From Synechocystis sp. PCC 7509 (GTDB lineage Bacteria; Cyanobacteriota; Cyanobacteriia; Cyanobacteriales; Chroococcidiopsidaceae), in NCBI RefSeq assembly GCF_000332075.2, contig NZ_ALVU02000001.1, forward strand, positions 992,001 to 1,056,000: a stretch of DNA of 64,000 nt, read 5' to 3'. Numbering within the stretch: position 1 is the stretch's first letter; the number at the start of each line of letters is the position of its first letter. A program made the position numbers and the translations under genes. The notes beneath the pieces are model-generated. The model was not told the origin of the DNA. It ran no database searches and was given only the letters and a program-made list of their open reading frames with translations. Shown here one piece after another: positions 1-64,000 of the stretch.

Positions 1-24
1 TGCAGTAGGCATAGGCAGGTCATT

Positions 25-711
25 ATGTCCGTGAAATCGATCTGGATTTACCAAGTAAAAGCCCTGCTCCCAGTGTTGATTTGTATTTATGTACCATTAC
101 TGCTGGCATTACTAGCCCTAACGCTGGCAAGTCAAGTAGCTGGAATATCAGTATCATATTTCACTCGCGATCCGTCAGCGATAATGGGAGAACCATTTTA
201 TATTGGCTTACTCTCAAATCTTGGTATTTTGCTATGGTGTTCTTCTGCCGCTATTTGCTTATTTAGCTTTGTAGTCTTCCGAGGAGGTGTCAAAAACACC
301 GAGATTACCTCATTTTTTTTATTCTCAAGCGTTTTAACGATTATTCTGCTATTCGACGATTTTTTCTTGATCCACGAAAGCGTCTTTCCTGACTACTTGA
401 ATATCTCTGAAAATTTTTTTTACGTTGGTTATGTATCAGCACTGCTAGCTTACCTGGCGAGATTTAGAAAGACAATTTTTAAAACAGAATTTCTGTTTTT
501 GCTTTTAGCTCTTAACTTTTTTGGGTTGTCAATTTTCATCGACTTGTTCCAGCAGACTTTTCACTTACTAAAACCTAATTTGGCAGATTTAATTGAAGAT
601 GGCTGCAAGTTGCTGGGAATAGTTAGTTGGTGTACTTATCTGGTCAGGGAATCTATACAGCAGGTAAAAAGCAAGGTTTGGGTTCAAGAAGACTTGTATT
701 ATAAAAAATGA
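25..711 (+). CDS. Multi-pass membrane protein of unknown function
   Basis: I do not recognise this 228-residue protein. The sequence shows about six hydrophobic stretches that look membrane-spanning, starting with one at roughly residues 13-40. A conserved-looking acidic/histidine motif, DDFFLIHE, lies near residue 111 at the edge of a membrane segment. Paired acidic and His residues inside a membrane protein could bind a metal or a cofactor, but that is only inference. The C-terminus is short and charged and probably cytoplasmic. The neighbour serS is convergent, so there is no operon clue. The start at 25 is the first ATG in the frame. Confidence 0.6.
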   Translation: MSVKSIWIYQVKALLPVLICIYVPLLLALLALTLASQVAGISVSYFTRDPSAIMGEPFYIGLLSNLGILLWCSSAAICLFSFVVFRGGVKNTEITSFFLFSSVLTIILLFDDFFLIHESVFPDYLNISENFFYVGYVSALLAYLARFRKTIFKTEFLFLLLALNFFGLSIFIDLFQQTFHLLKPNLADLIEDGCKLLGIVSWCTYLVRESIQQVKSKVWVQEDLYYKK

Positions 712-734
712 CAGCAAGCTTCAAAGCTAGTAAG

Positions 735-2006
735 TTATAAGACTTCGCGTTTCAAATAAGTTTGTAATACGCCAGGTATTCTCACCGTCCCATCAGGCTG
801 TTGGTAATTTTCTAAAATTGCTGCCATTGTGCGACCTACCGCTAATCCCGAACCATTTAGGGTATGAATGAACTGCGTGCCTTTTTTCCCAGCTTCCTTA
901 AAGCGGATTTGCCCTCTACGTGCTTGAAAATCGGTACAGTTGGAACAGCTAGAAATCTCTCGATATTTCCCTGCCGATGGTAGCCATACTTCTAAGTCGT
1001 AGCACCTCGCCGCCGAAAACCCCATATCGCCACTACATAGCTCTAAAACTCGATAAGGCAACTTTAAGGCTTGTAAAATAGCCTCCGCATCTTGGACTAA
1101 TTTTTGATGCTCGTCTTCGGAATTACTTGGATGAACAAACTTGACTAATTCAACTTTATTAAACTGATGCAGGCGAATTAAACCCCGCGTATCGCGCCCG
1201 TAAGAGCCAGCTTCTCGCCGAAAACAGGGCGTATAGGCACAATGATAAATTGGTAAGTTTTCCGCCGCTAAAATCTCCTCTCTGTACAGGTTTGTAATCG
1301 GTACTTCCGCCGTTGGACTTAGCCATAAATCATCTTCGGCGCATTTAAAGCTTTCTTCGGCAAACTTGGGCAACTGTCCTGTAGCGGTTAATGATTGAGT
1401 ATTAATTAATACTGGCGGCATTGCCTCAATATACCCCGCCTCAATATGGCGCTCTAGCATAAATTGAATTAATGCCCGCTCCAAAGCTGCCCCCGCCCCT
1501 AACAGAGTCACAAAGCGACTTTGGGCAACTTTTGCTGATCGCTTAAAATTAAAAATTCCTAGTTGTTCGCCAATTTCCCAATGAGGCAAAATATCAGAGT
1601 TTTGCGGGATAAATTCATCCCCCCATCGGCGAACTTCAATATTTTCATCTTCGCTTTTCCCTACTGGTGTAGCGTCACTAGGCAAGTTTGGCAAAGCTAA
1701 AAGTAACGTCCTCAACTCCTCTATTAATTCCGTTTCTTGGGGTTCTAATTCGCTTACTTGAGCTTTAACTTCGTTTCCTTCTGTTCTTAAAGCGGCAATT
1801 TCCCCCTCTTGAGGATTAGCTTTCATTTTTTGCCCGACTAATCTACCAATTTCATTACTCCGGGCTTGGAGATGCGATTTTTTAGCCTCAAGTTCTCGCA
1901 TCTGTTTATCTAACTGCAAAATTGGCTCTAAATCGTACTCGCCACGACGACTTAGTAATTCTTGTACCTTTTGAGGATTTTCTCTAATTTGTTTAATATC
2001 CAGCAC
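735..2006 (-). CDS. serS: Seryl-tRNA synthetase
   Basis: This enzyme charges tRNA-Ser with serine in the cytoplasm. The N-terminal ~110 residues are the charged, coiled-coil tRNA-binding arm, starting [14 protein letters not shown]. The rest is a class II catalytic core with motif 2 ([14 protein letters not shown]) and motif 3 ([18 protein letters not shown]). The length of 423 residues is normal for the bacterial enzyme and no essential block appears missing. It is transcribed alone on the minus strand, 54 bp downstream of the DUF3611 gene, so the two may be co-transcribed. Confidence 0.97.
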
Positions 2007-2060
2007 GGATTATTACCTAACTTTTCTGCCCATAATTCAGCTTATAATAGCTCCTCTGGT

Positions 2061-2636
2061 TCATTTGGTAACGCGATTGAGTAAAAATAGCGTTGCTATT
2101 AGTCCAGCAAAATGAGCCGCAACGGTATTAGTATTTGCTTGGACTACAAAAATATCTACTGGGCGGATAAGTTGTTGAGGATTATAAATAGCCGCCCCAA
2201 AACCTTGAGGTAAAGATAAAGAACGCAATAGCAAAATTCCGGCGATCGCCTGCGCCCCTAAAATAGTTAATAAAGTGCCTACCAAATTCACAATTAGCCC
2301 CAATCGCAAAATTTGAATTGTATCGGCTTTACGCGGACGGTTATTGGGATTAGGCGATTGCAAACGCCTACCAATGCGGGTATAACGAAAAGCTATATAG
2401 CCCCCAATTCCTAAAGTAATAATTCCACTGACAGCAAAAACTATGCCGATGCCAGTTCCGGTATTTCTTTGCCCTTGAGTAGCTATATCGCGCCCAAGAC
2501 TTGCAAAAATTAAAACTAAGGTAGACACTACCCCCAACACTAACTGAACCCAGAAACTAGCCCAACCTGCTAAACGAAAAGCAACAGCTATTTGCCCAAG
2601 GGCGGCGGGAGCGGATTTAGAAACAGATTTGTCCAC
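2061..2636 (-). CDS. DUF3611 family membrane protein (TIC21-like)
   Basis: This 191-residue protein has four clear membrane segments. It matches the DUF3611 family shared by cyanobacteria and plastids, with an N-terminal soluble stretch followed by FRLAGWASFWVQLVLGVVST. The plant members are inner-envelope proteins (TIC21/PIC1) for which both protein-import and iron-transport roles have been proposed. The cyanobacterial role is not settled. It lies just upstream of serS on the same strand. Family assignment is from memory of the sequence pattern; function is inferred. Confidence 0.8.
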   Translation of the reverse strand: MDKSVSKSAPAALGQIAVAFRLAGWASFWVQLVLGVVSTLVLIFASLGRDIATQGQRNTGTGIGIVFAVSGIITLGIGGYIAFRYTRIGRRLQSPNPNNRPRKADTIQILRLGLIVNLVGTLLTILGAQAIAGILLLRSLSLPQGFGAAIYNPQQLIRPVDIFVVQANTNTVAAHFAGLIATLFLLNRVTK

Positions 2637-2730
2637 AATAAATAATTTCCGGTATCGGTGCTATGAATCTATACCTAATTAAATATATTTGAGCAATTCA
2701 CTACAATTATTGATTTAGCAAGTTTAAAAG

Positions 2731-2762
2731 GCGAAGCTCTGCGAGCGCGCTGGCGCTATCGC
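2731..2762. repeat. Short GC-rich interspersed repeat-like block
   Basis: The block reads GCGAAGCTCTGCGAGCGC followed by GCTGGCGCTATCGC and stands out from its AT-rich surroundings. Its pieces (GCGAAGC, GCGCTATCGC) resemble the short degenerate repeats scattered between genes in many cyanobacterial genomes. I see no second full copy in this window, so the call rests on resemblance only. Confidence 0.45.
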
Positions 2763-3025
2763 ATCATAGCTAAAAAAGGTACTAAGTGCGATCTTGGCAG
2801 ACAAACCGAGATAAACCGTTTAAAATTGCCTCAAATCTACTTTAGGACAGCCTGTGTCTCAAATTATCTCAAAAGTTTTGTAAATCGAGTTAACGGCCCT
2901 CAAAATTATGGCTGTAACAATAGTAAATTGAAGCTTTAAACATTTTGACTGGCGTTGTTTTTTTTAGTTTTTCCGCCCATAATCTCTATAAAAATTCACA
3001 AATATATAAGTAGCTGCGAGGTTAA

Positions 3026-3054
3026 TTGACAATCCGAGAAAAATAAAGTTTACT
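3026..3054 (+). promoter_or_regulatory. Candidate sigma70-type promoter for the PadR gene
   Basis: A perfect TTGACA (3026-3031) is followed 17 bp later by a weak TTTACT (3049-3054). It lies about 95 bp upstream of the PadR start. The -10 match is poor, so the call is tentative. Confidence 0.3.
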
Positions 3055-3151
3055 GGATTTTTTTATAACTTCTTTTAGCACCCTGTCTCAAGCCGCCGCG
3101 AAAATTAATTCACATCCTATGTCTATGAAAACTTTACTAGGAGAGCGACAA

Positions 3152-3499
3152 ATGAAACTTGAGCATATCTATGAGTTTTTTCGCCATCGTCCTCCAACTT
3201 ATTTAGGTCAAGAACTTGCAGTATGTTATGTTCTTTCCGTTTTAGTTGAAAAAGAATCTTACGGTACAGAGCTTATTACCATGCTTGAAACCGAGCATCC
3301 ACGCTATCGCCTGTCTGACACAGTTTTGTATAGCGCCATTAAGTTTCTAGAAGACGAAAAAGCCATTACTGGTTACTGGAAAAAAGTCCTTGGGCGAGGT
3401 CGCCCCAGGAGAATGTATCAAATTAGTCCCCAGTGGCAAACCCAATCTCAAGACTTGGCTCGTCTTTGGCGAGAATATATCATTACTAACCCAGGGTAG
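3152..3499 (+). CDS. PadR family transcriptional regulator
   Basis: This is a small winged-helix DNA-binding repressor-type protein of 115 residues. It shows the PadR pattern: a YVLSVLVEKESYGTELI helix region followed by a wing with VLGRGRPRRMYQISP. An earlier in-frame ATG exists at 3119, but AGGAGAG at 3139-3145 sits 6 nt before the ATG at 3152, so I chose 3152. The downstream gene starts 42 nt after the stop and may be co-transcribed. The target is unknown; PadR proteins often control neighbouring genes. Confidence 0.85.
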   Translation: MKLEHIYEFFRHRPPTYLGQELAVCYVLSVLVEKESYGTELITMLETEHPRYRLSDTVLYSAIKFLEDEKAITGYWKKVLGRGRPRRMYQISPQWQTQSQDLARLWREYIITNPG

Positions 3500-3541
3500 C
3501 CAATAATAAAGAAGTTGGTATGAGTTTTAACCCCAATAGCC

Positions 3542-4072
3542 GTGAATACTGCTACTATTCCCTCACTTTTTGTCTTGACTTTGGTGTTAGCAACGGGCTT
3601 GTTTTTCTTTATCCGAGCCTCTGCTAAAGATCGTACTGAGCAAATAGAATTAATTTCTCAGCAACCGGAAGCAACTCTCATGGCTCAATTACAACAGTAT
3701 TTTGACATTCGAGCCTACCGCGTTGCCAGTATAGATAAAGAAAATAACTCTGTTACTTTTACGGGTATGGTTAGACCTAGTATTTTTCTAGCAATGCTTC
3801 TAACCATCCTCGCCAGTGCGGGTATTCTCAGCTTAGTCTTAGCTTTGTCGCTCCTGTTTCCCAACTTAGGTAAAGTTTTTTTGTTATTGGTGCTTGCGTC
3901 CCCGGCGGCGGGTATTTTTTATTGGAAAAAAGCTGGTCGCATCGAACAAGTATCTCTAAAATTGCAACCTACAAGCAGTCAGAATGTGACTATTTGGATC
4001 AAAGCTCACCGCGATGAAATTCTTGAACTTCGACAGGCTATTCCTTTGACCGAGGTAGGCGATCGCGAATAA
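3542..4072 (+). CDS. Cofactor assembly of complex C subunit B (CCB-like)
   Basis: This 176-residue protein starts with GTG. A short hydrophobic N-terminus is followed by FFFIRASAKDRTEQ, then a soluble stretch, then two central membrane segments (about residues 80-128) and a soluble C-terminus. This pattern matches cyanobacterial proteins annotated as complex C (cytochrome b6f haem c-i) assembly factor subunit B. Such factors help attach the covalent haem to cytochrome b6 in the thylakoid membrane. The assignment is from recognition of the FIRASAKDRTE block and the topology; I could not align it. Confidence 0.6.
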   Translation: MNTATIPSLFVLTLVLATGLFFFIRASAKDRTEQIELISQQPEATLMAQLQQYFDIRAYRVASIDKENNSVTFTGMVRPSIFLAMLLTILASAGILSLVLALSLLFPNLGKVFLLLVLASPAAGIFYWKKAGRIEQVSLKLQPTSSQNVTIWIKAHRDEILELRQAIPLTEVGDRE

Positions 4073-4241
4073 ATATTTATTGTCCAAAAAATTACCCCAC
4101 CCAAACTAGAGGCTTGAGTAGGGTTAAAATTTGACTAAAACTAACGATTCACACCCTGGTATTTCTGTTAAAAAACCTCATAAATAATTGTTTAAAGGAT
4201 TTATAGCCGATCAATACCATTTAACTAAACTCCTGTCACGC

Positions 4242-4580
4242 CTACTTGCGTATCGTCACCAATTCCTTCTCTGTGGGATTTTCTAAAAACCGCAGACTAG
4301 GAAACAAAAAATGATTCTCCTCAACGTACTGCGCCCCAAATAATCCTTTTTCTGCCCAGAAGTAACGATCCGTTGTGTGTTCATTCCGTTTCACAAGTAG
4401 CAACGCTGGTGGTAAGATGCCCTCCGCTTGAATATATTTTCTGGCGGCGGTCACAGGCTTATCTTCTCCACTTTCGATACTAAATTGAGGCACGTTTTCC
4501 AGGATTCGGCGACCCTCTTGACGACGACGACTTTTCCGCTTGCGTCTCCTTGCCAACTTTTTGTCCTCCTCTCTAAACAA
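4242..4580 (-). CDS. DUF3155 domain protein
   Basis: This is a 112-residue basic, probably soluble protein. The N-terminus is extremely Arg/Lys rich (ARRRKRKSRRRQEGRRIL), followed by ESGEDKPVTAARKYIQAEGI. These blocks match the cyanobacterial DUF3155 family, whose function is unknown. The basic N-terminus suggests nucleic-acid or membrane-surface contact, which is inference. It is a single gene, and no operon partner is visible. Confidence 0.75.
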   Translation of the reverse strand: MFREEDKKLARRRKRKSRRRQEGRRILENVPQFSIESGEDKPVTAARKYIQAEGILPPALLLVKRNEHTTDRYFWAEKGLFGAQYVEENHFLFPSLRFLENPTEKELVTIRK

Positions 4581-4866
4581 TGAAATATTGTAGTTATGGT
4601 TACAATTTCCGTCGCCAGTATATCGTTCTGAATTTTTAAAATCAACTTATGTTAAGTATTTGATACAAAGTTATCAAGATATGGTTTAAAAGTGCCGCAA
4701 AGGTTAAGAAGTTGTTTAATAAAGTTAATAATTGTTAAAGAACTACGCTTGATATAAAAATCTCTCGCTCAAAGGCTGAAAACATCTCATAGCCCAATTA
4801 CCTTGTTAATATGAGGCAAAAGTCCCGGTAGTGTAGGCAAGCTGAATAAGTTTTAGTACATAAAGA

Positions 4867-6120
4867 ATGCTGACCAGTTCTGATTTTGTTGCTCTATGCC
4901 AAATCCAAGTTGCCGCGCTCACCCAGAGGTTGGGAGCGGTATGGAGCATGGTTTATTTGACAGAGGAATTGGTAGAAAAAGAAAGCAGCCAAGCTAAGTT
5001 AATTCCCGTATTTGCTTATCCCGATTTAGCTGCTTGGCAAAAAGCAAAGGTTTCAGGAGGGATGCTACACGAAGTAAGGGAAAATACTTCACCGAAGTTA
5101 CTACCAAATATTGCCCCTACCTCTGTACCATTGCCAGCCAGAGAATTTTGGCAAGCGCCAACGCCGTCATTAAGCCCTACTAGACAAATTGTATTGCCAT
5201 TAATTTATGAAGGGATGTTGATGGGATTGCTCGTAACTGGGAGAGAAGACAGAGCCTGGAATGAAGCCGAGCGTCAAGAAATTGAGACCATTGCTCAAAC
5301 TTTAGCGATCGCTTGTTCGTTAGATCGGCGTAGAGTTTGGGTAGAGCAGCAATTGTCAAAGCAGCAGCATTTACAGCAACAGCAAAGAGATTTACTAGAT
5401 AACTTATTACATCAATTCCGCAACCCTTTAACGGCGCTGCGAACCTTTGGTAAGCTATTGCTCAAACGCTTTGCCCCCGACGATGCGAATAGAGCCGTAG
5501 CGGATAATATTGTCAGAGAAAGCGATCGCCTGCAAGAATTGCTTAAACAATTCGATCGGGCAATAGATTTGACGGTGGATGACTTAGAAGCCCAAAAAGC
5601 TTTAGCTCCGGCTTTAACTAAGGTAAAATCTTTGCCATTACTGACGGCGGCAAATAGCCAATTATGTGTAGTTGCCAATGTATTAGCGCCGCTTGTAGAA
5701 TCAGCACGGGCGATCGCTCTTGAGCGAAATTTACGTTTAGAAGCAGACATTCCGATGAATGCACCCGCCGTCAAAGCTGACGAAGGAGCTTTAAGGGAAC
5801 TATTGAGCAATGTGATTGATAATGCTTTGAAATACACTCCCAAAGGCGGACAAATTAATATTCAATCTGGCATTTGGGGAGACAGTTTACAAGGTATAGC
5901 CATTAGCGATACTGGGTTAGGAATTCCCCCTGCTGATTTGGGAAAAGTTTTCGAGCGGCATTACCGAGGAGTACAGGAAAATTCAGCAATTCCGGGTACA
6001 GGATTGGGACTTGCGATCGCTAAAGAATTAGTAACACAAATGCAGGGTGAAATTGAAGTTTTCAGCCCTGCATCTAATGGGTTAGGAACAAAGTTTATAG
6101 TTTGGTTGCCCCTATCTTAG
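4867..6120 (+). CDS. GAF domain sensor histidine kinase
   Basis: This is a soluble histidine kinase of 417 residues with no membrane segment. A GAF-like sensor domain occupies about residues 5-150. A dimerisation/phosphoacceptor domain follows, with His182 in LHQFRNPLTALR. The HATPase_c domain has the N box (NVIDNALKYTP), G1 (ISDTGLGIP) and G2 (GTGLGLAIAKEL). All the residues needed for autophosphorylation appear present. No response regulator is adjacent, so it is an orphan kinase. Its stop overlaps the convergent SLH gene by 4 nt. The signal sensed cannot be told from sequence. Confidence 0.9.
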   Translation: MLTSSDFVALCQIQVAALTQRLGAVWSMVYLTEELVEKESSQAKLIPVFAYPDLAAWQKAKVSGGMLHEVRENTSPKLLPNIAPTSVPLPAREFWQAPTPSLSPTRQIVLPLIYEGMLMGLLVTGREDRAWNEAERQEIETIAQTLAIACSLDRRRVWVEQQLSKQQHLQQQQRDLLDNLLHQFRNPLTALRTFGKLLLKRFAPDDANRAVADNIVRESDRLQELLKQFDRAIDLTVDDLEAQKALAPALTKVKSLPLLTAANSQLCVVANVLAPLVESARAIALERNLRLEADIPMNAPAVKADEGALRELLSNVIDNALKYTPKGGQINIQSGIWGDSLQGIAISDTGLGIPPADLGKVFERHYRGVQENSAIPGTGLGLAIAKELVTQMQGEIEVFSPASNGLGTKFIVWLPLS

Positions 6121-7379
6121 CGATTTAGCACCAAATTAGAAGTTAGGGTTAGTTGCAAGTCCGTATCAGGGTCGATGGCGATTAAATCGACAACTTTTCT
6201 GCCTAGAAACAAGCCGACCAAAGTGCCAATACCCGCACCGCCTAAAATTTCTTCCGTTGCCAACGCGCGATCGCCGGTTACGGCTGAAATTGCGGCAGCA
6301 GCAGCAGCCCCTAAAGCCGCATTTTTAACTACATTCCCCACATTAATACCTTTGCGGATGCGCTCAGTTTTGGTAATTACGTTTGAAGTAGCGCTAATGT
6401 TATATTTCTGACCATCAGGAAATACTAATTCTTGAGCATAAAATTGCGAGCCAAATTGAGAGCCATTATTTGCTGGGCGCAACTCTCCGACTACTTTACT
6501 GCGTGCAGGGATTAAAACTGTGCCGTTACTGGTAACAACGTTTTGTGCCACTGTCAAAGTTAAAGGAGCAGTTTCTTCCCTTGTGACTAAGATTCGTTCT
6601 GCTTGGTCGTATTTAACCGGGATAGTAGTTCCTGACGGAATTGTTATCGCTTGGGGTGTAGTGGGAGTAGTGGGCTGGGGTTGCTGACCGACAACGTAAG
6701 CAGAATTAATCGCCGATACTTGCCCCGCATCTACCAAAGCTTGGTAGATAAAAGCTGATACATCAGCGCGGGTTGCTGTACGAGTTGGGTTGAGGAATCT
6801 AACATTGGGGTAATTGACTACGATTCCTTTTTCTGTTGCGGCGGCAATAGGGTTACGAGCGTAGCTAGTGATACTGTTATCGTCGCTATAGTATTGGCTG
6901 AGAACCGTTGAATTGTTGGAGTTGTAATCTAAACCACTAGACAAAGATACTAAAACTTGTTCGCGGGGAATATTTTGTTCTGGTTGAAAGCGATTTCCTG
7001 GGTAGCCGGAAAGAAAACCTGTTCTATAAGCTTCTTGAATGGCACTAGATGCCCAATAATTTGCTGATACGTCAGTAAAATTAATGGCATTGCGTTCGGG
7101 GCTTTTTGCAAAAGCTTTACGGACAATCGCCGCAAATTGGGCGCGGGTTACGGGTTGATCGGGGCGGAAAGTATTATCAGGAAATCCAGCAATAATATCG
7201 CGTCTAGCAAGTTCGGCAATAAAAGGACTTGCCCAATAATTGCTAGATACATCATTAAAACTTGTATTTTGAGCAAAAACCGGGGCAGAGATAAATAGAG
7301 GTGCGACACTACCCGCACTGAGGGCGATCGCCATTAGTCCGGCGGTTCCTGCTTGTAAGCGATTGATAAAAATAGCCAT
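6117..7379 (-). CDS. S-layer homology (SLH) domain envelope protein
   Basis: This is a secreted 420-residue protein. A hydrophobic signal peptide ends near APVFAQ (residues 31-36). Three SLH repeats follow: FNDVSSNYWASPFIAELA, FTDVSANYWASSAIQEAY and a more divergent third beginning YYSDDNSITSYA. A Pro/Thr linker leads to a ~200-residue C-terminal domain that contains a Gly/Ala-rich hydrophobic stretch (NAALGAAAAAAISAVTG). SLH domains usually anchor proteins to cell-wall polymers. The C-terminal domain resembles other cyanobacterial SLH proteins, but I know no function for it. Confidence 0.85.
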   Translation of the reverse strand: MAIFINRLQAGTAGLMAIALSAGSVAPLFISAPVFAQNTSFNDVSSNYWASPFIAELARRDIIAGFPDNTFRPDQPVTRAQFAAIVRKAFAKSPERNAINFTDVSANYWASSAIQEAYRTGFLSGYPGNRFQPEQNIPREQVLVSLSSGLDYNSNNSTVLSQYYSDDNSITSYARNPIAAATEKGIVVNYPNVRFLNPTRTATRADVSAFIYQALVDAGQVSAINSAYVVGQQPQPTTPTTPQAITIPSGTTIPVKYDQAERILVTREETAPLTLTVAQNVVTSNGTVLIPARSKVVGELRPANNGSQFGSQFYAQELVFPDGQKYNISATSNVITKTERIRKGINVGNVVKNAALGAAAAAAISAVTGDRALATEEILGGAGIGTLVGLFLGRKVVDLIAIDPDTDLQLTLTSNLVLNR

Positions 7380-7564
7380 TAGTAAAGATTCCTCGTAAAA
7401 GATTTATTCATTGTTCTCTTAATAGCTTAGATTTTAAAAAATGTAAATTGTTCCTTTTTTTTCTCTCTCTCTAGACACATTTATTTAATTTTTAAAAAAA
7501 TTGCAAATCTACCTATTTAAGTGCAAATTTAAGCATAAAGAGGTTCTAAATAGCAAGACGAACT

Positions 7565-8470
7565 TTAAAATTGTAAGTTTCCTTCGCTGCTAACAATATT
7601 TTTAACTAAGTAATGTTGCAATAAGCCAATTATTATTTCTGGCATTTCTAAATGAGGCAATACACCTACTCCAGAAATCTCTTGAATCTCAATTGTGGCA
7701 GGATTTAGTTGTGCTAAACGTTGCCCTAGTTTTATATCTGTAAACTGTGCAGATTTCCCCCACAACATAACTGTAGGAGTAGTTAAGCGTTGAATATATA
7801 AAGACAAATCAAAATAAAGATCGCCCCGTAAAAAAGCAAGAGCGGCATAAATAGCATTAGGCTGTTGGGCGCAAGCCAGATAAGCTTGGACTATTTCTGG
7901 AGAGAGGCGGCTAGGATTGGCAAACAAAAATCGTTCTAGAAAACTACGCACGGCAATTTCATTTTCAGCGCCCAAAGTGTAAATTAAGCGATCAAGAAAT
8001 GGTGTATTGATAACTTGTAATGGTATTCTGCGCCCCGCACCTTGTCCAAAATCATCAAACCCTGATGGCGAAACTAAGATTAAAGCCTTAAATAAATGTG
8101 GCTGTTGGATTGCTAGGCGAATAGTTATAGCTGCTGTTAGAGAAGACGCGACAACGATCGCCCCAGAAGGACAAACAAGGGAGATAAATTCGGCAATAGT
8201 TGTTAGGTAATCGTCAACTACATAGTTGCGTACAGGATGAGCAGATGCACCCCAACCAATTAAATCTGGCGCAATAACGCGGTAGTTGTTAGTAAATGCT
8301 GGATAAACCTTAGACCATTCGTAAGCTGAAGCACCACCGCCAAAACTATGTAGAAATATTAACGGCGGTAATTGCTGTTCTAAGGCATTTACAGCGCTGT
8401 AGTAGACCATTTTTCCTAAAGAAGTATTTACAGCTTGTTGAATAAAGCCAGGCGGTTGAAATTGCAGCAT
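7565..8470 (-). CDS. Alpha/beta hydrolase fold protein
   Basis: This is an alpha/beta hydrolase. The oxyanion-hole region is FLHSFGGGASAYEW, the strand following it is VIAPDLIGWGAS, and the C-terminal His lies in LPHLEMPE. The nucleophile elbow reads VVASSLTAA rather than the canonical GxSxG, so a Ser is kept but both Gly are gone. The frame opens at 8536 inside the upstream HAD gene; I place the start at ATG 8470 (MLQFQPPG), where homology to the fold begins, with ATG 8497 as an alternative. It is likely co-transcribed with the HAD gene upstream. The substrate is unknown. Confidence 0.75.
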   Translation of the reverse strand: MLQFQPPGFIQQAVNTSLGKMVYYSAVNALEQQLPPLIFLHSFGGGASAYEWSKVYPAFTNNYRVIAPDLIGWGASAHPVRNYVVDDYLTTIAEFISLVCPSGAIVVASSLTAAITIRLAIQQPHLFKALILVSPSGFDDFGQGAGRRIPLQVINTPFLDRLIYTLGAENEIAVRSFLERFLFANPSRLSPEIVQAYLACAQQPNAIYAALAFLRGDLYFDLSLYIQRLTTPTVMLWGKSAQFTDIKLGQRLAQLNPATIEIQEISGVGVLPHLEMPEIIIGLLQHYLVKNIVSSEGNLQF

Positions 8471-8522
8471 AGTTATAGGAATATTTGAGTTAAACATCTT
8501 AGAAATCGCTACTATGGCAATT

Positions 8523-9104
8523 TCAGAAATCGCCATAGGTTCTCCGCCAGTTGTCAGCTTGTTGAAACTTGATTTTGGCGTAAAGTCTTGCGCCGGGGAT
8601 ACTCCCCGCGCAGAGCTTTACAGACTGGGCGGCTTGTTTATCTTCAATGCGATCGCCTACAAACATAATTTTGTCGGCTTTGTGCAAGTCCATCACTAGC
8701 AATAGCATTCCGGGGTTTGGTTTGCGAAAAGTTCCCGATAGTGGATGTTTGCTATAGTCTTTTACTTCTTTTGGAGTGACGCAAAAGCATTTTTTTCCGG
8801 CAAAATCTGGGCAAAAGTAAACTTCTTCAATTTCTGGGAGTAGAATCATTGTTTGCTGTTGTTCTTTGACGCAGCTAGTTAAGGATTTTTTACCCGCTTC
8901 TACACCCGCTTGATTGGTTACGCCGATTACTTTCCAGCCTTCGCTTACAAAATAGGCGATCGCACCATCCGCCCCTGGGATAACTTTTTGATCTCCCGGA
9001 CGTTGGATAAACTTATTATCAGAACGAGGCGATCGCACTGTTCCATCCATATCGACAATCAAAAGGTTTCCAGTATTAATAGTTTTTATATCTTCCTGTT
9101 CCAT
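8523..9104 (-). CDS. HAD-IIIA family phosphatase (GmhB/histidinol-phosphatase-like)
   Basis: This is a soluble 193-residue HAD phosphatase. Motif I is IVDMDGTVRS, motif II is GVTNQAGV, motif III includes RKPNPGML, and motif IV is FVGDRIEDKQAA. This set is typical of HAD-IIIA enzymes that act on sugar bisphosphates, histidinol phosphate or DNA 3'-phosphates. Three Cys lie between motifs II and III (YFCPDFAGKKCFCVTP), which fits the zinc-binding loop of GmhB-type enzymes. The substrate is unresolved. It is divergent from ridA and upstream of an alpha/beta hydrolase. Confidence 0.8.
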   Translation of the reverse strand: MEQEDIKTINTGNLLIVDMDGTVRSPRSDNKFIQRPGDQKVIPGADGAIAYFVSEGWKVIGVTNQAGVEAGKKSLTSCVKEQQQTMILLPEIEEVYFCPDFAGKKCFCVTPKEVKDYSKHPLSGTFRKPNPGMLLLVMDLHKADKIMFVGDRIEDKQAAQSVKLCAGSIPGARLYAKIKFQQADNWRRTYGDF

Positions 9105-9155
9105 CGCTTAATTTTAAACTAGAAAATAAGAAGGTTATTAAGGTAATAATTTATA

Positions 9156-9560
9156 ATGGACAGACAAAACATTTCAACTGGAAGCCATTGGGAGCCAATT
9201 GTAGGCTATTCGCGGGCAGTTCGGATCGCTAACTTTGTTTATGTTTCTGGTACAACCGCAACGGATAATAGTGGCGCAATTGTCGGTGTGGGCGATGCTT
9301 ATAAGCAAACTATCCAAATTCTGCGAAATATTGAATCTGCATTACAATCGGCAGGCGCAAGCTTGAATAGTATTGTTCGCACGCGAATTTACGTCACGAA
9401 TATTGATGAATGGGAAAAAATCGGTAAAGCACACGGCGAATTTTTTAGTGAAATTCGACCAGCTACAACAATGGTAGAAGTAAAGCGCTTAATTTCCCCT
9501 GAGATGTTAGTAGAAATTGAGGCTGAGGCGTTAATTGATGAATTTTACAAAGTAGTATGA
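9156..9560 (+). CDS. RidA/YjgF family enamine/imine deaminase
   Basis: This 134-residue protein belongs to the RidA/YER057c/UK114 family, which hydrolyses reactive enamine/imine intermediates such as 2-aminoacrylate released by PLP enzymes. It shows a beta hairpin with [12 protein letters not shown] and the core [17 protein letters not shown], ending in [11 protein letters not shown]. It is cytoplasmic and probably trimeric, as is usual for the family. Its stop overlaps the next gene's start as ATGA, so the two are translationally coupled. The divergent RidA subfamilies vary in activity, so the exact substrate is open. Confidence 0.88.
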
Positions 9561-11026
9561 ATCAAAAAAAGCCCTCGTGGGATATCGGTAGATTTGTAAA
9601 AACTCTGGCTTACTTTGACATTATTCCGTTTATTGGCTGCCTGCAACGGTTGCTCTCAGGTAACGATAATAAAAATAGGTTTATTGGTAAAAGTATGGGA
9701 ATTGTTTTAGTAGCTGGGGCGACAGGTGGCGTAGGTAAGCGCGTAGTACAGAAATTAGTCGATCTCGGTTATCAAGTGCGGTGTTTGGTCAGAAATTGCG
9801 ATCGCGCTAAATCAATTCTTCCCCAAAATGTAGAATTAATCGAGGGTGATATTACAAAGCCAGAAACCTTAACACCGGAACTCATGGCAAACGTACAAGC
9901 AGTAATTTGTTGTACATCGGTAAAAGTTCAGCCAGTGGAAGGAGACTCGCCAGATAGGGCTAAGTACAATCAAGGGATTAAATTCTATCAGCCAGAAATT
10001 GTCGGCGATACACCGGAAAATGTGGAATATTTGGGCGTAAAAAATCTCGTTCAAGCGGCGGCGAAGTATCTCAATAAATCTACAGACAAACTTATATTTG
10101 ACTTTGCTAATCCCTCGACGGATTTAAAAGAGATTTGGGGCGCAGTGGATGATGTGGTAATGGGTGGCGTGAGTGAAAGCGAGATCAAATTTGTTGATAA
10201 TATGGCAGTATTTACAGGCAATGTATCTACTCAAAACTCCGGGGGTTTTGCCTCTGTAAGAACTAAAAATATTGCGCAGCCATTTAATTTATCTAACTAT
10301 GAAGGTATAGAACTGCGCGTTAAAGGCGATGGTCAACGTTACAAATTTCTAGCGCGTACAGAGTCAAAGTGGGATGGTGTCGGCTATTCCTACTCTTTCG
10401 ATACCGTAAATAATAGTTGGATAGATGTACGGATTCCTTTTAACCAATTAGTGCCAGTGTTTCGGGCTAAAACCTTAGATACTAACGAATTAATCAACGC
10501 TCAAAATATTTGCTCTTTGCAATTAATGCTCAGTAAGTTTGAGTACGACGGCGAATTAAACCCCAACTTTACGCCGGGTCATTTTGCTTTGCAAGTAGAA
10601 TCGATTAAAGCTTATGGTGGTGAAACCTTGCCACAATTTGTCTTAATTAGTTCGGCGGGTGTAACTCGTCCCAATCGTCCCGGTATCAACCTTGCAGAAG
10701 AACCCCCCGCAGTGAGAATGAATGAGCAATTGGGAGGTATTCTAACTTGGAAATTGTGCGGGGAAGATAGTTTAAGAGAAAGTAAAATTCCTTATACAAT
10801 TATCAGACCTTGCGCGTTGACGGAGGAAACTGGCGTTCAAGAATTAATATTTGAGCAAGGAGACAATATTAGAGGGAAAGTTAGCAGAGATGCGATCGCA
10901 CTCCTTTGTATTGAAGCATTATCCCAACCTCAAGCAAGCAATGTAACTTTTGAAGTCAAAGCTATCGAAAGTACCAATCCATCGAACAATTGGCAACAAT
11001 TATTTGCATCTTTACAACCAGACTAA
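9557..11026 (+). CDS. CIA30 domain inserted in an atypical SDR (HCF173-like architecture)
   Basis: This 489-residue protein combines two folds. Residues ~45-160 form an NAD(P)-binding Rossmann domain ([18 protein letters not shown]). Residues ~170-340 form a CIA30 domain ([20 protein letters not shown]). The C-terminal ~120 residues resume the SDR/NmrA fold ([32 protein letters not shown]). The plant factor HCF173, needed for translation of the photosystem II psbA mRNA, has this same layout. A role in photosystem II biogenesis is therefore a reasonable inference, but not shown. It overlaps ridA by ATGA. Confidence 0.82.
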
Positions 11027-11028
11027 CA

Positions 11029-11370
11029 ATGTACAAGAAAGTTTTAATACTTTGTCTCACAACAATTTTGGTAATAATTAGCTGGTATGGGTTAAATAGT
11101 GCGGCTTTTTCCCAATCATCACAGTTTAACGTCCAAGCAGACATCTCTAGGATAGAATCGCGGCTAAATCGTCTAGAAGCTCAAATTAGCCAAATAAGTA
11201 GAGGACAAACCCCCGTATCTCCATCTCCATCAAATTCCGGGCGCAAACAGCCACAATTGAGCCGCGAACAAATGTTTGACAATCTGGCGACTTTAGCAAT
11301 TGAAACCAAAGATCAAGTAAATAAATTGCAAGCTCGTGTTTCTAAGCTAGAAAAACTCCTTAAGAATTAG
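11029..11370 (+). CDS. Small exported coiled-coil protein
   Basis: This 113-residue protein has an N-terminal hydrophobic segment (VLILCLTTILVIISWYGL) that acts as a signal or anchor. A first coiled-coil block follows (ISRIESRLNRLEAQISQI), then a Pro/Ser linker, then a second coiled-coil block (DQVNKLQARVSKLEKLL). I start it at ATG 11029, 2 nt after the CIA30 stop, rather than at the earlier 10990 codon inside that gene. It is probably co-transcribed with the CIA30 gene. No function is recognised. Confidence 0.7.
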   Translation: MYKKVLILCLTTILVIISWYGLNSAAFSQSSQFNVQADISRIESRLNRLEAQISQISRGQTPVSPSPSNSGRKQPQLSREQMFDNLATLAIETKDQVNKLQARVSKLEKLLKN

Positions 11371-11372
11371 TT

Positions 11373-11756
11373 ATGACTAACTCAGATACTTTTGAAGGCG
11401 GTTGTCATTGCGGCGCAGTAAGGTTTCGAGTAGTTGTAGACAAATATAAAGTAGATGAATGCAACTGTTCAATTTGTTTAAAAAAAGGGTTTTTGCATTT
11501 AATTGTCCCCTCTGAAAGCTTTACTTTATTGCAAGGTGTGGAAGCCTTAACCACTTATACGTTTAATACAGGCGTTGCCAAACATACATTTTGCCGAATT
11601 TGTGGCATCCATAGCTTTTATACACCGCGATCGCATCCCGACGGTTTCAGTGTCAATCTGCGCTGTCTGGATGGCGAAAACACCCTATCTCGCTTTGAAA
11701 TAGTCCCTTTTGATGGTGCAAACTGGGAGCAAAATATTCACAACCTAGACTCATAA
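11373..11756 (+). CDS. GFA/CENP-V zinc-binding fold protein
   Basis: This 127-residue protein has the GFA (glutathione-dependent formaldehyde-activating) fold. The zinc ligands are visible: Cys11 and Cys13 (GGCHCGAV), Cys30, Cys32 and Cys35 (CNCSICLKKG), and Cys74 and Cys77 (FCRICGIHSFY). Family members bind two zinc ions, and some act on S-hydroxymethylglutathione, although the formaldehyde role is disputed. It begins 2 nt after the preceding coiled-coil gene, so it probably closes the ridA operon. Confidence 0.88.
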   Translation: MTNSDTFEGGCHCGAVRFRVVVDKYKVDECNCSICLKKGFLHLIVPSESFTLLQGVEALTTYTFNTGVAKHTFCRICGIHSFYTPRSHPDGFSVNLRCLDGENTLSRFEIVPFDGANWEQNIHNLDS

Positions 11757-11933
11757 TAGTTTATTTACTTTAAAAAGCCTAAAATAGTTTGTTAGTGTCG
11801 TCAATTTCAATATTAGAGTTGTATTCATACATATAAATTTATATCTAGACACCAAACAGGTAGCGATAACTGTTTTATTTTAATAATAAATTCGTTGTAT
11901 ATTAATAAATAAAGACAAATAAAATAAGTACCA

Positions 11934-13133
11934 ATGTATTTAAGTACCGAACCTAATACTATACCCTATGATGTTACTAGAAATACTACTTTAAACAGCC
12001 TAAATTTGAACTGGGGTGAGAAAGAATTACCGGAAAAAGAGCGGACAAAGCACGTTCATAGACTCCATCCATATTTAGGTAAGTTCATTCCTCAATTAGT
12101 TGAAATTTTCCTACGAAAATACTTTATAGCTGGTCAAACTGTTATAGATCCTTTTTGTGGATCTGGCACCACTTTAGTTCAAGCTAATGAACTTGGGATT
12201 AACTCAATTGGTTATGATGTTTCCGCATTTAACATACTTCTAAGCAGAGCCAAAACTACTAAGTACGATTTGTTAAAAGTTCACAAAGAAATTATGGATA
12301 TTTTTAATAAAACTTATAGTATGACTCAAAGAGGGTCTCAACAACTCTATTTATTAGAAACAAGTTGTAATAATAATGTACTCTCACCAAAAACAGAAGA
12401 TAGTTATCTTACCCAATGGTTTGCACCGCAAGCTTTAAGCGAGTTGTTAACATATCTCCAATTGATTGAAAATGAAGAATATGAATATCAAAATTTACTT
12501 AAAATTATACTTTCACGTTCAGCGCGTTCTGCTCGTCTGACTACACACTTCGATTTAGATTTTCCTAAAAAACCTCAAAATGAGCCTTACTGGTGTTACA
12601 AACATTCTAGAGTATGCCAACCTACGGGAGGAGCATTAAAGTTTTTAAAAAGATATAGCCTTGACACCATTAAAAGAATTGAAGAATTTTCGCACATACG
12701 CACGAATGCTACAACAATTAGCTGTCATGCAGATAGTCGTAATACACCTCCTCCTTTGATACATGGAGCAATTACAAGTCCTCCTTATGTTGGTTTAATT
12801 GACTACCATGAGCAACACGCTTATGCTTATCATTTATTTGGATTAGAAGATAAAAGAGATTGGGAAATAGGAGCAGCAGTTAATGGTTCAAGTAAAAAAG
12901 CTCAAAAACAATATCAAGAAGATATTGCGGCAGTTTTTCAAAATGTAATGGGTTCTATGCAAGCTGGAAGCCCTCTGATTGTAATAGCAGGTGACAAAGC
13001 TAATTTGTACAGTGGGATAGCAGATATTTTAGGTGTAGAAGTAGAAGCTATTATTCAGCGCCATGTTAACCGTAGAACAGGAAGGCGATCTGGTGAATTT
13101 TATGAATCTGTGTTCATTTGGCGAAAGCGTTAA
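11934..13133 (+). CDS. Type II DNA methyltransferase, partner of a TdeIII-family endonuclease
   Basis: This is an AdoMet-dependent DNA methyltransferase of 399 residues. The AdoMet site DPFCGSGTT is at residues 72-80 and the catalytic SPPY is at 282-285. SPPY is typical of N4-cytosine (and some N6-adenine) enzymes. Motif I comes well before motif IV. The next gene, 40 bp downstream, is a TdeIII-type endonuclease; that family cuts GGNCC. This enzyme therefore most likely protects GGNCC, which is inference from the partner. The gene is AT-rich and lacks GCGATCGC, unlike its neighbours, which suggests horizontal transfer. Confidence 0.88.
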   Translation: MYLSTEPNTIPYDVTRNTTLNSLNLNWGEKELPEKERTKHVHRLHPYLGKFIPQLVEIFLRKYFIAGQTVIDPFCGSGTTLVQANELGINSIGYDVSAFNILLSRAKTTKYDLLKVHKEIMDIFNKTYSMTQRGSQQLYLLETSCNNNVLSPKTEDSYLTQWFAPQALSELLTYLQLIENEEYEYQNLLKIILSRSARSARLTTHFDLDFPKKPQNEPYWCYKHSRVCQPTGGALKFLKRYSLDTIKRIEEFSHIRTNATTISCHADSRNTPPPLIHGAITSPPYVGLIDYHEQHAYAYHLFGLEDKRDWEIGAAVNGSSKKAQKQYQEDIAAVFQNVMGSMQAGSPLIVIAGDKANLYSGIADILGVEVEAIIQRHVNRRTGRRSGEFYESVFIWRKR

Positions 13134-13173
13134 ATAGATAAAATCGAAATTTTCATGAGAGGATTTTACATAA

Positions 13174-14007
13174 ATGGCTGACTCGCAGGAAATGAAACTT
13201 GCTATCCAATCTGTTATCAAAATAATGATGGATAAGGTGATGAATAGAGTGCTTAATACAGATCCTTTTATAAAGGAAAAATATCAAGCTGATAAACCTC
13301 TCTATGCAGCATTAATTCCTGATGAAATATTTAAGGGTTCGCATTTTGAAAGAAGATTTGTTACTTCATTTGGGAAGGCGTGGGAAACATTAGCTGTAGT
13401 AGCTGCAAAAGAAGGCTTAGGTTATGGAGTTGTGGGTCATAGTATCAGTGGAACAGTTAAAGAAGAAAGGCTTAGAAGAATTACACAAGTGTTAAATAAG
13501 CTAGAGCATCCAGAAAAAGGACGAAAGAGAATAAAACCGGATTGGAATGAAGAATTAGCCTTTATTTTAGAAGGTGGTGGAGAAGATATACCCGTAACTA
13601 TAGTGTGTGATGTTTACGCAGAGGATAGAGTAAATAATAAAAGGTATGCTTTCGAGCTTAAAGCGCCACTTCCTAACAGCGACCAAACTAAAGTTAGTAA
13701 GGAAAAAATTCTGAAACTCCGTAGCATGGAACCATTAAAAATTGATGGAGCCTATTATGCACTACTGTATAATCCTTATGGGCGTAAGGAAGATTATGCT
13801 TGGAGTTTCCCTGCCCGATGGTTCAACATGAGAGAAGATGAGGTCGTGCTTATAGGGAATGAGTTTTGGGAAAAAATAGGTGGTACAGGCACTTATCAAT
13901 CATTTATTGATGCTGTGAATGAGATAGGTAAAGAATACAAAGAGAAGATATATAGGGAATTTTTAGAGATTGAACCTCCATCTGATATTGACAAAGGAAA
14001 ACTTTAG
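13174..14007 (+). CDS. TdeIII family type II restriction endonuclease
   Basis: This 277-residue protein matches the TdeIII/MjaII family of type II endonucleases, which recognise GGNCC. The PD-(D/E)xK catalytic core is visible as Asp146 (VCDVYAEDR) and Glu161-x-Lys163 (FELKAP). Nearby family-like blocks are FKGSHFERRFVTSFGKAWE and DGAYYALLYNPYGRK. It lies directly after its cognate methyltransferase on the same strand. The gene looks full length with intact catalytic residues, so it could be active. The recognition site is inferred from the family and is not visible in the sequence. Confidence 0.87.
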   Translation: MADSQEMKLAIQSVIKIMMDKVMNRVLNTDPFIKEKYQADKPLYAALIPDEIFKGSHFERRFVTSFGKAWETLAVVAAKEGLGYGVVGHSISGTVKEERLRRITQVLNKLEHPEKGRKRIKPDWNEELAFILEGGGEDIPVTIVCDVYAEDRVNNKRYAFELKAPLPNSDQTKVSKEKILKLRSMEPLKIDGAYYALLYNPYGRKEDYAWSFPARWFNMREDEVVLIGNEFWEKIGGTGTYQSFIDAVNEIGKEYKEKIYREFLEIEPPSDIDKGKL

Positions 14008-14149
14008 CAATCAAGATGTGAGAATTTAAGTCAAAAATAATCGTTACTTTGAACAAAAGTACGGATTTTCACCCAAGCCATTAGCTAACGCCCAAGAAAT
14101 AGAACTTTATACTAGAAGTAGACCAAATAATTTCACTTGAGGGAAGGGC

Positions 14150-15445
14150 ATGGCTCCAAATCCCGCCATCATGGAGGCTGTGGAACAACTGGGTTATCGC
14201 GTCACTGTTGGCGACGTAGCAACCCAGGCAGGATTTAATGTAAATTTAGCCGAGCAAGGACTACTCGCTCTAGCCACCGATGTCGGCGGACACCTGCAAG
14301 TAGCCGAAACTGGGGAAATTGTTTATCTATTTCCCAAAAACCTACGGGCGGTTTTGCGAAACAAGTTTTTGCGCTTGCGCCTGCAAGAGTGGTGGAAAAA
14401 AGTTTGGCGAGTCTTGTTTTACTTGATTCGTATATCTTTTGGAGTTTTATTAATTGCTTCCATTGCTCTAATTATTGTCACCATTTTTGTAATTTTGACT
14501 GCCGCTAATCAAAATAACGATGACGATAATAGCAATAGCGATCGCAGTTACGGCGGCGGTAGTTCATTTTTTATGCCTTACTACTGGATTGGCCCTAATT
14601 GGTTTGGGGTATTCTCTCCAGACTACGATAGGCACTACCAAGAGCGGCGAGAAGAAGAAAGTCAGTTAAACTTTTTTGAAGCAATTTTTTCGTTTCTATT
14701 TGGCGATGGCAACCCAAACGTGGATTTAGAAGAACGCCGCCAGAAAGAAATTGCCGCCGTCATTCGCACTAATCGCGGAGCAGTGGTAGGAGAGCAAATA
14801 GCGCCTTATTTAGACAATATTGGCTCCGGCTACGTTCAAGAGTACGAAGACTATATGTTGCCTGTGCTAACTAGGTTTAATGGGCAACCAACCGTTAGCC
14901 CCGAAGGACATATTGTATATGTGTTTCCTGAGTTGCAATCTTACGCTTCAAGGCAACAGCAGCTTTTAGCTATTCCACCTTACTTACAAGAATTGCCTCA
15001 GCAATTTAGCGCTGCAAGTTCGGGACAACTAGGGTTAAGTATTGGGCTAGGAGTGCTGAATTTAGGCGGAGCATTATTTTTAGGTAGTTTGCTATCAGAC
15101 ATAGCCACCGCCGGGGGGCTTGTGGGCTTTGTCCAGGCTATCTATTGGCTACTACTAGGGTACGGAGCGGCTTTTTTGGGCGTGCCTTTGGTCAGATATT
15201 TCTGGTTAAAGTGGCGCAATACTAAAATAAGCGATCGCAATGCTCAACGCCAAGAGCGCAGTTTACAATTAGCCGACTCCACCGTTAAGCAAAAAATTGC
15301 CTACGCCCGTCAATTTGCCGCCCAAAACGTCATTGCTAACGAGGATTTAGCCTACACTACCGAAACCGATTTGCTAGACCAAGAAGCTGAAAACTCAGAC
15401 TCTATTGACGCGGAGTGGCAGCGCCGATTAAGAGAATCTGGGTAA
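14150..15445 (+). CDS. Conserved membrane protein with two related winged-helix-like domains
   Basis: This 431-residue protein has an N-terminal soluble domain (residues 1-65, ending GEIVYLFPKNL), a membrane segment near 85-115, and a Gly/Ser/Asp loop. A second soluble domain (about 190-265) ends similarly in GHIVYVFPEL. Two more membrane segments (about 290-350) and a charged tail follow. The two soluble domains appear to be an internal duplication. I associate this type with conserved cyanobacterial and plastid-envelope proteins of uncertain role. The first heptamer repeat of the downstream array overlaps its stop codon. Confidence 0.65.
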   Translation: MAPNPAIMEAVEQLGYRVTVGDVATQAGFNVNLAEQGLLALATDVGGHLQVAETGEIVYLFPKNLRAVLRNKFLRLRLQEWWKKVWRVLFYLIRISFGVLLIASIALIIVTIFVILTAANQNNDDDNSNSDRSYGGGSSFFMPYYWIGPNWFGVFSPDYDRHYQERREEESQLNFFEAIFSFLFGDGNPNVDLEERRQKEIAAVIRTNRGAVVGEQIAPYLDNIGSGYVQEYEDYMLPVLTRFNGQPTVSPEGHIVYVFPELQSYASRQQQLLAIPPYLQELPQQFSAASSGQLGLSIGLGVLNLGGALFLGSLLSDIATAGGLVGFVQAIYWLLLGYGAAFLGVPLVRYFWLKWRNTKISDRNAQRQERSLQLADSTVKQKIAYARQFAAQNVIANEDLAYTTETDLLDQEAENSDSIDAEWQRRLRESG

Positions 15446-15467
15446 TGGGTAATGGGTAATGGGTAAT
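15440..15467. repeat. Four tandem copies of GGGTAAT
   Basis: Four perfect GGGTAAT heptamers run head to tail. The TAA of the first copy is the stop codon of the upstream gene. Just after, CAATGAC occurs twice in tandem (15474-15487). Such short tandem heptamers are common between genes in cyanobacteria and vary in copy number. Confidence 0.9.
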
Positions 15468-15490
15468 AATTTTCAATGACCAATGACCAA

Positions 15491-16612
15491 TTACCTAGCT
15501 TTAATCGTAGTAAGTTTAGTCCCGTTGTAATAATGCCCCAAAATCTGTTTGTAAGTGATACCTCGCGCTGCTAACTTGTAAGCGCCCCACTGACTCAGCC
15601 CTAGCCCATGACCCCAACCGCGCCCATCAAAACGCAACCCTGTGGGTTCTTGAGTAATCTTAAAGCGCGTACTCTTTAACCCCAAAGCGTTGCGTACTGC
15701 TTCCCCTTTTAACTCTTTTGTACCACTTGTCCCTACAATTTTCATCGATCTAAGGCTGCCATAGGGAGTAAGAGTAGGGGTAATTGAAACTACATTGCCT
15801 ACCCCGGAAATCCGCTTATTTAGCTCCTCTGGTGAAAAGCTTTTCACCCACTGGCATTGAGTTACATCTTGATCGTAATCTGGTACGCCACGCAGATAAG
15901 GCAAGGCTTCAGACCACACATCTTCTACATTTTCTGTATGTCCACCCGAACAAGCATGAAAAACTGACAAAATTAACTGATTATTGTAAGTTAGTACCTG
16001 TCCCGCCGTCGTATTTACTGCTGCTTGGGTGCTACTGAATTCCTTAGCGACACCTCTATAAACTTGGGATGATTGAGTATTGCTGACATCGTAAGAGGCA
16101 TTGCGTTGATTTTGACGCTTATAGACAGCATAGGTACGCGCCGCCACCGCTTGAGCTTTGAGAGCTTCTAAGGGCCAACTGGCACTCATTTCACTACCTA
16201 GGACGCTGTAAAGATATTGTTCGAGATCGACATAATTAATTGCCGTTAATCCTTTTTCTGAAGGAATTACTAAAACTTCGCCCCGATACCAAGAGTCGCC
16301 TATATATACGTAACCCCCCGCCAATGGTTCAATCCACACCGCGCCAGAGCGCATGGTGTCTAAGGCTACTCCTCCCTCGCTGGGGGTCGCATAAAAGGCA
16401 TTCATTGCTGCAATGTCCCCTAGTTTTCGCCCAGAAACATCCTTAACTACAGCATTGGTTGAACTACCAACTTTGAGCCGATCAATACCTTTTTCTACGG
16501 CAACTCTTAATTGTACTGCCGCTTGAGCCGGGACAGCTAAAGCAATCCACAGCAGCATAGTCAGCAACCAATGGTGTTTTGTAAGTTGAGCTAATAATAG
16601 GCGTAAATTCAT
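15491..16612 (-). CDS. SpoIID/LytB domain protein (secreted)
   Basis: This is a secreted protein of about 373 residues with a SpoIID/LytB domain. The relevant blocks are EQYLYSVLGSEMSASWPLEA and LKAQAVAARTYAVYKR, plus the C-terminal GWGHGLGLSQWGAYKLA. In SpoIID these regions bind and cut glycan strands lacking stem peptides. The frame opens at 16657, but ATG 16612 gives a normal signal peptide (LLTMLLWIALAVPAQA), so I chose it. A cell-wall remodelling role in the periplasm is inferred. It stands alone on the minus strand. Confidence 0.85.
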   Translation of the reverse strand: MNLRLLLAQLTKHHWLLTMLLWIALAVPAQAAVQLRVAVEKGIDRLKVGSSTNAVVKDVSGRKLGDIAAMNAFYATPSEGGVALDTMRSGAVWIEPLAGGYVYIGDSWYRGEVLVIPSEKGLTAINYVDLEQYLYSVLGSEMSASWPLEALKAQAVAARTYAVYKRQNQRNASYDVSNTQSSQVYRGVAKEFSSTQAAVNTTAGQVLTYNNQLILSVFHACSGGHTENVEDVWSEALPYLRGVPDYDQDVTQCQWVKSFSPEELNKRISGVGNVVSITPTLTPYGSLRSMKIVGTSGTKELKGEAVRNALGLKSTRFKITQEPTGLRFDGRGWGHGLGLSQWGAYKLAARGITYKQILGHYYNGTKLTTIKAR

Positions 16613-16791
16613 GTAGGTCTTGCTCCAAATTAGGGGGTCGGTAGTAGTCAATTTCAAATAAACTAATATAAGCTAATAAATTAGATATTTTTCGTTAAAA
16701 TCAGCAAATAATAAAGTTTTGTCCTGCTCTTCACTATACTTCCCGTGCCACCATAGAAACAGCGATCGCAAATAAGGTTGACTAACATCTA

Positions 16792-17745
16792 GTGCAGATT
16801 ACATTTTTAGGAACAAGTTCCGGCGTACCAACTCGTTCGCGTAATGTTTCGAGTGTGGCTTTGCGTTTACCCCAACGAGGGGAGTTGTGGTTGTTTGATT
16901 GTGGTGAAGGAACTCAGCATCAAGTTATGCGTAGTGACTTAAAAATTAGTCAACTAACGCGCATTTTTATTACTCATTTACACGGCGATCACATTTTTGG
17001 TTTAATGGGACTTTTGGCTACCTGCGGTTTGGCGGGTAATACTAGCCACGTTGATATCTATGGGCCACCCAATCTTAACGAATATCTCATTGCTTGTCGC
17101 CGTTATTCTGGTACTCATTTTTCCTACCCTGTGCAAGTCCATACCGTTCAACCAGGGATAGTTTATGAAGATGATGAATTTACAGTAATTTGCGACTATC
17201 TCCATCATCGCGTTACTACTTTTGGCTATCGTATAATCGAAAAAGACCGCCCCGGACGCTTTGATATTGATAAAGCTAAAGCTCTAGAGATTCCCCCAGG
17301 GAGAGTTTACGGACAACTTAAGCGCGGGGAAATGGTGACTTTGCTTGATGGCAGAATTATTAACGGTAAAGATTTGTGCGGTGAAACGGAGATCGGACGG
17401 AAAATTGCTTACTGTACGGATACGGTTTTTTGCGATAATGCTGTGTCTTTGGCAATGGATGCGGACGTACTCATTCACGAAGCAACTTTTTCTCATGTAG
17501 ATGCCGATCTTGCTTTTCAGCGATTGCATTCTACGTCAACCATGGCAGCGCAGACGGCTTTAGCTGCGGGAGTAAAGCAATTGATTATGACCCACTTTAG
17601 CCCGCGTTATGCTCCTGGTAATCCGATTGAATTTAAGGATTTATTAGAAGAAGCTCGTGCTATTTTCCCCAATACAAAAATGGCTTACGACTTTTTTAGC
17701 TATGAAGTACCGCGCCGGAGAGAACCGGAGCTAGTTTCAGTCTAA
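16792..17745 (+). CDS. rnz: Ribonuclease Z
   Basis: This 317-residue metallo-beta-lactamase-fold endonuclease trims the 3' ends of tRNA precursors. The zinc signature is THLHGDH at residues 61-67, and the N-terminus [18 protein letters not shown] is characteristic of the short bacterial form. A later His in [10 protein letters not shown] and the Asp in [11 protein letters not shown] complete the metal site. The start codon is GTG at 16792. It is convergent with the next gene. Confidence 0.96.
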
Positions 17746-17748
17746 ATG

Positions 17749-18174
17749 CTAACTTCCCCAAGTTTGATTTTCTAGGCGATCGCATATATCTGATAATTTT
17801 GCTTGACTATTGACAGGCAATCGCGGCGTGGGTAATTCCCAATTGGGCCAATTATCCAAATCTTTGCAAGGACACTCTAAGGGCAACATTCCCGCATCAA
17901 CAAAGGGTACAGGCATCGTACAACGAGCGCAGGGCATTACCTGCCAAGTGTCGGTTAGTAGTTCTCTAATTGTTTCTTGCGTGCCTGCTAAATAACTATC
18001 GATCGCATCACAAGATGTAATTTGCTGCCAACATTCTTCAAAGGCTTGACTAAAATCTTCGCCCTGCATTATCGGTTGCGGTAATAGAGCTTTACCACTA
18101 TCAGCGATTACTACTTTCTTGCCTAGTTGAAACCAGTAAGCAAGATACTGTTTAACTTCTTGTTCTGATGCCAT
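17749..18174 (-). CDS. Conserved protein with paired Cys motifs, function unknown
   Basis: I do not recognise a named family for this 141-residue soluble protein. The N-terminal half is helical and acidic. The second half carries PCARCTMPVPF (a CxxC pair), then PLECPCKDLDNW (a CxC pair), followed by the Trp/Pro-rich NWPNWELPTPRLP. Four Cys in this spacing could bind zinc or an iron-sulfur cluster, or be redox active; that is inference. It ends 3 bp after the convergent rnz stop. Confidence 0.6.
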   Translation of the reverse strand: MASEQEVKQYLAYWFQLGKKVVIADSGKALLPQPIMQGEDFSQAFEECWQQITSCDAIDSYLAGTQETIRELLTDTWQVMPCARCTMPVPFVDAGMLPLECPCKDLDNWPNWELPTPRLPVNSQAKLSDICDRLENQTWGS

Positions 18175-18304
18175 TGCTTAAAAACTTGCTTTCTACAAAC
18201 CTACTTGTTTCAAATATATACTACCGCTTAGATAAATTTGCTGCGGCAGCTACAAGCTTATTTTGACCAAGTTCTATAATTGCAATAATAAAACTTATGC
18301 AACT

Positions 18305-18535
18305 ATGTCTGAAGAACTCCAGCAGATTATCCCCACCCCACCATCGCCGATTATTCCAGAAACCTTCGCCGCGATCGCCACTACGCGCGAATTTTACCGC
18401 GAAGTCCAGTCTCGCGATGCCATGAATGTTTATTGCGCCTGGTACTATACCACAGCCCAAAAGCATCGTCAAGAACTAGAGCAAATGCGCGGCGAGCTAA
18501 ATATACTAAGTTGGTTTCGTTTTAGACGGCGCTAG
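18305..18535 (+). CDS. Small conserved-looking protein, function unknown
   Basis: This 76-residue protein starts at ATG 18305 (MSEELQQIIPTPPSPIIPET). A Pro-rich N-terminus is followed by a helical region (EVQSRDAMNVYCAWYYTTAQ) and a basic end (WFRFRRR). The overlapping reading frame on the opposite strand looks like a shadow. I know no function. It is convergent with ftrV, whose stop overlaps it by 4 nt. Confidence 0.6.
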   Translation: MSEELQQIIPTPPSPIIPETFAAIATTREFYREVQSRDAMNVYCAWYYTTAQKHRQELEQMRGELNILSWFRFRRR

Positions 18536-18756
18536 GATACTACTTCTAATTCATCTTCCCGTAAATGCGCCTTGAATTTTTTAGTAAACTGGACGTAGAC
18601 AGGCAGATTAGCACTTACAGGTCTACCATGCCATTCGGTTACAATAGCGATAACTTCCCCTTCTGAGCCTTTAAGGTCAAAAGCTTGACTGCGATGCTCT
18701 GGGTGATGGTAAACAATGATTGATTCAGTAATCCGAACTTTATCGCCAACTTTCAT
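18532..18756 (-). CDS. ftrV: Ferredoxin-thioredoxin reductase, variable chain
   Basis: This 74-residue SH3-like beta-barrel protein is the variable (alpha) subunit of ferredoxin-thioredoxin reductase. It pairs with the catalytic 4Fe-4S chain to pass electrons from photosystem I-reduced ferredoxin to thioredoxin. The blocks MKVGDKVRITESIIVYHHPE and GEVIAIVTEWHGRPVSANLP identify it. The length is normal for cyanobacteria. The catalytic subunit gene is not in the window. Confidence 0.93.
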   Translation of the reverse strand: MKVGDKVRITESIIVYHHPEHRSQAFDLKGSEGEVIAIVTEWHGRPVSANLPVYVQFTKKFKAHLREDELEVVS

Positions 18757-18956
18757 AAACCTGTAACCTAATAGTTCTCCAGAAACCTGCTATGACAGCC
18801 AGTTTTCCGTAATAATTGCGATTGAACAATCTTTCTATTTTTGCATAATAATGTCCTCAGTCTATTTTTGTAAGCAAATCTGGCGATTAAAAGTTTCTTG
18901 GCTAAAATGGACTCAGACTTAGCCTAGGCGCAAGTATTTTTTAAACCAATGCCAAA

Positions 18957-19391
18957 ATGTTCATAACTTATACATTGGTATGGCTGATAGCTGGAGCAGT
19001 TTTGTGTTTGCTAGAACTGTTTTTACCGACAGCTTTTGTTGCCTTCATGATGGGAATTAGTGCTTTAATCGTAGGGTTAGTATCGGTGCTGATTCCGCAA
19101 TTAAGTTTGCAAATTATCCTGTGGTTGGGGCTTTCTACAAGTTTTGTGTTGCTATCGCGGCGGTTTATGCCCAAAGCCAAGCAAAGCCGCAAGTTTCAAG
19201 ATGCGGTTTTTGCAGAAACTTTGACAGCCATTGCTCCGGGGAAAGAGGGAAGGGTAATATACGAAGGCAATTCTTGGCGCGCGCGGTGTGAAGATAGAGA
19301 TAATGCGATCGCGCCTTACGAAAAAGTGTATGTAGTTAGACGCGAAGGAACGCTTTTAATTGTCATTCCCGAAAATGTATTAGATTCCTAA
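18957..19391 (+). CDS. NfeD-like membrane protein
   Basis: This 144-residue protein has two or three N-terminal membrane helices (residues ~5-65) followed by a soluble OB-fold domain (IAPGKEGRVIYEGNSWRARC). That is the short NfeD family. NfeD proteins act with SPFH/stomatin-type proteins in membrane quality control, and here the SPFH gene follows 15 bp downstream. The two very likely form one operon and one complex. Confidence 0.9.
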   Translation: MFITYTLVWLIAGAVLCLLELFLPTAFVAFMMGISALIVGLVSVLIPQLSLQIILWLGLSTSFVLLSRRFMPKAKQSRKFQDAVFAETLTAIAPGKEGRVIYEGNSWRARCEDRDNAIAPYEKVYVVRREGTLLIVIPENVLDS

Positions 19392-19406
19392 AATAGGGAC
19401 AAAATC

Positions 19407-20375
19407 ATGGAACAGTTTTTTTTATTAATATTTTTAGCCTTGGGTGGCTCGGCTTTGGCGGGTACAGTAAAAGTAATTAATCAAAGTAATGAGGCTTTGG
19501 TGGAACGATTGGGTAGTTACAACAAAAAACTTTCCCCAGGACTAAATTTTGTCGCGCCTTTTATCGATAAGATTGTTTATCGAGAAACCATTAGAGAAAA
19601 AGTTTTAGATATTCCCCCCCAGCAATGTATTACCCGCGATAACGTCTCAATTACCGTTGATGCGGTGGTTTATTGGCGCATTGTCGATATGGAAAGATCC
19701 TATTACAAAGTAGAAAATCTAAAATCGGCGATGGTGAATTTGGTATTAACTCAAATCCGCGCCGAGATGGGACAACTAGAATTAGACCAAACTTTTACCG
19801 CCCGAAGTCAAATAAGCGAGCTTTTGCTGCAAGAATTAGATATATCGACTGAACCTTGGGGCGTAAAGGTGACGCGGGTAGAATTGCGCGATTTGATTCC
19901 GTCTAAAGCCGTTCAAGAATCGATGGAATTGCAAATGTCCGCCGAAAGACGCAAACGTTCTTCGATTTTGACATCCGAAGGCGATCGCGAATCTGCTGTT
20001 AATAGTGCCAGAGGTAAAGCTGAAGCGCAACTATTAGACGCGGAAGCTAGACAAAAATCGACAATTTTGCAAGCGGAGGCTCAACAAAAAACTATTGTTC
20101 TCCAAGCTCAAGCGGAGCGCCAACAGCAAGTATTGAAAGCTCAAGCTACTTCTGAAGCTTTGCAGATTATCTCCCAAACCTTGAAAACCGAGCCTAGCGC
20201 TCGTGAAGCCTTACAATTTTTACTTGCACAGCAATATCTAGAAATGGGCATGAAAATCGGTAGCAGCGACAGTAGCAAAGTTATGTTTATCGATCCGCGC
20301 AGTATTCCCGCAGCTTTAGAGGGAATGAAAAGTATTGTTTCGGACGGAGTCAAGCCAGAAAATCGCCCAACTTAG
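19407..20375 (+). CDS. SPFH/band 7 (stomatin-like, paraslipin) protein
   Basis: This 322-residue protein has an N-terminal membrane segment and an SPFH domain (residues ~22-180; [37 protein letters not shown]). A long Ala/Gln-rich coiled coil follows ([20 protein letters not shown]) and drives oligomerisation. SPFH proteins form ring-like scaffolds that organise membrane proteases and microdomains. It is paired with the upstream NfeD gene. Its stop overlaps the convergent cupS by 4 nt. Confidence 0.92.
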
Positions 20376-20773
20376 CCCATCAAAATTACTGTATCTATAA
20401 CGTGAATTACGCCGTTATCTGCTTCAATATCGGCGGCGAGTACCGTAGCGTTTTTGACTTCAAAGCCATCAGAGCAATCTATAGGAATTGGCGAACCTTC
20501 AACGGAGGTTACAGAACCAAGTTTTGCGAGGTCTGCTTGCATCAATTTACCGGGTACGACATGAAAAGTTAGAATTCTGGAGAGTTGGGGAATATTTTGA
20601 ATTAAAGTATGTATTGTTCCTGGCGGGAGTTTGGCAAAAGCATCGTCATTAGGGGCAAAAACTGTAAACGGGCCAGGACTTTTGAGAGTTTCGACTAAGT
20701 TAGCTAGTTGTACCGCCGTTACTAGAGTTGTAAAAGAGCCAGCACCAACAGCAATATCGACAATATCGGGCAT
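20372..20773 (-). CDS. cupS: CupS, fasciclin-like subunit of the CO2-uptake NDH-1MS complex
   Basis: This 133-residue protein is a single fasciclin-like domain ([48 protein letters not shown]). Fasciclin proteins are diverse, but here it directly follows ndhF3-ndhD3-cupA on the same strand, the known position of cupS. CupS is a small peripheral subunit of the inducible CO2-hydrating NDH-1 complex. I start it at ATG 20773 ([10 protein letters not shown]); the frame opens 12 nt earlier. The spacing to cupA is about 85 bp. Confidence 0.85.
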
Positions 20774-20858
20774 TGAATTCACCAAACGATAGTTTAAAAA
20801 AGATCCAGAGTTGCGGAGATTCCCTTAAAAAGGAAATTTGGGGAAATCTCTTGCCAAC

Positions 20859-22148
20859 TCACCGATAATCCTGACTTTGAATATCTCTTAACCGAGCTTC
20901 TGGGCGCTTAAATCTATCGATTTGACCTTCAAAAAAGGCTCGATTTGCCTGCAAATGTTTAGGATTTGTGTCATCTAAAGGATAAAGCAACGCCGTTCGC
21001 AATGCTTGAATTACCGCCGAAGTTACGCAGTACATAGAGCGCTGGAAACTAACCCCTAATTGAATCAACATATCTTGTTCGCCGCGACAGTAATTTTTGT
21101 AATACTCCACTAAATAAGGGGGCAAAAAATGCAGCATATCTTGCATTAGCAACGTTGGGGGAATCCCTGCCGTCCCCACAGGGAATACATCGGCGTATAA
21201 AATGCCGTAGTGAAAATCTTTTTGCTCTGCGGGTACTTGTTTAGCTTGGGCGTTGTAAGACTTTGTACCGCGAAAGGGTGCAGTCCGATAAAAAACCGCC
21301 TCCACATAGGGTAATGCTGCTTCGTACAGCCATGTAAAGCCGCAAGATTTGGGGATAATTTCGTACACTTCCCCGCGAATATAAACATGATGATATATTG
21401 GACGACCAGCAACCGCAAATATCCCATTTACAAGAAAATTCATTGCTTCCGGGACGCTGGTAATTTTACCTTCGTCGTATAAATCGCTCATTTCAAAGAA
21501 AACTGGAGCCATTACTTCCCAAAACAAGCCCAAATTGCTGTAATAAGACAGTTGGCGCACTTGCTCGATAAACATTTGGGGAAATAGCTTATACATTCCT
21601 AGCATAGCTGGATTGCCTTGGAAATAAGCTTTAATTGCGCGATCGCACGCTGCAATATATTCTGGTGTATCTAAATAAGGGTCAAACTTTCCCCCCATCC
21701 CGCGATGCCACAACATTGCCTGCATACAAGCTTCGGCAAATTCCATGTTAATGCGATCGTGCCATAAATGATGCAATAACTTGGGCATTTTTATGGTTTC
21801 GCCTTTTTCCATAAATGCCAATAGTTCAGGATGGGCAGTAGCTGCGCCTTTTTGCCAGATTCTTAAATCAGCATCTTCTCCCGCATAGTGATTGTGCAAG
21901 TCTAAATACTCTTGAGGTAAGAAGTATTTGAAAGCAGGTAAGGGGTTTAAAAATACGCGCTCGGCGATGTAAAGTAAATCGCGCCAGTAAAAATCCATCG
22001 GTACAGCATAGGCTTTGTATAAGCCAATAATCTGCATTAAATTCTCTGGCGTATCTGGAAGCATTGCACCACCTGCTTCTAAGCGGTGAATGACATGGGC
22101 AAATTCGTGAGTTGAAGGTGGAAGTTTAGTAGAAGTTGCGATCGTCAT
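20859..22148 (-). CDS. cupA: CO2 hydration protein CupA (ChpY)
   Basis: This 429-residue soluble protein sits on the cytoplasmic side of the NDH-1MS complex and hydrates CO2 to bicarbonate, driven by redox-coupled proton pumping. A His-rich block at residues 126-132 (HHLWHDR) is a candidate zinc/active-site region at the interface with the NdhF subunit. I call CupA rather than CupB because a fasciclin-type cupS follows and because NdhF and NdhD genes of the matching set precede it. No signal peptide is present. The family is only cyanobacterial. Confidence 0.9.
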   Translation of the reverse strand: MTIATSTKLPPSTHEFAHVIHRLEAGGAMLPDTPENLMQIIGLYKAYAVPMDFYWRDLLYIAERVFLNPLPAFKYFLPQEYLDLHNHYAGEDADLRIWQKGAATAHPELLAFMEKGETIKMPKLLHHLWHDRINMEFAEACMQAMLWHRGMGGKFDPYLDTPEYIAACDRAIKAYFQGNPAMLGMYKLFPQMFIEQVRQLSYYSNLGLFWEVMAPVFFEMSDLYDEGKITSVPEAMNFLVNGIFAVAGRPIYHHVYIRGEVYEIIPKSCGFTWLYEAALPYVEAVFYRTAPFRGTKSYNAQAKQVPAEQKDFHYGILYADVFPVGTAGIPPTLLMQDMLHFLPPYLVEYYKNYCRGEQDMLIQLGVSFQRSMYCVTSAVIQALRTALLYPLDDTNPKHLQANRAFFEGQIDRFKRPEARLRDIQSQDYR

Positions 22149-22172
22149 AGTTTTAGTTAGGAATTTCGGAAA

Positions 22173-22317
22173 GGATTACAGTTGCGGGAGTTTTTATAAC
22201 TTCGATCCCCCCTAACCCCCCTTAAAAAGGGGGGAAAATAAAGATTTCTTTTTTAGGGTTTGGGGATTTGTTGTGTGTAAGTTCCAAGGATTGCAGTTGC
22301 GGGAGTTTTTATAACTT
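22173..22317. repeat. 30-bp direct repeat bracketing a GC-rich palindrome
   Basis: GGATTACAGTTGCGGGAG at 22173-22190, extending to 22202, recurs at 22288-22317 with one mismatch. The second copy is coding (the ndhD3 C-terminus) and the first lies between ndhD3 and cupA. Between the copies is a palindrome: CCCCCCTT (22216-22223), loop AAA, AAGGGGGG (22227-22234). The element type resembles the GATCCCCCC-type repeats seen between genes in many cyanobacteria. Confidence 0.8.
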
Positions 22318-23788
22318 GCAATTCAGTTTTTACAGGAGTTGCAACCATCATAGTTGCAGTCGTTTCGCTCCAACGTACTAGCCAATTAGGTTGTACTCCT
22401 AGCACCAAAACGATCGCAGCTAATACCAAAGCTGGGACGCGCTCAGACCAGGATACTACTGGGTAGTAAGATTTGTAGTTGTCTAGTTTGCCGAAACAGG
22501 TGCGGTTGAGCAAAATTACAAAGTACACGGCTGTTAAACCCGTACCTACTACAGCAAGTAGCGTTAGTAAAGGGAAAACTGGGTAGCTACCCTGAAATAC
22601 CATAAATTCCGAGATAAAACCTACCATTCCAGGGATACCCGCACTAGCCATCCCTGCATAAACTAATAAGAAGCTGACTCCAGGTAAACCGCGCAGAGGA
22701 TTCATTAAGCCATTAAGAACATCTAAATCCCTTGTCCCGACTTTGTTTTCGACAACTCCGACTAAATGAAACAATAGCGCCAAAATTAAGCCGTGAGCAA
22801 CCATTTGAGAAACTACCCCCACTAAACTTAGAGCATTAGCGGCAGCAGCGCCTAATAGAACGTAGCCCATATGACCGATGGAACTGTACGCAACCATCCG
22901 CTTTATGTCTTTTTGCGCGATCGCACTAAACGACCCATACAACACACCTATAGTCCCTAAAATCGCTAATCCCGGTGCAACAATTGTCCAAGTTTGAGGA
23001 AATAAACCCAAACCAAACCGTAATAAGCCATAAGTGCCTAATTTTGCTAGTATTCCTCCTAATAAAATAGCCACAGGCGGCGAAGCTTCAACATAGGCAT
23101 CAGGTAGCCATGTATGTAGAGGAACTAAAGGAATCTTGATGCCAAAACCAATTAACAGCACTGTCAGTAAAATTAGCTGACTCTGCAAAGATAAGTTTTG
23201 AGTATGCAGCGCGTCGTAATTAAACGAAGTTGAACCACTTAACCAAGTAATACCTAAAAAGCCTGCCAGAATTAAAATGCCGGAAAATGCTGTGTAGATA
23301 AGAAACTTAGTTGCAGCGTAACCGCGCTTAGAACCACCCCAGATGTTAATTAGTAAATATAAAGGGATAAGTTCAAATTCGTAGAATAAGAAAAATAACA
23401 GCAAGTTTTGAGCGACAAAAGCCCCAGCTATTCCCGAATTGACAAGCAAAATCAAAGCATAATACAGGCGCGGACGTTCTACAGTTTTACTGCTACTGTA
23501 AATAGCAATCCAACTTAGCAAGGCGTTGAGAGCGATAAGCGGAAAAGATAAGCCATCAACACCTAACTTGTAGTCCAATCCTAAAGTTTCAATCCAAGGT
23601 AAAAACTCCTGAAATTGATAGCCTATAGTTGTGGTACTAAAAGAAGTTGCTAAATAAAGCGTCCATAAAAATACAGCAAAAGAAATAGCCAGCGCAATCG
23701 TTCTAAGCCTAGTTGCAGTAAAGTTTCCTGGCAAAAATCCGATAATTGCTGCACCTAATATAGGTATCCAAATCAAGGTACTGAGCAT
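22253..23788 (-). CDS. ndhD3: NDH-1 subunit D3 (NdhD3)
   Basis: This 511-residue protein with about 14 membrane helices is an NADH-quinone oxidoreductase chain M/4 proton-pumping subunit. Characteristic blocks include HTWLPDAYVEASPPVAILLG and QKDIKRMVAYSSIGHMGYVL. The D3 type is specific to the inducible, high-affinity CO2-uptake complex NDH-1MS, judged here from the ndhF3 partner 12 bp upstream and from cupA/cupS downstream. The extreme C-terminus (VIKTPATAILGTYTQQIPKP) appears to be altered by a local duplication. Confidence 0.9.
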   Translation of the reverse strand: MLSTLIWIPILGAAIIGFLPGNFTATRLRTIALAISFAVFLWTLYLATSFSTTTIGYQFQEFLPWIETLGLDYKLGVDGLSFPLIALNALLSWIAIYSSSKTVERPRLYYALILLVNSGIAGAFVAQNLLLFFLFYEFELIPLYLLINIWGGSKRGYAATKFLIYTAFSGILILAGFLGITWLSGSTSFNYDALHTQNLSLQSQLILLTVLLIGFGIKIPLVPLHTWLPDAYVEASPPVAILLGGILAKLGTYGLLRFGLGLFPQTWTIVAPGLAILGTIGVLYGSFSAIAQKDIKRMVAYSSIGHMGYVLLGAAAANALSLVGVVSQMVAHGLILALLFHLVGVVENKVGTRDLDVLNGLMNPLRGLPGVSFLLVYAGMASAGIPGMVGFISEFMVFQGSYPVFPLLTLLAVVGTGLTAVYFVILLNRTCFGKLDNYKSYYPVVSWSERVPALVLAAIVLVLGVQPNWLVRWSETTATMMVATPVKTELQVIKTPATAILGTYTQQIPKP

Positions 23789-23799
23789 AAAACCTTTTT

Positions 23800-25668
23800 C
23801 TAAAGTCCCAAATTAAAAACGTTGTTGTAAGCTGACCAGTGAGGAAAACTTAAGAAAGCGCCAATGATCCCAATTCCAATTAAAATAGTTAGCGCGTAAA
23901 ACTGAGATTGACCGGAAGTGCTGTACTTCAAGCTTTCTCCACCCAAAAGCGAAGCTAATCCCACCAAATTCACCGCGCCATCGACGATAAAACGGTCAAC
24001 CCAAGCGACAATTTTAGAAACTCTATCCACTGCAAACACAATAGTAAAGCGGTAAATATCGGGAGTGTAAAAGTCGTAAGCAAACAAGTTTTGCAGCGCT
24101 TTCGACGGTAGTTGTACGGGTTTGGGTAAAGCATTACCTAGATAAATTACGCCAGCTATAGTGCAGCCAAAGACGCTTGACAAAAACAGCAGTATGGCGA
24201 CATCTTTGTTCAAGTTTCCCCAGTTAGGTAGCAAAGATACGCTTTCTAAAACTAAAGGCAAATGTAGAGTAAAGCCTAGTAATAGCATCATGGGTAATAC
24301 TAACAGCCACATTGCTTCCGGCGATCGCACTGTCATCTGTTTTGGCTTACCACCAAAAATTAACGAAAATATCCTGACTAAACTAAAAGCCGTCAAAGCA
24401 TTGACAAGCAAAACTATTCCCACTAACCAAGGCTGAGTTATCCACAAAGTATCTGCTAAATTCAACAGCGCCCAAAAACTACCAAAAGGAGGACAGCCAA
24501 TTAAAGCCGCCGTACCCCCTAAAAATGCCAAAGCCGATATAGGACGACGCGACCACAACCCGCCCATTTGCGTCAAATCTTGGGTAATATTATTCCAAAT
24601 AATGCCCCCGGCGCTCATAATTAATAAACCCATTGCAACGGCATGAGTTAGAACTAATAACAACGCTGCATCATTTTGTCCCGTACCAACGGCAATAAAT
24701 ACTAAACCCATGTAAGCGCTAACAGAGTAAGATAGAGCGCGTTTGATATCAATTTGAGACGCTGCAATACAAGAAGCACCCACCGCCGTTACTGACCCAA
24801 TTAACACCAACGCAGACATCGTTATCGGCGACAAGCTTAAGATAGGTTCGAGCTTTATTAGTACCCAAGCCCCCGTTGCTACGACTACAGAATTGCGTAA
24901 TATCGTACTAGGAAGCGGGCCTTCCATTGCTTCATCTAGCCACAGATGCAAAGGAAACTGAGCGCATTTACCCATTGGCCCGGCAATTAATGCCAAACTA
25001 ATCAAAGTAATTACTTTCGGGTCTGGGTGCGCTGTCGCCGCCCAATCGCCTAATTCCCAATAGTTCCAAGTCCCGGTTAAGGATAATAAGGCAATTACTC
25101 CCATTAGCAATACCAAATCACCCACCCGCTTAGTTAAAAAGGCATCTCTAGCCCCCGTAACTACCAAAGGCTGACTAAACCATAGCCCAACTAAAAGGTA
25201 AGTTCCCAAAGTTAGTATTTCTAGAATTACATAGCTAAAAAACAAAGAGTTACATAAAGCTAAAGCACACATCCCACATTCAAACAGTGCCAAAAGCGCA
25301 TAAAATCGCGCCCACCCCCAGTCCATTTCCATGTACCCTACTGCATAAATCTGGGCAAGTAAATTCATCCCAGTTACGAGTAACATTGCGCCGACAGTGA
25401 TAGTCGAAATTTCTAGCGGTAAGGAAATATCTAAATTTGCAACTTGCAGCCAAGGGATAATTATTTGTTTTGCTGGTTGATGCCAAGTTGCTGGGATAGC
25501 AACTAAGCTATGCACAAAAGCAATAAATGTCATTAATAAATTGATGTAACCCGCAGGTCTTGGCCCCGTGTTCCGAATAATTCCCGGCGACCAAGGTATC
25601 GTCAAAACCGCACCAATTAAGGCATACAAAGGTACAGCCCAGATGGTTTGAAGAAAAAATTGCGCCAT
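23800..25668 (-). CDS. ndhF3: NDH-1 subunit F3 (NdhF3)
   Basis: This 622-residue, about 16-helix protein is the chain L/5-type proton pump of the NDH-1MS complex. Blocks such as FPLHLWLDEAMEGPLPSTIL and ASQIDIKRALSYSVSAYMGL define the family. The shortened HLWLDEAM...PS region, lacking the usual DAM-GPTPVSAL wording, fits the CO2-uptake F3/F4 branch. The open frame begins with TTG at 25677, but ATG 25668 (MAQFFLQT) is the likelier start. It is the first gene of the operon, with a 460-bp upstream region. Confidence 0.9.
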   Translation of the reverse strand: MAQFFLQTIWAVPLYALIGAVLTIPWSPGIIRNTGPRPAGYINLLMTFIAFVHSLVAIPATWHQPAKQIIIPWLQVANLDISLPLEISTITVGAMLLVTGMNLLAQIYAVGYMEMDWGWARFYALLALFECGMCALALCNSLFFSYVILEILTLGTYLLVGLWFSQPLVVTGARDAFLTKRVGDLVLLMGVIALLSLTGTWNYWELGDWAATAHPDPKVITLISLALIAGPMGKCAQFPLHLWLDEAMEGPLPSTILRNSVVVATGAWVLIKLEPILSLSPITMSALVLIGSVTAVGASCIAASQIDIKRALSYSVSAYMGLVFIAVGTGQNDAALLLVLTHAVAMGLLIMSAGGIIWNNITQDLTQMGGLWSRRPISALAFLGGTAALIGCPPFGSFWALLNLADTLWITQPWLVGIVLLVNALTAFSLVRIFSLIFGGKPKQMTVRSPEAMWLLVLPMMLLLGFTLHLPLVLESVSLLPNWGNLNKDVAILLFLSSVFGCTIAGVIYLGNALPKPVQLPSKALQNLFAYDFYTPDIYRFTIVFAVDRVSKIVAWVDRFIVDGAVNLVGLASLLGGESLKYSTSGQSQFYALTILIGIGIIGAFLSFPHWSAYNNVFNLGL

Positions 25669-26140
25669 CGGTATCAACTTTATATTGTTTTAAAACAAAT
25701 TAACTTTCTAGAACAAATTTGTGCTTGTTCCATGTAACTTTAAAAATCTTAAATCCAAACAAATTCATGCTCTTTTTTAAGATTTAAGTTAAGTTAAAGC
25801 TTACCTTATAATAGTTGCATAAGTAAATTATTAATATAGCTGAATAATCAATAAAAATAATTAACTTTACTTATGTAAACAAGCTAGTTATTAATTAAAT
25901 CAATGATTACCATTGATGGATTTTATAGAAATGTTATCGTCCAAAAAAGACACCGATAATTAAAGCCAAATTATTACAAGCCGTTATATGAAAGGAAATA
26001 AGCGCCTTTTGCCTCTAAAATCTAAATGTAAAAAACTACAATGTGACGTTTATAAGCCAGCAATTAGCAAAGTAAGTTGATAAATATAACGGATATATTT
26101 ATAAATATCGGCTTCCATCTATAGTAATGATTAAAATATC
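25669..26140. other. Long AT-rich upstream region of the ndhF3 operon
   Basis: This 470-bp AT-rich region lies between ndhF3 and the 3' end of the zur gene, both on the minus strand. It should hold the operon promoter and leader. I see one strong dyad (25899-25917, listed separately) and no ORF worth calling. Confidence 0.5.
25899..25917 (-). promoter_or_regulatory. Candidate LysR-type (NdhR/CcmR) operator dyad
   Basis: A perfect inverted repeat, ATCAATG-ATTAC-CATTGAT, lies about 230 bp upstream of ndhF3. The half-sites contain TCAATG, the core described for NdhR/CcmR sites at low-CO2-induced operons, although the spacing differs from the published N10 form. Its place before an operon known to be under NdhR control makes a regulatory role plausible. 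Confidence 0.45.
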
Positions 26141-26542
26141 CTATGCACCTTTATGATCGGTTTGAATAAGTTGGCATTGGTGGCACAAACCAAAAAATTC
26201 TAAAGTATGATAAAAAATCTTGAATTCATGGGCGTTGTGTAACTGAGTTTCCAATTCATGTACGGGACATTCATCAATTAGGATAGACTGACCGCACTGC
26301 AAGCAAGTAAGATGATGTTTATCTTGCTGGATCGAGCTATAAAGGGATTCTCCAGAAGCTAGAGTTCGCACCTGTACGACACCTTCAAGTTTTAGAGCTT
26401 CTAAGGCGCGATAAATTGTTGCTAAACCGATATTTTGGCTAGTACGCAATTCTATATAAATATCCTGAGCAGAAATCCCTCGATTGAGGGTTTTGAGGAG
26501 TTTAAGAATTCGCTCCTGGCTGCGGGTGCGTTCGGTTCTCAT
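26141..26542 (-). CDS. zur: Fur family regulator, FurB/Zur type
   Basis: This 133-residue Fur-family repressor has an N-terminal winged helix (GLATIYRALEALKLEGVVQV) and a C-terminal metal-sensing and dimerisation domain. Two CxxC pairs bind structural zinc (CLQCG and CHQC), and KHHLTCLQCG carries the sensor His. The overall wording (RSQERILKLLKT, KHHLTCLQCG, FYHTLEFFGLC) closely resembles the Anabaena FurB/Zur protein, the zinc-uptake regulator. No zinc transporter lies next to it in this window. I am surer of the Fur family than of the Zur subtype. Confidence 0.82.
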   Translation of the reverse strand: MRTERTRSQERILKLLKTLNRGISAQDIYIELRTSQNIGLATIYRALEALKLEGVVQVRTLASGESLYSSIQQDKHHLTCLQCGQSILIDECPVHELETQLHNAHEFKIFYHTLEFFGLCHQCQLIQTDHKGA

Positions 26543-26661
26543 AAAATAATTGTTTAAGTGAATATATTAAAGTTAGTTTGGTCGCTCTTGGTTTTTCTTC
26601 TCCCTACTAAAACTACCTTTTGGCGGTAGGATAGCGTTTGTTGCTTTTCTAACCTCTACCT

Positions 26662-26925
26662 ATGAATCGAAAGTATCAAGCTAATATCTATGTTACTCTG
26701 CGCCCCTCTGTTCTCGATCCGGCGGGAACTGCCGTACAATCGGGATTAAAGCATATGGGTTACGAACAAGTAGAACAAGTAAGAATTGGTAAGTATATAG
26801 AGCTTAAGCTTTCGTCAACCGATGAAAACGCCGCACGGCAACAATTAGATAAAATGTGTGAACAGCTATTAGCCAACTTAGTAATCGAAAATTATCGCTT
26901 TGACTTAGTAGAAATTGGAGCATAA
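26662..26925 (+). CDS. purS: Phosphoribosylformylglycinamidine synthase, PurS subunit
   Basis: This small 87-residue subunit bridges the PurL and PurQ subunits of FGAM synthase, step four of purine biosynthesis. The pattern YVTLRPSVLDPAGTAVQSGL is diagnostic. PurQ follows 4 bp downstream. purL is not in this window. It is divergent from zur across a 120-bp spacer. Confidence 0.95.
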   Translation: MNRKYQANIYVTLRPSVLDPAGTAVQSGLKHMGYEQVEQVRIGKYIELKLSSTDENAARQQLDKMCEQLLANLVIENYRFDLVEIGA

Positions 26926-26929
26926 ATAC

Positions 26930-27604
26930 ATGAAGTTTGGCGTTATAGTTTTTCCTGGCTCAAATTGCGATCGCGATGTAGAATATGTCACCCGCGATTT
27001 ACTCAAGCAACCTACCCGCATGGTATGGCATGAGGAAACAGATATCAGCGATATAGATGTGGTAGTAGTCCCTGGGGGCTTTAGTTACGGCGATTATTTG
27101 CGTTGTGGAGCGATCGCGCGTTTTTCGCCAGTCATGCAGCAAGTCGTCTCCCACGCCCAACAGGGTAAGTTTGTGTTAGGGATTTGCAATGGTTTTCAGG
27201 TACTCACAGAAGCGGGATTATTACCGGGGGCGTTGATGCGTAATCGAGATATGTTGTTTGTGTGCGATCGCGCTTCCATTAAAGTAGAACGAAATAACCT
27301 ACCTTGGACGCAAGCCTACGAGCAAAATCAAGTTATTACTTTACCCATTGCTCACGGAGAAGGGCAGTTTTACGCCGATAGCGAAGTATTAGCACGGCTA
27401 GAAGACAACGGACAAGTTTTATTTCGTTACGAGGGCGATAACCCCAACGGTTCGGTAAATAATATTGCTGGCATCTGTAACAATGCTGGTAATGTATTAG
27501 GAATGATGCCCCACCCTGAAAGAGCTTCCGATCCTATGCTTGGCGGTACAGATGGTTTAAAGCTGTTTCAAGGCTTGTTAGCAAAAGTTGCAGCTTTAGC
27601 TTAA
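26930..27604 (+). CDS. purQ: Phosphoribosylformylglycinamidine synthase, PurQ glutaminase subunit
   Basis: This 224-residue class I glutamine amidotransferase supplies ammonia to FGAM synthase. The catalytic Cys is in GICNGFQVL, and the His/Glu of the triad are in MMPHPERASD. The N-terminus KFGVIVFPGSNCDRD is typical. The frame extends 15 nt upstream, but ATG 26930 fits the family start. It forms a two-gene operon with purS and overlaps the convergent Uma2 gene by 9 nt. Confidence 0.96.
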   Translation: MKFGVIVFPGSNCDRDVEYVTRDLLKQPTRMVWHEETDISDIDVVVVPGGFSYGDYLRCGAIARFSPVMQQVVSHAQQGKFVLGICNGFQVLTEAGLLPGALMRNRDMLFVCDRASIKVERNNLPWTQAYEQNQVITLPIAHGEGQFYADSEVLARLEDNGQVLFRYEGDNPNGSVNNIAGICNNAGNVLGMMPHPERASDPMLGGTDGLKLFQGLLAKVAALA

Positions 27605-28186
27605 GACGGCACTAATATCTAATACAAATCCTGGTAATACTTCCTCTCCTGACAGATTTACTGGATTTTCTAGTAATTCTACAGTACGATCAGGGCGATA
27701 TATTTCTACTCGTCGCGTCTTTGCATCAATTAACCAACCCAGACGCGCACCATTATCGATATATTCCTGCATTTTTAACTGAGTTTGTTTGAGGGAATCG
27801 TTAGGAGAAGGTAACTCAACAACAAAATCGGGACACAAGGGGATAAATTTTTGTTTTTGCTGGGGTGTAAGAGCTTCCCATCGCTCTTGTTTTACCCAAG
27901 AAGCATCAGAAGAGCGATTTGCCCCATTAGGTAACTTAAAGCCAGTAGAGGAGTCAAAACCTTTGCCTAGATTATATTTTTTATTCCAGATACCAATCCC
28001 AACAGTAATTTCAAAGTTTCGGTTTCCTGTTTCTCCTCCAGTAGGTGGCATAATTATTGGTTCTCCTGAAGCAGTACGCTCAAATTGCAACTCGCGGTTA
28101 TTTTGACATAGCTGAAAAAACTGCTCGTCAGTCAAGTTGAGACTTAATTGCAATGTTGGGGGTAAAGAAACGGTTGCTGCATCCAT
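27596..28186 (-). CDS. Uma2 family (DUF820) nuclease-fold protein, copy A
   Basis: This 196-residue protein belongs to the Uma2/DUF820 family, a PD-(D/E)xK-like fold greatly expanded in cyanobacteria. The core FVVELPSPNDSLKQTQLKMQ is followed by YIDNGARLGWLID, which holds the usual ExK-like and hydrophobic strand elements. The biological role is unknown, and many copies are thought to derive from mobile elements. It is a tandem paralogue of the next gene, with an identical N-terminus MDAATVSLPPTLQLSLNLTD. Confidence 0.88.
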   Translation of the reverse strand: MDAATVSLPPTLQLSLNLTDEQFFQLCQNNRELQFERTASGEPIIMPPTGGETGNRNFEITVGIGIWNKKYNLGKGFDSSTGFKLPNGANRSSDASWVKQERWEALTPQQKQKFIPLCPDFVVELPSPNDSLKQTQLKMQEYIDNGARLGWLIDAKTRRVEIYRPDRTVELLENPVNLSGEEVLPGFVLDISAVLS

Positions 28187-28237
28187 AGCTTTATTTCAGC
28201 AAGGGTATATTCCAATCTAGCTACTTTTGGCGATCGC

Positions 28238-28834
28238 TCAATCAGGCGACAGAATTTGAGTCATATCTAATACAAATCCTGGTAATACATCTTCGCCTCT
28301 CAAAGTTACTGGTTTAGAGAGTAATTCTACATCTTGACTAGGGCGATAGATTTCCACTCGTCGGTTTTTTACATCAATTAACCAACCCAAACGCGCCCCA
28401 TTCTCTATATATTCCTGCATTTTTAGCTGAGTTTGTTTAAGGGAATCTGTGGGAGAAAGTAACTCAACCATAAAATCGGGACATAGGGGTAGAAATTTCT
28501 CTCTCTGTTGGGGTGTAAGAGCTTCCCAGCGCTCTAATTTCAGCCAGGACGCATCAGGGGCGCGGACTGCACCATTAGGCAACGTAAAGCCTCCATTAGA
28601 GTCAAAAGCTTTACCTAGTTTATTTTGACGACTCCAAGCTTGGAGTTGATAAGTTAGTTCGCTATTGCGGTTGCTAGTTTCGCCCCCAGTGGGTGGCATA
28701 ATTATTATTTCTCCCGATGCGGTGCGCTCAAATTGCAAGTCGCGGTTGTCAATACATAGCTGAAAAAACTGCTCGTCAGTCAAGTTGAGACTTAATTGCA
28801 ATGTTGGAGGTAAACTAACTGTTGCTGCATCCAT
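28238..28834 (-). CDS. Uma2 family (DUF820) nuclease-fold protein, copy B
   Basis: This 198-residue protein is the close paralogue of the adjacent copy A. The first 27 residues are identical and the C-terminal core is nearly so (DFMVELLSPTDSLKQTQLKM, NGARLGWLID). The centre (residues ~55-95) differs most (QLQAWSRQNKLGKAFDSNGG versus VGIGIWNKKYNLGKGFDSST). The gene organisation suggests local tandem duplication followed by divergence or exchange in the middle. Function unknown. Confidence 0.88.
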   Translation of the reverse strand: MDAATVSLPPTLQLSLNLTDEQFFQLCIDNRDLQFERTASGEIIIMPPTGGETSNRNSELTYQLQAWSRQNKLGKAFDSNGGFTLPNGAVRAPDASWLKLERWEALTPQQREKFLPLCPDFMVELLSPTDSLKQTQLKMQEYIENGARLGWLIDVKNRRVEIYRPSQDVELLSKPVTLRGEDVLPGFVLDMTQILSPD

Positions 28835-28886
28835 CGATTTATCTCAGCAAAGGCATACTTCCTAATCTAGCTACTTTCTTAGATTA

Positions 28887-29305
28887 TTAATGACAAAATT
28901 GAGTAAAGAGCGATCGCACCCATGCAAAAAATATATTATGAATGCTGACGAACTAAAACAGCGTTACGCCGCCGGAGAAAGAGACTTTACTGGAGCTAAT
29001 TTAGCTGAAGTTAAGCTAATTGGAGTTAATTTAGTAGGGATAAACCTTTGGGGAGCAGACTTGAGCGGAGCTAACCTTGCTAGAGCAAAGCTTTGGGGTG
29101 CAAACTTGAGCGGTGCAAATCTTGCTAAAGCTAACCTAACTAGAGCAAATCTTAGTGGAGTGAAACTAACAGAAGCCAATCTCAGACAAGCTAAGTTAGT
29201 CAATACAAAGCTTTTTGGTGCAAACTTGAGCGGTGCTTATTACGACAATACTACTCGCTTTTCTAGAGGCTTCGATCCGACTAAAAACAATATGCGCCAA
29301 GTTTA
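28887..29305. repeat. Direct repeat copy 1 (pentapeptide gene plus leader)
   Basis: The homology to 36321-36740 begins upstream of the gene at TTAATGACAAAATTGA and ends at the stop codon. The two copies bound 7.0 kb of accessory genes. Confidence 0.85.
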
Positions 29306-29306
29306 A
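28938..29306 (+). CDS. Pentapeptide-repeat protein, copy 1
   Basis: This 122-residue protein consists mainly of A(N/D/K)LxG/x pentapeptide repeats (LSGANLARAKLWGANLSGAN), which fold as a right-handed quadrilateral beta-helix. The start is ATG 28938, matching the paralogue at 36373; an upstream in-frame extension is probably not translated. About 118 of 122 residues match the second copy, yet many third codon positions differ. No signal peptide is present. Some pentapeptide proteins mimic DNA to bind gyrase, but the role here is unknown. Confidence 0.85.
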   Translation: MNADELKQRYAAGERDFTGANLAEVKLIGVNLVGINLWGADLSGANLARAKLWGANLSGANLAKANLTRANLSGVKLTEANLRQAKLVNTKLFGANLSGAYYDNTTRFSRGFDPTKNNMRQV

Positions 29307-29450
29307 GACAAAAGTATAGTCATGCTGTTTACTATTACTAGGCGTAGCTTTAAACATGAAAAAGTGGCATTGTATCGGATGTTACCTTACTTCATATCTC
29401 CATTATGCAACGCCACACCACTCACCTTCAGCTAAAAGATAGCCAGCCCT

Positions 29451-30857
29451 TTAAGGATAGATATCTTTGACGAGAACAGTGCCACGAGCCGTGCCATTAC
29501 TCTTCCATAGCTCCCTTCCATAAGCTGGGGTATAGGCAGTAAAGTACAGTATGCCATTGACATTGGTTAGGTTATCTGAGAAAGAAGAATCATCATTACC
29601 AGAATTGATATTTTTGACAAGAACAGTGCCAGCAGCCGTGCCATTACTCTTCCATAGCTCCCATCTATAAGTTGGGGTAAAAACAGTAAAGTACAGTATG
29701 CCGTTGATATTAGTCAGATTATCTGAGAGAGAATAAGGTTCGCTAGGATAGATATTTTTGACAAGAACAGTGCCAGCAGCCGTGCCATTACTCTTCCATA
29801 GCTCCCTGCCATCAGCTGGGGTTAAGGCAATAAAGTACAGTATGCCGTTGACATTAGTCAAATTATCTGGTTGAGAATGATTGCCACCAGGAACGATATC
29901 CTTGACGATCACAGTACCAGCAGCCGTGCCATTACTTTTCCATAGCTCGTATCCATTGGCTAGGTTATGGTCAACAAAGTACAGCATTCCATTGATATTG
30001 GTTAGGTTATGCGGGTTAGAATAATTAATACCAGGAACGATACCCTTGACTCGAACAGTACCCACAGCCGTGCCATTACTCTTCCATAAATCGATTCCAT
30101 TAGTTAGGCTCTCGGCACTAAAGTATAGTGTGCCATTGACGTTAGTCAGGTTATCCGGGTAAGAATAAGCAGTACCAGGAACGATATCCTTGACGAGAAA
30201 AGTACCAGCAGCCGTGCCATTACTTTTCCATAGCTCCCATCCCGTAGCTGGGGTATAGGACTCAAAATACAGCGTGCCATTAACGTTAGTCAGTTTATTT
30301 GAGTAAGAGTAACCACCACCGGGAACGATATCCTTGACGAGAACAGTACCAATAGCCGTGCCATTACTCTTCCATAGCTCCCTTCCAGTTCCTGGTTTAT
30401 AGGCAACAAAGTATAAAAGGTTATTTATATTGGTCAGGTTAGATGGGGCAGAAAAAGCAACACCAGGAGCAATATCCTTAACGAGAACAGTGCCAGCAAC
30501 CGTACCATTGCTCTTCCATAGCTCAGTTCCAGTCACTGGGTTATAGGCAGTAAAATACAGTATGCCGTTGACATTGGTCAGGTTATTAGGGTTAGAACCA
30601 GTAGCTCCAGGAGTAATATCCTTGACGAGAACAGTGCCAGCAGCCGTACCATTACTCTTCCATAGCTCGTTTCCACTCGCAGGAGTATAGGAACTAAAGT
30701 AAACTGTACCATTGACATTAGTGAGGTTATTAGGGTTAGAACTGTTAGGGACTGCCTGTACTTGAGTAGATGTTTGCACTAATGTGCCTAGGATGACTCC
30801 ACAAATTAGCATCCCGCTACAAAACTTGGCATCACGCTTAAGATTTGGAAAACCCAT
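29451..30857 (-). CDS. Secreted ELWxxDGT-type repeat protein, nine repeats (copy A)
   Basis: This 468-residue protein starts with a signal peptide (LICGVILGTLVQTSTQVQA). Nine repeats of 47-49 residues follow, each shaped as NLTNVNGxLYF, ~8 variable residues, ELWKSNGTAAGTVLVKDI and a turn. This is the ELWxxDGT repeat family, predicted to form a beta-propeller or beta-rich solenoid at the cell surface. The last repeat stops abruptly at VKDIYP. No catalytic or anchoring domain is visible. It is a tandem paralogue of the gene at 31150, and homology continues past the stop. Confidence 0.85.
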   Translation of the reverse strand: MGFPNLKRDAKFCSGMLICGVILGTLVQTSTQVQAVPNSSNPNNLTNVNGTVYFSSYTPASGNELWKSNGTAAGTVLVKDITPGATGSNPNNLTNVNGILYFTAYNPVTGTELWKSNGTVAGTVLVKDIAPGVAFSAPSNLTNINNLLYFVAYKPGTGRELWKSNGTAIGTVLVKDIVPGGGYSYSNKLTNVNGTLYFESYTPATGWELWKSNGTAAGTFLVKDIVPGTAYSYPDNLTNVNGTLYFSAESLTNGIDLWKSNGTAVGTVRVKGIVPGINYSNPHNLTNINGMLYFVDHNLANGYELWKSNGTAAGTVIVKDIVPGGNHSQPDNLTNVNGILYFIALTPADGRELWKSNGTAAGTVLVKNIYPSEPYSLSDNLTNINGILYFTVFTPTYRWELWKSNGTAAGTVLVKNINSGNDDSSFSDNLTNVNGILYFTAYTPAYGRELWKSNGTARGTVLVKDIYP

Positions 30858-31149
30858 TAATAAACTCCCTTTTTACCTAAAATATTCAAAAATTAACTTG
30901 ATAAGCCTTCCCTTCTGCCAATGTAAGACGTTGTAACTTCCAGTTTGCAGCACTGTAGCAAATATTACTAAAGCTATAGTTGGAGTATCATACCTTCTGC
31001 GTGAGTGGTAAATTAGGCAGTTCAAATTATTGGAAGCTCGTACCAAAATCAGATTCATGCAAGAAGTTTATTAATTTCAATTCAACGCATATAGCACAAT
31101 ATACCTAGTTTAACGTCTTCAAGCCTTCAGACAAAAGATAACCAGCCCT
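30858..31149. other. Spacer between the two ELW-repeat genes
   Basis: This 292-bp spacer presumably carries the copy A promoter on the minus strand. The sequence just below the 31150 stop matches that below the 29451 stop (the AAGATAACCAGCCCTTTA pattern), so the duplication includes the 3' flank. I see no other element. Confidence 0.5.
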
Positions 31150-32565
31150 TTAGGGATAGATATCTTTGACGAGAACAGTGCCAGCAGTCGTACCATTACT
31201 CTTCCATAGCTCGTTTCCAACAATTGGTTTATAGACAGTAAAATACAGTGTGCCATTGACATTGGTCAGATTATCTGGGGAATAACCAACACCACCAGGA
31301 TTGATATCCTTGACCAGAACAGTGCCAAGAGTCGTGCCATTACTCTTCCATAGCTCGTTTCCATAAGTTGGGTTAAAGGCAACAAAGTACAATTTGCCAT
31401 TAACATTGCTTAGAGAAGACGGGTAAGAATAACTACCGCCAGGATAAATATCCTTGACCAGAACAGTGCCAGCAGCCGTGCCATTGCTCTTCCATAACTC
31501 CTCTCCAGTAGCTGAAGTTTTAGCACGAAAATATAGCGTGCCATTGACATTTGTCAGGTGTTCCGGGTCAGAATTACTAAAACTAGGAAAACCAGGATAG
31601 ATATCCTTGACCAGAACAGTGCCACGAGTCGTGCCATTACTCTTCCATAGCTCGTTTCCTGTATCTGGATGATTGGCACGAAAGTACAGTGTGCCATTGA
31701 TATTAATCAGTCTAGACGGGTTAGAATGCTCGGAGCCAGGATTGATATCCTTGACCAGAACAGTGCCCGCAGCAGTCCCATTGCTCTTCCATAGCTCGTT
31801 TCTATAAGCTAGGCTACTAGCACCAAAGTACAGAATCCCATTGATATTGGTCAGGCTATATGGGTTAGCATAAGGCGCACCAAGAAAGATATCCTTGACC
31901 AGAACAGTGCCAGCAGCAGTCCCATTGCTCTTCCATAGCTCCCTTCCAGTAGCTGGATTATAAGCCTCAAAGTACAGAAGGCCATTGACATTTGTCAGGT
32001 TCTGCGGGACTGAACCATAGTAACCAGGATTGATATCCTTGACGAGAACAGTACCAACAGCCGTGCCATTGGTCTTCCATAGCTCCCTTCCTCTATCTGG
32101 ATGATAGGCAACAAAGTATAGCGTGCCATTGACATTTGTCAGGTACTCTGGGTCAGAATCACTAAAACCAGGAATGATATCTTTAACTACAACAGTGCCA
32201 ACAGCCGTGCCATTGGTCTTCCATAGCTCCCTTCCAGTAGCGGAGGTATTGGCACTAAAGTACAGAAGTCCATTGACATTTGTCAGGTAAGATGGATAAG
32301 AATCAGCAGCACCAGGATTGATATCCTTAACCAGAACAGTGCCAACAGCGGTGCCATTACTCTTCCATAGCTCTTTTCCCTTTGCTGAGGTTGTGGCACT
32401 AAAGTACAGTGTGCCATTGAAATTTGTTAGGTTCTGCGGGTGAGAATCACGAGTGACGATTGCCTGGGCCTGGGTGAAGGTTTGCAGTAGTGTCACTAAT
32501 GTCACTCCACAAAATAGCATCCAGCTACAAAACTTGGCATCACGCTTAAGAGAAGATTGAATCAT
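31150..32565 (-). CDS. Secreted ELWxxDGT-type repeat protein, nine repeats (copy B)
   Basis: This protein has about 471 residues from ATG 32565 (MIQSSLKRDAKFCSWML). That start gives a signal peptide like copy A's; the open frame runs 45 codons further upstream without support. Nine repeats with the core ELWK(S/T)NGT and VKDI follow; the sixth carries a three-residue insertion (PGFPSFSNS). The end is VKDIYP, as in copy A. Probable surface or extracellular protein; function unknown. The nine-fold count in both copies suggests a closed or length-constrained fold. Confidence 0.85.
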   Translation of the reverse strand: MIQSSLKRDAKFCSWMLFCGVTLVTLLQTFTQAQAIVTRDSHPQNLTNFNGTLYFSATTSAKGKELWKSNGTAVGTVLVKDINPGAADSYPSYLTNVNGLLYFSANTSATGRELWKTNGTAVGTVVVKDIIPGFSDSDPEYLTNVNGTLYFVAYHPDRGRELWKTNGTAVGTVLVKDINPGYYGSVPQNLTNVNGLLYFEAYNPATGRELWKSNGTAAGTVLVKDIFLGAPYANPYSLTNINGILYFGASSLAYRNELWKSNGTAAGTVLVKDINPGSEHSNPSRLININGTLYFRANHPDTGNELWKSNGTTRGTVLVKDIYPGFPSFSNSDPEHLTNVNGTLYFRAKTSATGEELWKSNGTAAGTVLVKDIYPGGSYSYPSSLSNVNGKLYFVAFNPTYGNELWKSNGTTLGTVLVKDINPGGVGYSPDNLTNVNGTLYFTVYKPIVGNELWKSNGTTAGTVLVKDIYP

Positions 32566-32717
32566 AACCCTCTTGCCACATAGGAAATAAGGTCTTTGTC
32601 TTACATAATAAGTCCGTTTTAACCTGACCTTGCCTATTGTAATAAATGTTACTAAAGATATCAGTTGAGGAATTAATTCCAGTGCGACGTGATCGCACAA
32701 TAGACGACAGAATAATT

Positions 32718-33020
32718 ATGGGCGATCGCTTTACATATATTGTAGAAAAATGGTGTAAATTTTTCTTGCAAAAGGGCTTTTTAACTGGCTTAAACTTTTT
32801 TGGCGAGTACCTTAAATCTACCGGATGGAATCAAAGAAAACTTAGGCGACTAGAAGTTATATTACCAATGCTGTTTTAGGGATGACAACAGTATTGGTAC
32901 TTATCCCAAGGGGAGAAATCAAGCTTTTCAAGAAGTATTAACTCAACTTAGCGGAAAAAAATTGACATTGGAAAATATAGCAAGAAAGGAGAGTTTTTAA
33001 ATGCAGATACACTGATATTA
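32718..33020 (+). pseudogene. Detached N-terminal part of the helicase-like gene (two frameshifts)
   Basis: ATG 32718 opens MGDRFTYIVEKWCKFFLQKG and runs to a TAG at 32877. The protein-like sequence then continues in the next frame (RDDNSIGTYPKGRNQAF, LSGKKLTLENIARKESF) to a TAA at 32998. It returns to the first frame as LNADTLILLQCDKEQRVLC, which leads straight into the large ORF. Skipping one T in the run at 32874-32877 and adding one T in the run at 32994-32998 gives a single open frame from 32718 to 36212. Either the gene is damaged here or the sequence has two homopolymer errors. Confidence 0.6.
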
Positions 33021-36000
33021 TTGCAATGCGATAAAGAACAGAGAGTTTTATGTGTAGATTTATCGGTGTTTTTTATTAAGTCAATTAGAGATTTATTAGA
33101 TGTAGATAGTGTGGAAGTAATAAAAGATATATTATCCAGGGAAATTAACTATCTAAAATCAAAAAGTATTTTTGCTAATTTGGGTTTAGATACTAAAATA
33201 GGCTTGAATTTATCCCCAGATTTAGCGCACTATTTTAGCGCCTTTAAACGCGAGGATAAAGAAAGTGTCAAACTAATTCAAGCAGCTAGTTATACCCATA
33301 GCTTTTATGAATTTATGCGATCGCACAATCTTACTACCGACGATAACACACTGACCTTTAATGTAGTAGGATACAGCGATCGCGCTATCAATGCAATGTC
33401 TCTAAATCTGGATAACTTGCGCGTGTTAGAAACTTGTTCAACTATCTATAAGCAAAAGTTAAGCGATATACAAATCAACGATGCGCGTAAAAAAGTATTA
33501 AAGCTAATTCAACGCAATACGGCTAAAAGCTTTAATGAGGGTAAAGAATTTATTGCGAAACTTCTCAACGTTCCTGCGGGAATTACAACAGTAACCCATA
33601 CAGAACGAATAGAGGGCTTTCTCAACTCTCAGGGTAAAATTCCCCAAAAACACGCCGAACAACTGCACATTAGCCCAGAATTGACGCTCAGAGATGCTCA
33701 CGCCGAACTAATTAAACAGGCATTAATGTCTGAAGATGTTTACATATTTTTAACAGGTAATCCTGGAATTGGCAAGACTACCGCGATCGCAAATGTGCTA
33801 AAAACTCCAACTTATAGCGATGAGGGGTTTTTGTTTTTCTACGCCAGTCCCAGGACGCAAGTTAATTTAGATATTATTGAAAAATTTACTGATGAAGATA
33901 CCCAAACTTTATTTAACGACAAATTCCTGACAATTACTACTAACTCCGATTTAATTAAGAAGCATGGCGGACGCTGTACTGTAAATTACTTATCAGATAC
34001 ACGCGATACAGATTTTATCGAAAAAACTGTCCATTTTATTAATCAAAATAACCCTACCCAAGAGGATACAAACCCTAAGAAAAAATTAGCAATTACTAGC
34101 GAAGATACAATCCAATGTAGAGAACAAAAAAACCGAGGAGTTTTAGATAGTATTTGCGAAGCAATTTATACAGTTATTGAGAGCAATATATCCACTAACA
34201 TTTTAGCTACGGTTTCAATTCAGTCATTAAAAAAGACGAGAGGTGGTAAAGATACTCTTGAGCATTTTGAGAAAATCTTTAAAAGTGCCTATAACGAAAG
34301 AGAAGGTAAGGTTATTCCAGCAAAAATGCAGGGAATATCTCGCCAGATTAAACATTTATTTATCATGATAGATGAAATTACCGGAGACGATAGCGGTGTT
34401 GAGTTTTTAAGTCGAATTGGTGAACTTATAAATAAGTACAAATTAACCGATCCTCAACATGGCTTTAATGTCAAAGTAATCGTTGCTGATGCTTCTATAG
34501 TTAACAGTTCAATTATTGAACAACATCTTAAATCGTCATCGGTAGAACCAAATAAGATATTTTTTAGACAAGGGATAGAAAATTGTCCCCCTATAGCTAA
34601 AGATAGTTTTAATTTTAATAATTTTCCCGCCTCGGTTATCAATACAAATTCTTACCCTGCTAAAAGCTTAACCATCACTTACAAAGTAATAATTGAATCG
34701 TGCAAATACGTACAAACGGCTGAAATAGACAAGGGAAACGGGTTAAGAAGCCGATTGCAACAACAACTTATCGATGACATTTATAAGCTTTTAGCAAGTC
34801 CTGACTTTGAGCAAATAATTGTATATATTCAAGACAAACAGAGACTAGCTGAGTTAATTGAAAAGATTAGAAAAGATAAAGGAATTTTTCAATATCAGCA
34901 AGACTATATAGAGATTCATGCTGACCTTTCTGAGCAAAAAAAACAAGAGATAAAACAATATCAAAACTCAGTAAAAATAGTGTTTATGACAGCTTCAGCT
35001 AGTCGGGGTTTATCTTTTCCTAAAACCAAATACATATTAGTTGATGCACCGAGATTTGAAGTTGAAAAAAACTTGATGGAGATTATTCAGGTTATTTATA
35101 GAGGGAGAGGAAGTTATTTAGAAAATGGTGTGAAGCAAACTTTAGATAATACTGATAAAGAATTGATTTTCTACTTTTCTGAACGCTCGGTATATTACGA
35201 AGATCCCAAATTATCTACGGAAGATTTCGCCACGCAACGCCAACTATCTTTGCAAGAAAGCGTACTAAGTGTTTTAAATATTTTGCTAGTCTTAAAAACT
35301 TCAATAATGACTCGTATTACTGGATTTGGTCAGATAGGTAAAAACAATTTTATCATGATTCCTATAGGCGGAAAGTCCGTAACGGCTGCGGGACAAACTT
35401 TTAGTAGTACCATGAGTTCGCTAATAAATAAATTAAAAAAAGAATCGTCAAAACAGCAATTTAACCAGCAATTAAAAGAAGTGTACTCAACCTTAAAAAA
35501 TTTATTAAATAGGTCAGAGATTGTATTAAAAAATCCAGAAAGTTTCACAGACGAGCAAGTTTCTTACCTTTCTTTGCGAGAATCTCTAGCTAATAAATTT
35601 ATTAAATCTATCAACAAAAATTTTGCAGAGTTACTAGACTTTAAAGCAATTGAAGTAGGTTATGTTAGTGGAAGCCTATTAGTAATTCCTCTAGCGGGTA
35701 GATTGATTGAAGAAAAATATGAAATGCGAATGGAACAAGAAATACTTAAATATGCAAACAATGATTTCCTCAAAAAAATGTACGATATTAAACGCGCTCC
35801 TAGCTCTACAGAAAGTCTCAAATATGCGATAGATGAAGCAATAGAATTAGTTAAATTATTGCGAGATCAATCCGATAAAACCCAGAGACTTGAACAGTAC
35901 AGCCAACGTTTGGATCGATATTATGCTCTACCTTTATTTACTTTTCTCAGTAGCGAAGAAATTAAGAAATACTTGGCTAATGCTGAAGAAACAGAAGACA

Positions 36001-36212
36001 AAGGTTTTAAAAAGATTCTAACTCAATACCTCCAAACTCTTTACCCAATAGGTAATATTTTACCCATTGGTAATAAGTATTCAGATTTTCCTTTCATTGT
36101 TTTTACAAGCTATAGCTTAAATGAAATGAGAAATAAGATTTTTACAAATAATTATCTAATAAGTTCTAATGAATTGAATGTATTAAATTTAATTCTTGCT
36201 ACCGATGAGTAA
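33021..36212 (+). CDS. Very large helicase-like P-loop ATPase, function unknown
   Basis: The open frame is 1,063 residues from a TTG. Walker A is GNPGIGKTT at residues 246-254, Walker B is FIMIDEITGD near 451, and superfamily 2-like C-terminal motifs are TASASRGLSFP near 656 (motif V) and QVIYRGRG near 690 (motif VI, Arg finger). About 350 residues of unfamiliar, helical, Lys/Glu-rich sequence follow. The first ~200 residues match no domain I know. The true N-terminus probably lies upstream at 32718 but is frameshifted. The gene is AT-rich, and GCGATCGC occurs only in its first quarter. Its setting between duplicated genes suggests an accessory, possibly defence-related, protein. Confidence 0.75.
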   Translation: MQCDKEQRVLCVDLSVFFIKSIRDLLDVDSVEVIKDILSREINYLKSKSIFANLGLDTKIGLNLSPDLAHYFSAFKREDKESVKLIQAASYTHSFYEFMRSHNLTTDDNTLTFNVVGYSDRAINAMSLNLDNLRVLETCSTIYKQKLSDIQINDARKKVLKLIQRNTAKSFNEGKEFIAKLLNVPAGITTVTHTERIEGFLNSQGKIPQKHAEQLHISPELTLRDAHAELIKQALMSEDVYIFLTGNPGIGKTTAIANVLKTPTYSDEGFLFFYASPRTQVNLDIIEKFTDEDTQTLFNDKFLTITTNSDLIKKHGGRCTVNYLSDTRDTDFIEKTVHFINQNNPTQEDTNPKKKLAITSEDTIQCREQKNRGVLDSICEAIYTVIESNISTNILATVSIQSLKKTRGGKDTLEHFEKIFKSAYNEREGKVIPAKMQGISRQIKHLFIMIDEITGDDSGVEFLSRIGELINKYKLTDPQHGFNVKVIVADASIVNSSIIEQHLKSSSVEPNKIFFRQGIENCPPIAKDSFNFNNFPASVINTNSYPAKSLTITYKVIIESCKYVQTAEIDKGNGLRSRLQQQLIDDIYKLLASPDFEQIIVYIQDKQRLAELIEKIRKDKGIFQYQQDYIEIHADLSEQKKQEIKQYQNSVKIVFMTASASRGLSFPKTKYILVDAPRFEVEKNLMEIIQVIYRGRGSYLENGVKQTLDNTDKELIFYFSERSVYYEDPKLSTEDFATQRQLSLQESVLSVLNILLVLKTSIMTRITGFGQIGKNNFIMIPIGGKSVTAAGQTFSSTMSSLINKLKKESSKQQFNQQLKEVYSTLKNLLNRSEIVLKNPESFTDEQVSYLSLRESLANKFIKSINKNFAELLDFKAIEVGYVSGSLLVIPLAGRLIEEKYEMRMEQEILKYANNDFLKKMYDIKRAPSSTESLKYAIDEAIELVKLLRDQSDKTQRLEQYSQRLDRYYALPLFTFLSSEEIKKYLANAEETEDKGFKKILTQYLQTLYPIGNILPIGNKYSDFPFIVFTSYSLNEMRNKIFTNNYLISSNELNVLNLILATDE

Positions 36213-36320
36213 GCTAAAAGTTAAACTTTCAAAACCGCCAAAGATTGCAACTCGCTTAAAGCTGTTAAAAACTCTTATCTTACCTACTCTAAAAAGCCAC
36301 AGGTTATCTATTTAGCGATT

Positions 36321-36740
36321 TTAATGACAAAATTGAATAAAGAACGATCGCGCCTACGCGAAACCCAATTTTATGAATGCTGAAGAACTAAAACAACGTT
36401 ACACCGCCGGAGAGAGAGACTTTACCGGAGCTAATTTAGCTGAAGTTAAGCTAATTGGAGTAAATTTAGTAGGAATCAACCTCTGGGGAGCAGATTTAAG
36501 CGGCGCTAACTTAGCTAGAGCAAAACTTTGGGGAGCAAACCTTAGTGGTGCTAATCTCGCCAAAGCTAACTTAACTAGAGCAAACCTTAGTGGAGTGAAA
36601 CTAACAGAAGCTAATCTCAGACAAGCCAAATTAGTAAATACGAAGCTTTTTGGTGCAAACTTGAGCGGCGCTTATTACGATAACACTACCCGCTTTTCTA
36701 GAGGATTTGATCCGGTTAAAAATAATATGCGCAAAGTATA
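36321..36740. repeat. Direct repeat copy 2 (pentapeptide gene plus leader)
   Basis: This is the counterpart of 28887-29305, same orientation, starting TTAATGACAAAATTGA. The flanks outside the repeats do not match. Confidence 0.85.
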
Positions 36741-36741
36741 A
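36373..36741 (+). CDS. Pentapeptide-repeat protein, copy 2
   Basis: This 122-residue protein differs from copy 1 at only about four residues (for example MNAEELKQRYTAG versus MNADELKQRYAAG, and DPVKNNMRKV versus DPTKNNMRQV). The DNA differs at many synonymous positions, which points to selection on the protein in both copies. The repeat region predicts a beta-helix. It lies directly upstream of the ABC ATPase gene, 108 bp away. Function unknown. Confidence 0.85.
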   Translation: MNAEELKQRYTAGERDFTGANLAEVKLIGVNLVGINLWGADLSGANLARAKLWGANLSGANLAKANLTRANLSGVKLTEANLRQAKLVNTKLFGANLSGAYYDNTTRFSRGFDPVKNNMRKV

Positions 36742-36848
36742 AATTATTCGGGTACAATGCTTATGCAAGTATTCGTTTATGTGGCAGCATCTCAGTTTTC
36801 GATCAGGCAATGATCCTCGATTAGATAATTTAGCTATCAAAAAAGATT

Positions 36849-38123
36849 GTGGCACAGGTTGTTTTAGAAAATATTTATAAAAGCTTTCCCAGCGTTGCTA
36901 AGACAGAAAAAGCGATCGCTCCAGTAGTCGCTCAACCATTAATTACCTCGGTAGAGGAAACCAAGCAAGAATTAAATAGCATTCATGTCTTGCGGCGGAT
37001 CAATCTGGCGGTGGCGGATGGGGAATTTATGGTACTGGTGGGCCCTTCTGGGTGTGGCAAAAGTACCCTGTTACGGCTAATTGCAGGCTTAGAAGAAATG
37101 ACTGGAGGCAATATTTGGGTGGGGGATGCCTTAGTCAACGATTTGCCTCCCAAAGCGCGAGATATTGCCATGGTGTTTCAAAACTATGCTCTTTATCCGC
37201 ATATGACTGTTTATGACAACATTGCTTTTGGGCTGCGTCGTGGGGCAAGAGACGGGCAAAAAAAAGATTTATCAACTTGGGCAGAAAATACGCTGTTTGG
37301 CATGACACGGCTGCTTCCTGCACCTCTAAGTTACAAGAGCGATCGCGAAATAGAGGTAGATAAGCGAGTAAAAAATGTTGCATCTTTATTACAAATTGAG
37401 GCGTTATTAAACCGACTACCCAAACAACTCTCTGGCGGTCAAAAGCAGCGCGTGGCATTAGGTCGGGCAATTTCTCGCAATCCACAAGTTTTTTTAATGG
37501 ATGAACCGCTTTCTAACTTAGATGCCAAACTCCGCGCCGAAACTCGCGCCCAAATAGTTAAGTTGCAACGCCAATTAGGAACGACAACAATTTACGTTAC
37601 TCACGATCAGACCGAAGCAATGACTATGGGAACTCGCATTGCAGTAATGAATTTAGGTCAATTACAACAAGTTGCTCAACCTCTAGAACTCTATAATCGT
37701 CCAGCTACGAAGTTTGTAGCCGAGTTTATTGGTTCGCCACCGATGAATTTTTTAGAGGTGGAATTTCAATCGCCTTTAGTAATTTCGCATCCTTTATTTC
37801 GCTTTACACTTCCCCAAGTATGGGAACTCGCTTTAAGTAAATACGATCGCCAACCATTAATTCTTGGCATCCGACCAGAGCATTTTAGTCTTGGTAAGGC
37901 TGCACCGACAAATCTTCCAGTCCAAGTAGACCTTATAGAAGCCCTCGGTAACGAAACCTATCTTTCCGTCAGTCCCACTAATTCAACTAATGCCGCTTCT
38001 ATGCAAGTGAGAATTCCCCCCGATCGCCAAGTATCGTATCAAGAGGCGTTATGGCTATCTTTTACCCCAGATAAGCTGCATTTCTTTGATCCTGATACTG
38101 GTAAAGCCATTTGGTATGACTAA
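36849..38123 (+). CDS. ABC transporter ATPase, MalK/UgpC (CUT1 sugar) type
   Basis: This 424-residue ATPase starts with GTG. Walker A is GPSGCGKST, the Q-loop is MVFQNYALYPHM, the signature is LSGGQKQRVALGRA, Walker B is VFLMDEPLSNLD, and the H-loop is YVTHDQTEAMTMG. The C-terminal ~120 residues are the TOBE/MalK regulatory domain (GIRPEHFSLG). An insertion of about 45 residues follows the Q-loop (RRGARDGQKKDLSTWAENTL). A second unusual stretch of about 30 residues near the N-terminus separates the first strand from the rest. No permease or binding protein is adjacent, so it may serve several sugar or osmolyte importers. Confidence 0.9.
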   Translation: MAQVVLENIYKSFPSVAKTEKAIAPVVAQPLITSVEETKQELNSIHVLRRINLAVADGEFMVLVGPSGCGKSTLLRLIAGLEEMTGGNIWVGDALVNDLPPKARDIAMVFQNYALYPHMTVYDNIAFGLRRGARDGQKKDLSTWAENTLFGMTRLLPAPLSYKSDREIEVDKRVKNVASLLQIEALLNRLPKQLSGGQKQRVALGRAISRNPQVFLMDEPLSNLDAKLRAETRAQIVKLQRQLGTTTIYVTHDQTEAMTMGTRIAVMNLGQLQQVAQPLELYNRPATKFVAEFIGSPPMNFLEVEFQSPLVISHPLFRFTLPQVWELALSKYDRQPLILGIRPEHFSLGKAAPTNLPVQVDLIEALGNETYLSVSPTNSTNAASMQVRIPPDRQVSYQEALWLSFTPDKLHFFDPDTGKAIWYD

Positions 38124-38154
38124 CTTAGACAAGAGGATAAAAGCGATCGCATTT

Positions 38155-38634
38155 ATGCAAATTCGGTTGTTTCACCCCCAAGACACAGCACAAATAGCCC
38201 AGTTATTTCATCAAACCGTCCACCAAATCAACCGCCAGGATTATTCTCACAATCAATGTTTAGCTTGGTCGCCAGAAAATATTTATTTTCGAGATTGGGC
38301 GAATATTTGTGCCAGTCGCTATACTTTTGTTGCGGAAATTGGAGATGCGATCGTTGGTTTTGGCGAATTAGAAGCCAATGGTCATATTGATTGCTTTTAC
38401 ACCCACAAAGACTATCAGCGCTGTGGTGTAGGCAGTCAAATCTATCGAGCGATAGAAAAAAAGGCAGTAGAATTAGGCTTGCAGCGCTTGTTTACCGCAT
38501 CAAGTATTACAGCAAAGCCCTTTTTTCAGCACTTAGGATTTGTAATTATCACCGAGCAGCAAGTTAGTTGTCGAGGAGAAACTTTTACAAACTACGCCAT
38601 GGAAAAGTTTTTACATAGCCAACAAAGAAACTAA
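38155..38634 (+). CDS. GNAT family N-acetyltransferase
   Basis: This protein of about 159 residues from ATG 38155 has the acetyl-CoA binding loop YQRCGVGSQIYRAIEKKA and the beta-bulge region YTFVAEIGDAIVGFGELE. The frame also offers ATG 38116, which would overlap the ABC gene by 8 nt; the domain itself begins at 38155 (MQIRLFHPQD). It is likely co-transcribed with the ABC ATPase. The acceptor substrate cannot be told. Confidence 0.82.
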   Translation: MQIRLFHPQDTAQIAQLFHQTVHQINRQDYSHNQCLAWSPENIYFRDWANICASRYTFVAEIGDAIVGFGELEANGHIDCFYTHKDYQRCGVGSQIYRAIEKKAVELGLQRLFTASSITAKPFFQHLGFVIITEQQVSCRGETFTNYAMEKFLHSQQRN

Positions 38635-39182
38635 GAACAGCCTTCTACGTATTCAACTTCTGGCAGTTTGCCGGATCTAAAATTAGTTACTCGTTTGCCA
38701 TCGGTTTCAAATACTACTCGATAATTGCGATCGCTTTTATCTTTAGGTACAAACGTCAAATAGTGTCCCCCACTGTCTCCCGTATATTTATGAGCGCTGA
38801 CTTTTATTTGTCCGGGATAAAGTGCCTTGATCCGGGCTTCGCTATCGCCAATTTTTGCGCCACTTAAAGTAGTAACAGAACTTTTATTGTATACATCAAC
38901 TCTAGCAATGCGCCCCTCTGTCACCATAAAACCTAGCCCTTTAGGTGCGCCTTGAGGCTGGACGTAATAGCAACTTTTCTCTATATAATCGCCGCTAGAA
39001 ACTAGCTTAGTTCCCGATGCTCGACTCGCTTCGGTTACTGTCATCCCGACTCTAATTGAGCCAATGCCATTAATCGCAAGTCTTGACTGATTTGTAATTT
39101 TTGTTTGGGCGCTAGTTGCACCAATTGCTACAACTGAAATTACTAAGGGACTAATTAAATAAGTTAAAAATTTTATTTTCAT
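38631..39182 (-). CDS. Exported protein of unknown function
   Basis: This 183-residue protein has a signal peptide (FLTYLISPLVISVVAIGATS, cleaved near SAQT). The mature part is beta-rich with the block GIGSIRVGMTVTEASRASG, which resembles the start of small SmpA/BamE-like modules. A Cys pair (C67, C182) could form a disulfide. No pathway is recognised. It is convergent with the GNAT gene, overlapping it by 4 nt. Confidence 0.6.
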   Translation of the reverse strand: MKIKFLTYLISPLVISVVAIGATSAQTKITNQSRLAINGIGSIRVGMTVTEASRASGTKLVSSGDYIEKSCYYVQPQGAPKGLGFMVTEGRIARVDVYNKSSVTTLSGAKIGDSEARIKALYPGQIKVSAHKYTGDSGGHYLTFVPKDKSDRNYRVVFETDGKRVTNFRSGKLPEVEYVEGCS

Positions 39183-39238
39183 ATTTTAGTAATCTTTTTT
39201 TTGTAGACTGCTGCGATCGCCCAATTGTTGCTAATTAC

Positions 39239-39268
39239 AAAAAAAGGGATGACAAAATGTCATCCCTT
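39239..39268 (-). terminator. Rho-independent terminator of ftsH
   Basis: A perfect 11-bp stem, AAGGGATGACA (39244-39254) with TGTCATCCCTT (39258-39268), encloses a 3-nt loop. On the minus strand it is followed by a run of seven U (39245-39239, overlapping the stem base). It lies 20 nt below the ftsH stop at 39289. Confidence 0.9.
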
Positions 39269-39288
39269 CTCTATTTAATCAGCCTTAA

Positions 39289-41178
39289 TTACAGAGTTGG
39301 TACAAACTTCTGCTTTTCGGGTACATCTGTGTACTCGGCTACAATTTGCCGTAATTCTTCGCCGTCAATGGTTTCTTTTTCAATCAATAAATCAACTAAG
39401 CGATCGCATACAGTGCGATTTTCTCTAATTATCTGTTTGGCTACTTCGTAGCACTCACCAACGATAAGCCGTACTTGCTCGTCTACGCGAGAAGATATAG
39501 CTTCCGAGCATTCCGAGCGAGACATCAAATCGCGCCCTAAAAATACCTCGCTGCTCTGGCTGTCCAACGATAACGGTCCTAAGTTTGACATTCCAAACTT
39601 AGTTACCATTTGTCTTGCCATCCCGCTTAACTGTTGCAAGTCACCGCCAGCGCCAGTTGTAATTTCCGAAGCCCCAAATACTTCGTATTCTGCCGCTCTA
39701 CCGCCTAAAGCTCCAGTAATTCTAGCCTTCAGTTGCCCTCTAGAAATCAATCCTTGTTCCTCATCGGGAGTAAACCAAGTTAGTCCTTGAGCTTGTCCGC
39801 GTGGAATAAGCGTAACTTTTTGGACGGGATCGTGGTCTTTAACCAAAGTACCAATCAAGGCGTGTCCAATTTCGTGATAAGCAATCAAACGCTTGCTCTT
39901 GCTATCAACTAAAGGCGTACCTTCCATTCCGGCGACTACCCGATCTACCGCATCATCAATTTCTGCGAGGGTAATCGCATCTTTGCGCCGTCTAGCGGTC
40001 AAAATTGCCGCTTCGTTGAGCAAGTTAGCTAAATCTGCTCCCGTAAAGCCTGGAGTCCGCCGCGCGATCGCTTCCAACGAGACAGAAGACGCGAGTTTTT
40101 TGTTGCGCGAGTGAACGTTTAGTATTTCGACTCTGCCTTTAAGATCCGGCGCATCTACCGTTACTTGGCGATCAAAACGTCCCGGACGCAATAAAGCCGA
40201 ATCTAGCACGTCTGGGCGGTTGGTAGCAGCAATAATAATAATCCCTGTATTCCCCTCAAAACCGTCCATTTCTGTAAGTAACTGGTTTAGAGTTTGTTCC
40301 CTTTCATCGTTACCGCCGCCAATTCCTGCACCCCGTTGTCTACCTACTGCGTCAATTTCATCGATGAATATCAGACAGGGAGCGCTTTCTTTGGCTTTCT
40401 TAAACAAGTCGCGGACGCGGGAAGCACCAACGCCTACGAACATTTCCACAAATTCCGAACCAGAGATACTAAAAAATGGTACTCCAGCTTCCCCGGCGAT
40501 CGCTTTAGCTAGTAAAGTTTTGCCTGTTCCGGGGGGCCCAATTAGCAATACGCCTTTAGGAATTTTTGCCCCTACGGCGGTAAATCTTTCCGGCTGTTTT
40601 AAGAAAGTAACTACTTCTTCTAATTCTTCTTTAGCTTCATCAATTCCAGCGACATCATCAAACTTGATTCCGGTTTTAGCTTCACTTTGAAACCGGGCTT
40701 TTGATTTGCCAAAGTTCATTGCTTGACCTGGGCCGCCAGGAATGTTGCTAGAGCGTCTAAATAGGAAAAATAGACCGCCAATCAACAATACAGGGAAAAC
40801 TAAATTGCCGAGTAGTCCCCAAATTGCCCCATCATTCCGCATTGGGTGAGCATCAAGGTTGATATTGGCTTCCCGTAACTTAGAAATTAATTCCGGCGCG
40901 TTGTAAGGCAAATCTACCCGCAAGCGTTGAATGCGATCGTCTAAGTCTGGGTCTACAGCTTCAACTATTGCGGTTCTACCACCTTCGTATAAGTCTACAG
41001 TTTTGACTCGTCCTGAATCTATGTACTCCAAAAACCGCCCGTAGGTCATGCGGGTACTAGCCGTATTTTTCGTTGTATCCACAGGAGCGGTAGCAAAAGC
41101 CCCTTGCCAAAAGAAAAATCCGATCACAAGTGGTGGCAAAGTCCACAATACAAGTGTTTTCCAAGAAAATTTCATCAA
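39289..41178 (-). CDS. ftsH2: ATP-dependent zinc metalloprotease FtsH, FtsH2 (Slr0228)-like
   Basis: This is a membrane-bound AAA protease of 629 residues. Two N-terminal membrane helices (residues ~10-28 and ~113-138) enclose a lumenal domain. The AAA module has Walker A GPPGTGKT, Walker [12 protein letters not shown] and the second region of homology ([20 protein letters not shown]). The protease site is YHEIGHAL (HExxH). The N-terminus [20 protein letters not shown] resembles Synechocystis FtsH2, which degrades damaged D1 protein during photosystem II repair. That subtype is from resemblance only. The first Met may be 41175 rather than 41178. Confidence 0.92.
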
Positions 41179-41490
41179 TTAGTTGCCTCTATTTGGTGTA
41201 TATTCGCCAATTACCTTTACCACAATTTGCTGGTGTCACCCTTGGGAGATTAAGCTTTTAACTAAACAAGTTTTTAGTATTTAGCCGTAAGCTAAGTAAT
41301 CGATATTTGTTTTGAATCTTAATTAAATTTAACTTAATTTTAAGCCTTCCTACCATCTAACGCTTACATCTGCAAAAGACTTTGGGCAAAAGTACCAAGC
41401 TAAGAATAGTTTGATTACCTCCTGTTCTGGCTTTGCGCTTTCTGTCTCTACAGTTATTATGGGAAGATACATAAAGAAATGTAAAGAGTT
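41179..41490. other. Divergent promoter region of ftsH and an SDR gene
   Basis: This 312-bp AT-rich spacer between divergent genes must carry both promoters. I see no strong hairpin, ORF or RNA gene in it. Confidence 0.45.
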
Positions 41491-42195
41491 ATGAAAAATA
41501 AAGTTGTAGTTGTTGTGGGCGCAACGGGCGGCATAGGTTCAGCATTGACTCGCAAATTAGCAGTGGCGGGAGCGCGTTTAGTATTAGTGGCACGTAATCA
41601 AGGTAGATTAGCAACCTTAGCGGAGGAGTTGTCAGCAGAAGTTGCGATTGTACCTACAGATATTACAAAACCAGAGCAAGTAGAGGCACTATTTAAGCAA
41701 ATACTCGCTGAGTTTGGACAAGTGGATGCGCTAGTGAATGCGGCAGGAGCGGGAGTTATGAAACCTTACAGCAACCTAGAACCTGCGGATTTGGATGCCA
41801 TGCTAGAGGTGAATTTAAAGGGCAGCTTCTACACTTGTCAAGGGGCGGCGGAGTTGATGCAGGAGCGCAAATCGGGACATATCTGTAATGTAGTAGGAAT
41901 TTTGGGCAAACATTCAATGCCCATGGCATCAGCTTACTGTGCTTCCAAATACGCGGTAGTTGGTTTTAGCAAGTGCATGGCGGAGGAATTAAAACGTTTT
42001 GGGGTTAAGTTCACGTTATTCTATTTTGGTGGCGTAGATTCGCCTTTTTGGGATGATGTCAGCTTGAAGGTAGACAGGAAAAAAATGCTGAGTCCCGAAA
42101 CTGCGGCGGAGGCAATTATGTATGCTCTTGCTGCCAATCCTCAAGCTGTACCAATGGAAATAAATATTCAGCCAGAAAGTCATTTATTTTTCTAA
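41491..42195 (+). CDS. Short-chain dehydrogenase/reductase
   Basis: This 234-residue classical SDR has the NAD(P)-binding GATGGIGSALTRKLA near the N-terminus, NAAGAG near residue 85, and the catalytic YxxxK as YCASKYAVVG. The catalytic Ser region is replaced by VVGILGKHSMP, where a Gly-Lys-His occupies the usual Ser position, so the active site looks unusual. Arg after the Gly motif (ARNQGR) suggests NADP preference. The substrate is unknown. It is followed by hppD in the same direction. Confidence 0.87.
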   Translation: MKNKVVVVVGATGGIGSALTRKLAVAGARLVLVARNQGRLATLAEELSAEVAIVPTDITKPEQVEALFKQILAEFGQVDALVNAAGAGVMKPYSNLEPADLDAMLEVNLKGSFYTCQGAAELMQERKSGHICNVVGILGKHSMPMASAYCASKYAVVGFSKCMAEELKRFGVKFTLFYFGGVDSPFWDDVSLKVDRKKMLSPETAAEAIMYALAANPQAVPMEINIQPESHLFF

Positions 42196-42292
42196 GCAAA
42201 CAAAATCATTACTATAGATTGACTTGCAAATAGATGTAGATCGGGGAAAATTTACTTAAAGTAAGCTTAAAAGCTGGATTTTGGCAGATTTT

Positions 42293-43318
42293 ATGAAAAT
42301 TGACCGCGTTCACTTCTATGTAGAAGATGCTAAAGCGTCCCGCGACTGGTTTATTAACCAATTGGGGTTTCAATCGGTAACTAGCGAGTCCAATTTCCAC
42401 GCCTGCACGGAAGTAGTCAATAATGGCGCTGTCTGTTTTGTTTTGTCGTCACCGTTAACTATTAACAGTCCTGTAGCTAAATTTTTGGCTCAACATCCCC
42501 CTGGGGTTGCGGATATTACTTTTAGCGTTGACGATGTGGAAAATGCGATCGCACGGGCAAGTTTTGGCGGCGCAAAAGTCTTAAAAAACGTTCAAATCGA
42601 TACCTCAAGCGGCAGAAAATGGGGGAAAATTTCGGCTTGGGGTAGTCTAACTCACACCCTAGTAGAAAAGGTACAACAAATCAATTTTTTCTCTGGCGCT
42701 AGTTTTACGGGCATCGATCATGTGGTGCTAAACGTTGATGCGGGAGACTTAGAACCTGCGGTAGCTTGGTATCAAGAAACTTTAGGTTTTCAAGCCAAAC
42801 AAGCGTTTAAAATTCAAACCGAGCGTTCGGCTTTACACAGCCAGGTAATGGTTTCCCCCAATCGCCAAGTCCAATTTCCCATCAATCAGCCTGCTTCCCC
42901 CAATTCCCAAATTCAAGAATTTTTAGATGCCAATAAAGGCGCGGGAATCCAACACATTGCTCTAGAAACCGCAAATATTATTAGTGTAATTTCTCAATTT
43001 CGGCGCTGTGGGGTTGATTTTCTCCCCGTACCTTCCAGCTACTATACACAACTACAACAACGCCCAGGGCTACCGCTAAGTGTCGCTGAACTAGCGGAAA
43101 TTGCCGAGCAAGAGATTTTAGTTGATTGGCAAGAAAGAATTCCCCAAGCTTTACTATTGCAAACTTTTACGCAACCAATTTTTAGTCAGCCTACTTTTTT
43201 CTTAGAAATTATTGAGCGCCGTCAGCAAGCGCGGGGCTTCGGGGAAGGCAATTTTCGCGCTTTATTTGAAGCTATGGAACGCGAACAACTTAAAAGAGGT
43301 AGTTTGCAAGATTTTTAA
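42293..43318 (+). CDS. hppD: 4-Hydroxyphenylpyruvate dioxygenase
   Basis: This 341-residue enzyme converts 4-hydroxyphenylpyruvate to homogentisate, the head-group precursor for tocopherol. It has two VOC domains. The iron ligands are His in GIDHVVLNV, His in GIQHIALET and Glu in FFLEIIERR. The C-terminal GFGEGNFRALFEAMEREQ is the gating helix. The frame opens with TTG at 42281, but ATG 42293 (MKIDRVHFYV) is the better start. In cyanobacteria the product feeds tocopherol rather than plastoquinone, according to published work on Synechocystis. Confidence 0.93.
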   Translation: MKIDRVHFYVEDAKASRDWFINQLGFQSVTSESNFHACTEVVNNGAVCFVLSSPLTINSPVAKFLAQHPPGVADITFSVDDVENAIARASFGGAKVLKNVQIDTSSGRKWGKISAWGSLTHTLVEKVQQINFFSGASFTGIDHVVLNVDAGDLEPAVAWYQETLGFQAKQAFKIQTERSALHSQVMVSPNRQVQFPINQPASPNSQIQEFLDANKGAGIQHIALETANIISVISQFRRCGVDFLPVPSSYYTQLQQRPGLPLSVAELAEIAEQEILVDWQERIPQALLLQTFTQPIFSQPTFFLEIIERRQQARGFGEGNFRALFEAMEREQLKRGSLQDF

Positions 43319-43417
43319 TCAATCCCATCAGGAATTTAAAACTTACTGTAGTAAAATTTCTGCTAATTTTGCCTAGAAAGAGATAATGTATAAATAAAGT
43401 TTATATTTTATGTCCAA

Positions 43418-44116
43418 ATGTTAAGGCTAATTACGGACTTTGACGGGCCAATTATTGATGTTTCCGAGCGCTATTACCAGGTTTACAAGTATTGCCTAGA
43501 AACTAGCAAGCATCCCGAACAGTTAGTAAAGCCGCTAAGTAAAGCCGAGTTTTGGCAATTAAAGCGATCGCGCGTCCCGGAATTTCAAATTGGCATCATT
43601 TCCGGGCTAGAAGAACCCCAAGCAAAAAACTTTTCTGGGTTGCGTCGCCAAACCGTACATACTCCCTCTTATTTTGGCTACGACTCCCTAGCACCGGGGG
43701 CAATTGCCGCCCTCGAAAAAGTCCAAGCGGCGGGAATAGATTTGGCGGTAATGACCATGCGCCGCGTCAAAGAATTAGATTATGCTTTTAACCGTTACCA
43801 GTTGGAACGATTTTTCCCAAAAAATCGCTGTTACTGCTTGACCAACGATTATGTCAAAACCCGCGATATTGACGACAAACCCTTACTGATGGAACGGGCT
43901 TTAGCCGAACTTCCCGCCGCCGACGACACTTGGATGGTAGGCGATACGGAAGCGGACATTATAGCAGCAAAAAACCACAATGTCAAAGTAATGGCGGTTT
44001 TATGTGGTATCCGCGATCGCGAACAACTCCAACTCTACAAACCTGACTTAATTGTAGAAACTTTAAGCGAAGCTGTAGACCTTTTGATTGCTAAATCTTT
44101 GTCCCAAGTAGCCTAA
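43418..44116 (+). CDS. HAD family hydrolase
   Basis: This 232-residue cytoplasmic HAD protein has motif I DFDGPIIDVSERYY, motif II AVMTMRRVKE, a Lys before motif IV (near DDKPLLMERAL) and motif IV MVGDTEADIIAAK. It resembles phosphoglycolate phosphatase-type enzymes but motif I has DFDG-P in place of D-x-D-G-T, so the canonical Thr is Pro. A large cap is inserted between motifs I and II. The substrate is unknown. Confidence 0.8.
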   Translation: MLRLITDFDGPIIDVSERYYQVYKYCLETSKHPEQLVKPLSKAEFWQLKRSRVPEFQIGIISGLEEPQAKNFSGLRRQTVHTPSYFGYDSLAPGAIAALEKVQAAGIDLAVMTMRRVKELDYAFNRYQLERFFPKNRCYCLTNDYVKTRDIDDKPLLMERALAELPAADDTWMVGDTEADIIAAKNHNVKVMAVLCGIRDREQLQLYKPDLIVETLSEAVDLLIAKSLSQVA

Positions 44117-44119
44117 AAA

Positions 44120-44743
44120 CTAGCGCAAAAAGCTACTAACTAGCCACAAAACAATAAACGTGACTACCGTAGAAAATTGCTCGGCTTGGAGGTTAATTTG
44201 GTTTAGGGGCAATATCAGTAAACTAGCTAGTAAACCGCCTACAACTAGCCCCACAATTAAACCAGCACCCGTCAACAGGATGGCGCGACTAAAGTTTTGT
44301 TCTTTGCGCCGCACAAAATAAATACTTAGGCATACTCCTACCATCAGCACTACCTGCAATAATTGAGCGCCAGCAGTTGGATAAATAACGCTCAAACCGC
44401 TCAAGCTTAGAAATAAACCACCAGGTAGCAATACATCTTTTGGACTTGGGCGATCGCGTAGCCTTTCCAACCACGATGGTGATTGCTGGATTGAAGTCGG
44501 GTTTGGTTTTGGTGGTACTTGGGAACGCTCGGCAAATTTGATACCTTCTGGCACTTTAATTTTGCCTTCTTGGCGCATTCGCAAGCGCTCCATTAATATT
44601 GCATCGTAAGCTTCTTCCACCATATTCAGACGATCCAAGTCGCCATTGTGTTGCTCTACAAGGCGATTGCGAGCTTCTTGAATTTGGTCAAAAGTAGCGT
44701 CTTGTTTTACCCCAAGTTTTTCGTAGGGATTAGGCTCGCTCAT
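44120..44743 (-). CDS. CPP1-like family protein (DUF3353)
   Basis: This 207-residue protein has an N-terminal J-like domain (NPYEKLGVKQDATFDQIQEA) without the HPD motif, and three or four C-terminal membrane helices (residues ~105-205). That is the CPP1 (chaperone-like protein of POR1) architecture. The plant member stabilises protochlorophyllide oxidoreductase at the chloroplast envelope. A similar role in chlorophyll synthesis here is inferred. It ends 3 bp from the convergent HAD gene. Confidence 0.9.
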   Translation of the reverse strand: MSEPNPYEKLGVKQDATFDQIQEARNRLVEQHNGDLDRLNMVEEAYDAILMERLRMRQEGKIKVPEGIKFAERSQVPPKPNPTSIQQSPSWLERLRDRPSPKDVLLPGGLFLSLSGLSVIYPTAGAQLLQVVLMVGVCLSIYFVRRKEQNFSRAILLTGAGLIVGLVVGGLLASLLILPLNQINLQAEQFSTVVTFIVLWLVSSFLR

Positions 44744-45202
44744 GTAACTTTATCGCCTCAGTATCGATCGCAGCATAGAGTAAACAAAAAACAGATTTAG
44801 ACAAGAAGTGCTGCTTGTTGAAATCGCTGCCACTGGTAACATTATAGGTACTCAAATGCGATCGCTCTATTCAACAACTAATTGCAGCCTGCCTTCTATA
44901 TTGGACTTTAGCATATGCCAACAGTCACGTGTAGCTGTAGCTTTGACAAATTAAGTTATAGTTTTAATTCAGGGAAAAAGTAGTTTGAGTTTAGGATATA
45001 ATTTTCGCTCTAGCAACTTCGGCGGTAAAAGGGCAAAGATATAGAAATCGCGATCGCCTTTAGGGTGTCTTGACTAATATTTGCTTTGCTAAGTTATAGG
45101 TTAATAATTAATAAGAGTACAATAATTTTAAACAAAGTTGATCAAGCTACTAGCTAAATTTCCTTTTGCCTGTCGATCCTCTCTTTTAAGTTTTAAAAAG
45201 TA
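44744..45202. other. Divergent intergenic region before the response regulator
   Basis: This 459-bp spacer lies between the CPP1-like gene and the response regulator, which diverge. It contains two or three copies of the GATCGC-type octamer and a TTGACA at 44943-44948 with no clear -10 partner. I see no RNA gene or ORF. Confidence 0.4.
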
Positions 45203-45910
45203 ATGGCTATGGCTCTTGCCAAGATTCTGATAGTTGATGACGATCCTGCAATTCGCAATTTAATCCAACGCTTTTTAAGTAAGCAGAAATACCAAGTGGA
45301 ATCTGCCGAAGATGGGAAAACGGCTCTAGCAATTTTCGAGCAATTTAACCCCGACTTGGTAATTTTGGATGTAAATTTGCCCGATGCGATCGGCTATAAC
45401 CTTTGTGAAGAAATGCAAAAACGCACTAAGGTTTTTGTACTTATGCTCACAAGTCGCGCTGACGAAGCAGACAAAATTCGCGGGTTTTCCACTGGAGCGG
45501 ATGACTACTTAACTAAACCTTTTGGCTTAGGCGAATTGGAGGTGCGAGTAGGAGCGATTTTAAAGCGTCAACGCACAGTTACAGCACCAGAAAAGCAACG
45601 TTTGAGCTTTGAGCAGCTGTTAATAGATCCAGAACGCCGGGAAGTAACACTAAATAATCAATTGATTCCCTTAACCGCTTTAGAATTCGATTTGTTGCGT
45701 TTTCTTGCCAGTCATCCTGGCAGAGTTTGGCGACGAGCCGAATTGCTGCAAGAAGTATGGGATTACGACTATGTAGGGGATCAAAGAGTTGTAGACGTTC
45801 ACATTGGTCAGATTCGTAAAAAAATTGAAATTGATGCAACTCAGCCAATTTTGATTCAAACTGTACGCGGTGTGGGATACAAATTTGAAGCTCCCAATCG
45901 CCTGCCCTAG
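45203..45910 (+). CDS. OmpR/PhoB family response regulator
   Basis: This 235-residue protein has a receiver domain (phosphoacceptor Asp56 in LVILDVNLPD, conserved DDD at residues 12-14 and Lys in YLTKPFG) and a winged-helix DNA-binding domain ending VDVHIGQIRKKIE. No histidine kinase is adjacent, so it is an orphan. The normal Gly in LPDG is Ala here (LPDAIGYNLCEEM). An alternative start at Met3 (45209) is possible. Target genes are unknown. Confidence 0.92.
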   Translation: MAMALAKILIVDDDPAIRNLIQRFLSKQKYQVESAEDGKTALAIFEQFNPDLVILDVNLPDAIGYNLCEEMQKRTKVFVLMLTSRADEADKIRGFSTGADDYLTKPFGLGELEVRVGAILKRQRTVTAPEKQRLSFEQLLIDPERREVTLNNQLIPLTALEFDLLRFLASHPGRVWRRAELLQEVWDYDYVGDQRVVDVHIGQIRKKIEIDATQPILIQTVRGVGYKFEAPNRLP

Positions 45911-45967
45911 TAAGAAATGAGAGGAAAAAGCTAGAATTTGTTGATTCTTTTCCCTCTTTTTCCCAGC

Positions 45968-46168
45968 CTAGGCGCAGCGATCAAACAAAGTTTCTAGGTA
46001 CACCCTAGCGGCGCGGCGATCTCCTTCGCTATTTTGCAGTAAAAATAATGATAGAGCCGCCGCAAAAACTCGATCTTGATCCCAATCTGGATGGCTTTCT
46101 AAATAGCTTTTGAGAGATTGGTGTAGTTCTTCAGGAATTTCCGTCAATATACTCAGGGTATTGCTCAT
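45968..46168 (-). CDS. DUF2811 family small protein
   Basis: This 66-residue soluble protein matches the small cyanobacterial DUF2811 family. The blocks ILTEIPEELHQSLKSYLESH and RVFAAALSLFLLQN are recognisable. The helical, all-acidic/basic make-up suggests a small helical bundle, and the function is unknown. It lies downstream of and convergent with the response regulator, 57 bp away. Confidence 0.8.
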   Translation of the reverse strand: MSNTLSILTEIPEELHQSLKSYLESHPDWDQDRVFAAALSLFLLQNSEGDRRAARVYLETLFDRCA

Positions 46169-46566
46169 TGATTACCTTGCCCTAGGCGTAAATAAATCCA
46201 AAATCTGACTCTTAGTTAAAAAAACTTAAATGAAAGTTTAAAGCAACTTTAGAGGTAAGTGCTTTATTGTGCGCTAACAGGGGGTAGAGTTGTCAATGCT
46301 ACGAAATGTTGCAATAGTTTTTAGGCAAAAAAAATAGCTACGAAATAATCATACTTGTAACCTGTTTTTTGTTACTTAACTTTATATAAACTGCGTACTT
46401 GCAACACTACAACAGAGAAATAGGTAATCCACAGGGGAGGGTATTTATCTATAGCTACCGTTGCGGGTTGGGGAAAAAGCCTAGATATCTGTGGAAAACC
46501 TGGGGAAGAAGTTGGGGAAAAGTGGGGTTAAAAATAAGAATTACAAAGCAGGGAAATCTTTACTAT
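46169..46566. other. Intergenic region with DnaA-box-like sites
   Basis: This 398-bp spacer holds the DUF2811 promoter. It also contains TAATCCACA (46425-46433), one mismatch from the E. coli DnaA box, and TGTGGAAAA (46490-46498), the reverse of TTTTCCACA. The GC-rich GGGGAAAAA/GGGGAAG blocks around 46470-46520 are unusual for the local base composition. No gene is visible. Confidence 0.4.
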
Positions 46567-46887
46567 TTAACTTGAAGGACTTTGTTTTAACTTTTGGATA
46601 GTGGCTTGAATTGCCAAAGCGAATAAGGCGAAAGCTACAATGGCAAAAATAAAAGTTGCCAGGGTACTTAAACCTACAACTAAGGTACGAACAGCAATAG
46701 TAATTTTGACCACTAAGGCATTATCAGAATGTAAGGGTTTTTGAGCAAAACTAAGAGAAATAGCGCTAGTGACGCGGTAGAGGGCGATCGCAAGTCCTGA
46801 CGCAATTACCGCTCCTAGAGACGAGCGTAGGGGGGTAGGGAGAGGTTTTAAATCGGTGGGGGGTTCGGTGGGCGGAAGATTATTCAT
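46567..46887 (-). CDS. DUF3082 family membrane protein
   Basis: This protein has about 106 residues from ATG 46887 (MNNLPPTEPPTD). A Pro-rich N-terminus leads to two membrane helices (residues ~25-45 and ~68-92). It matches the small cyanobacterial DUF3082 family, of unknown function. It follows ispE 17 bp downstream and is probably co-transcribed with it. The frame extends upstream to 46917 and overlaps ispE, but that is not needed. Confidence 0.75.
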   Translation of the reverse strand: MNNLPPTEPPTDLKPLPTPLRSSLGAVIASGLAIALYRVTSAISLSFAQKPLHSDNALVVKITIAVRTLVVGLSTLATFIFAIVAFALFALAIQATIQKLKQSPSS

Positions 46888-46903
46888 AATAGAAATTTGA
46901 AGT

Positions 46904-47860
46904 TTAATCTTTATCACTAGACAATACTTGAATGCCTGTAGAAGTGAGACGCGCTATAAAAAGGTCTAAATCTTTTGGTTGGGCTAAGTTTCGTCCTTGC
47001 TGCTGCACTTTTTGGGCTTGCTGTTCGCTATCGCATAGTGCAAACACTGTAGATCCAGAACCTGACATCATTGCACCCAAACAGCCAGCAGTTTGAAAAG
47101 TCTCTTTTAAAAGCAATATTTGCGGATAGGCGGGAATAACTACGCGCTCTAGATCGTTATGCAACCTTTGACCAATGGCAATTGGATCTTCGTGAATAAT
47201 TGCTTGTACCATTGAGCTAGAATGAACCGCCGCCGCCCGTGCTTTGAGGTCTTGCTTGCCCGCAACGTAAGAATTGCCGTATTGAGCGCGGTAAGTTTGG
47301 TAAGCCCAAGCGGTAGCTACATCTAAATTACGATATTTACCTAGGACTACATACAAATTATCTATACTGGGCAAGGGTGAGAGCTTTTCCCCTCGTCCGG
47401 TTGCGATCGCACTACCGCCAGCAATACAAAAAGGTACATCCGAGCCTAATTGACTGCCTAATTCTTCTAATTCCGATTGAGTTAGTCCTAGTTGCCAAAG
47501 TAAATCTAACCCGACTAACACCGCCGCCGCATTGCTAGAACCTCCAGCCAAACCCGCAGCGATGGGAATATGCTTGTCAATAGTAATTTCTACGCCGCCA
47601 AACTGGGCAAAAGCATCGGGAAATTCTGCTGCTATTAATGCCGCCGCTTGGTAGGCTAAATTAGTGCAATCGCTTGGTACTTGGGGATGAGCGCAACGAA
47701 CAGAAATAGTATCGGTGCTTATCGATCGCAAATCAATGCGATCGGCTAAATCGATGCTTTGCAGTACCATAGCAAGCTCATGATAACCATCAGGGCGATC
47801 GCCAATTATTTCTAAATATAAATTAATTTTGGCTGGAGACGTTAAAGAATAAGAACGCAT
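46904..47860 (-). CDS. ispE: 4-Diphosphocytidyl-2-C-methyl-D-erythritol kinase
   Basis: This 318-residue GHMP kinase phosphorylates CDP-methylerythritol in the MEP isoprenoid pathway. The substrate-binding N-terminus is SPAKINLYLEIIGDRPDGYH, the ATP site is PIAAGLAGGSSNAAAVL, and a later Gly-rich motif is GAMMSGSGSTVFAL. The length is normal. It is followed by the DUF3082 gene on the same strand, and preceded by a twin-hairpin repeat. Confidence 0.96.
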   Translation of the reverse strand: MRSYSLTSPAKINLYLEIIGDRPDGYHELAMVLQSIDLADRIDLRSISTDTISVRCAHPQVPSDCTNLAYQAAALIAAEFPDAFAQFGGVEITIDKHIPIAAGLAGGSSNAAAVLVGLDLLWQLGLTQSELEELGSQLGSDVPFCIAGGSAIATGRGEKLSPLPSIDNLYVVLGKYRNLDVATAWAYQTYRAQYGNSYVAGKQDLKARAAAVHSSSMVQAIIHEDPIAIGQRLHNDLERVVIPAYPQILLLKETFQTAGCLGAMMSGSGSTVFALCDSEQQAQKVQQQGRNLAQPKDLDLFIARLTSTGIQVLSSDKD

Positions 47861-47893
47861 TAGGGCTAATTATTAATTAGTTGAATCACCTTG

Positions 47894-47956
47894 TAGAGAC
47901 GTTCCACCGGAACGTCTCTATACTTATAAAGACGTTCTACCGGAACATCTTTATAA
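47894..47956. repeat. Tandem pair of related hairpin repeats
   Basis: Hairpin 1 is a perfect 12-bp stem, TAGAGACGTTCC (47894-47905) with GGAACGTCTCTA (47909-47920) and loop ACC. Hairpin 2 (47924-47956) repeats the same core (GACGTTCTACCGGAAC) with a 15-bp stem having one mismatch. The pair lies between prxQ and ispE. The GACGTTCC/GGAACGTC unit resembles an interspersed repeat in cyanobacterial genomes. It could also act as a terminator or mRNA-stability element for prxQ. Confidence 0.75.
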
Positions 47957-47961
47957 TATTT

Positions 47962-48399
47962 CTACAATCCTAATGCCGCTAAAACATCATTAGCATGAGT
48001 AGAAGTATTCACGCTTGAATCTACGTGAGTAATTTTGCCACTGCCATCAATTACATAGGTAACTCGTTTAGCATAACCACCACCATCGACATCGTAAGCT
48101 TTAATCAAAGTTTTCTCAGTATCTGCTAGTAAGGGAAAATTGAGATTGTATTTTTCGGTAAACTTTTGATGAGATCCTTCGTCATCGGCGCTCACACCTA
48201 GAATGACTACATCTTTGCCCTGATACTGGGTACTTGCATCACGGAAACTACAAGCTTGCTTAGTGCAGCCTGGGGTGTCATCTTTGGGGTAGAAATACAA
48301 AACTACTGTTTTACCAGCATAATCAGATAGCGAAACAGTGTTGCCATTGGTGTCTTTGACGGTAAATGCTGGTGCATTTGTGCCAACTGCTAAAGCCAT
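47962..48399 (-). CDS. prxQ: Peroxiredoxin Q (BCP type)
   Basis: This 145-residue thiol peroxidase reduces peroxides with electrons from thioredoxin. Peroxidatic Cys45 and resolving Cys50 lie in TPGCTKQAC, the short-spacing signature of the PrxQ/BCP class. No signal or transit sequence is present, so it is probably cytoplasmic. Transcribed on the minus strand, 72 bp after the ABC ATPase. Confidence 0.93.
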   Translation of the reverse strand: MALAVGTNAPAFTVKDTNGNTVSLSDYAGKTVVLYFYPKDDTPGCTKQACSFRDASTQYQGKDVVILGVSADDEGSHQKFTEKYNLNFPLLADTEKTLIKAYDVDGGGYAKRVTYVIDGSGKITHVDSSVNTSTHANDVLAALGL

Positions 48400-48471
48400 A
48401 ATATGCCCTTAATATCAAGTTTTCTAGTCCTCGATATTTATAACAGTTTTCTTTGGTGCAAATACACTAAT

Positions 48472-49242
48472 CTAAGCGGCGATCGCTCTGGTGGGGTTTC
48501 CTCGCAGCAATTCCATTAATTCATCTCGGTAATCATGGAATATAGAGTGGCGCTTGACTGTAACGTTGCGATCGGGTAATTTAATCGACATTTCCTTTTG
48601 TATTGTACCCGGACGAGTTGTTAAAGCATAAATTCGATTGGAGAGAAACACCGCTTCCTCTACATCGTGAGTAATCATAAAAATTGTTAAGTTGTTTTTT
48701 TCCCAAAGCTCTAACATGAATTGGTGCATAGATTCTTTTGTATGGACATCTAACGCCCCAAAAGGCTCATCCATTAACATTACTTTGGGTTCAGAAGCCA
48801 AAGCACGAGCGATCGCACAGCGTTGTTTCATCCCACCCGATAGCTCTTTGGGTAAGGATTTGGCAAAGTTTTCTAACCCTACAACTTTCAGATAATAGCT
48901 GGCTTTCTCGCGGCGCTCTTTTTTGGACAATCCTTGCAACTTCAGTCCAAACTCTGTATTTTTTTGAACGTTCATCCAAGGATAAAGCGTGTAGTGTTGA
49001 AATACCATCCCGCGATCGGGTCCTGGCCCTGTAACCTGTACGCCATCAATTTTAACTTCTCCAGTGGTGGGGCTATCTAATCCGGCAATTTGGCGCAACA
49101 AGGTAGATTTACCCGATCCTGATGCGCCTACAGCACAGATGAATTCACCTTGGGCGATCGTCATATTAATATCTTTTAATACGACTAAAGATCCTTGCTT
49201 AGTTTCAAAGTTTTTGTTTAATTCATTGACTTGTAGATACAT
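48472..49242 (-). CDS. ABC transporter ATPase of a guanidine-locus NitT/TauT-type importer
   Basis: This 256-residue ATPase has Walker A GASGSGKST, Q-loop GMVFQHYTLYPW, signature LSGGMKQRCAIARAL, Walker B VMLMDEPFGALD and H-loop MITHDVEEAVFLS. It belongs to the nitrate/taurine (NitT/TauT) import group. It closes the operon headed by gdmH, with the permease 40 bp upstream. By that context the likely substrate is guanidine; sequence alone cannot show it. Confidence 0.88.
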   Translation of the reverse strand: MYLQVNELNKNFETKQGSLVVLKDINMTIAQGEFICAVGASGSGKSTLLRQIAGLDSPTTGEVKIDGVQVTGPGPDRGMVFQHYTLYPWMNVQKNTEFGLKLQGLSKKERREKASYYLKVVGLENFAKSLPKELSGGMKQRCAIARALASEPKVMLMDEPFGALDVHTKESMHQFMLELWEKNNLTIFMITHDVEEAVFLSNRIYALTTRPGTIQKEMSIKLPDRNVTVKRHSIFHDYRDELMELLRGNPTRAIAA

Positions 49243-49282
49243 GATATGCCCCTGGTTATGTAGTAAATGCTCGAAAGTTGAT

Positions 49283-50128
49283 TTATCTTTTTTGACTTGT
49301 CCAGCTACAGGAAACTCTTAATAAATATTGAAATAGCAAGTCGAAAGTTAGCCCGATTACACCAATTACAATTAACCCCACAAAAATTTCATCGGTTCTC
49401 AAAAACCTCCCTGCTACGCTGATTCGCCGCCCTAATCCTTCGTTGGCGGCGATTAATTCTGATACAATTACCAATTGCCAAGCGGCGGCTAAGTTAATCC
49501 GACAAGCATCAATAATTCCTGGGATAACGTGGGGGAAAATTACCTGTAACAATGTCTGTATACGACTTCCACCCAAAGTATAGGTTGCCTCAATTAAGTC
49601 TTTGGGTACAAATTTGACTGTATCCATGACCATTAAAGAGTTGAAGAAAAATACGCCAATAAAGATCAAAGTGATTTTTGGTTCTTCGCCAATCCCCAAA
49701 TATAAAATTAGTAATGGAATAAAAGCCGGAGCAGGCATATAGCGAATTAAGCCAAATAGAGGCTCTAGTAAAGCTCTAATACTGGCAAAACTGCCCATCA
49801 ATACCCCTACAGGAATTGAAAAAATTACCGCCAGCGAAAACCCTACCCCCACTCGCCACAAACTCGCCACAGTGTCTTTTAATAAATCTCCCGTACCCCA
49901 CAAACGCCCGAATGCTTCTAAAACTTTTCCTGGGGAGGGCAAAAACTGCGGGTTTACATTGCCAAAAGTAGTTACTAACCACCACAGCAAAAGCGGTAAA
50001 GCAATAGAAGTAGTAATTAAGCCTGTATTTAAAGGCTTGGGGATATCTTCAGCAAGTCCCCAGAAAACCGTAGATTGGAGGCTTTTAGATTGTTTGGCAT
50101 TTCTCCGCATTGATTCGGTAGGACTCAT
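49283..50128 (-). CDS. ABC transporter permease of a guanidine-locus importer
   Basis: This permease has about 281 residues from ATG 50128 (MSPTESMRRNAKQ) and six or so membrane helices. The EAA loop appears as EATYTLGGSRIQTLLQVIFP. It is a TauC/SsuC-type permease. The open frame begins at 50197 inside the binding-protein gene, but ATG 50128 leaves a 22-nt spacer and is preferred. It should form a homodimer with the downstream ATPase. Confidence 0.88.
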   Translation of the reverse strand: MSPTESMRRNAKQSKSLQSTVFWGLAEDIPKPLNTGLITTSIALPLLLWWLVTTFGNVNPQFLPSPGKVLEAFGRLWGTGDLLKDTVASLWRVGVGFSLAVIFSIPVGVLMGSFASIRALLEPLFGLIRYMPAPAFIPLLILYLGIGEEPKITLIFIGVFFFNSLMVMDTVKFVPKDLIEATYTLGGSRIQTLLQVIFPHVIPGIIDACRINLAAAWQLVIVSELIAANEGLGRRISVAGRFLRTDEIFVGLIVIGVIGLTFDLLFQYLLRVSCSWTSQKR

Positions 50129-50150
50129 GGCTTTGAGGTGATAAGTGGAT

Positions 50151-51200
50151 TTATTTCTTAGCTTTTGCGGCGTAGGCTTTAATAAAGCGATCGTCAAATA
50201 GCTTACTAAGGTCTGGCTTTTGCTTTGCTAGTCCAACTTTGGTTAAAAACTCGCTCATTTCTGCCGCCGCAAAAGCCAGAGATGTTCTATCTTTGCCGGG
50301 AAGAAAGGCTTTGAGGTTTTCTTCAATGCTAAAAATGTGAGTTCCTTCGGCGTATTCTTTGTATTGGGCGACGCTCACCCCGGCTCGTTTTGCCATAATT
50401 GCGATCGCACTATCAGAATTTGCAGCTATATAATCTAAGGTTGCAAACCACGAATCGACTAGCGCCTGTACTTGCTCTGGATGCTCGGTAAGAAATTTGC
50501 GCGTTACTACCAAATGATCGGGAATCGCCCCCGGAAACTCTTTAGAACTAAATAATTCTTTGCTCCCAGGACGCTTAAGAGCTTGAGTTGTAAAGGGTGC
50601 AAATACTCCCACTGCATCTACTTGTCCTCCTACGAAGGCGGCGGAAGCTTTACCTGTTTCTAAAGGTACAAATTGAATATCTTGAGAACTTAAACCTGCT
50701 TTTTCCAGTCCCAATAACAATAAAAAGTGATCTACAGTTCCTTCTTCGGCGGCTACTTTTTTGCCTTTGAGGTCAGCAATCGAGTTAATGCCCTCGCGCA
50801 CAATGATTTTATCGTTGCCTGTAGAGTTGTCGTTTACTAACACAACTACTTGGTCTGCACCTCCAGAAACAGAGCTAATCGTATCGTTTAAAGTTTGACT
50901 ATTGGCGGTAATTTGTTGCGCGGCTAAGGTACTGATAGATTCTAAATACCCGTCAAACCATTTCAAGTCTACGGAGGCTTTATGTGTATCAAATATACCT
51001 CTATCCTGGGTTACTTGCCAAGGAATCCAACCGGGCCATGCGCTAAATCCTAAACTTGCCGTAGCTGCTACACTACCTTGAGAAGATGAAGTAGTATCGG
51101 CATCAGTTTTAATGTTGGCTGCTGGATTTGTACAACTAACTGTTAAAGTCAAGCCTGCTACAAATAGAGCAATGTATGTAAATAGCGATCGCAGTTTCAT
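50151..51200 (-). CDS. ABC substrate-binding lipoprotein of a guanidine-locus importer
   Basis: This 349-residue periplasmic binding protein of the NMT1/SsuA-TauA type has an N-terminal lipobox (LTLTVSC, lipidated at Cys23). The ligand-binding lobes include SLGFSAWPGWIPWQVTQDRG and ADLKGKKVAAEEGTVDHFLL. The operon begins with guanidine hydrolase, so I infer guanidine as ligand. The published Synechocystis locus has the same kind of importer genes next to its guanidine hydrolase. Confidence 0.88.
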   Translation of the reverse strand: MKLRSLFTYIALFVAGLTLTVSCTNPAANIKTDADTTSSSQGSVAATASLGFSAWPGWIPWQVTQDRGIFDTHKASVDLKWFDGYLESISTLAAQQITANSQTLNDTISSVSGGADQVVVLVNDNSTGNDKIIVREGINSIADLKGKKVAAEEGTVDHFLLLLGLEKAGLSSQDIQFVPLETGKASAAFVGGQVDAVGVFAPFTTQALKRPGSKELFSSKEFPGAIPDHLVVTRKFLTEHPEQVQALVDSWFATLDYIAANSDSAIAIMAKRAGVSVAQYKEYAEGTHIFSIEENLKAFLPGKDRTSLAFAAAEMSEFLTKVGLAKQKPDLSKLFDDRFIKAYAAKAKK

Positions 51201-51292
51201 TTCATTTTTTGTCAGTATTTTTTAAGGCTTAGTCTAATTTCATAGGAAATAGCAGATTACTTTGTCTGCTACTATTGCTACACAATTTTTTG

Positions 51293-51991
51293 TTAGCAAG
51301 GTTTTCCAACTAAGGTAGGTTTTATGATGATTTGCGACTTCACCCAATCTAACCAAGCTTCTAAACCTGCTCCAGTTTTGGCAGAAATAGCAATTATTTT
51401 GACGTGAGGATTCATTTGTCTAACATTTTCCTCAATGCGGTTAATATCTACGTCTAAATAAGGCGCTAGATCAATTTTTGTAATTAGTAAGCAATCTGCT
51501 TGTTGAAACATAATTGGATACTTGAGCGGTTTATCTTCTCCTTCAGTAATACTTAAAAGCGCAACTTTTAAGTGTTCCCCTACTTCAAATTCGGCAGGAC
51601 AAACTAAATTACCCACATTTTCTACTAACACCAAATCAAAATCTGTGGGGTTGTATTGATGTTCTAATTGATGAATCCCCCCCGCCACCATTCTTGAATC
51701 TAAGTGACAAGAACGCCCGGTATTAATCGCAATAACTGGAACATTATATTTCCGCAAACGTTCCGCGTCTAACTCTGTCGTCATATCCCCTTCAATAACA
51801 GCAATTTTGATTTCGCTGCTCAAAGCTTCTAGAGTTTGTTCTAATAGCACTGTTTTACCAGCGCCGGGACTACTCATAATATTTAAGCAAGTAATTCCCC
51901 ACTCATCAAAGCGATCGCGATTGCTGTCTGCTCCGGTTTGGTTAGCGTGAAGCAAATTAATCCCTAAAGCTGCGTCAAAAGTTTGGTGCAT
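51293..51991 (-). CDS. ghaB: HypB-like nickel-inserting GTPase (guanidine hydrolase accessory protein)
   Basis: This 232-residue SIMIBI GTPase has the P-loop [13 protein letters not shown], Asp in [15 protein letters not shown], and the guanine-specific TKIDLA. Metal-site residues at the dimer interface are Cys and His in GRSCHLDS. It resembles HypB, which loads nickel into [NiFe] hydrogenase, but no hydrogenase gene is near. It is sandwiched between guanidine hydrolase and its importer, as the accessory GhaB is in Synechocystis. It overlaps the ghaA stop by 17 nt. No His-rich nickel store is present at the N-terminus. Confidence 0.85.
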
Positions 51992-52343
51992 AATTTTCTA
52001 CATACTCAACTCGATCAATTTTTAATTCTCTTCCCGATCTAATATCATCCATCGGCGACTTGCACTGAGGACAAGCATATTGAATGCCGATTTCTGGGTG
52101 ATATTCTGCTTGGCATTGATGACAAAAAGCTACTAATGGCGTTTCTTGTATAACTAGCTTTACACCATTTAAAAATGTATTTTTAGTTTGCACTTCAAAG
52201 GCAAATTGCAAGCCTACAGGCTCTACACAAGTAAACTTACCAACAATTAAATGGATACAGGATATTTGCGGATTTTCTTTCTGACTTTCTTGCCAATCTT
52301 TGACGGTCAAAATTAGCGCCTTAGTCATGTCCGTTTCGTGCAT
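51975..52343 (-). CDS. ghaA: HypA-like nickel chaperone (guanidine hydrolase accessory protein)
   Basis: This 122-residue protein has the HypA pattern. The N-terminal Met-His-Glu ([10 protein letters not shown]) gives the nickel-binding His2. Two CxxC pairs (FCHQCQ and [11 protein letters not shown]) bind zinc. In the guanidine operon it is the counterpart of GhaA, which with GhaB activates nickel-dependent guanidine hydrolase. Its start overlaps the gdmH stop by one nucleotide, indicating translational coupling. A hydrogenase role is possible but unsupported here. Confidence 0.87.
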
Positions 52344-53548
52344 TAATTAGTCCACTCCTTAACTAATTCTGGTTGAGCGTAAGGATGAATATAGTCAGGT
52401 TTTTGTTTTCTTGGTAATTGTCCCGATACTACCAAATGTCCCATTGTGTCACAAATTACCCTGGCGGCTAATAATGCTGTCATGTCGCTAACATCATACG
52501 GTGGAGAAACTTCAACCACTTCCAAGCCACAAATAGGAGCGCGTTGGACAATTTTACCTAACATATATAAAGCTTCACGGGGTAATAAACCGCCGGGTTC
52601 GGGCCAGCCAGTACCAGGAACAAAACCCGCATCAATACAGTCAATATCAAAACTGATATAAACGCAATCTGTGCCGTCTAAAGCTCTTTCTAAAGCAAAG
52701 TCTACGGCGTAATCTAAACCTTTTTCAACAATGTCTGTAACTGTTAAGATATTGCAGGCTTTCTCTCGATGAAACTTTACGCCTTCGCGGGGAACTTGCC
52801 AACCACCTATTCCTAATTGAACTAAGTTTTTAGGTGGGGCATTTTTAATATTTGTGGCGTGAAACCAAGGACAAGTGTGCATCCTTTCGTCTAAATCTTT
52901 CTCTTGAGTGTCTACGTGGCGATCGAAGTGAATAATCCCAACTTTTTTGTCGCCTAAATGCCGACAAATACCGCGTACTGTAGGGTAGCCAATAGAATGA
53001 TCTCCCCCTAAAATAATTGGGAATGCGCCAGAGCTAAAAATGTGAGCAATTCCTTTAGAAATTTGGTCAAAAGACTTTTCATTATTAGCGGGAATTGTAA
53101 AAATATCGCCTACATCGCACAAAGTAATCTGTTCGCGCAAATCTACTCCTAATTCAAAACTATAGGGCGTATAAAGCGCTGAAATGCGGCGGATACCTTG
53201 AGGTCCGAAACGAGTACCGGGGCGATAAGTTGTGCCAGAATCATGAGGTACACCAACAATTGCTACATCAAATTCGCCAACTCTGCGGACATCCTCAATA
53301 TAAGGCGCTTTTAAAAAAGTATTGATTCCCGCATAGTGAGGTAGTTCACCACGAGAAAAAGTAGGAATAGAGCGATCGCCTATACTATCTGCTCCTTCTA
53401 ACCCAAATTCTAAACCCTTAGATACTTCTTGTTGCCAACCTGTTAACGGTAACTTTCTTTCACTCTCTAAAGCCCTTTCTGCCTCGCTAGGGGGTTGCTG
53501 GGGATGAGATTCTAAACTTTCTTCTAATGGGCGATCGCGTTCGGTCAT
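52343..53548 (-). CDS. gdmH: Nickel-dependent guanidine hydrolase (agmatinase-like)
   Basis: This 401-residue arginase/agmatinase-fold enzyme hydrolyses guanidine to urea and ammonia. The metal ligands are in GGDHSIGYPT, HFDRHVDT and FDIDCIDAGFVPGTGWPEPG. It has a ~50-residue N-terminal extension not found in ordinary agmatinases. The DRHVD box and the GTGWPEPGG wording resemble the guanidine hydrolase Sll1077 of Synechocystis. The upstream guanidine-I riboswitch and the downstream HypA/HypB-like genes make the substrate call strong. Older annotations call such proteins agmatinase (SpeB). Confidence 0.92.
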   Translation of the reverse strand: MTERDRPLEESLESHPQQPPSEAERALESERKLPLTGWQQEVSKGLEFGLEGADSIGDRSIPTFSRGELPHYAGINTFLKAPYIEDVRRVGEFDVAIVGVPHDSGTTYRPGTRFGPQGIRRISALYTPYSFELGVDLREQITLCDVGDIFTIPANNEKSFDQISKGIAHIFSSGAFPIILGGDHSIGYPTVRGICRHLGDKKVGIIHFDRHVDTQEKDLDERMHTCPWFHATNIKNAPPKNLVQLGIGGWQVPREGVKFHREKACNILTVTDIVEKGLDYAVDFALERALDGTDCVYISFDIDCIDAGFVPGTGWPEPGGLLPREALYMLGKIVQRAPICGLEVVEVSPPYDVSDMTALLAARVICDTMGHLVVSGQLPRKQKPDYIHPYAQPELVKEWTN

Positions 53549-53586
53549 TTTAACTGCTCCCTAGTATAAACTTGCATTCTGGCAAC

Positions 53587-53638
53587 AAAAAACCCAGGAG
53601 TCAACAACAGTTGCGTAACTGTTAATGTTTCTCCTGGG
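53587..53638 (-). terminator. Attenuator terminator of the guanidine-I riboswitch
   Basis: On the minus strand CCCAGGAG (53638-53631) can pair with CTCCTGGG (53600-53593), followed by a T run (TTTTTTG, down to 53587). A smaller nested stem AACAGTT/AACTGTT (53606-53623) lies between the arms. The CCCAGGAG arm is also part of the riboswitch 3' element, so ligand binding should prevent the terminator from forming. Confidence 0.85.
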
Positions 53639-53745
53639 CTTTTCCCCCACCGTGTAACTAATACTTATCAAGTATTAGTTGCTTCTCTTGGACCTGCCGC
53701 TTAAATTTCCTGCAAGGCGTAAAAATTTAAACCGGAACCCTAGAA
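53631..53745 (-). promoter_or_regulatory. Guanidine-I (ykkC) riboswitch
   Basis: The minus-strand transcript carries the three conserved blocks in order: CTAGGGTTCCG, GGTCCAAGAG and ACACGGTGGGGGAAAAGCCC then AGGAGA. These are the hallmarks of the guanidine-I riboswitch. An 11-bp variable hairpin (AACTAATACTT/AAGTATTAGTT, 53656-53680) separates the second and third blocks. It lies about 85 nt upstream of gdmH and should switch the operon on when guanidine is present. Confidence 0.93.
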
Positions 53746-53853
53746 GCTAATTAAGTTTTTGTTTTAGCTAGTCATCTAAACTATTACTATAGCCAGTGCT
53801 AATTGATAGTAATATCAAGATTTCCTAAATTGAAATGTATTTACAAATACAAA

Positions 53854-54255
53854 ATGTCAACTATTGAAGCTAAAAGTTATAACTCCTTAACTTATTCTCC
53901 CAAAACTATTGCCAGAGCCAAGCGGGGTTTATTTTGTTCACCTTTCAAGATACATTTATTGGCAAAGATGCGCCACCAGAGCGTACCCATAAATGCGATC
54001 GCTTCCAATTTGGGGGTAGAAAATGGCTATACTCGCCACGCTGTATCAGAACTCGCCGCCGACAATGCCCTAGGATGGCTAATTCAAGTAGGTGTCTTGC
54101 GCCGCGAAGTAGATGGGCAGGGAATTACTGATAGTTTTCGCCTTACACCCCTAGGTAGCCAGCTAGTAGAACAATATGCTAATAGTGATTGGCAGCCATC
54201 CATAGGCGAAGTCTTTTATAACGGTTTAAATCAGTGGTTGAGATGGCCTTTTTAA
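53854..54255 (+). CDS. Conserved-looking soluble protein, winged-helix-like, function unknown
   Basis: This 133-residue protein from ATG 53854 (MSTIEAKSYNSLTY) has a helical, winged-helix-like pattern (SNLGVENGYTRHAVSELAAD, then RREVDGQGITDSFRLTPLG). The frame runs upstream to 53803, but 53854 is the better start. It resembles small cyanobacterial proteins without known function. It diverges from the guanidine operon and lies 100 bp before cobQ. Confidence 0.6.
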   Translation: MSTIEAKSYNSLTYSPKTIARAKRGLFCSPFKIHLLAKMRHQSVPINAIASNLGVENGYTRHAVSELAADNALGWLIQVGVLRREVDGQGITDSFRLTPLGSQLVEQYANSDWQPSIGEVFYNGLNQWLRWPF

Positions 54256-54356
54256 AATCAGTCGTAGTTAATAGTTATAAACAAGCCGGAACAGGGAAGA
54301 ATAAAACAGACGGTGCATCTTTTTCAATCTTCACCCGCCGCCATCAATAGCCGCTT

Positions 54357-55835
54357 ATGAAATCCTTAATGGTAGTGGGAACAACTTCCCACGCTGGAAA
54401 ATCCCTAATAACTACCGCTATATGTCGGATTATGTCTCGTCGTGGCTGGCGGGTAGCACCTTTTAAGGGGCAAAACATGGCTTTGAATGCTTATGTAACC
54501 GCTAGTGGTGGAGAAATTGGTTATGCTCAAGCGGTGCAAGCTTGGGCCGCCGGAACGCAGCCGACTATAGAAATGAATCCAATTTTGCTTAAACCCCAAG
54601 GTGATATGACATCTCAAGTCATCCTTAAAGGTAAAGCCGTTGGCAAGGTAGGAGCCGCCGATTATTACCAGCAATATTTTGATATAGGTTGGCAAGCAAT
54701 TCAGGATTCTTTACAGCAGTTAAGTACAGAATTTGATTTGATTGTTTGTGAAGGTGCGGGAAGTCCAGCCGAAATTAACCTCAAACATCGCGATTTAACC
54801 AATATGCGGGTGGCAAAACATCTAAACGCGCCCACGCTGCTAGTAGTAGATATTGAGCGCGGAGGTGCTTTTGCTCATGTGGTCGGAACTTTAGCTTTAC
54901 TAGACCCGGACGAGCGGGCTTTAATTCGCGGGATAATTATTAATAAATTCCGGGGAATGCGCTCAATTTTGCAACCAGGGATTGAATGGCTAGAGCAATA
55001 TACAGGTATCCCAGTAGTAGGGGTAATTCCCTGGCTAGAACAGGTATTTCCTGCCGAAGACTCTTTAGATTTATTTGAGCGCAAAACATCTTCGTCTCAA
55101 GGCGATCTTAATATTACGGTGCTGCGTTTACCGCGAATTGCCAATTTTACCGACTTCGATCCGCTAGAGTCTGAACCTACAGTATCCCTAAAATATCTCC
55201 ATCCCAAACAAGAATTAGGACATCCAGATGCGGTAATTATTCCTGGAACTAAAACTACCATAGCTGACTTACTATTGCTGCAAAAAACTGGTATGGCAGA
55301 AGCAATTAAAAACTATGCAGCTTCCGGCGGTACAGTTTTAGGGATTTGCGGCGGTTATCAAATGATGGGGCAATATTTAACCGATCCCGATCGCCTAGAA
55401 AGTGAATATAGCAAATGCGATGGGTTGGATTTGTTGCCAATTAAAACTATGATTACCGATTATAAAATTGCCAAACAAAGGCAAGTAACTTCAAACTTTC
55501 CCCAAAGTGGCTTACCGGTAGCTGGGTATGAAATTCATCAAGGGCGATCGCGTTTAATCGATCTTGAGGCAGGTACAAAGGATTACAGTCCCTTATTTGA
55601 CGACCCTAGCCTCGGATTAGTGGATAAAGATCAATTAGTTTGGGGTAGTTATTTGCATGGATTATTTGATAATGGGGCGTGGCGACGTGCTTGGTTAAAT
55701 CGTCTCCGCCAACAACGAGGATTAAAGTCTTTACCTACAGGCATTCCCAATTATCGAGAGCAACGAGAAAGTATGTTAGATACCTTGGCAACTAACATTG
55801 AAGCTCATTTGAATTTAAACGATATTTTGAGGTAA
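54357..55835 (+). CDS. cobQ: Cobyric acid synthase
   Basis: This 492-residue glutamine-dependent amidotransferase (CobQ/CbiP) amidates four side chains of the corrin ring in cobalamin synthesis. The N-terminal ATP-binding domain is VVGTTSHAGKSLITTAIC, followed by PFKGQNMALNAYVTASGGEI. The C-terminal glutaminase domain has Cys in LGICGGYQMM and His in GSYLHGLFD. The length is normal. A tiny ferredoxin gene begins 2 bp after the stop. Confidence 0.95.
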   Translation: MKSLMVVGTTSHAGKSLITTAICRIMSRRGWRVAPFKGQNMALNAYVTASGGEIGYAQAVQAWAAGTQPTIEMNPILLKPQGDMTSQVILKGKAVGKVGAADYYQQYFDIGWQAIQDSLQQLSTEFDLIVCEGAGSPAEINLKHRDLTNMRVAKHLNAPTLLVVDIERGGAFAHVVGTLALLDPDERALIRGIIINKFRGMRSILQPGIEWLEQYTGIPVVGVIPWLEQVFPAEDSLDLFERKTSSSQGDLNITVLRLPRIANFTDFDPLESEPTVSLKYLHPKQELGHPDAVIIPGTKTTIADLLLLQKTGMAEAIKNYAASGGTVLGICGGYQMMGQYLTDPDRLESEYSKCDGLDLLPIKTMITDYKIAKQRQVTSNFPQSGLPVAGYEIHQGRSRLIDLEAGTKDYSPLFDDPSLGLVDKDQLVWGSYLHGLFDNGAWRRAWLNRLRQQRGLKSLPTGIPNYREQRESMLDTLATNIEAHLNLNDILR

Positions 55836-55837
55836 TA

Positions 55838-56071
55838 ATGGTTTGCGTACATTTTTTGCCCGACAATATTACCACTGAGGCACAAGTTGGCGAATTAATC
55901 TTAGATGTGGCTTCGCGGTGTGGGATAACTATTCCCACAGGCTGCTTGATGGGTACTTGCCATGCTTGCGAGGTAGAAATAGATGACGGTAACGCGATTC
56001 GTGCTTGTATTACTGCTGTACCGAAACGATCGCATTTAACAATTAATCTCTATAGCGATCCAACGTGGTAA
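55838..56071 (+). CDS. Small [2Fe-2S] ferredoxin-like protein
   Basis: This 77-residue protein has the plant-type [2Fe-2S] cluster cysteines Cys36, Cys41, Cys44 and Cys57 (TGCLMGTCHACEVE then IRACI), spaced C-x4-C-x2-C-x12-C. It is about 20 residues shorter than photosynthetic ferredoxin (PetF). It begins 2 nt after cobQ, so the two form one operon. Corrin-ring synthesis has reduction steps, so it might deliver electrons there; that link is inference. Confidence 0.85.
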   Translation: MVCVHFLPDNITTEAQVGELILDVASRCGITIPTGCLMGTCHACEVEIDDGNAIRACITAVPKRSHLTINLYSDPTW

Positions 56072-56114
56072 ATAGGGGCGCAAAGTATTGCGCCCCTACT
56101 ACAATGGCAACGAT

Positions 56115-56753
56115 TTATTTATTTGGTTGGGGAGTCATCCGCAAATAAGGCTTAATTTCTTCGTAACCCTTGGGAAACTTTTCTTTCAACACGGCTGGAT
56201 CTTTCAACGATGGTACGATTACACAGTCGCCGCCATCTTCCCAGTTTGCCGGAGTTGCTACGCTGTAGTTGTCTGTTAGTTGCAATGAATCGATTACCCG
56301 CAAAATCTCCGCAAAGTTGCGTCCTGTACTAGCGGGATAGGTAAGAGTCAAACGCAGTTTTTTCTGTGGATCGATAATAAATACCGATCGCACGGTTAAA
56401 GTGTTGTTAGCGTTGGGGTGAATCATATCGTACAAGTCGGAAACTGTGCGATCGGGATCGGCTAAAATTGGAAAATTTAGTTTAGTTCCCTGAGTTTCCT
56501 CAATATCTCCAACCCAGCCATTGTGCGATTCCACATTGTCAACGCTTAATGCCAAGGCTTTAACATTGCGCTTATCAAGTTCTGGTTTGAGATAGGCGAC
56601 TTGTCCAAGTTCTGTCGTACAAACTGGGGTAAAGTCCGCCGGGTGAGAAAATAAAACTACCCAACTATCTCCTGCCCATTCGTAGAAATCAATATCGCCG
56701 TGGGTCGAAGCTTGTTTAAAGTTAGGAACTGTATCGCCTAATCTTAGCGCCAT
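56115..56753 (-). CDS. 1-Cys peroxiredoxin (Prx6 type)
   Basis: This 212-residue peroxidase has the peroxidatic Cys45 in HPADFTPVCTTELG. The C-terminal extension of Prx6-like enzymes is present, with the dimer-forming region ANWEDGGDCVIVPSL. No resolving Cys at the usual place. It is soluble and stands alone on the minus strand, convergent with the cobQ-ferredoxin pair. Confidence 0.93.
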   Translation of the reverse strand: MALRLGDTVPNFKQASTHGDIDFYEWAGDSWVVLFSHPADFTPVCTTELGQVAYLKPELDKRNVKALALSVDNVESHNGWVGDIEETQGTKLNFPILADPDRTVSDLYDMIHPNANNTLTVRSVFIIDPQKKLRLTLTYPASTGRNFAEILRVIDSLQLTDNYSVATPANWEDGGDCVIVPSLKDPAVLKEKFPKGYEEIKPYLRMTPQPNK

Positions 56754-56853
56754 GAATTGTTACCTCTGCTCAAAAATTCCTGTTGTTCACTTTAGCGATC
56801 ATGCCATAAAAGACCGGTTTTCCGGTCGGATTGTAGCGGATTTGAATAAAATT

Positions 56854-57309
56854 TTAATAAGCGGGTGCAGCCAACGCCGAAATAGTTACACCTAAAATCG
56901 AGCCGATAATGACTTGAAAAGGCGTATGTCCGAGCAATTCCTTCAAACGGTCTTCATTAAACTCGTGGTCTTTGCTAAATAGTTCGTCAATCATTTGGTT
57001 AAGAATCCGGGCTTGCTTACCCGCCGCTTGACGTACTCCGGCGGCATCATACATGACAATAGCAGCAAAAATAGTGGCGATCGCAAATTCGGGACTTCCC
57101 CAGCCAGCCGTTTGTCCGACCCCGGTTGCCAAAGAAGTTACTAGCGCCGAATGAGCGCTAGGCATTCCCCCAGTAGTGACTAAAACGCGGACATTAAACT
57201 TACGATTTTTAGCTAAGTCAATAATTAGTTTTGAAGCTTGAGCAATCAGACAAGTTATGACAGCAATGTATAAAACGCTGTTATCTAGAATGTCGCCAAA
57301 GTCCTGCAT
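56854..57309 (-). CDS. Divergent PAP2 family protein (DUF212)
   Basis: This 151-residue membrane protein has four or five helices. The PAP2-like motif is GGMPSAHSALVTSLATGVG, and the end of the fold is YDAAGVRQAAGKQA. DUF212 members occur in bacteria and chloroplasts and may be lipid phosphatases or act in chlorophyll/carotenoid membranes. It lies 21 bp downstream of crtE, in the order folD-crtE-PAP2-like that I associate with cyanobacteria. Confidence 0.9.
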   Translation of the reverse strand: MQDFGDILDNSVLYIAVITCLIAQASKLIIDLAKNRKFNVRVLVTTGGMPSAHSALVTSLATGVGQTAGWGSPEFAIATIFAAIVMYDAAGVRQAAGKQARILNQMIDELFSKDHEFNEDRLKELLGHTPFQVIIGSILGVTISALAAPAY

Positions 57310-57330
57310 GGTTTTGTTAAATAAGGATAT

Positions 57331-58257
57331 TTAATGAGTGCGGCTAGTGATATAGTGAGCGATCGCTTTTAAGGGCGTGGCTTTGTCTCCAAATGGCTCT
57401 AATTGAGCTATAGCGGCGGCTATTAGCTGTCGTGCCTGATGGAGTGATTCTTCTATCCCCCACAAGCTAGGATAGGTTACTTTTTGCGCTTGTAAATCTT
57501 TTCCGGCAGTTTTGCCTAATTGTTCTTGAGTTGAGGTGATATCCAAAACATCATCAATAATTTGAAATGCCAAACCGATATTTTGAGAAAAACCAGACAA
57601 TCGTTGCAAATCTTCTTCTGACATCCCGGCTAAAATTCCCCCACAAACTACACTAGCTTCTAGCAATGCCGCCGTTTTATGGTTGTGAATGAAATTCAAA
57701 GTTTCTAAAGAGACATCAGTTTTGCCTTCCGATTCTAAATCCACTACCTGACCGCCTACCAATCCTGCCGCACCTACCGCGCGTCCTAGCTTTGCTATTA
57801 CTTTTAAAACTTGCTCGGCGGGTACATTAAAAGTATTAGTAGCAACAAATTCAAAAGCGTAAGCGAGTAACCCATCGCCAGCCAAAATCGCAATATCTTC
57901 GCCATAAACTTTATGATTGGTCAATTTACCCCGGCGATAGTCGTCATTGTCCATCGCTGGTAAGTCATCGTGAATCAATGACATGGTATGAATCATCTCT
58001 AAAGCACACGCCGTAGGCATCGCTGTTTCTAACGTCCCTCCAGCCATCTGACAAGTAGCAAGGCAAAGAATTGGACGCAACCGCTTTCCCCCAGCAAGTA
58101 AGGAGTAGCGCATCGCCTCGTATATCTTTTCTGGATAAACAACAGAAATCGCCCGGTCTAAGGCTGCTTCTACAAGGCTTTGATGCTCAAGTAAGTAAGC
58201 TGATAAATTAAACTGGGCTGTTTGTGAAGTCATTTGCAGATTATCCATTGCTACCAT
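57331..58257 (-). CDS. crtE: Geranylgeranyl diphosphate synthase
   Basis: This 308-residue all-trans polyprenyl synthase makes GGPP for chlorophyll tails, carotenoids and quinones. The first Asp-rich motif is [14 protein letters not shown] and the second is [11 protein letters not shown]. The residues before the first motif set product length and fit a short-chain (C20) enzyme. The start is ATG 58257, or ATG 58248 three codons later. It follows folD by 63 bp. Confidence 0.93.
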
Positions 58258-58320
58258 CGGTCAATTCCTCAAGCTGCTGTTACATCCGTAATAATTTTAC
58301 GAGGCTTTGGGGAATATATT

Positions 58321-59202
58321 TTAAGAAATTTTATGGTAATGGCAATAGCTAAGTACAGTATTTTGCAACAATATAGCTCTAGTCATGGGTCCAATTCCGC
58401 CAGGGACAGGGGTAAGGTAGGAAGCAACTTGTTGCACCGAGGCAAAATCTACATCTCCTACTAAACGGCTTTTACCTGTAGTCGCATCCGTAATACTATT
58501 AATTCCCACATCAACAACTACCGCTCCCGGCTTCACCATTGCAGCAGTGATTAATCCTGCCTTGCCTACGGCGGGGATGAGGATGTCAGCTTCCTTAGTA
58601 ATAGATTCTAGGTCATTAGATTTGGAATGGGCGACAGTAACCGTTGCATCTGCCTCTAATAGCATCAATGCTAAAGGCTTACCCACTAAAATACTTCTCC
58701 CGACAACAACGGCTTTTTTGCCCTTAAGTTCTATATTGTATTCTTGCAACAATCGCATAACTCCGGCGGGGGTACAACTGCGTAAACCGGGTTCGCCTCT
58801 TAGCAATCGTCCTAAATTAAGCGGGTGCAGTCCATCAACATCTTTGTTAGGCTCTATTTGGTGTAGCAGGGTAACGGCATCTAAGGGTTGTGGTAAAGGC
58901 AACTGTACTAAAATTCCATCTACTCTTTCATCTTGATTTAGCGTTTGAATTACTTTTTCTAGCTCCAATTGGCTTGTATTGACGGGGAAATGCTGACCAA
59001 AAGAGGCAATTCCCACATTTACACAATCTCGCTCTTTGTTTCGCACGTAGGCAGCGCTGGCGGGGTTGTCACCGACCATAATTACTGCTAAACCAGGGTT
59101 GCGTCCTATCTGCGGTGTCAATGCTTGAATCCGCTCTAAGAGATTCGTTTGCAGCTTTTGAGCTAAAGCCTTACCGTCTAATAATTTAGCCGTTGTATTC
59201 AT
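58321..59202 (-). CDS. folD: Bifunctional methylenetetrahydrofolate dehydrogenase/cyclohydrolase
   Basis: This 293-residue enzyme interconverts methylene-, methenyl- and formyl-tetrahydrofolate. The catalytic region is [12 protein letters not shown] (YxxxK) and the NADP site is [17 protein letters not shown]. The C-terminal [18 protein letters not shown] is diagnostic. The length is normal. First gene of a folD-crtE-PAP2-like operon on the minus strand. Confidence 0.96.
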
Positions 59203-59372
59203 TAAGATTGCACCTAGATTTTTAAAGAAAACTATTTAATCAATTAGCATTTTTTTTAACCGCAGCAAAGGTATTCGTATTTTTAGGTAGGTAAAAATAT
59301 ATTTATCTACATTTTGGGTGTTGACAATAAATAATTGACGGTATATCTGTAATTAACTTAATAAATTTTTAT

Positions 59373-59783
59373 ATGAAAATGCTATCCATAAGAAGTTTTT
59401 GTCTAGTAAGCTGTAACTTTTTTATTGTCGGCGGCTTAATTAGTTGTAACGGTTTAGGAAACTCTAGCTTTAATGGTATCAATTTCAGAAATGTAACTGA
59501 AATCCGCAATATCAAGTTGCCCAACAAGCAAGGAACAGTATATTTGCAAGGACGAATAACTAATATTGTGCCATTATCAGAACCTTGGCAAGCTTATCAA
59601 ATGCAAGACTCTAGTGGGACAATTTGGGCGATAACCAGTCTTAAAGGCTTAAAAATCCAAGATAAGTTAGTAATTAAAGGCAATCTTCGCTACCAAAGCA
59701 TTCCGGTAGCAACTCAAGAATTAGGCGACTTTTATGTAGAGGAACAAGAAAGGCTCGAACATACGCCAGCAGTTCAGTTATGA
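59373..59783 (+). CDS. Small OB-fold lipoprotein
   Basis: This 136-residue protein has a lipobox near residue 25 (GGLISC). The mature part reads as an OB-fold (VYLQGRITNIVPLSEPWQAY, QMQDSSGTIWAITS, KLVIKGNLRY). Such lipoproteins of unknown role occur in cyanobacteria. Its stop overlaps the NUDIX start as ATGA, so the two are translationally coupled, a surprising pairing of an exported and a cytoplasmic protein. Confidence 0.7.
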   Translation: MKMLSIRSFCLVSCNFFIVGGLISCNGLGNSSFNGINFRNVTEIRNIKLPNKQGTVYLQGRITNIVPLSEPWQAYQMQDSSGTIWAITSLKGLKIQDKLVIKGNLRYQSIPVATQELGDFYVEEQERLEHTPAVQL

Positions 59784-60217
59784 GTAATTCAATTGTACAA
59801 GTAGCGATCGCAATTCTCTACCAAAACGACAAATTTTTAATGCAATTGCGCGACGACATCCCCAACATAGTCTATCCCGGACACTGGGGTTTATTTGGCG
59901 GACACCTAGAACCCGGTGAAACTCCAGATATTGCCGTAAAACGAGAACTATTAGAAGAAATTAGTTATACGCCACCAAACTTAATTGAATTTGGCTGTTA
60001 TCCAGATGAAAAAGCTATTCGTTATATTTATTATGCGCCGCTAACCGTAGAACTAAATCAGTTAGTTTTACTTGAAGGTTGGGATATGGATTTTTTGACA
60101 ATTGATAATATAGAACAAGGTATATATTATTCACAAAAAGCTCAGGGTATTTATCCATTAGTTTCTACTGCTCAAAAAATTTTGTTAGATTTTATAGATA
60201 AAATAAGTAATGCTTAA
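59780..60217 (+). CDS. NUDIX hydrolase
   Basis: This 145-residue NUDIX protein carries a complete box at residues 40-62 (GGHLEPGETPDIAVKREL, then LEEI), with the Gly, Glu, Arg and Glu-Glu metal ligands. It should hydrolyse a nucleoside diphosphate linked to another group; the substrate is not evident. It overlaps the lipoprotein gene by 4 nt and the AAA gene by 8 nt. Confidence 0.9.
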   Translation: MSNSIVQVAIAILYQNDKFLMQLRDDIPNIVYPGHWGLFGGHLEPGETPDIAVKRELLEEISYTPPNLIEFGCYPDEKAIRYIYYAPLTVELNQLVLLEGWDMDFLTIDNIEQGIYYSQKAQGIYPLVSTAQKILLDFIDKISNA

Positions 60218-61457
60218 GAAACTCATACTCAAAAATTGGAAAAGCTATCGTTATGCTGAACTCTTTATTGACCCTCTAACCGTTCTTATTGGTACAAATG
60301 CTAGTGGAAAATCAAACGCCCTTGATGGGTTAGAATTTTTAAATAGAACTGCGTTAGGAAAAGATATTCCAGCAGCTTTGATAGGTGATGAAACGCTTTC
60401 TTCTATTCGAGGTGGTGTAGAATGGGCAGCATTTAAGCCGGAAAATCAATTTACATTAGAAGTATTAGTACAGGGCAACAATGACAGGGTAGACTACTTT
60501 TATAGCATTACTGTGGAAACTGAACCTCGCGTTCAACTTCTAGCTGAGTCTTTAGTAAGAATTACGAAAAGACCAAAAACAGATAAAAATCCTCATAAAA
60601 TTTCTTTGTTTCAAGCAGATAGTGACTCGCCAGATAATCCTAGTATAGTTGCACGGCTTTACAATACAAAGAAGGGTAAGCCCAAAGATGTAAGACGTTC
60701 TAATTCTATTCTAAGTCAGCTAACAGGATTGGCTTCTATTTCTCAAGATATTACTGAAGGACTTAACATAGTTTCCCAAGTTTTAAAAAATATTTTTATT
60801 CTCGATCCTATTCCTTCCAAAATGCGTTCCTTTTCACCTTTTTCCGATCGTATACTTAGCGATGCTTCTAATATTGCTGGTATATTAGCAGCTTTAGCAG
60901 AACCCGAAAAAAGTCAAGTGGAAGCAGAAATAACTAAATATGTTACAGATTTACCAGGACGAGATATTCAAAAAGTCTGGGCAGAACCAGTAGGTAGATT
61001 TAAGTATGATGCAATGCTATATTGTCAAGAGATGTGGGTAGAAAATAAAGAATCTACCCTTATAGATGCGCGGGGAATGTCTGATGGAACACTCAGATTT
61101 TTAGCAATTATTACAACACTATTAACAAGACCAGAAAATAGTCAAATAGTAATTGAAGAAGTAGACAACGGGCTTCACCCATCTCGTTCTGAGTTGCTAA
61201 TAAAAATGCTCCGAGAAATAGGAGAACGTAGGCAAATTGATATATTAATTACTACTCATAACCCAGCTTTACTAGATGCGTTAGGTTCAGAAATAGTCCC
61301 TTTTGTAGTGGTAGCGCACCGGGACAATGAAACGGGAGAAAGCAAATTAACGCTACTTGAAAATATTAATAATTTACCTAAACTGATGGCATCGGGAACC
61401 CTAGGTAAACTTACGTCTCAAGGTTCTCTTGAAAAAAGCCTTTCTAGTGTTAATTAG
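60210..61457 (+). CDS. AAA/ABC-type ATPase (RecF/OLD-like), partner of a PIN nuclease
   Basis: This 415-residue ATPase is of the AAA15/AAA21 (SMC-RecF-like) group. Walker A is GTNASGKSN (residues 28-36). The C-terminal half has the signature MSDGTLRF near 289, Walker B IVIEEVDNGLHPSR near 314, and the H-loop TTHNPALLDALG near 350. A helical insert lies between. No nuclease (TOPRIM) domain is fused. The next gene, 9 bp on, is a PIN nuclease, suggesting an ATPase-nuclease pair. The gene is AT-rich and has no GCGATCGC. Confidence 0.85.
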   Translation: MLKKLILKNWKSYRYAELFIDPLTVLIGTNASGKSNALDGLEFLNRTALGKDIPAALIGDETLSSIRGGVEWAAFKPENQFTLEVLVQGNNDRVDYFYSITVETEPRVQLLAESLVRITKRPKTDKNPHKISLFQADSDSPDNPSIVARLYNTKKGKPKDVRRSNSILSQLTGLASISQDITEGLNIVSQVLKNIFILDPIPSKMRSFSPFSDRILSDASNIAGILAALAEPEKSQVEAEITKYVTDLPGRDIQKVWAEPVGRFKYDAMLYCQEMWVENKESTLIDARGMSDGTLRFLAIITTLLTRPENSQIVIEEVDNGLHPSRSELLIKMLREIGERRQIDILITTHNPALLDALGSEIVPFVVVAHRDNETGESKLTLLENINNLPKLMASGTLGKLTSQGSLEKSLSSVN

Positions 61458-61465
61458 CCACGAAT

Positions 61466-61972
61466 ATGAAAAAAGTGCTAGTTATTGATACTTCTATTCT
61501 TTGTGTTTATCTTGAAGTTCCTGGAAAAGACACTTGTGGGTCTAACAAAGACCAATGGGATAAACAACGCGTTGATGACTTATTAAAAAAAGAAGTACAA
61601 GAATCAACAATATTTGTGCTTCCCCTAGCTGCAATTATAGAAACTGGCAATCACATCGCCCAAGCTGTAACAAAACGCTACGAGATAGCTCAAGCTTTAG
61701 CTGAAATTATCCTCAAAACAGCAAAACAGGAAACTCCCTGGGCAGCATTTACTGAACAATCAGTTCTTTGGGACACACAAGGACTAAAAAATTTAGCGGC
61801 AGAATGGCCTGAACTAGCCAAACAGAAACTTTCTATTGGCGATGCTACTATCATATCGGTAGCTGAATACTACGCCAAAATGGGTTCAACGGTAAAAATT
61901 CTCACAGCCGATAAGGGACTGGAAGCATACCAGCCAATAACTCCGGTTCCAACTCCTCGCCGGAGAAGTTAG
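61466..61972 (+). CDS. PIN-domain nuclease
   Basis: This 168-residue protein has a PIN fold. All four acidic residues that bind Mg2+ are visible: Asp8 (LVIDTSIL), Glu59 (AAIIETGN), Asp126 (SIGDATII) and Asp149 (LTADKGLEAY). The PIN fold usually cuts RNA. It is larger than VapC toxins (about 130 residues) and has no small antitoxin gene beside it. Its partner is the AAA ATPase upstream, so control of nuclease activity by the ATPase is inferred. Confidence 0.83.
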   Translation: MKKVLVIDTSILCVYLEVPGKDTCGSNKDQWDKQRVDDLLKKEVQESTIFVLPLAAIIETGNHIAQAVTKRYEIAQALAEIILKTAKQETPWAAFTEQSVLWDTQGLKNLAAEWPELAKQKLSIGDATIISVAEYYAKMGSTVKILTADKGLEAYQPITPVPTPRRRS

Positions 61973-62116
61973 GATTTATCTTTAACTAAAACCAACGATT
62001 ACAATAATTTTTACTCCTCACACCTTAAAATTGCGGCGAAGGCAAATCTTTCCTTCAGGCCAGAGGTTTAGTCAATGCGGTAAAGTCAAATAGTGAGCAA
62101 CCTGCAACCTTTAGAC

Positions 62117-64000
62117 ATGAACGTTTCGCCTGACCCATCATCACTAGATTCCAATCAACGCAAATCAACTATGCCTAACGCCGATTATCGGGAGTTGGAG
62201 CGGAAAAAACTTAGCCCGATGATGCAGCATTATGTTGAAGTCAAAGAGCAGTATCCTCACGCGCTGCTATTGTACCGAGTTGGTGACTTTTTTGAAGTAT
62301 TTTTTCAAGATGCTTGCACCGTTTCCGAGCAACTAGAATTAGTTTTAACTAGCATTCAAGCCGGGAAAGAAATCGGGCGAGTACCCATGTCTGGCGTACC
62401 TCACCATGCCATAGACCGCTATTGTGCCATGTTAGTTGAAAAAGGATTTGCGATCGCACTTTGCGACCAAGTAGAAGATGCGTCGGTAGCAGCAGCGCAA
62501 AATCGCCAGGTAAAGCGCGAAGTTACAAAGGTTATTACTCCCGGAACACTGTTAGACGAAGGAATGCTCAATGCTCGTCGCAACAACTTTCTCGCCGCCG
62601 TTGTCATTGCGGGAGAACATTGGGGTTTAGCTTACGCAGACATCTCTACAGGGGAATTTCTCACTACTCAATCAAGCAGTTTAGAGCATTTAACCCAAGA
62701 ATTAATGCGTTTGCAGCCGTCAGAAGTATTATTTCCCACCAATGCCCCCGATTTAGGTAGTTTATTGCGTCCAGGGGAAAAGTCTGCCCACTTACCTAGC
62801 TGCCTTCCTAGCTCGTTTTGCTATGCGCTGCGTAGTCAAAACCCTTTCACCCTCGCCGAAGCACGAAGTCGGCTGTTGCAGCGCTTTAGAATGCGGAGTC
62901 TAGAAGGAGTTGGCTTAGAACACCTACCCCTTGCTGTACGGGCGGCGGGGGGATTGCTGGAATACTTAGAAGCTACCCAAAAAGAAAACCCTGTAGCTTT
63001 GCAATTATTACGAACTTACACCCTTACAGACTTTTTAATTGTAGATAGCCAAAGCCGCCGCAATTTAGAAATTACTCAAACTGTCCGCGATGGAATTTTA
63101 CACGGTTCGCTGCTGTGGGCAATTGATAAAACCAGTACAGCAATGGGCGGTAGAGCTTTGCGGCGTTGGTTTTTGCAACCATTGTTAGACATTAAAGGTA
63201 TTAAATCGCGTCAAGACACTATTCAAGAATTAGTCGAAGACACGTCGCTGCGTCACGACTTAAGGCAACTATTGCGGCAAATATACGATTTAGAAAGGCT
63301 AACTGGACGGGCGAGTTCTGGTAGTGCTAACGCGCGAGATTTGGTGTCTTTAGCCGATTCTTTATTAAGGCTGCCAGAAATAGCTAGGTTAGTAGAAAAT
63401 GCTCAATCGCCTTATCTTAAAGCTTTGCAAAAAGTACCGCCGATTTTGGAGCAATTGGGGCATCAAATTCGCAATCATTTAGTAGAATCTCCCCCTTTAT
63501 ACCTCACTGAAGGCGGCTTGATTCGCAGTGGCATTAATTCTCAGCTTGATGAGTTGCGTATAACAGTTGAACAAGACAAACTATGGATTGCGAACCTAGA
63601 AGTTAAGGAAAAAGCTCGAACGGGAATCCCCAACCTTAAAGTGGGGTTTAATAAAACTTTTGGATATTACATTAGTATTTCTCGCTCTCGCGCTGACCAA
63701 GTTCCCGATAACTATATCCGCAAACAAACTCTCACTAATGAGGAGCGCTATATTACGCCGGATTTGAAAGAAAAAGAAGCGCGAATTTTGACGGCAAAAG
63801 ATGACCTCAATCGTTTAGAATACGAGGTTTTTTCCCTTTTACGTCAAGAAGTTGGGGAAAGTGCGGAGATTATTCGCAATACTTCTCGCGCGGTGGCGGC
63901 GGCGGATGTATTGTGTGGTTTTGCGGAAGTGGCGGTTTATCAAGGCTACTGTCGTCCGCAAATGGTAGAAGGGCGAGAAATAATAATTATTGATGGTCGT
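62117..64000 (+). CDS. mutS: DNA mismatch repair protein MutS (3' end beyond window)
   Basis: The 628 visible codons cover the mismatch-binding, connector, core and most of the clamp domains. The mismatch-reading loop contains Phe-x-Glu in GDFFEVFF, and the core has SGSANARDL and [14 protein letters not shown] 62117 is chosen, with ATG 62171 (MPNADYREL) as an alternative. The ATPase domain lies downstream of the window edge, so completeness cannot be judged. Confidence 0.95.

Follow-up and report, generated by a model that had tools for sequence, protein, structure and literature searches.

The 64,000-nt stretch of DNA analysed here (the window) very probably carries a guanidine-assimilation operon of the sll1077-1082 kind, including an NtcA-dependent step and an exchange of the importer. 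The operon type itself is already published, from Synechocystis; the less expected parts are a probable nitrogen-hunger switch site in front of the riboswitch and import genes that were apparently exchanged. The operon spans positions 53754-48472 of the minus strand and comprises a riboswitch, gdmH, ghaA, ghaB and a three-gene ABC importer. Together with its upstream region it contains the following features:

53837-53850, minus strand: NtcA-type box GTATTTGTAAATAC (GTAN8TAC), an exact pattern match upstream of the riboswitch
53809-53814, minus strand: probable -10 element TATTAC, 22 nt past the box; its last base departs from TAN3T
53754-53629, minus strand: guanidine-I (ykkC) riboswitch aptamer, RF00442 (72.8 bits, gathering cut-off 63, E 5.2e-11)
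53638-53587, minus strand: intrinsic terminator serving as expression platform; its 5' arm CCCAGGAG doubles as the aptamer 3' end
53548-52343, minus strand: gdmH, predicted Ni-dependent guanidine hydrolase, 401 aa
52343-51975, minus strand: ghaA, HypA-type nickel chaperone, 122 aa (TIGR00100, 121.5 bits, cut-off 88.1)
51991-51293, minus strand: ghaB, HypB-type nickel GTPase, 232 aa (TIGR00073, 309.7 bits, cut-off 121.2)
51200-50151, minus strand: substrate-binding protein gene, class I (SsuA_fam, 226.8 bits, cut-off 163.5)
50128-49283, minus strand: importer permease gene (PF00528), from its ATG start; the ORF opens at TTG 50197
49242-48472, minus strand: importer ATPase gene (PF00005)

All parts named in the earlier note are present in one minus-strand run, with the tight packing that it described: gdmH and ghaA have 1 nt in common, ghaA and ghaB overlap by 17 nt, and gaps of 92 nt and 40 nt separate ghaB from the binding-protein gene and the permease gene from the ATPase gene. 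The permease may start at TTG 50197, overlapping the binding-protein gene by 47 nt, or at ATG 50128, leaving a gap of 22 nt; the ATG is more likely. The range 48472-53745 previously proposed for the operon holds for the gene content, but its upper end falls inside the aptamer, which starts at 53754, and the likely promoter elements (53850-53809) lie beyond it. The G+C content of the operon (0.39 to 0.43) is similar to that of its flanks (0.40 to 0.45) and thus gives no sign of recent foreign DNA. The divergent neighbour is an Npun_F0494 family gene with a probable ATG at 53854. The host is a cyanobacterium and belongs to the same genus as Aliterella atlantica.

We compared 80 gdmH loci, counting genes at no less than 40% identity and 70% length; some misses are contig ends. 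On this basis ghaA is found at 75 loci, ghaB at 72, the binding protein at 54, and the permease and the ATPase at 53 each. All six genes occur at 50 of the 80 loci, in the same order and strand in 47 of these 50.

The genes had been expected to mislead automatic annotation, and they do. The hydrolase passes the NCBIfam agmatinase model TIGR01230 (182.6 bits, cut-off 174.3), the two helpers exceed the cut-offs of NCBIfam hypA and hypB, and SsuA_fam, 'aliphatic sulfonate', accepts the binding protein at 226.8 bits against a cut-off of 163.5; for the permease and the ATPase, no NCBIfam cut-off was passed among the matches listed. The operon reading is confirmed where the labels agmatinase, hydrogenase maturation and sulfonate transport would miss it. 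Labels of this sort also appear in print, as a 2025 paper gives sll1082 as 'nitrate (nrtD)' (PMC12638213).

GdmH scores 751.8 bits against PDB 7esr/7oi1 and 577.1 bits against 9fek, which we take to be the Nitrospira inopinata guanidinase; the next match reaches 166.2 bits. It is identical to 7esr (Sll1077) at 316 of 386 residues (82%). Were the hydrolase a true agmatinase or arginase, the operon would serve arginine or polyamine breakdown, a reading that takes some weight from the TIGR01230 match. In the tree, however, GdmH groups with 7esr and 16 other gdmH proteins (18 rows, support 99), apart from 15 agmatinase/arginase-like proteins; clustering with agmatinases, which the earlier note had named as a refuting outcome, did not occur. 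The residues described as conferring guanidine specificity, Thr97 and Trp305 in Sll1077 numbering (PMC11410670), correspond to T107 and W315 in the window protein, and both are present in 81 of 81 GdmH rows. T107 does not discriminate, being shared by 13 of the 15 agmatinase/arginase-like rows; W315 does, since it is found in none of them (T in 15/15). A separate agmatinase-like gene lies elsewhere in the genome (C1:4148164), and a guanidine-I riboswitch precedes gdmH. We regard the agmatinase reading as extremely improbable and reject it on the grouping with 7esr and on W315 in 81/81 rows. The metal-site residue H211 is replaced by D in one of the 81 GdmH rows. Eleven plasmid records, none of them cyanobacterial to judge from the name, also carry gdmH relatives (53-66% identical, E up to 1e-60), annotated there as 'agmatinase family protein'.

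GhaA and GhaB belong to the HypA and HypB families and are encoded next to gdmH, without a hydrogenase to serve. They could instead be leftover hydrogenase maturation genes or urease helpers, as both score above the hypA and hypB cut-offs and the genome also encodes the nickel enzyme urease (the alpha subunit gene is present and, by our reading, a urease beta-like ORF adjoins it). No NiFe hydrogenase was found in the genome, which is listed as 100% complete, and the hydrogenase role was rejected for this genome on that ground. Moreover, gdmH, ghaA and ghaB overlap, ghaA and ghaB occur together at 72 of the 80 loci (in order after gdmH at 71), and a review states that the helpers are needed for GdmH activity (PMC12186494). 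That the two proteins are not GdmH helpers is therefore very unlikely. ghaA is the only PF01155 (HypA) match of the genome and ghaB the only HypB match over the cut-off, and with no NiFe hydrogenase detected, nickel helpers could be studied here on GdmH and urease alone.

The RNA upstream of gdmH, taken for a guanidine-I riboswitch in the earlier note, passes the RF00442 model with an alignment covering model positions 1-107, so the second refuting outcome named in that note did not occur either. At gathering cut-offs it is the sole Rfam match in the window, and the genome contains one match. In this riboswitch class, guanidine stabilizes the aptamer and thereby permits transcription read-through. 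Terminator arm and aptamer 3' end share sequence, giving an expression platform coupled to the aptamer, and the 61-nt segment that contains the terminator folds at -26.0 kcal/mol. Under a strict rule, 21 of 61 leaders have a terminator that overlaps in this way, against a mean of 1.0 and a maximum of 4 in shuffles; this supports a coupled platform for those leaders only. Consensus scans for sigma-70 promoters and terminators gave counts close to those of shuffles and were discarded; their loop limit of 8 misses the window terminator. Riboswitches are present at 69 of the 80 gdmH loci, 60 found by pattern and nine by Rfam; five of the 60 were run against Rfam and all five passed. At the gathering cut-off, Rfam shows no riboswitch at L056, L077 and nine further loci, among which L009 ends at a contig end.

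NtcA-activated promoters have the consensus GTAN8TAC, about 22 nt, TAN3T. The window candidate has an exact box and a spacing of 22 but a -10 element, TATTAC, that is not TAN3T. Of 60 leaders, 46 carry GTAN8TAC in the 250 nt preceding the aptamer, as against a mean of 2.44 (maximum 7) in shuffles, 2.6/59 in random 250-mers and 0 to 10 of 60 leaders for 15 control patterns. A TA exactly 22 nt after the box is found in 39 of the 46 box-bearing leaders, although TA is also frequent at +28 (22/46). Strict TAN3T 20-24 nt after the box (14 of 60 leaders) is a weak test of an NtcA promoter; TA at +22 is a strong one. The boxes might have arisen by chance or belong to the divergent Npun_F0494 family gene: the window box also sits just ahead of that gene's probable ATG, and the exact box is absent from 14 of the 60 leaders, including 7 of 10 Leptolyngbyales. 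Yet 40 of 48 leaders retain it after removal of the window, L003 and the 10 loci with an Npun neighbour, and it precedes the gdmH-less importers of L132, L134 and L135 (it was not found in the leader of L133 or in either leader of L040). With counts so far above the controls, we consider chance or a divergent owner quite unlikely. The ntcA gene is present in the genome, and NtcA control of the operon is predicted. Because the conserved box precedes the riboswitch, we predict an AND gate in which nitrogen hunger starts transcription and guanidine lets it go on. In the partial texts covered by a limited literature search, no mention was found of an NtcA site before this operon.

The importer appears to be an exchangeable module with its own history, its genes swapped for those of another lineage. 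Its tree conflicts with that of the hydrolase and helpers (p-AU 1.3e-11), and trees and neighbours together suggest that this lineage exchanged its importer cassette but kept the hydrolase-helper half and the flanking genes. Repeats as possible marks of exchange are limited to one 23-nt pair inside genes, which is uninformative. The binding protein (349 aa) is probably a lipoprotein, since Cys23 is one of 92 positions that show at least 96% conservation across 55 such proteins. At E up to 1e-30 it matches 21 plasmid records, the best, at 45.5%, on a Chondrocystis plasmid.

Genetic linkage suggests that the importer brings in guanidinium. Alternatively, it might just travel with the operon and transport nitrate, sulfonate, taurine, urea or a different guanidino compound. 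In favour of this, the best-fitting family models are those for sulfonate, taurine or nitrate (the ATPase matches the SaoA, taurine and nitrate models below their cut-offs), importer lineages are exchanged, and at 26 of the 80 loci no binding protein satisfies the filters, some of these being contig ends. In same-family genomes, however, the window-type (class I) importer stands alone behind its own guanidine-I riboswitch: in G010 and G013 it follows directly, without an intervening gdmH, and the coordinates show the same for G011, G012, G014 and G015; in G010 the importer (L132) occurs beside a guanidine carboxylase set and without gdmH. This is evidence, independent of gdmH, that the importer lineage is for guanidine. 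A second riboswitch precedes the L040 importer, and class I binding proteins differ from the rest of the 55 (L040 counted with the rest) at two fixed positions, conservatively. The importer genes of Synechocystis also go up in guanidine-producing strains (PMC8390497). Another substrate is thus rather unlikely, and the stand-alone riboswitch-led importers permit direct comparison of importer types.

Taken together, nitrogen shortage would lead NtcA to activate the promoter, and without guanidine most transcripts would end at the terminator, whose 5' arm is shared with the aptamer 3' end. Guanidine would hold the aptamer and allow read-through, as known for the riboswitch class. Guanidinium would enter by the ABC importer, GhaA and GhaB would load nickel into GdmH, GdmH would convert guanidinium to urea and ammonia, as is in print for Sll1077, and urease would split the resulting urea. 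The organism could then grow on guanidine as a nitrogen source. More broadly, we lean towards a view of cyanobacterial guanidine use as exchangeable modules behind a double lock, the NtcA promoter in series with the guanidine-I terminator switch: one of several importer lineages may be combined with the hydrolase-helper module, separated from it, swapped in place or paired with the carboxylase pathway instead. Riboswitch and nitrogen control in series, as the conserved box predicts, matter for the use of this riboswitch as a tool.

By its printed descriptions, sll1077-sll1082 of Synechocystis sp. PCC 6803 has the same six genes, order and riboswitch class; the parts of these descriptions available to us mention neither an NtcA box nor an importer exchange (PMC8390497, PMC10094980). 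The Limnospira indica PCC 8005 cassette (PMC8400943) and a marine picocyanobacterial cluster (PMC10119275) are described as containing these six genes too, again with a ykkC leader. In most picocyanobacterial clusters a Rieske protein gene lies downstream, whereas the gene after the importer in the window encodes a PrxQ-type peroxiredoxin. The N. inopinata guanidinase is of the GdmH type and is under guanidine-I control in print, but, according to the available part of its description, has an APC permease nearby and, unlike the window, no nickel helpers or ABC genes (PMC11410670). The guanidine carboxylase set (G010, L133) shares the guanidine-I riboswitch with the window, and in G010 a urea-carboxylase-type enzyme with UAAP1 and UAAP2 takes the place of the nickel hydrolase.

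The guanidine import and hydrolysis operon proposed in the earlier note is real: the aptamer and all six genes are present on the minus strand, at 53754-48472. The order of elements, with two further features of the leader (the DNA ahead of the operon), is as follows.

53837-53850: exact GTAN8TAC, putative NtcA box, 82 nt ahead of the aptamer
53754-48472, minus: guanidine-I aptamer, hydrolase (gdmH), HypA-family (ghaA), HypB-family (ghaB), binding protein, permease, ATPase
53638-53587, minus: terminator, then six T

Adjacent genes share 1 or 17 nt or, if the permease starts at ATG 50128, are separated by gaps of 22-92 nt. The upstream RNA, which the earlier note had assigned to the guanidine-I class, matches RF00442 at 72.8 bits against a gathering threshold of 63. 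In the window, the 3' end of the aptamer, CCCAGGAG, doubles as the 5' arm of the strong terminator, which is the predicted anatomy of an ON switch. Such an overlapping terminator occurs in 21 of 61 leaders under a strict rule, compared with 1.0 on average and no more than 4 when the downstream sequence is shuffled.

The hydrolase is an arginase-family protein of 401 aa. Among solved structures it is closest to 7esr/7oi1, titled 'Probable agmatinase 2' (751.8 bits), and then to 9fek, titled 'Putative agmatinase 2' (577.1 bits); the next structure scores 166.2 bits. We take 7esr to be Sll1077, to which 316 of 386 aligned residues are identical, and 9fek to be the N. inopinata enzyme. In a quick tree of 33 rows, the window protein, 7esr and 16 gdmH proteins form one group (support 99), apart from 15 agmatinase/arginase-like rows (14 from same-family genomes, plus the second arginase-family copy of the window genome). 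With several branch lengths saturated (near 10), this tree is informative on grouping, not distance. Tryptophan occupies the position of Sll1077 Trp305 in all 81 gdmH rows (window plus the best 80 of 569 confirmed loci), and threonine in 15/15 agmatinase/arginase-like rows. Thr97 of Sll1077 is non-discriminating, as it is also found in 13 of these 15. Both residues are named in PMC11410670.

Two of the tree rows, L086 and L087 (from same-family genomes G012 and G011), belong to another arginase-family type, which scores 317 bits against PF00491 and carries T where Sll1077 has Trp305. Under midpoint rooting they lie nearer the gdmH side, on very long branches. No guanidine-I riboswitch was found near either gene, and both genomes are without a HypA match.

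The window genome (4.9 Mb, 4 contigs, listed as 100% complete) contains one HypA match, one HypB above cut-off with two relatives below it, one urease alpha subunit, one guanidine-I riboswitch and two arginase-family genes. A NiFe hydrogenase large subunit was not found in these four contigs, leaving the HypA/HypB pair without a detected hydrogenase to serve.

Elsewhere in the window, a likely type II restriction-modification pair occupies 11934-14007 (+): its methyltransferase matches the PADLOC type II MTase at 332 bits, and the gene after it is a type II restriction enzyme relative (110 bits). A CO2 uptake cluster at 20859-25677 (-) comprises the CO2 hydration protein ChpXY and two NDH-1 antiporter-like subunits. 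Adjoining ELWxxDGT repeat proteins, with nine matched stretches apiece, lie at 31150-32700 and 29451-30857 (-), and an AAA ATPase at 60210-61457 (+) matches the PADLOC candidate PDC-M07A (612 bits). The 1063-aa open frame at 33021-36212 (+, TTG start) has no Pfam, NCBIfam or PADLOC match at the limits used.

Among the best 80 of 569 confirmed loci, and thus the nearest relatives only, all six genes pass the filters in 50, and order and strand are kept in 47 of these, departing in L056, L062 and L077. The concatenated importers of 51 rows fall into three groups: class I (n=18, window included), II (n=25) and III (n=8). A larger tree, with 60 rows, recovers I and III but no longer shows class II as a single clade. 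When class I is mapped onto the gdmH+ghaA+ghaB tree of these 51 rows, 7 changes are required, 5 of them forced by starred branches, and constraining class I to stay together there is rejected (p-AU 1.3e-11). The trees are quick ones, with SH-aLRT as their sole support measure. Riboswitches accompany all groups (class I 15/17 loci, II 22/25, III 8/8). Operons in L009 (contig titled Tatlockia) and L019 (Candidatus Gracilibacteria) are nested among cyanobacteria; both contigs are probably cyanobacterial and misbinned.

Importers also occur apart from gdmH. No HypA match was found in the same-family genomes G010, G011 and G012, nor any GdmH-type member among the arginase-family genes examined there (all but one G011 gene). 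In G010, a class I importer immediately follows a guanidine-I riboswitch of its own at L132, and at L133 a second riboswitch precedes UAAP1, UAAP2 and an enzyme of the urea-carboxylase type, the guanidine carboxylase set. By coordinates, the importer also adjoins a riboswitch in G011 and G012, and that of G011 groups with G010's in the 60-row tree. G013 carries two importers, one of class II inside its gdmH operon (L138) and one of class I that follows a different riboswitch (L135); G014 and G015 show this same arrangement by coordinates. In locus L040, a second riboswitch separates ghaB from an importer that is class I by identity (75-79%) and stands outside the trees. The riboswitch of L062 is followed first by the importer. 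These arrangements tie the importer lineage to guanidine without reliance on gdmH.

GTAN8TAC is present in 46 of 60 leaders (window plus 59 of the best 80 of 569 loci, each with a pattern-found riboswitch and 250 nt in front of it), compared with an average of 2.44 and at most 7 in 200 dinucleotide shuffles, although the loci are related and the count is not a probability. Random 250-mers of the same loci give 2.6/59, and 15 control patterns 0-10 of 60, the 10 belonging to GTAN7TAC. The boxes vary in their inner eight bases and position and are spread over 11 of 13 order labels (one of them 'unknown'). A TA lies exactly 22 nt past the box in 39/46, and one at 28 also in 22/46. Counting against NtcA, only 3 of 10 Leptolyngbyales leaders have the box, a strict TAN3T at 20-24 nt is found in 14/60, and the window element is TATTAC. 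Among leaders read separately, the box is present in L132, L134, L135 and L062 and absent from L133 and both L040 leaders. The genome encodes NtcA (385.7 bits). In Synechocystis, two studies report that sll1077-1082 are repressed by excess ammonium (PMC10094980) and that sll1082, there named nitrate nrtD, is induced by nitrogen loss (PMC12638213), which agrees with NtcA control without proving it.

The importer appears to have been exchanged in place. Aliterella atlantica CENA595 (L005), which very likely shares the genus of the window organism, has a gdmH 95% identical to the window's and the same flanks (Npun_F0494 and cobQ at one end, PrxQ at the other), but its importer is class II (66-68%). 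An importer identical to the window's is found in G001, a genome of the same genus as Aliterella atlantica, and L004 has a class I importer between the same neighbours as the window. At the cobQ-Npun site, G016 (L134) has a riboswitch and importer without gdmH. In G002, a decayed copy at the cobQ/Npun/PrxQ site (L136, G002:C6:56000-66000) retains fragments of gdmH, permease and ATPase and a riboswitch below cut-off; another operon copy lies on contig 37. This exchange and the putative control in series by NtcA and riboswitch deserve follow-up. The window operon itself is one more example of a type already known, a judgement on which PMC12930504, PMC13226834 and PMC13192157 had no bearing. The type is described in Wang 2021 (PMC8390497), Palatinszky 2024 (PMC11410670), a 2025 review (PMC12186494) and studies of picocyanobacteria (PMC10119275) and Limnospira (PMC8400943).
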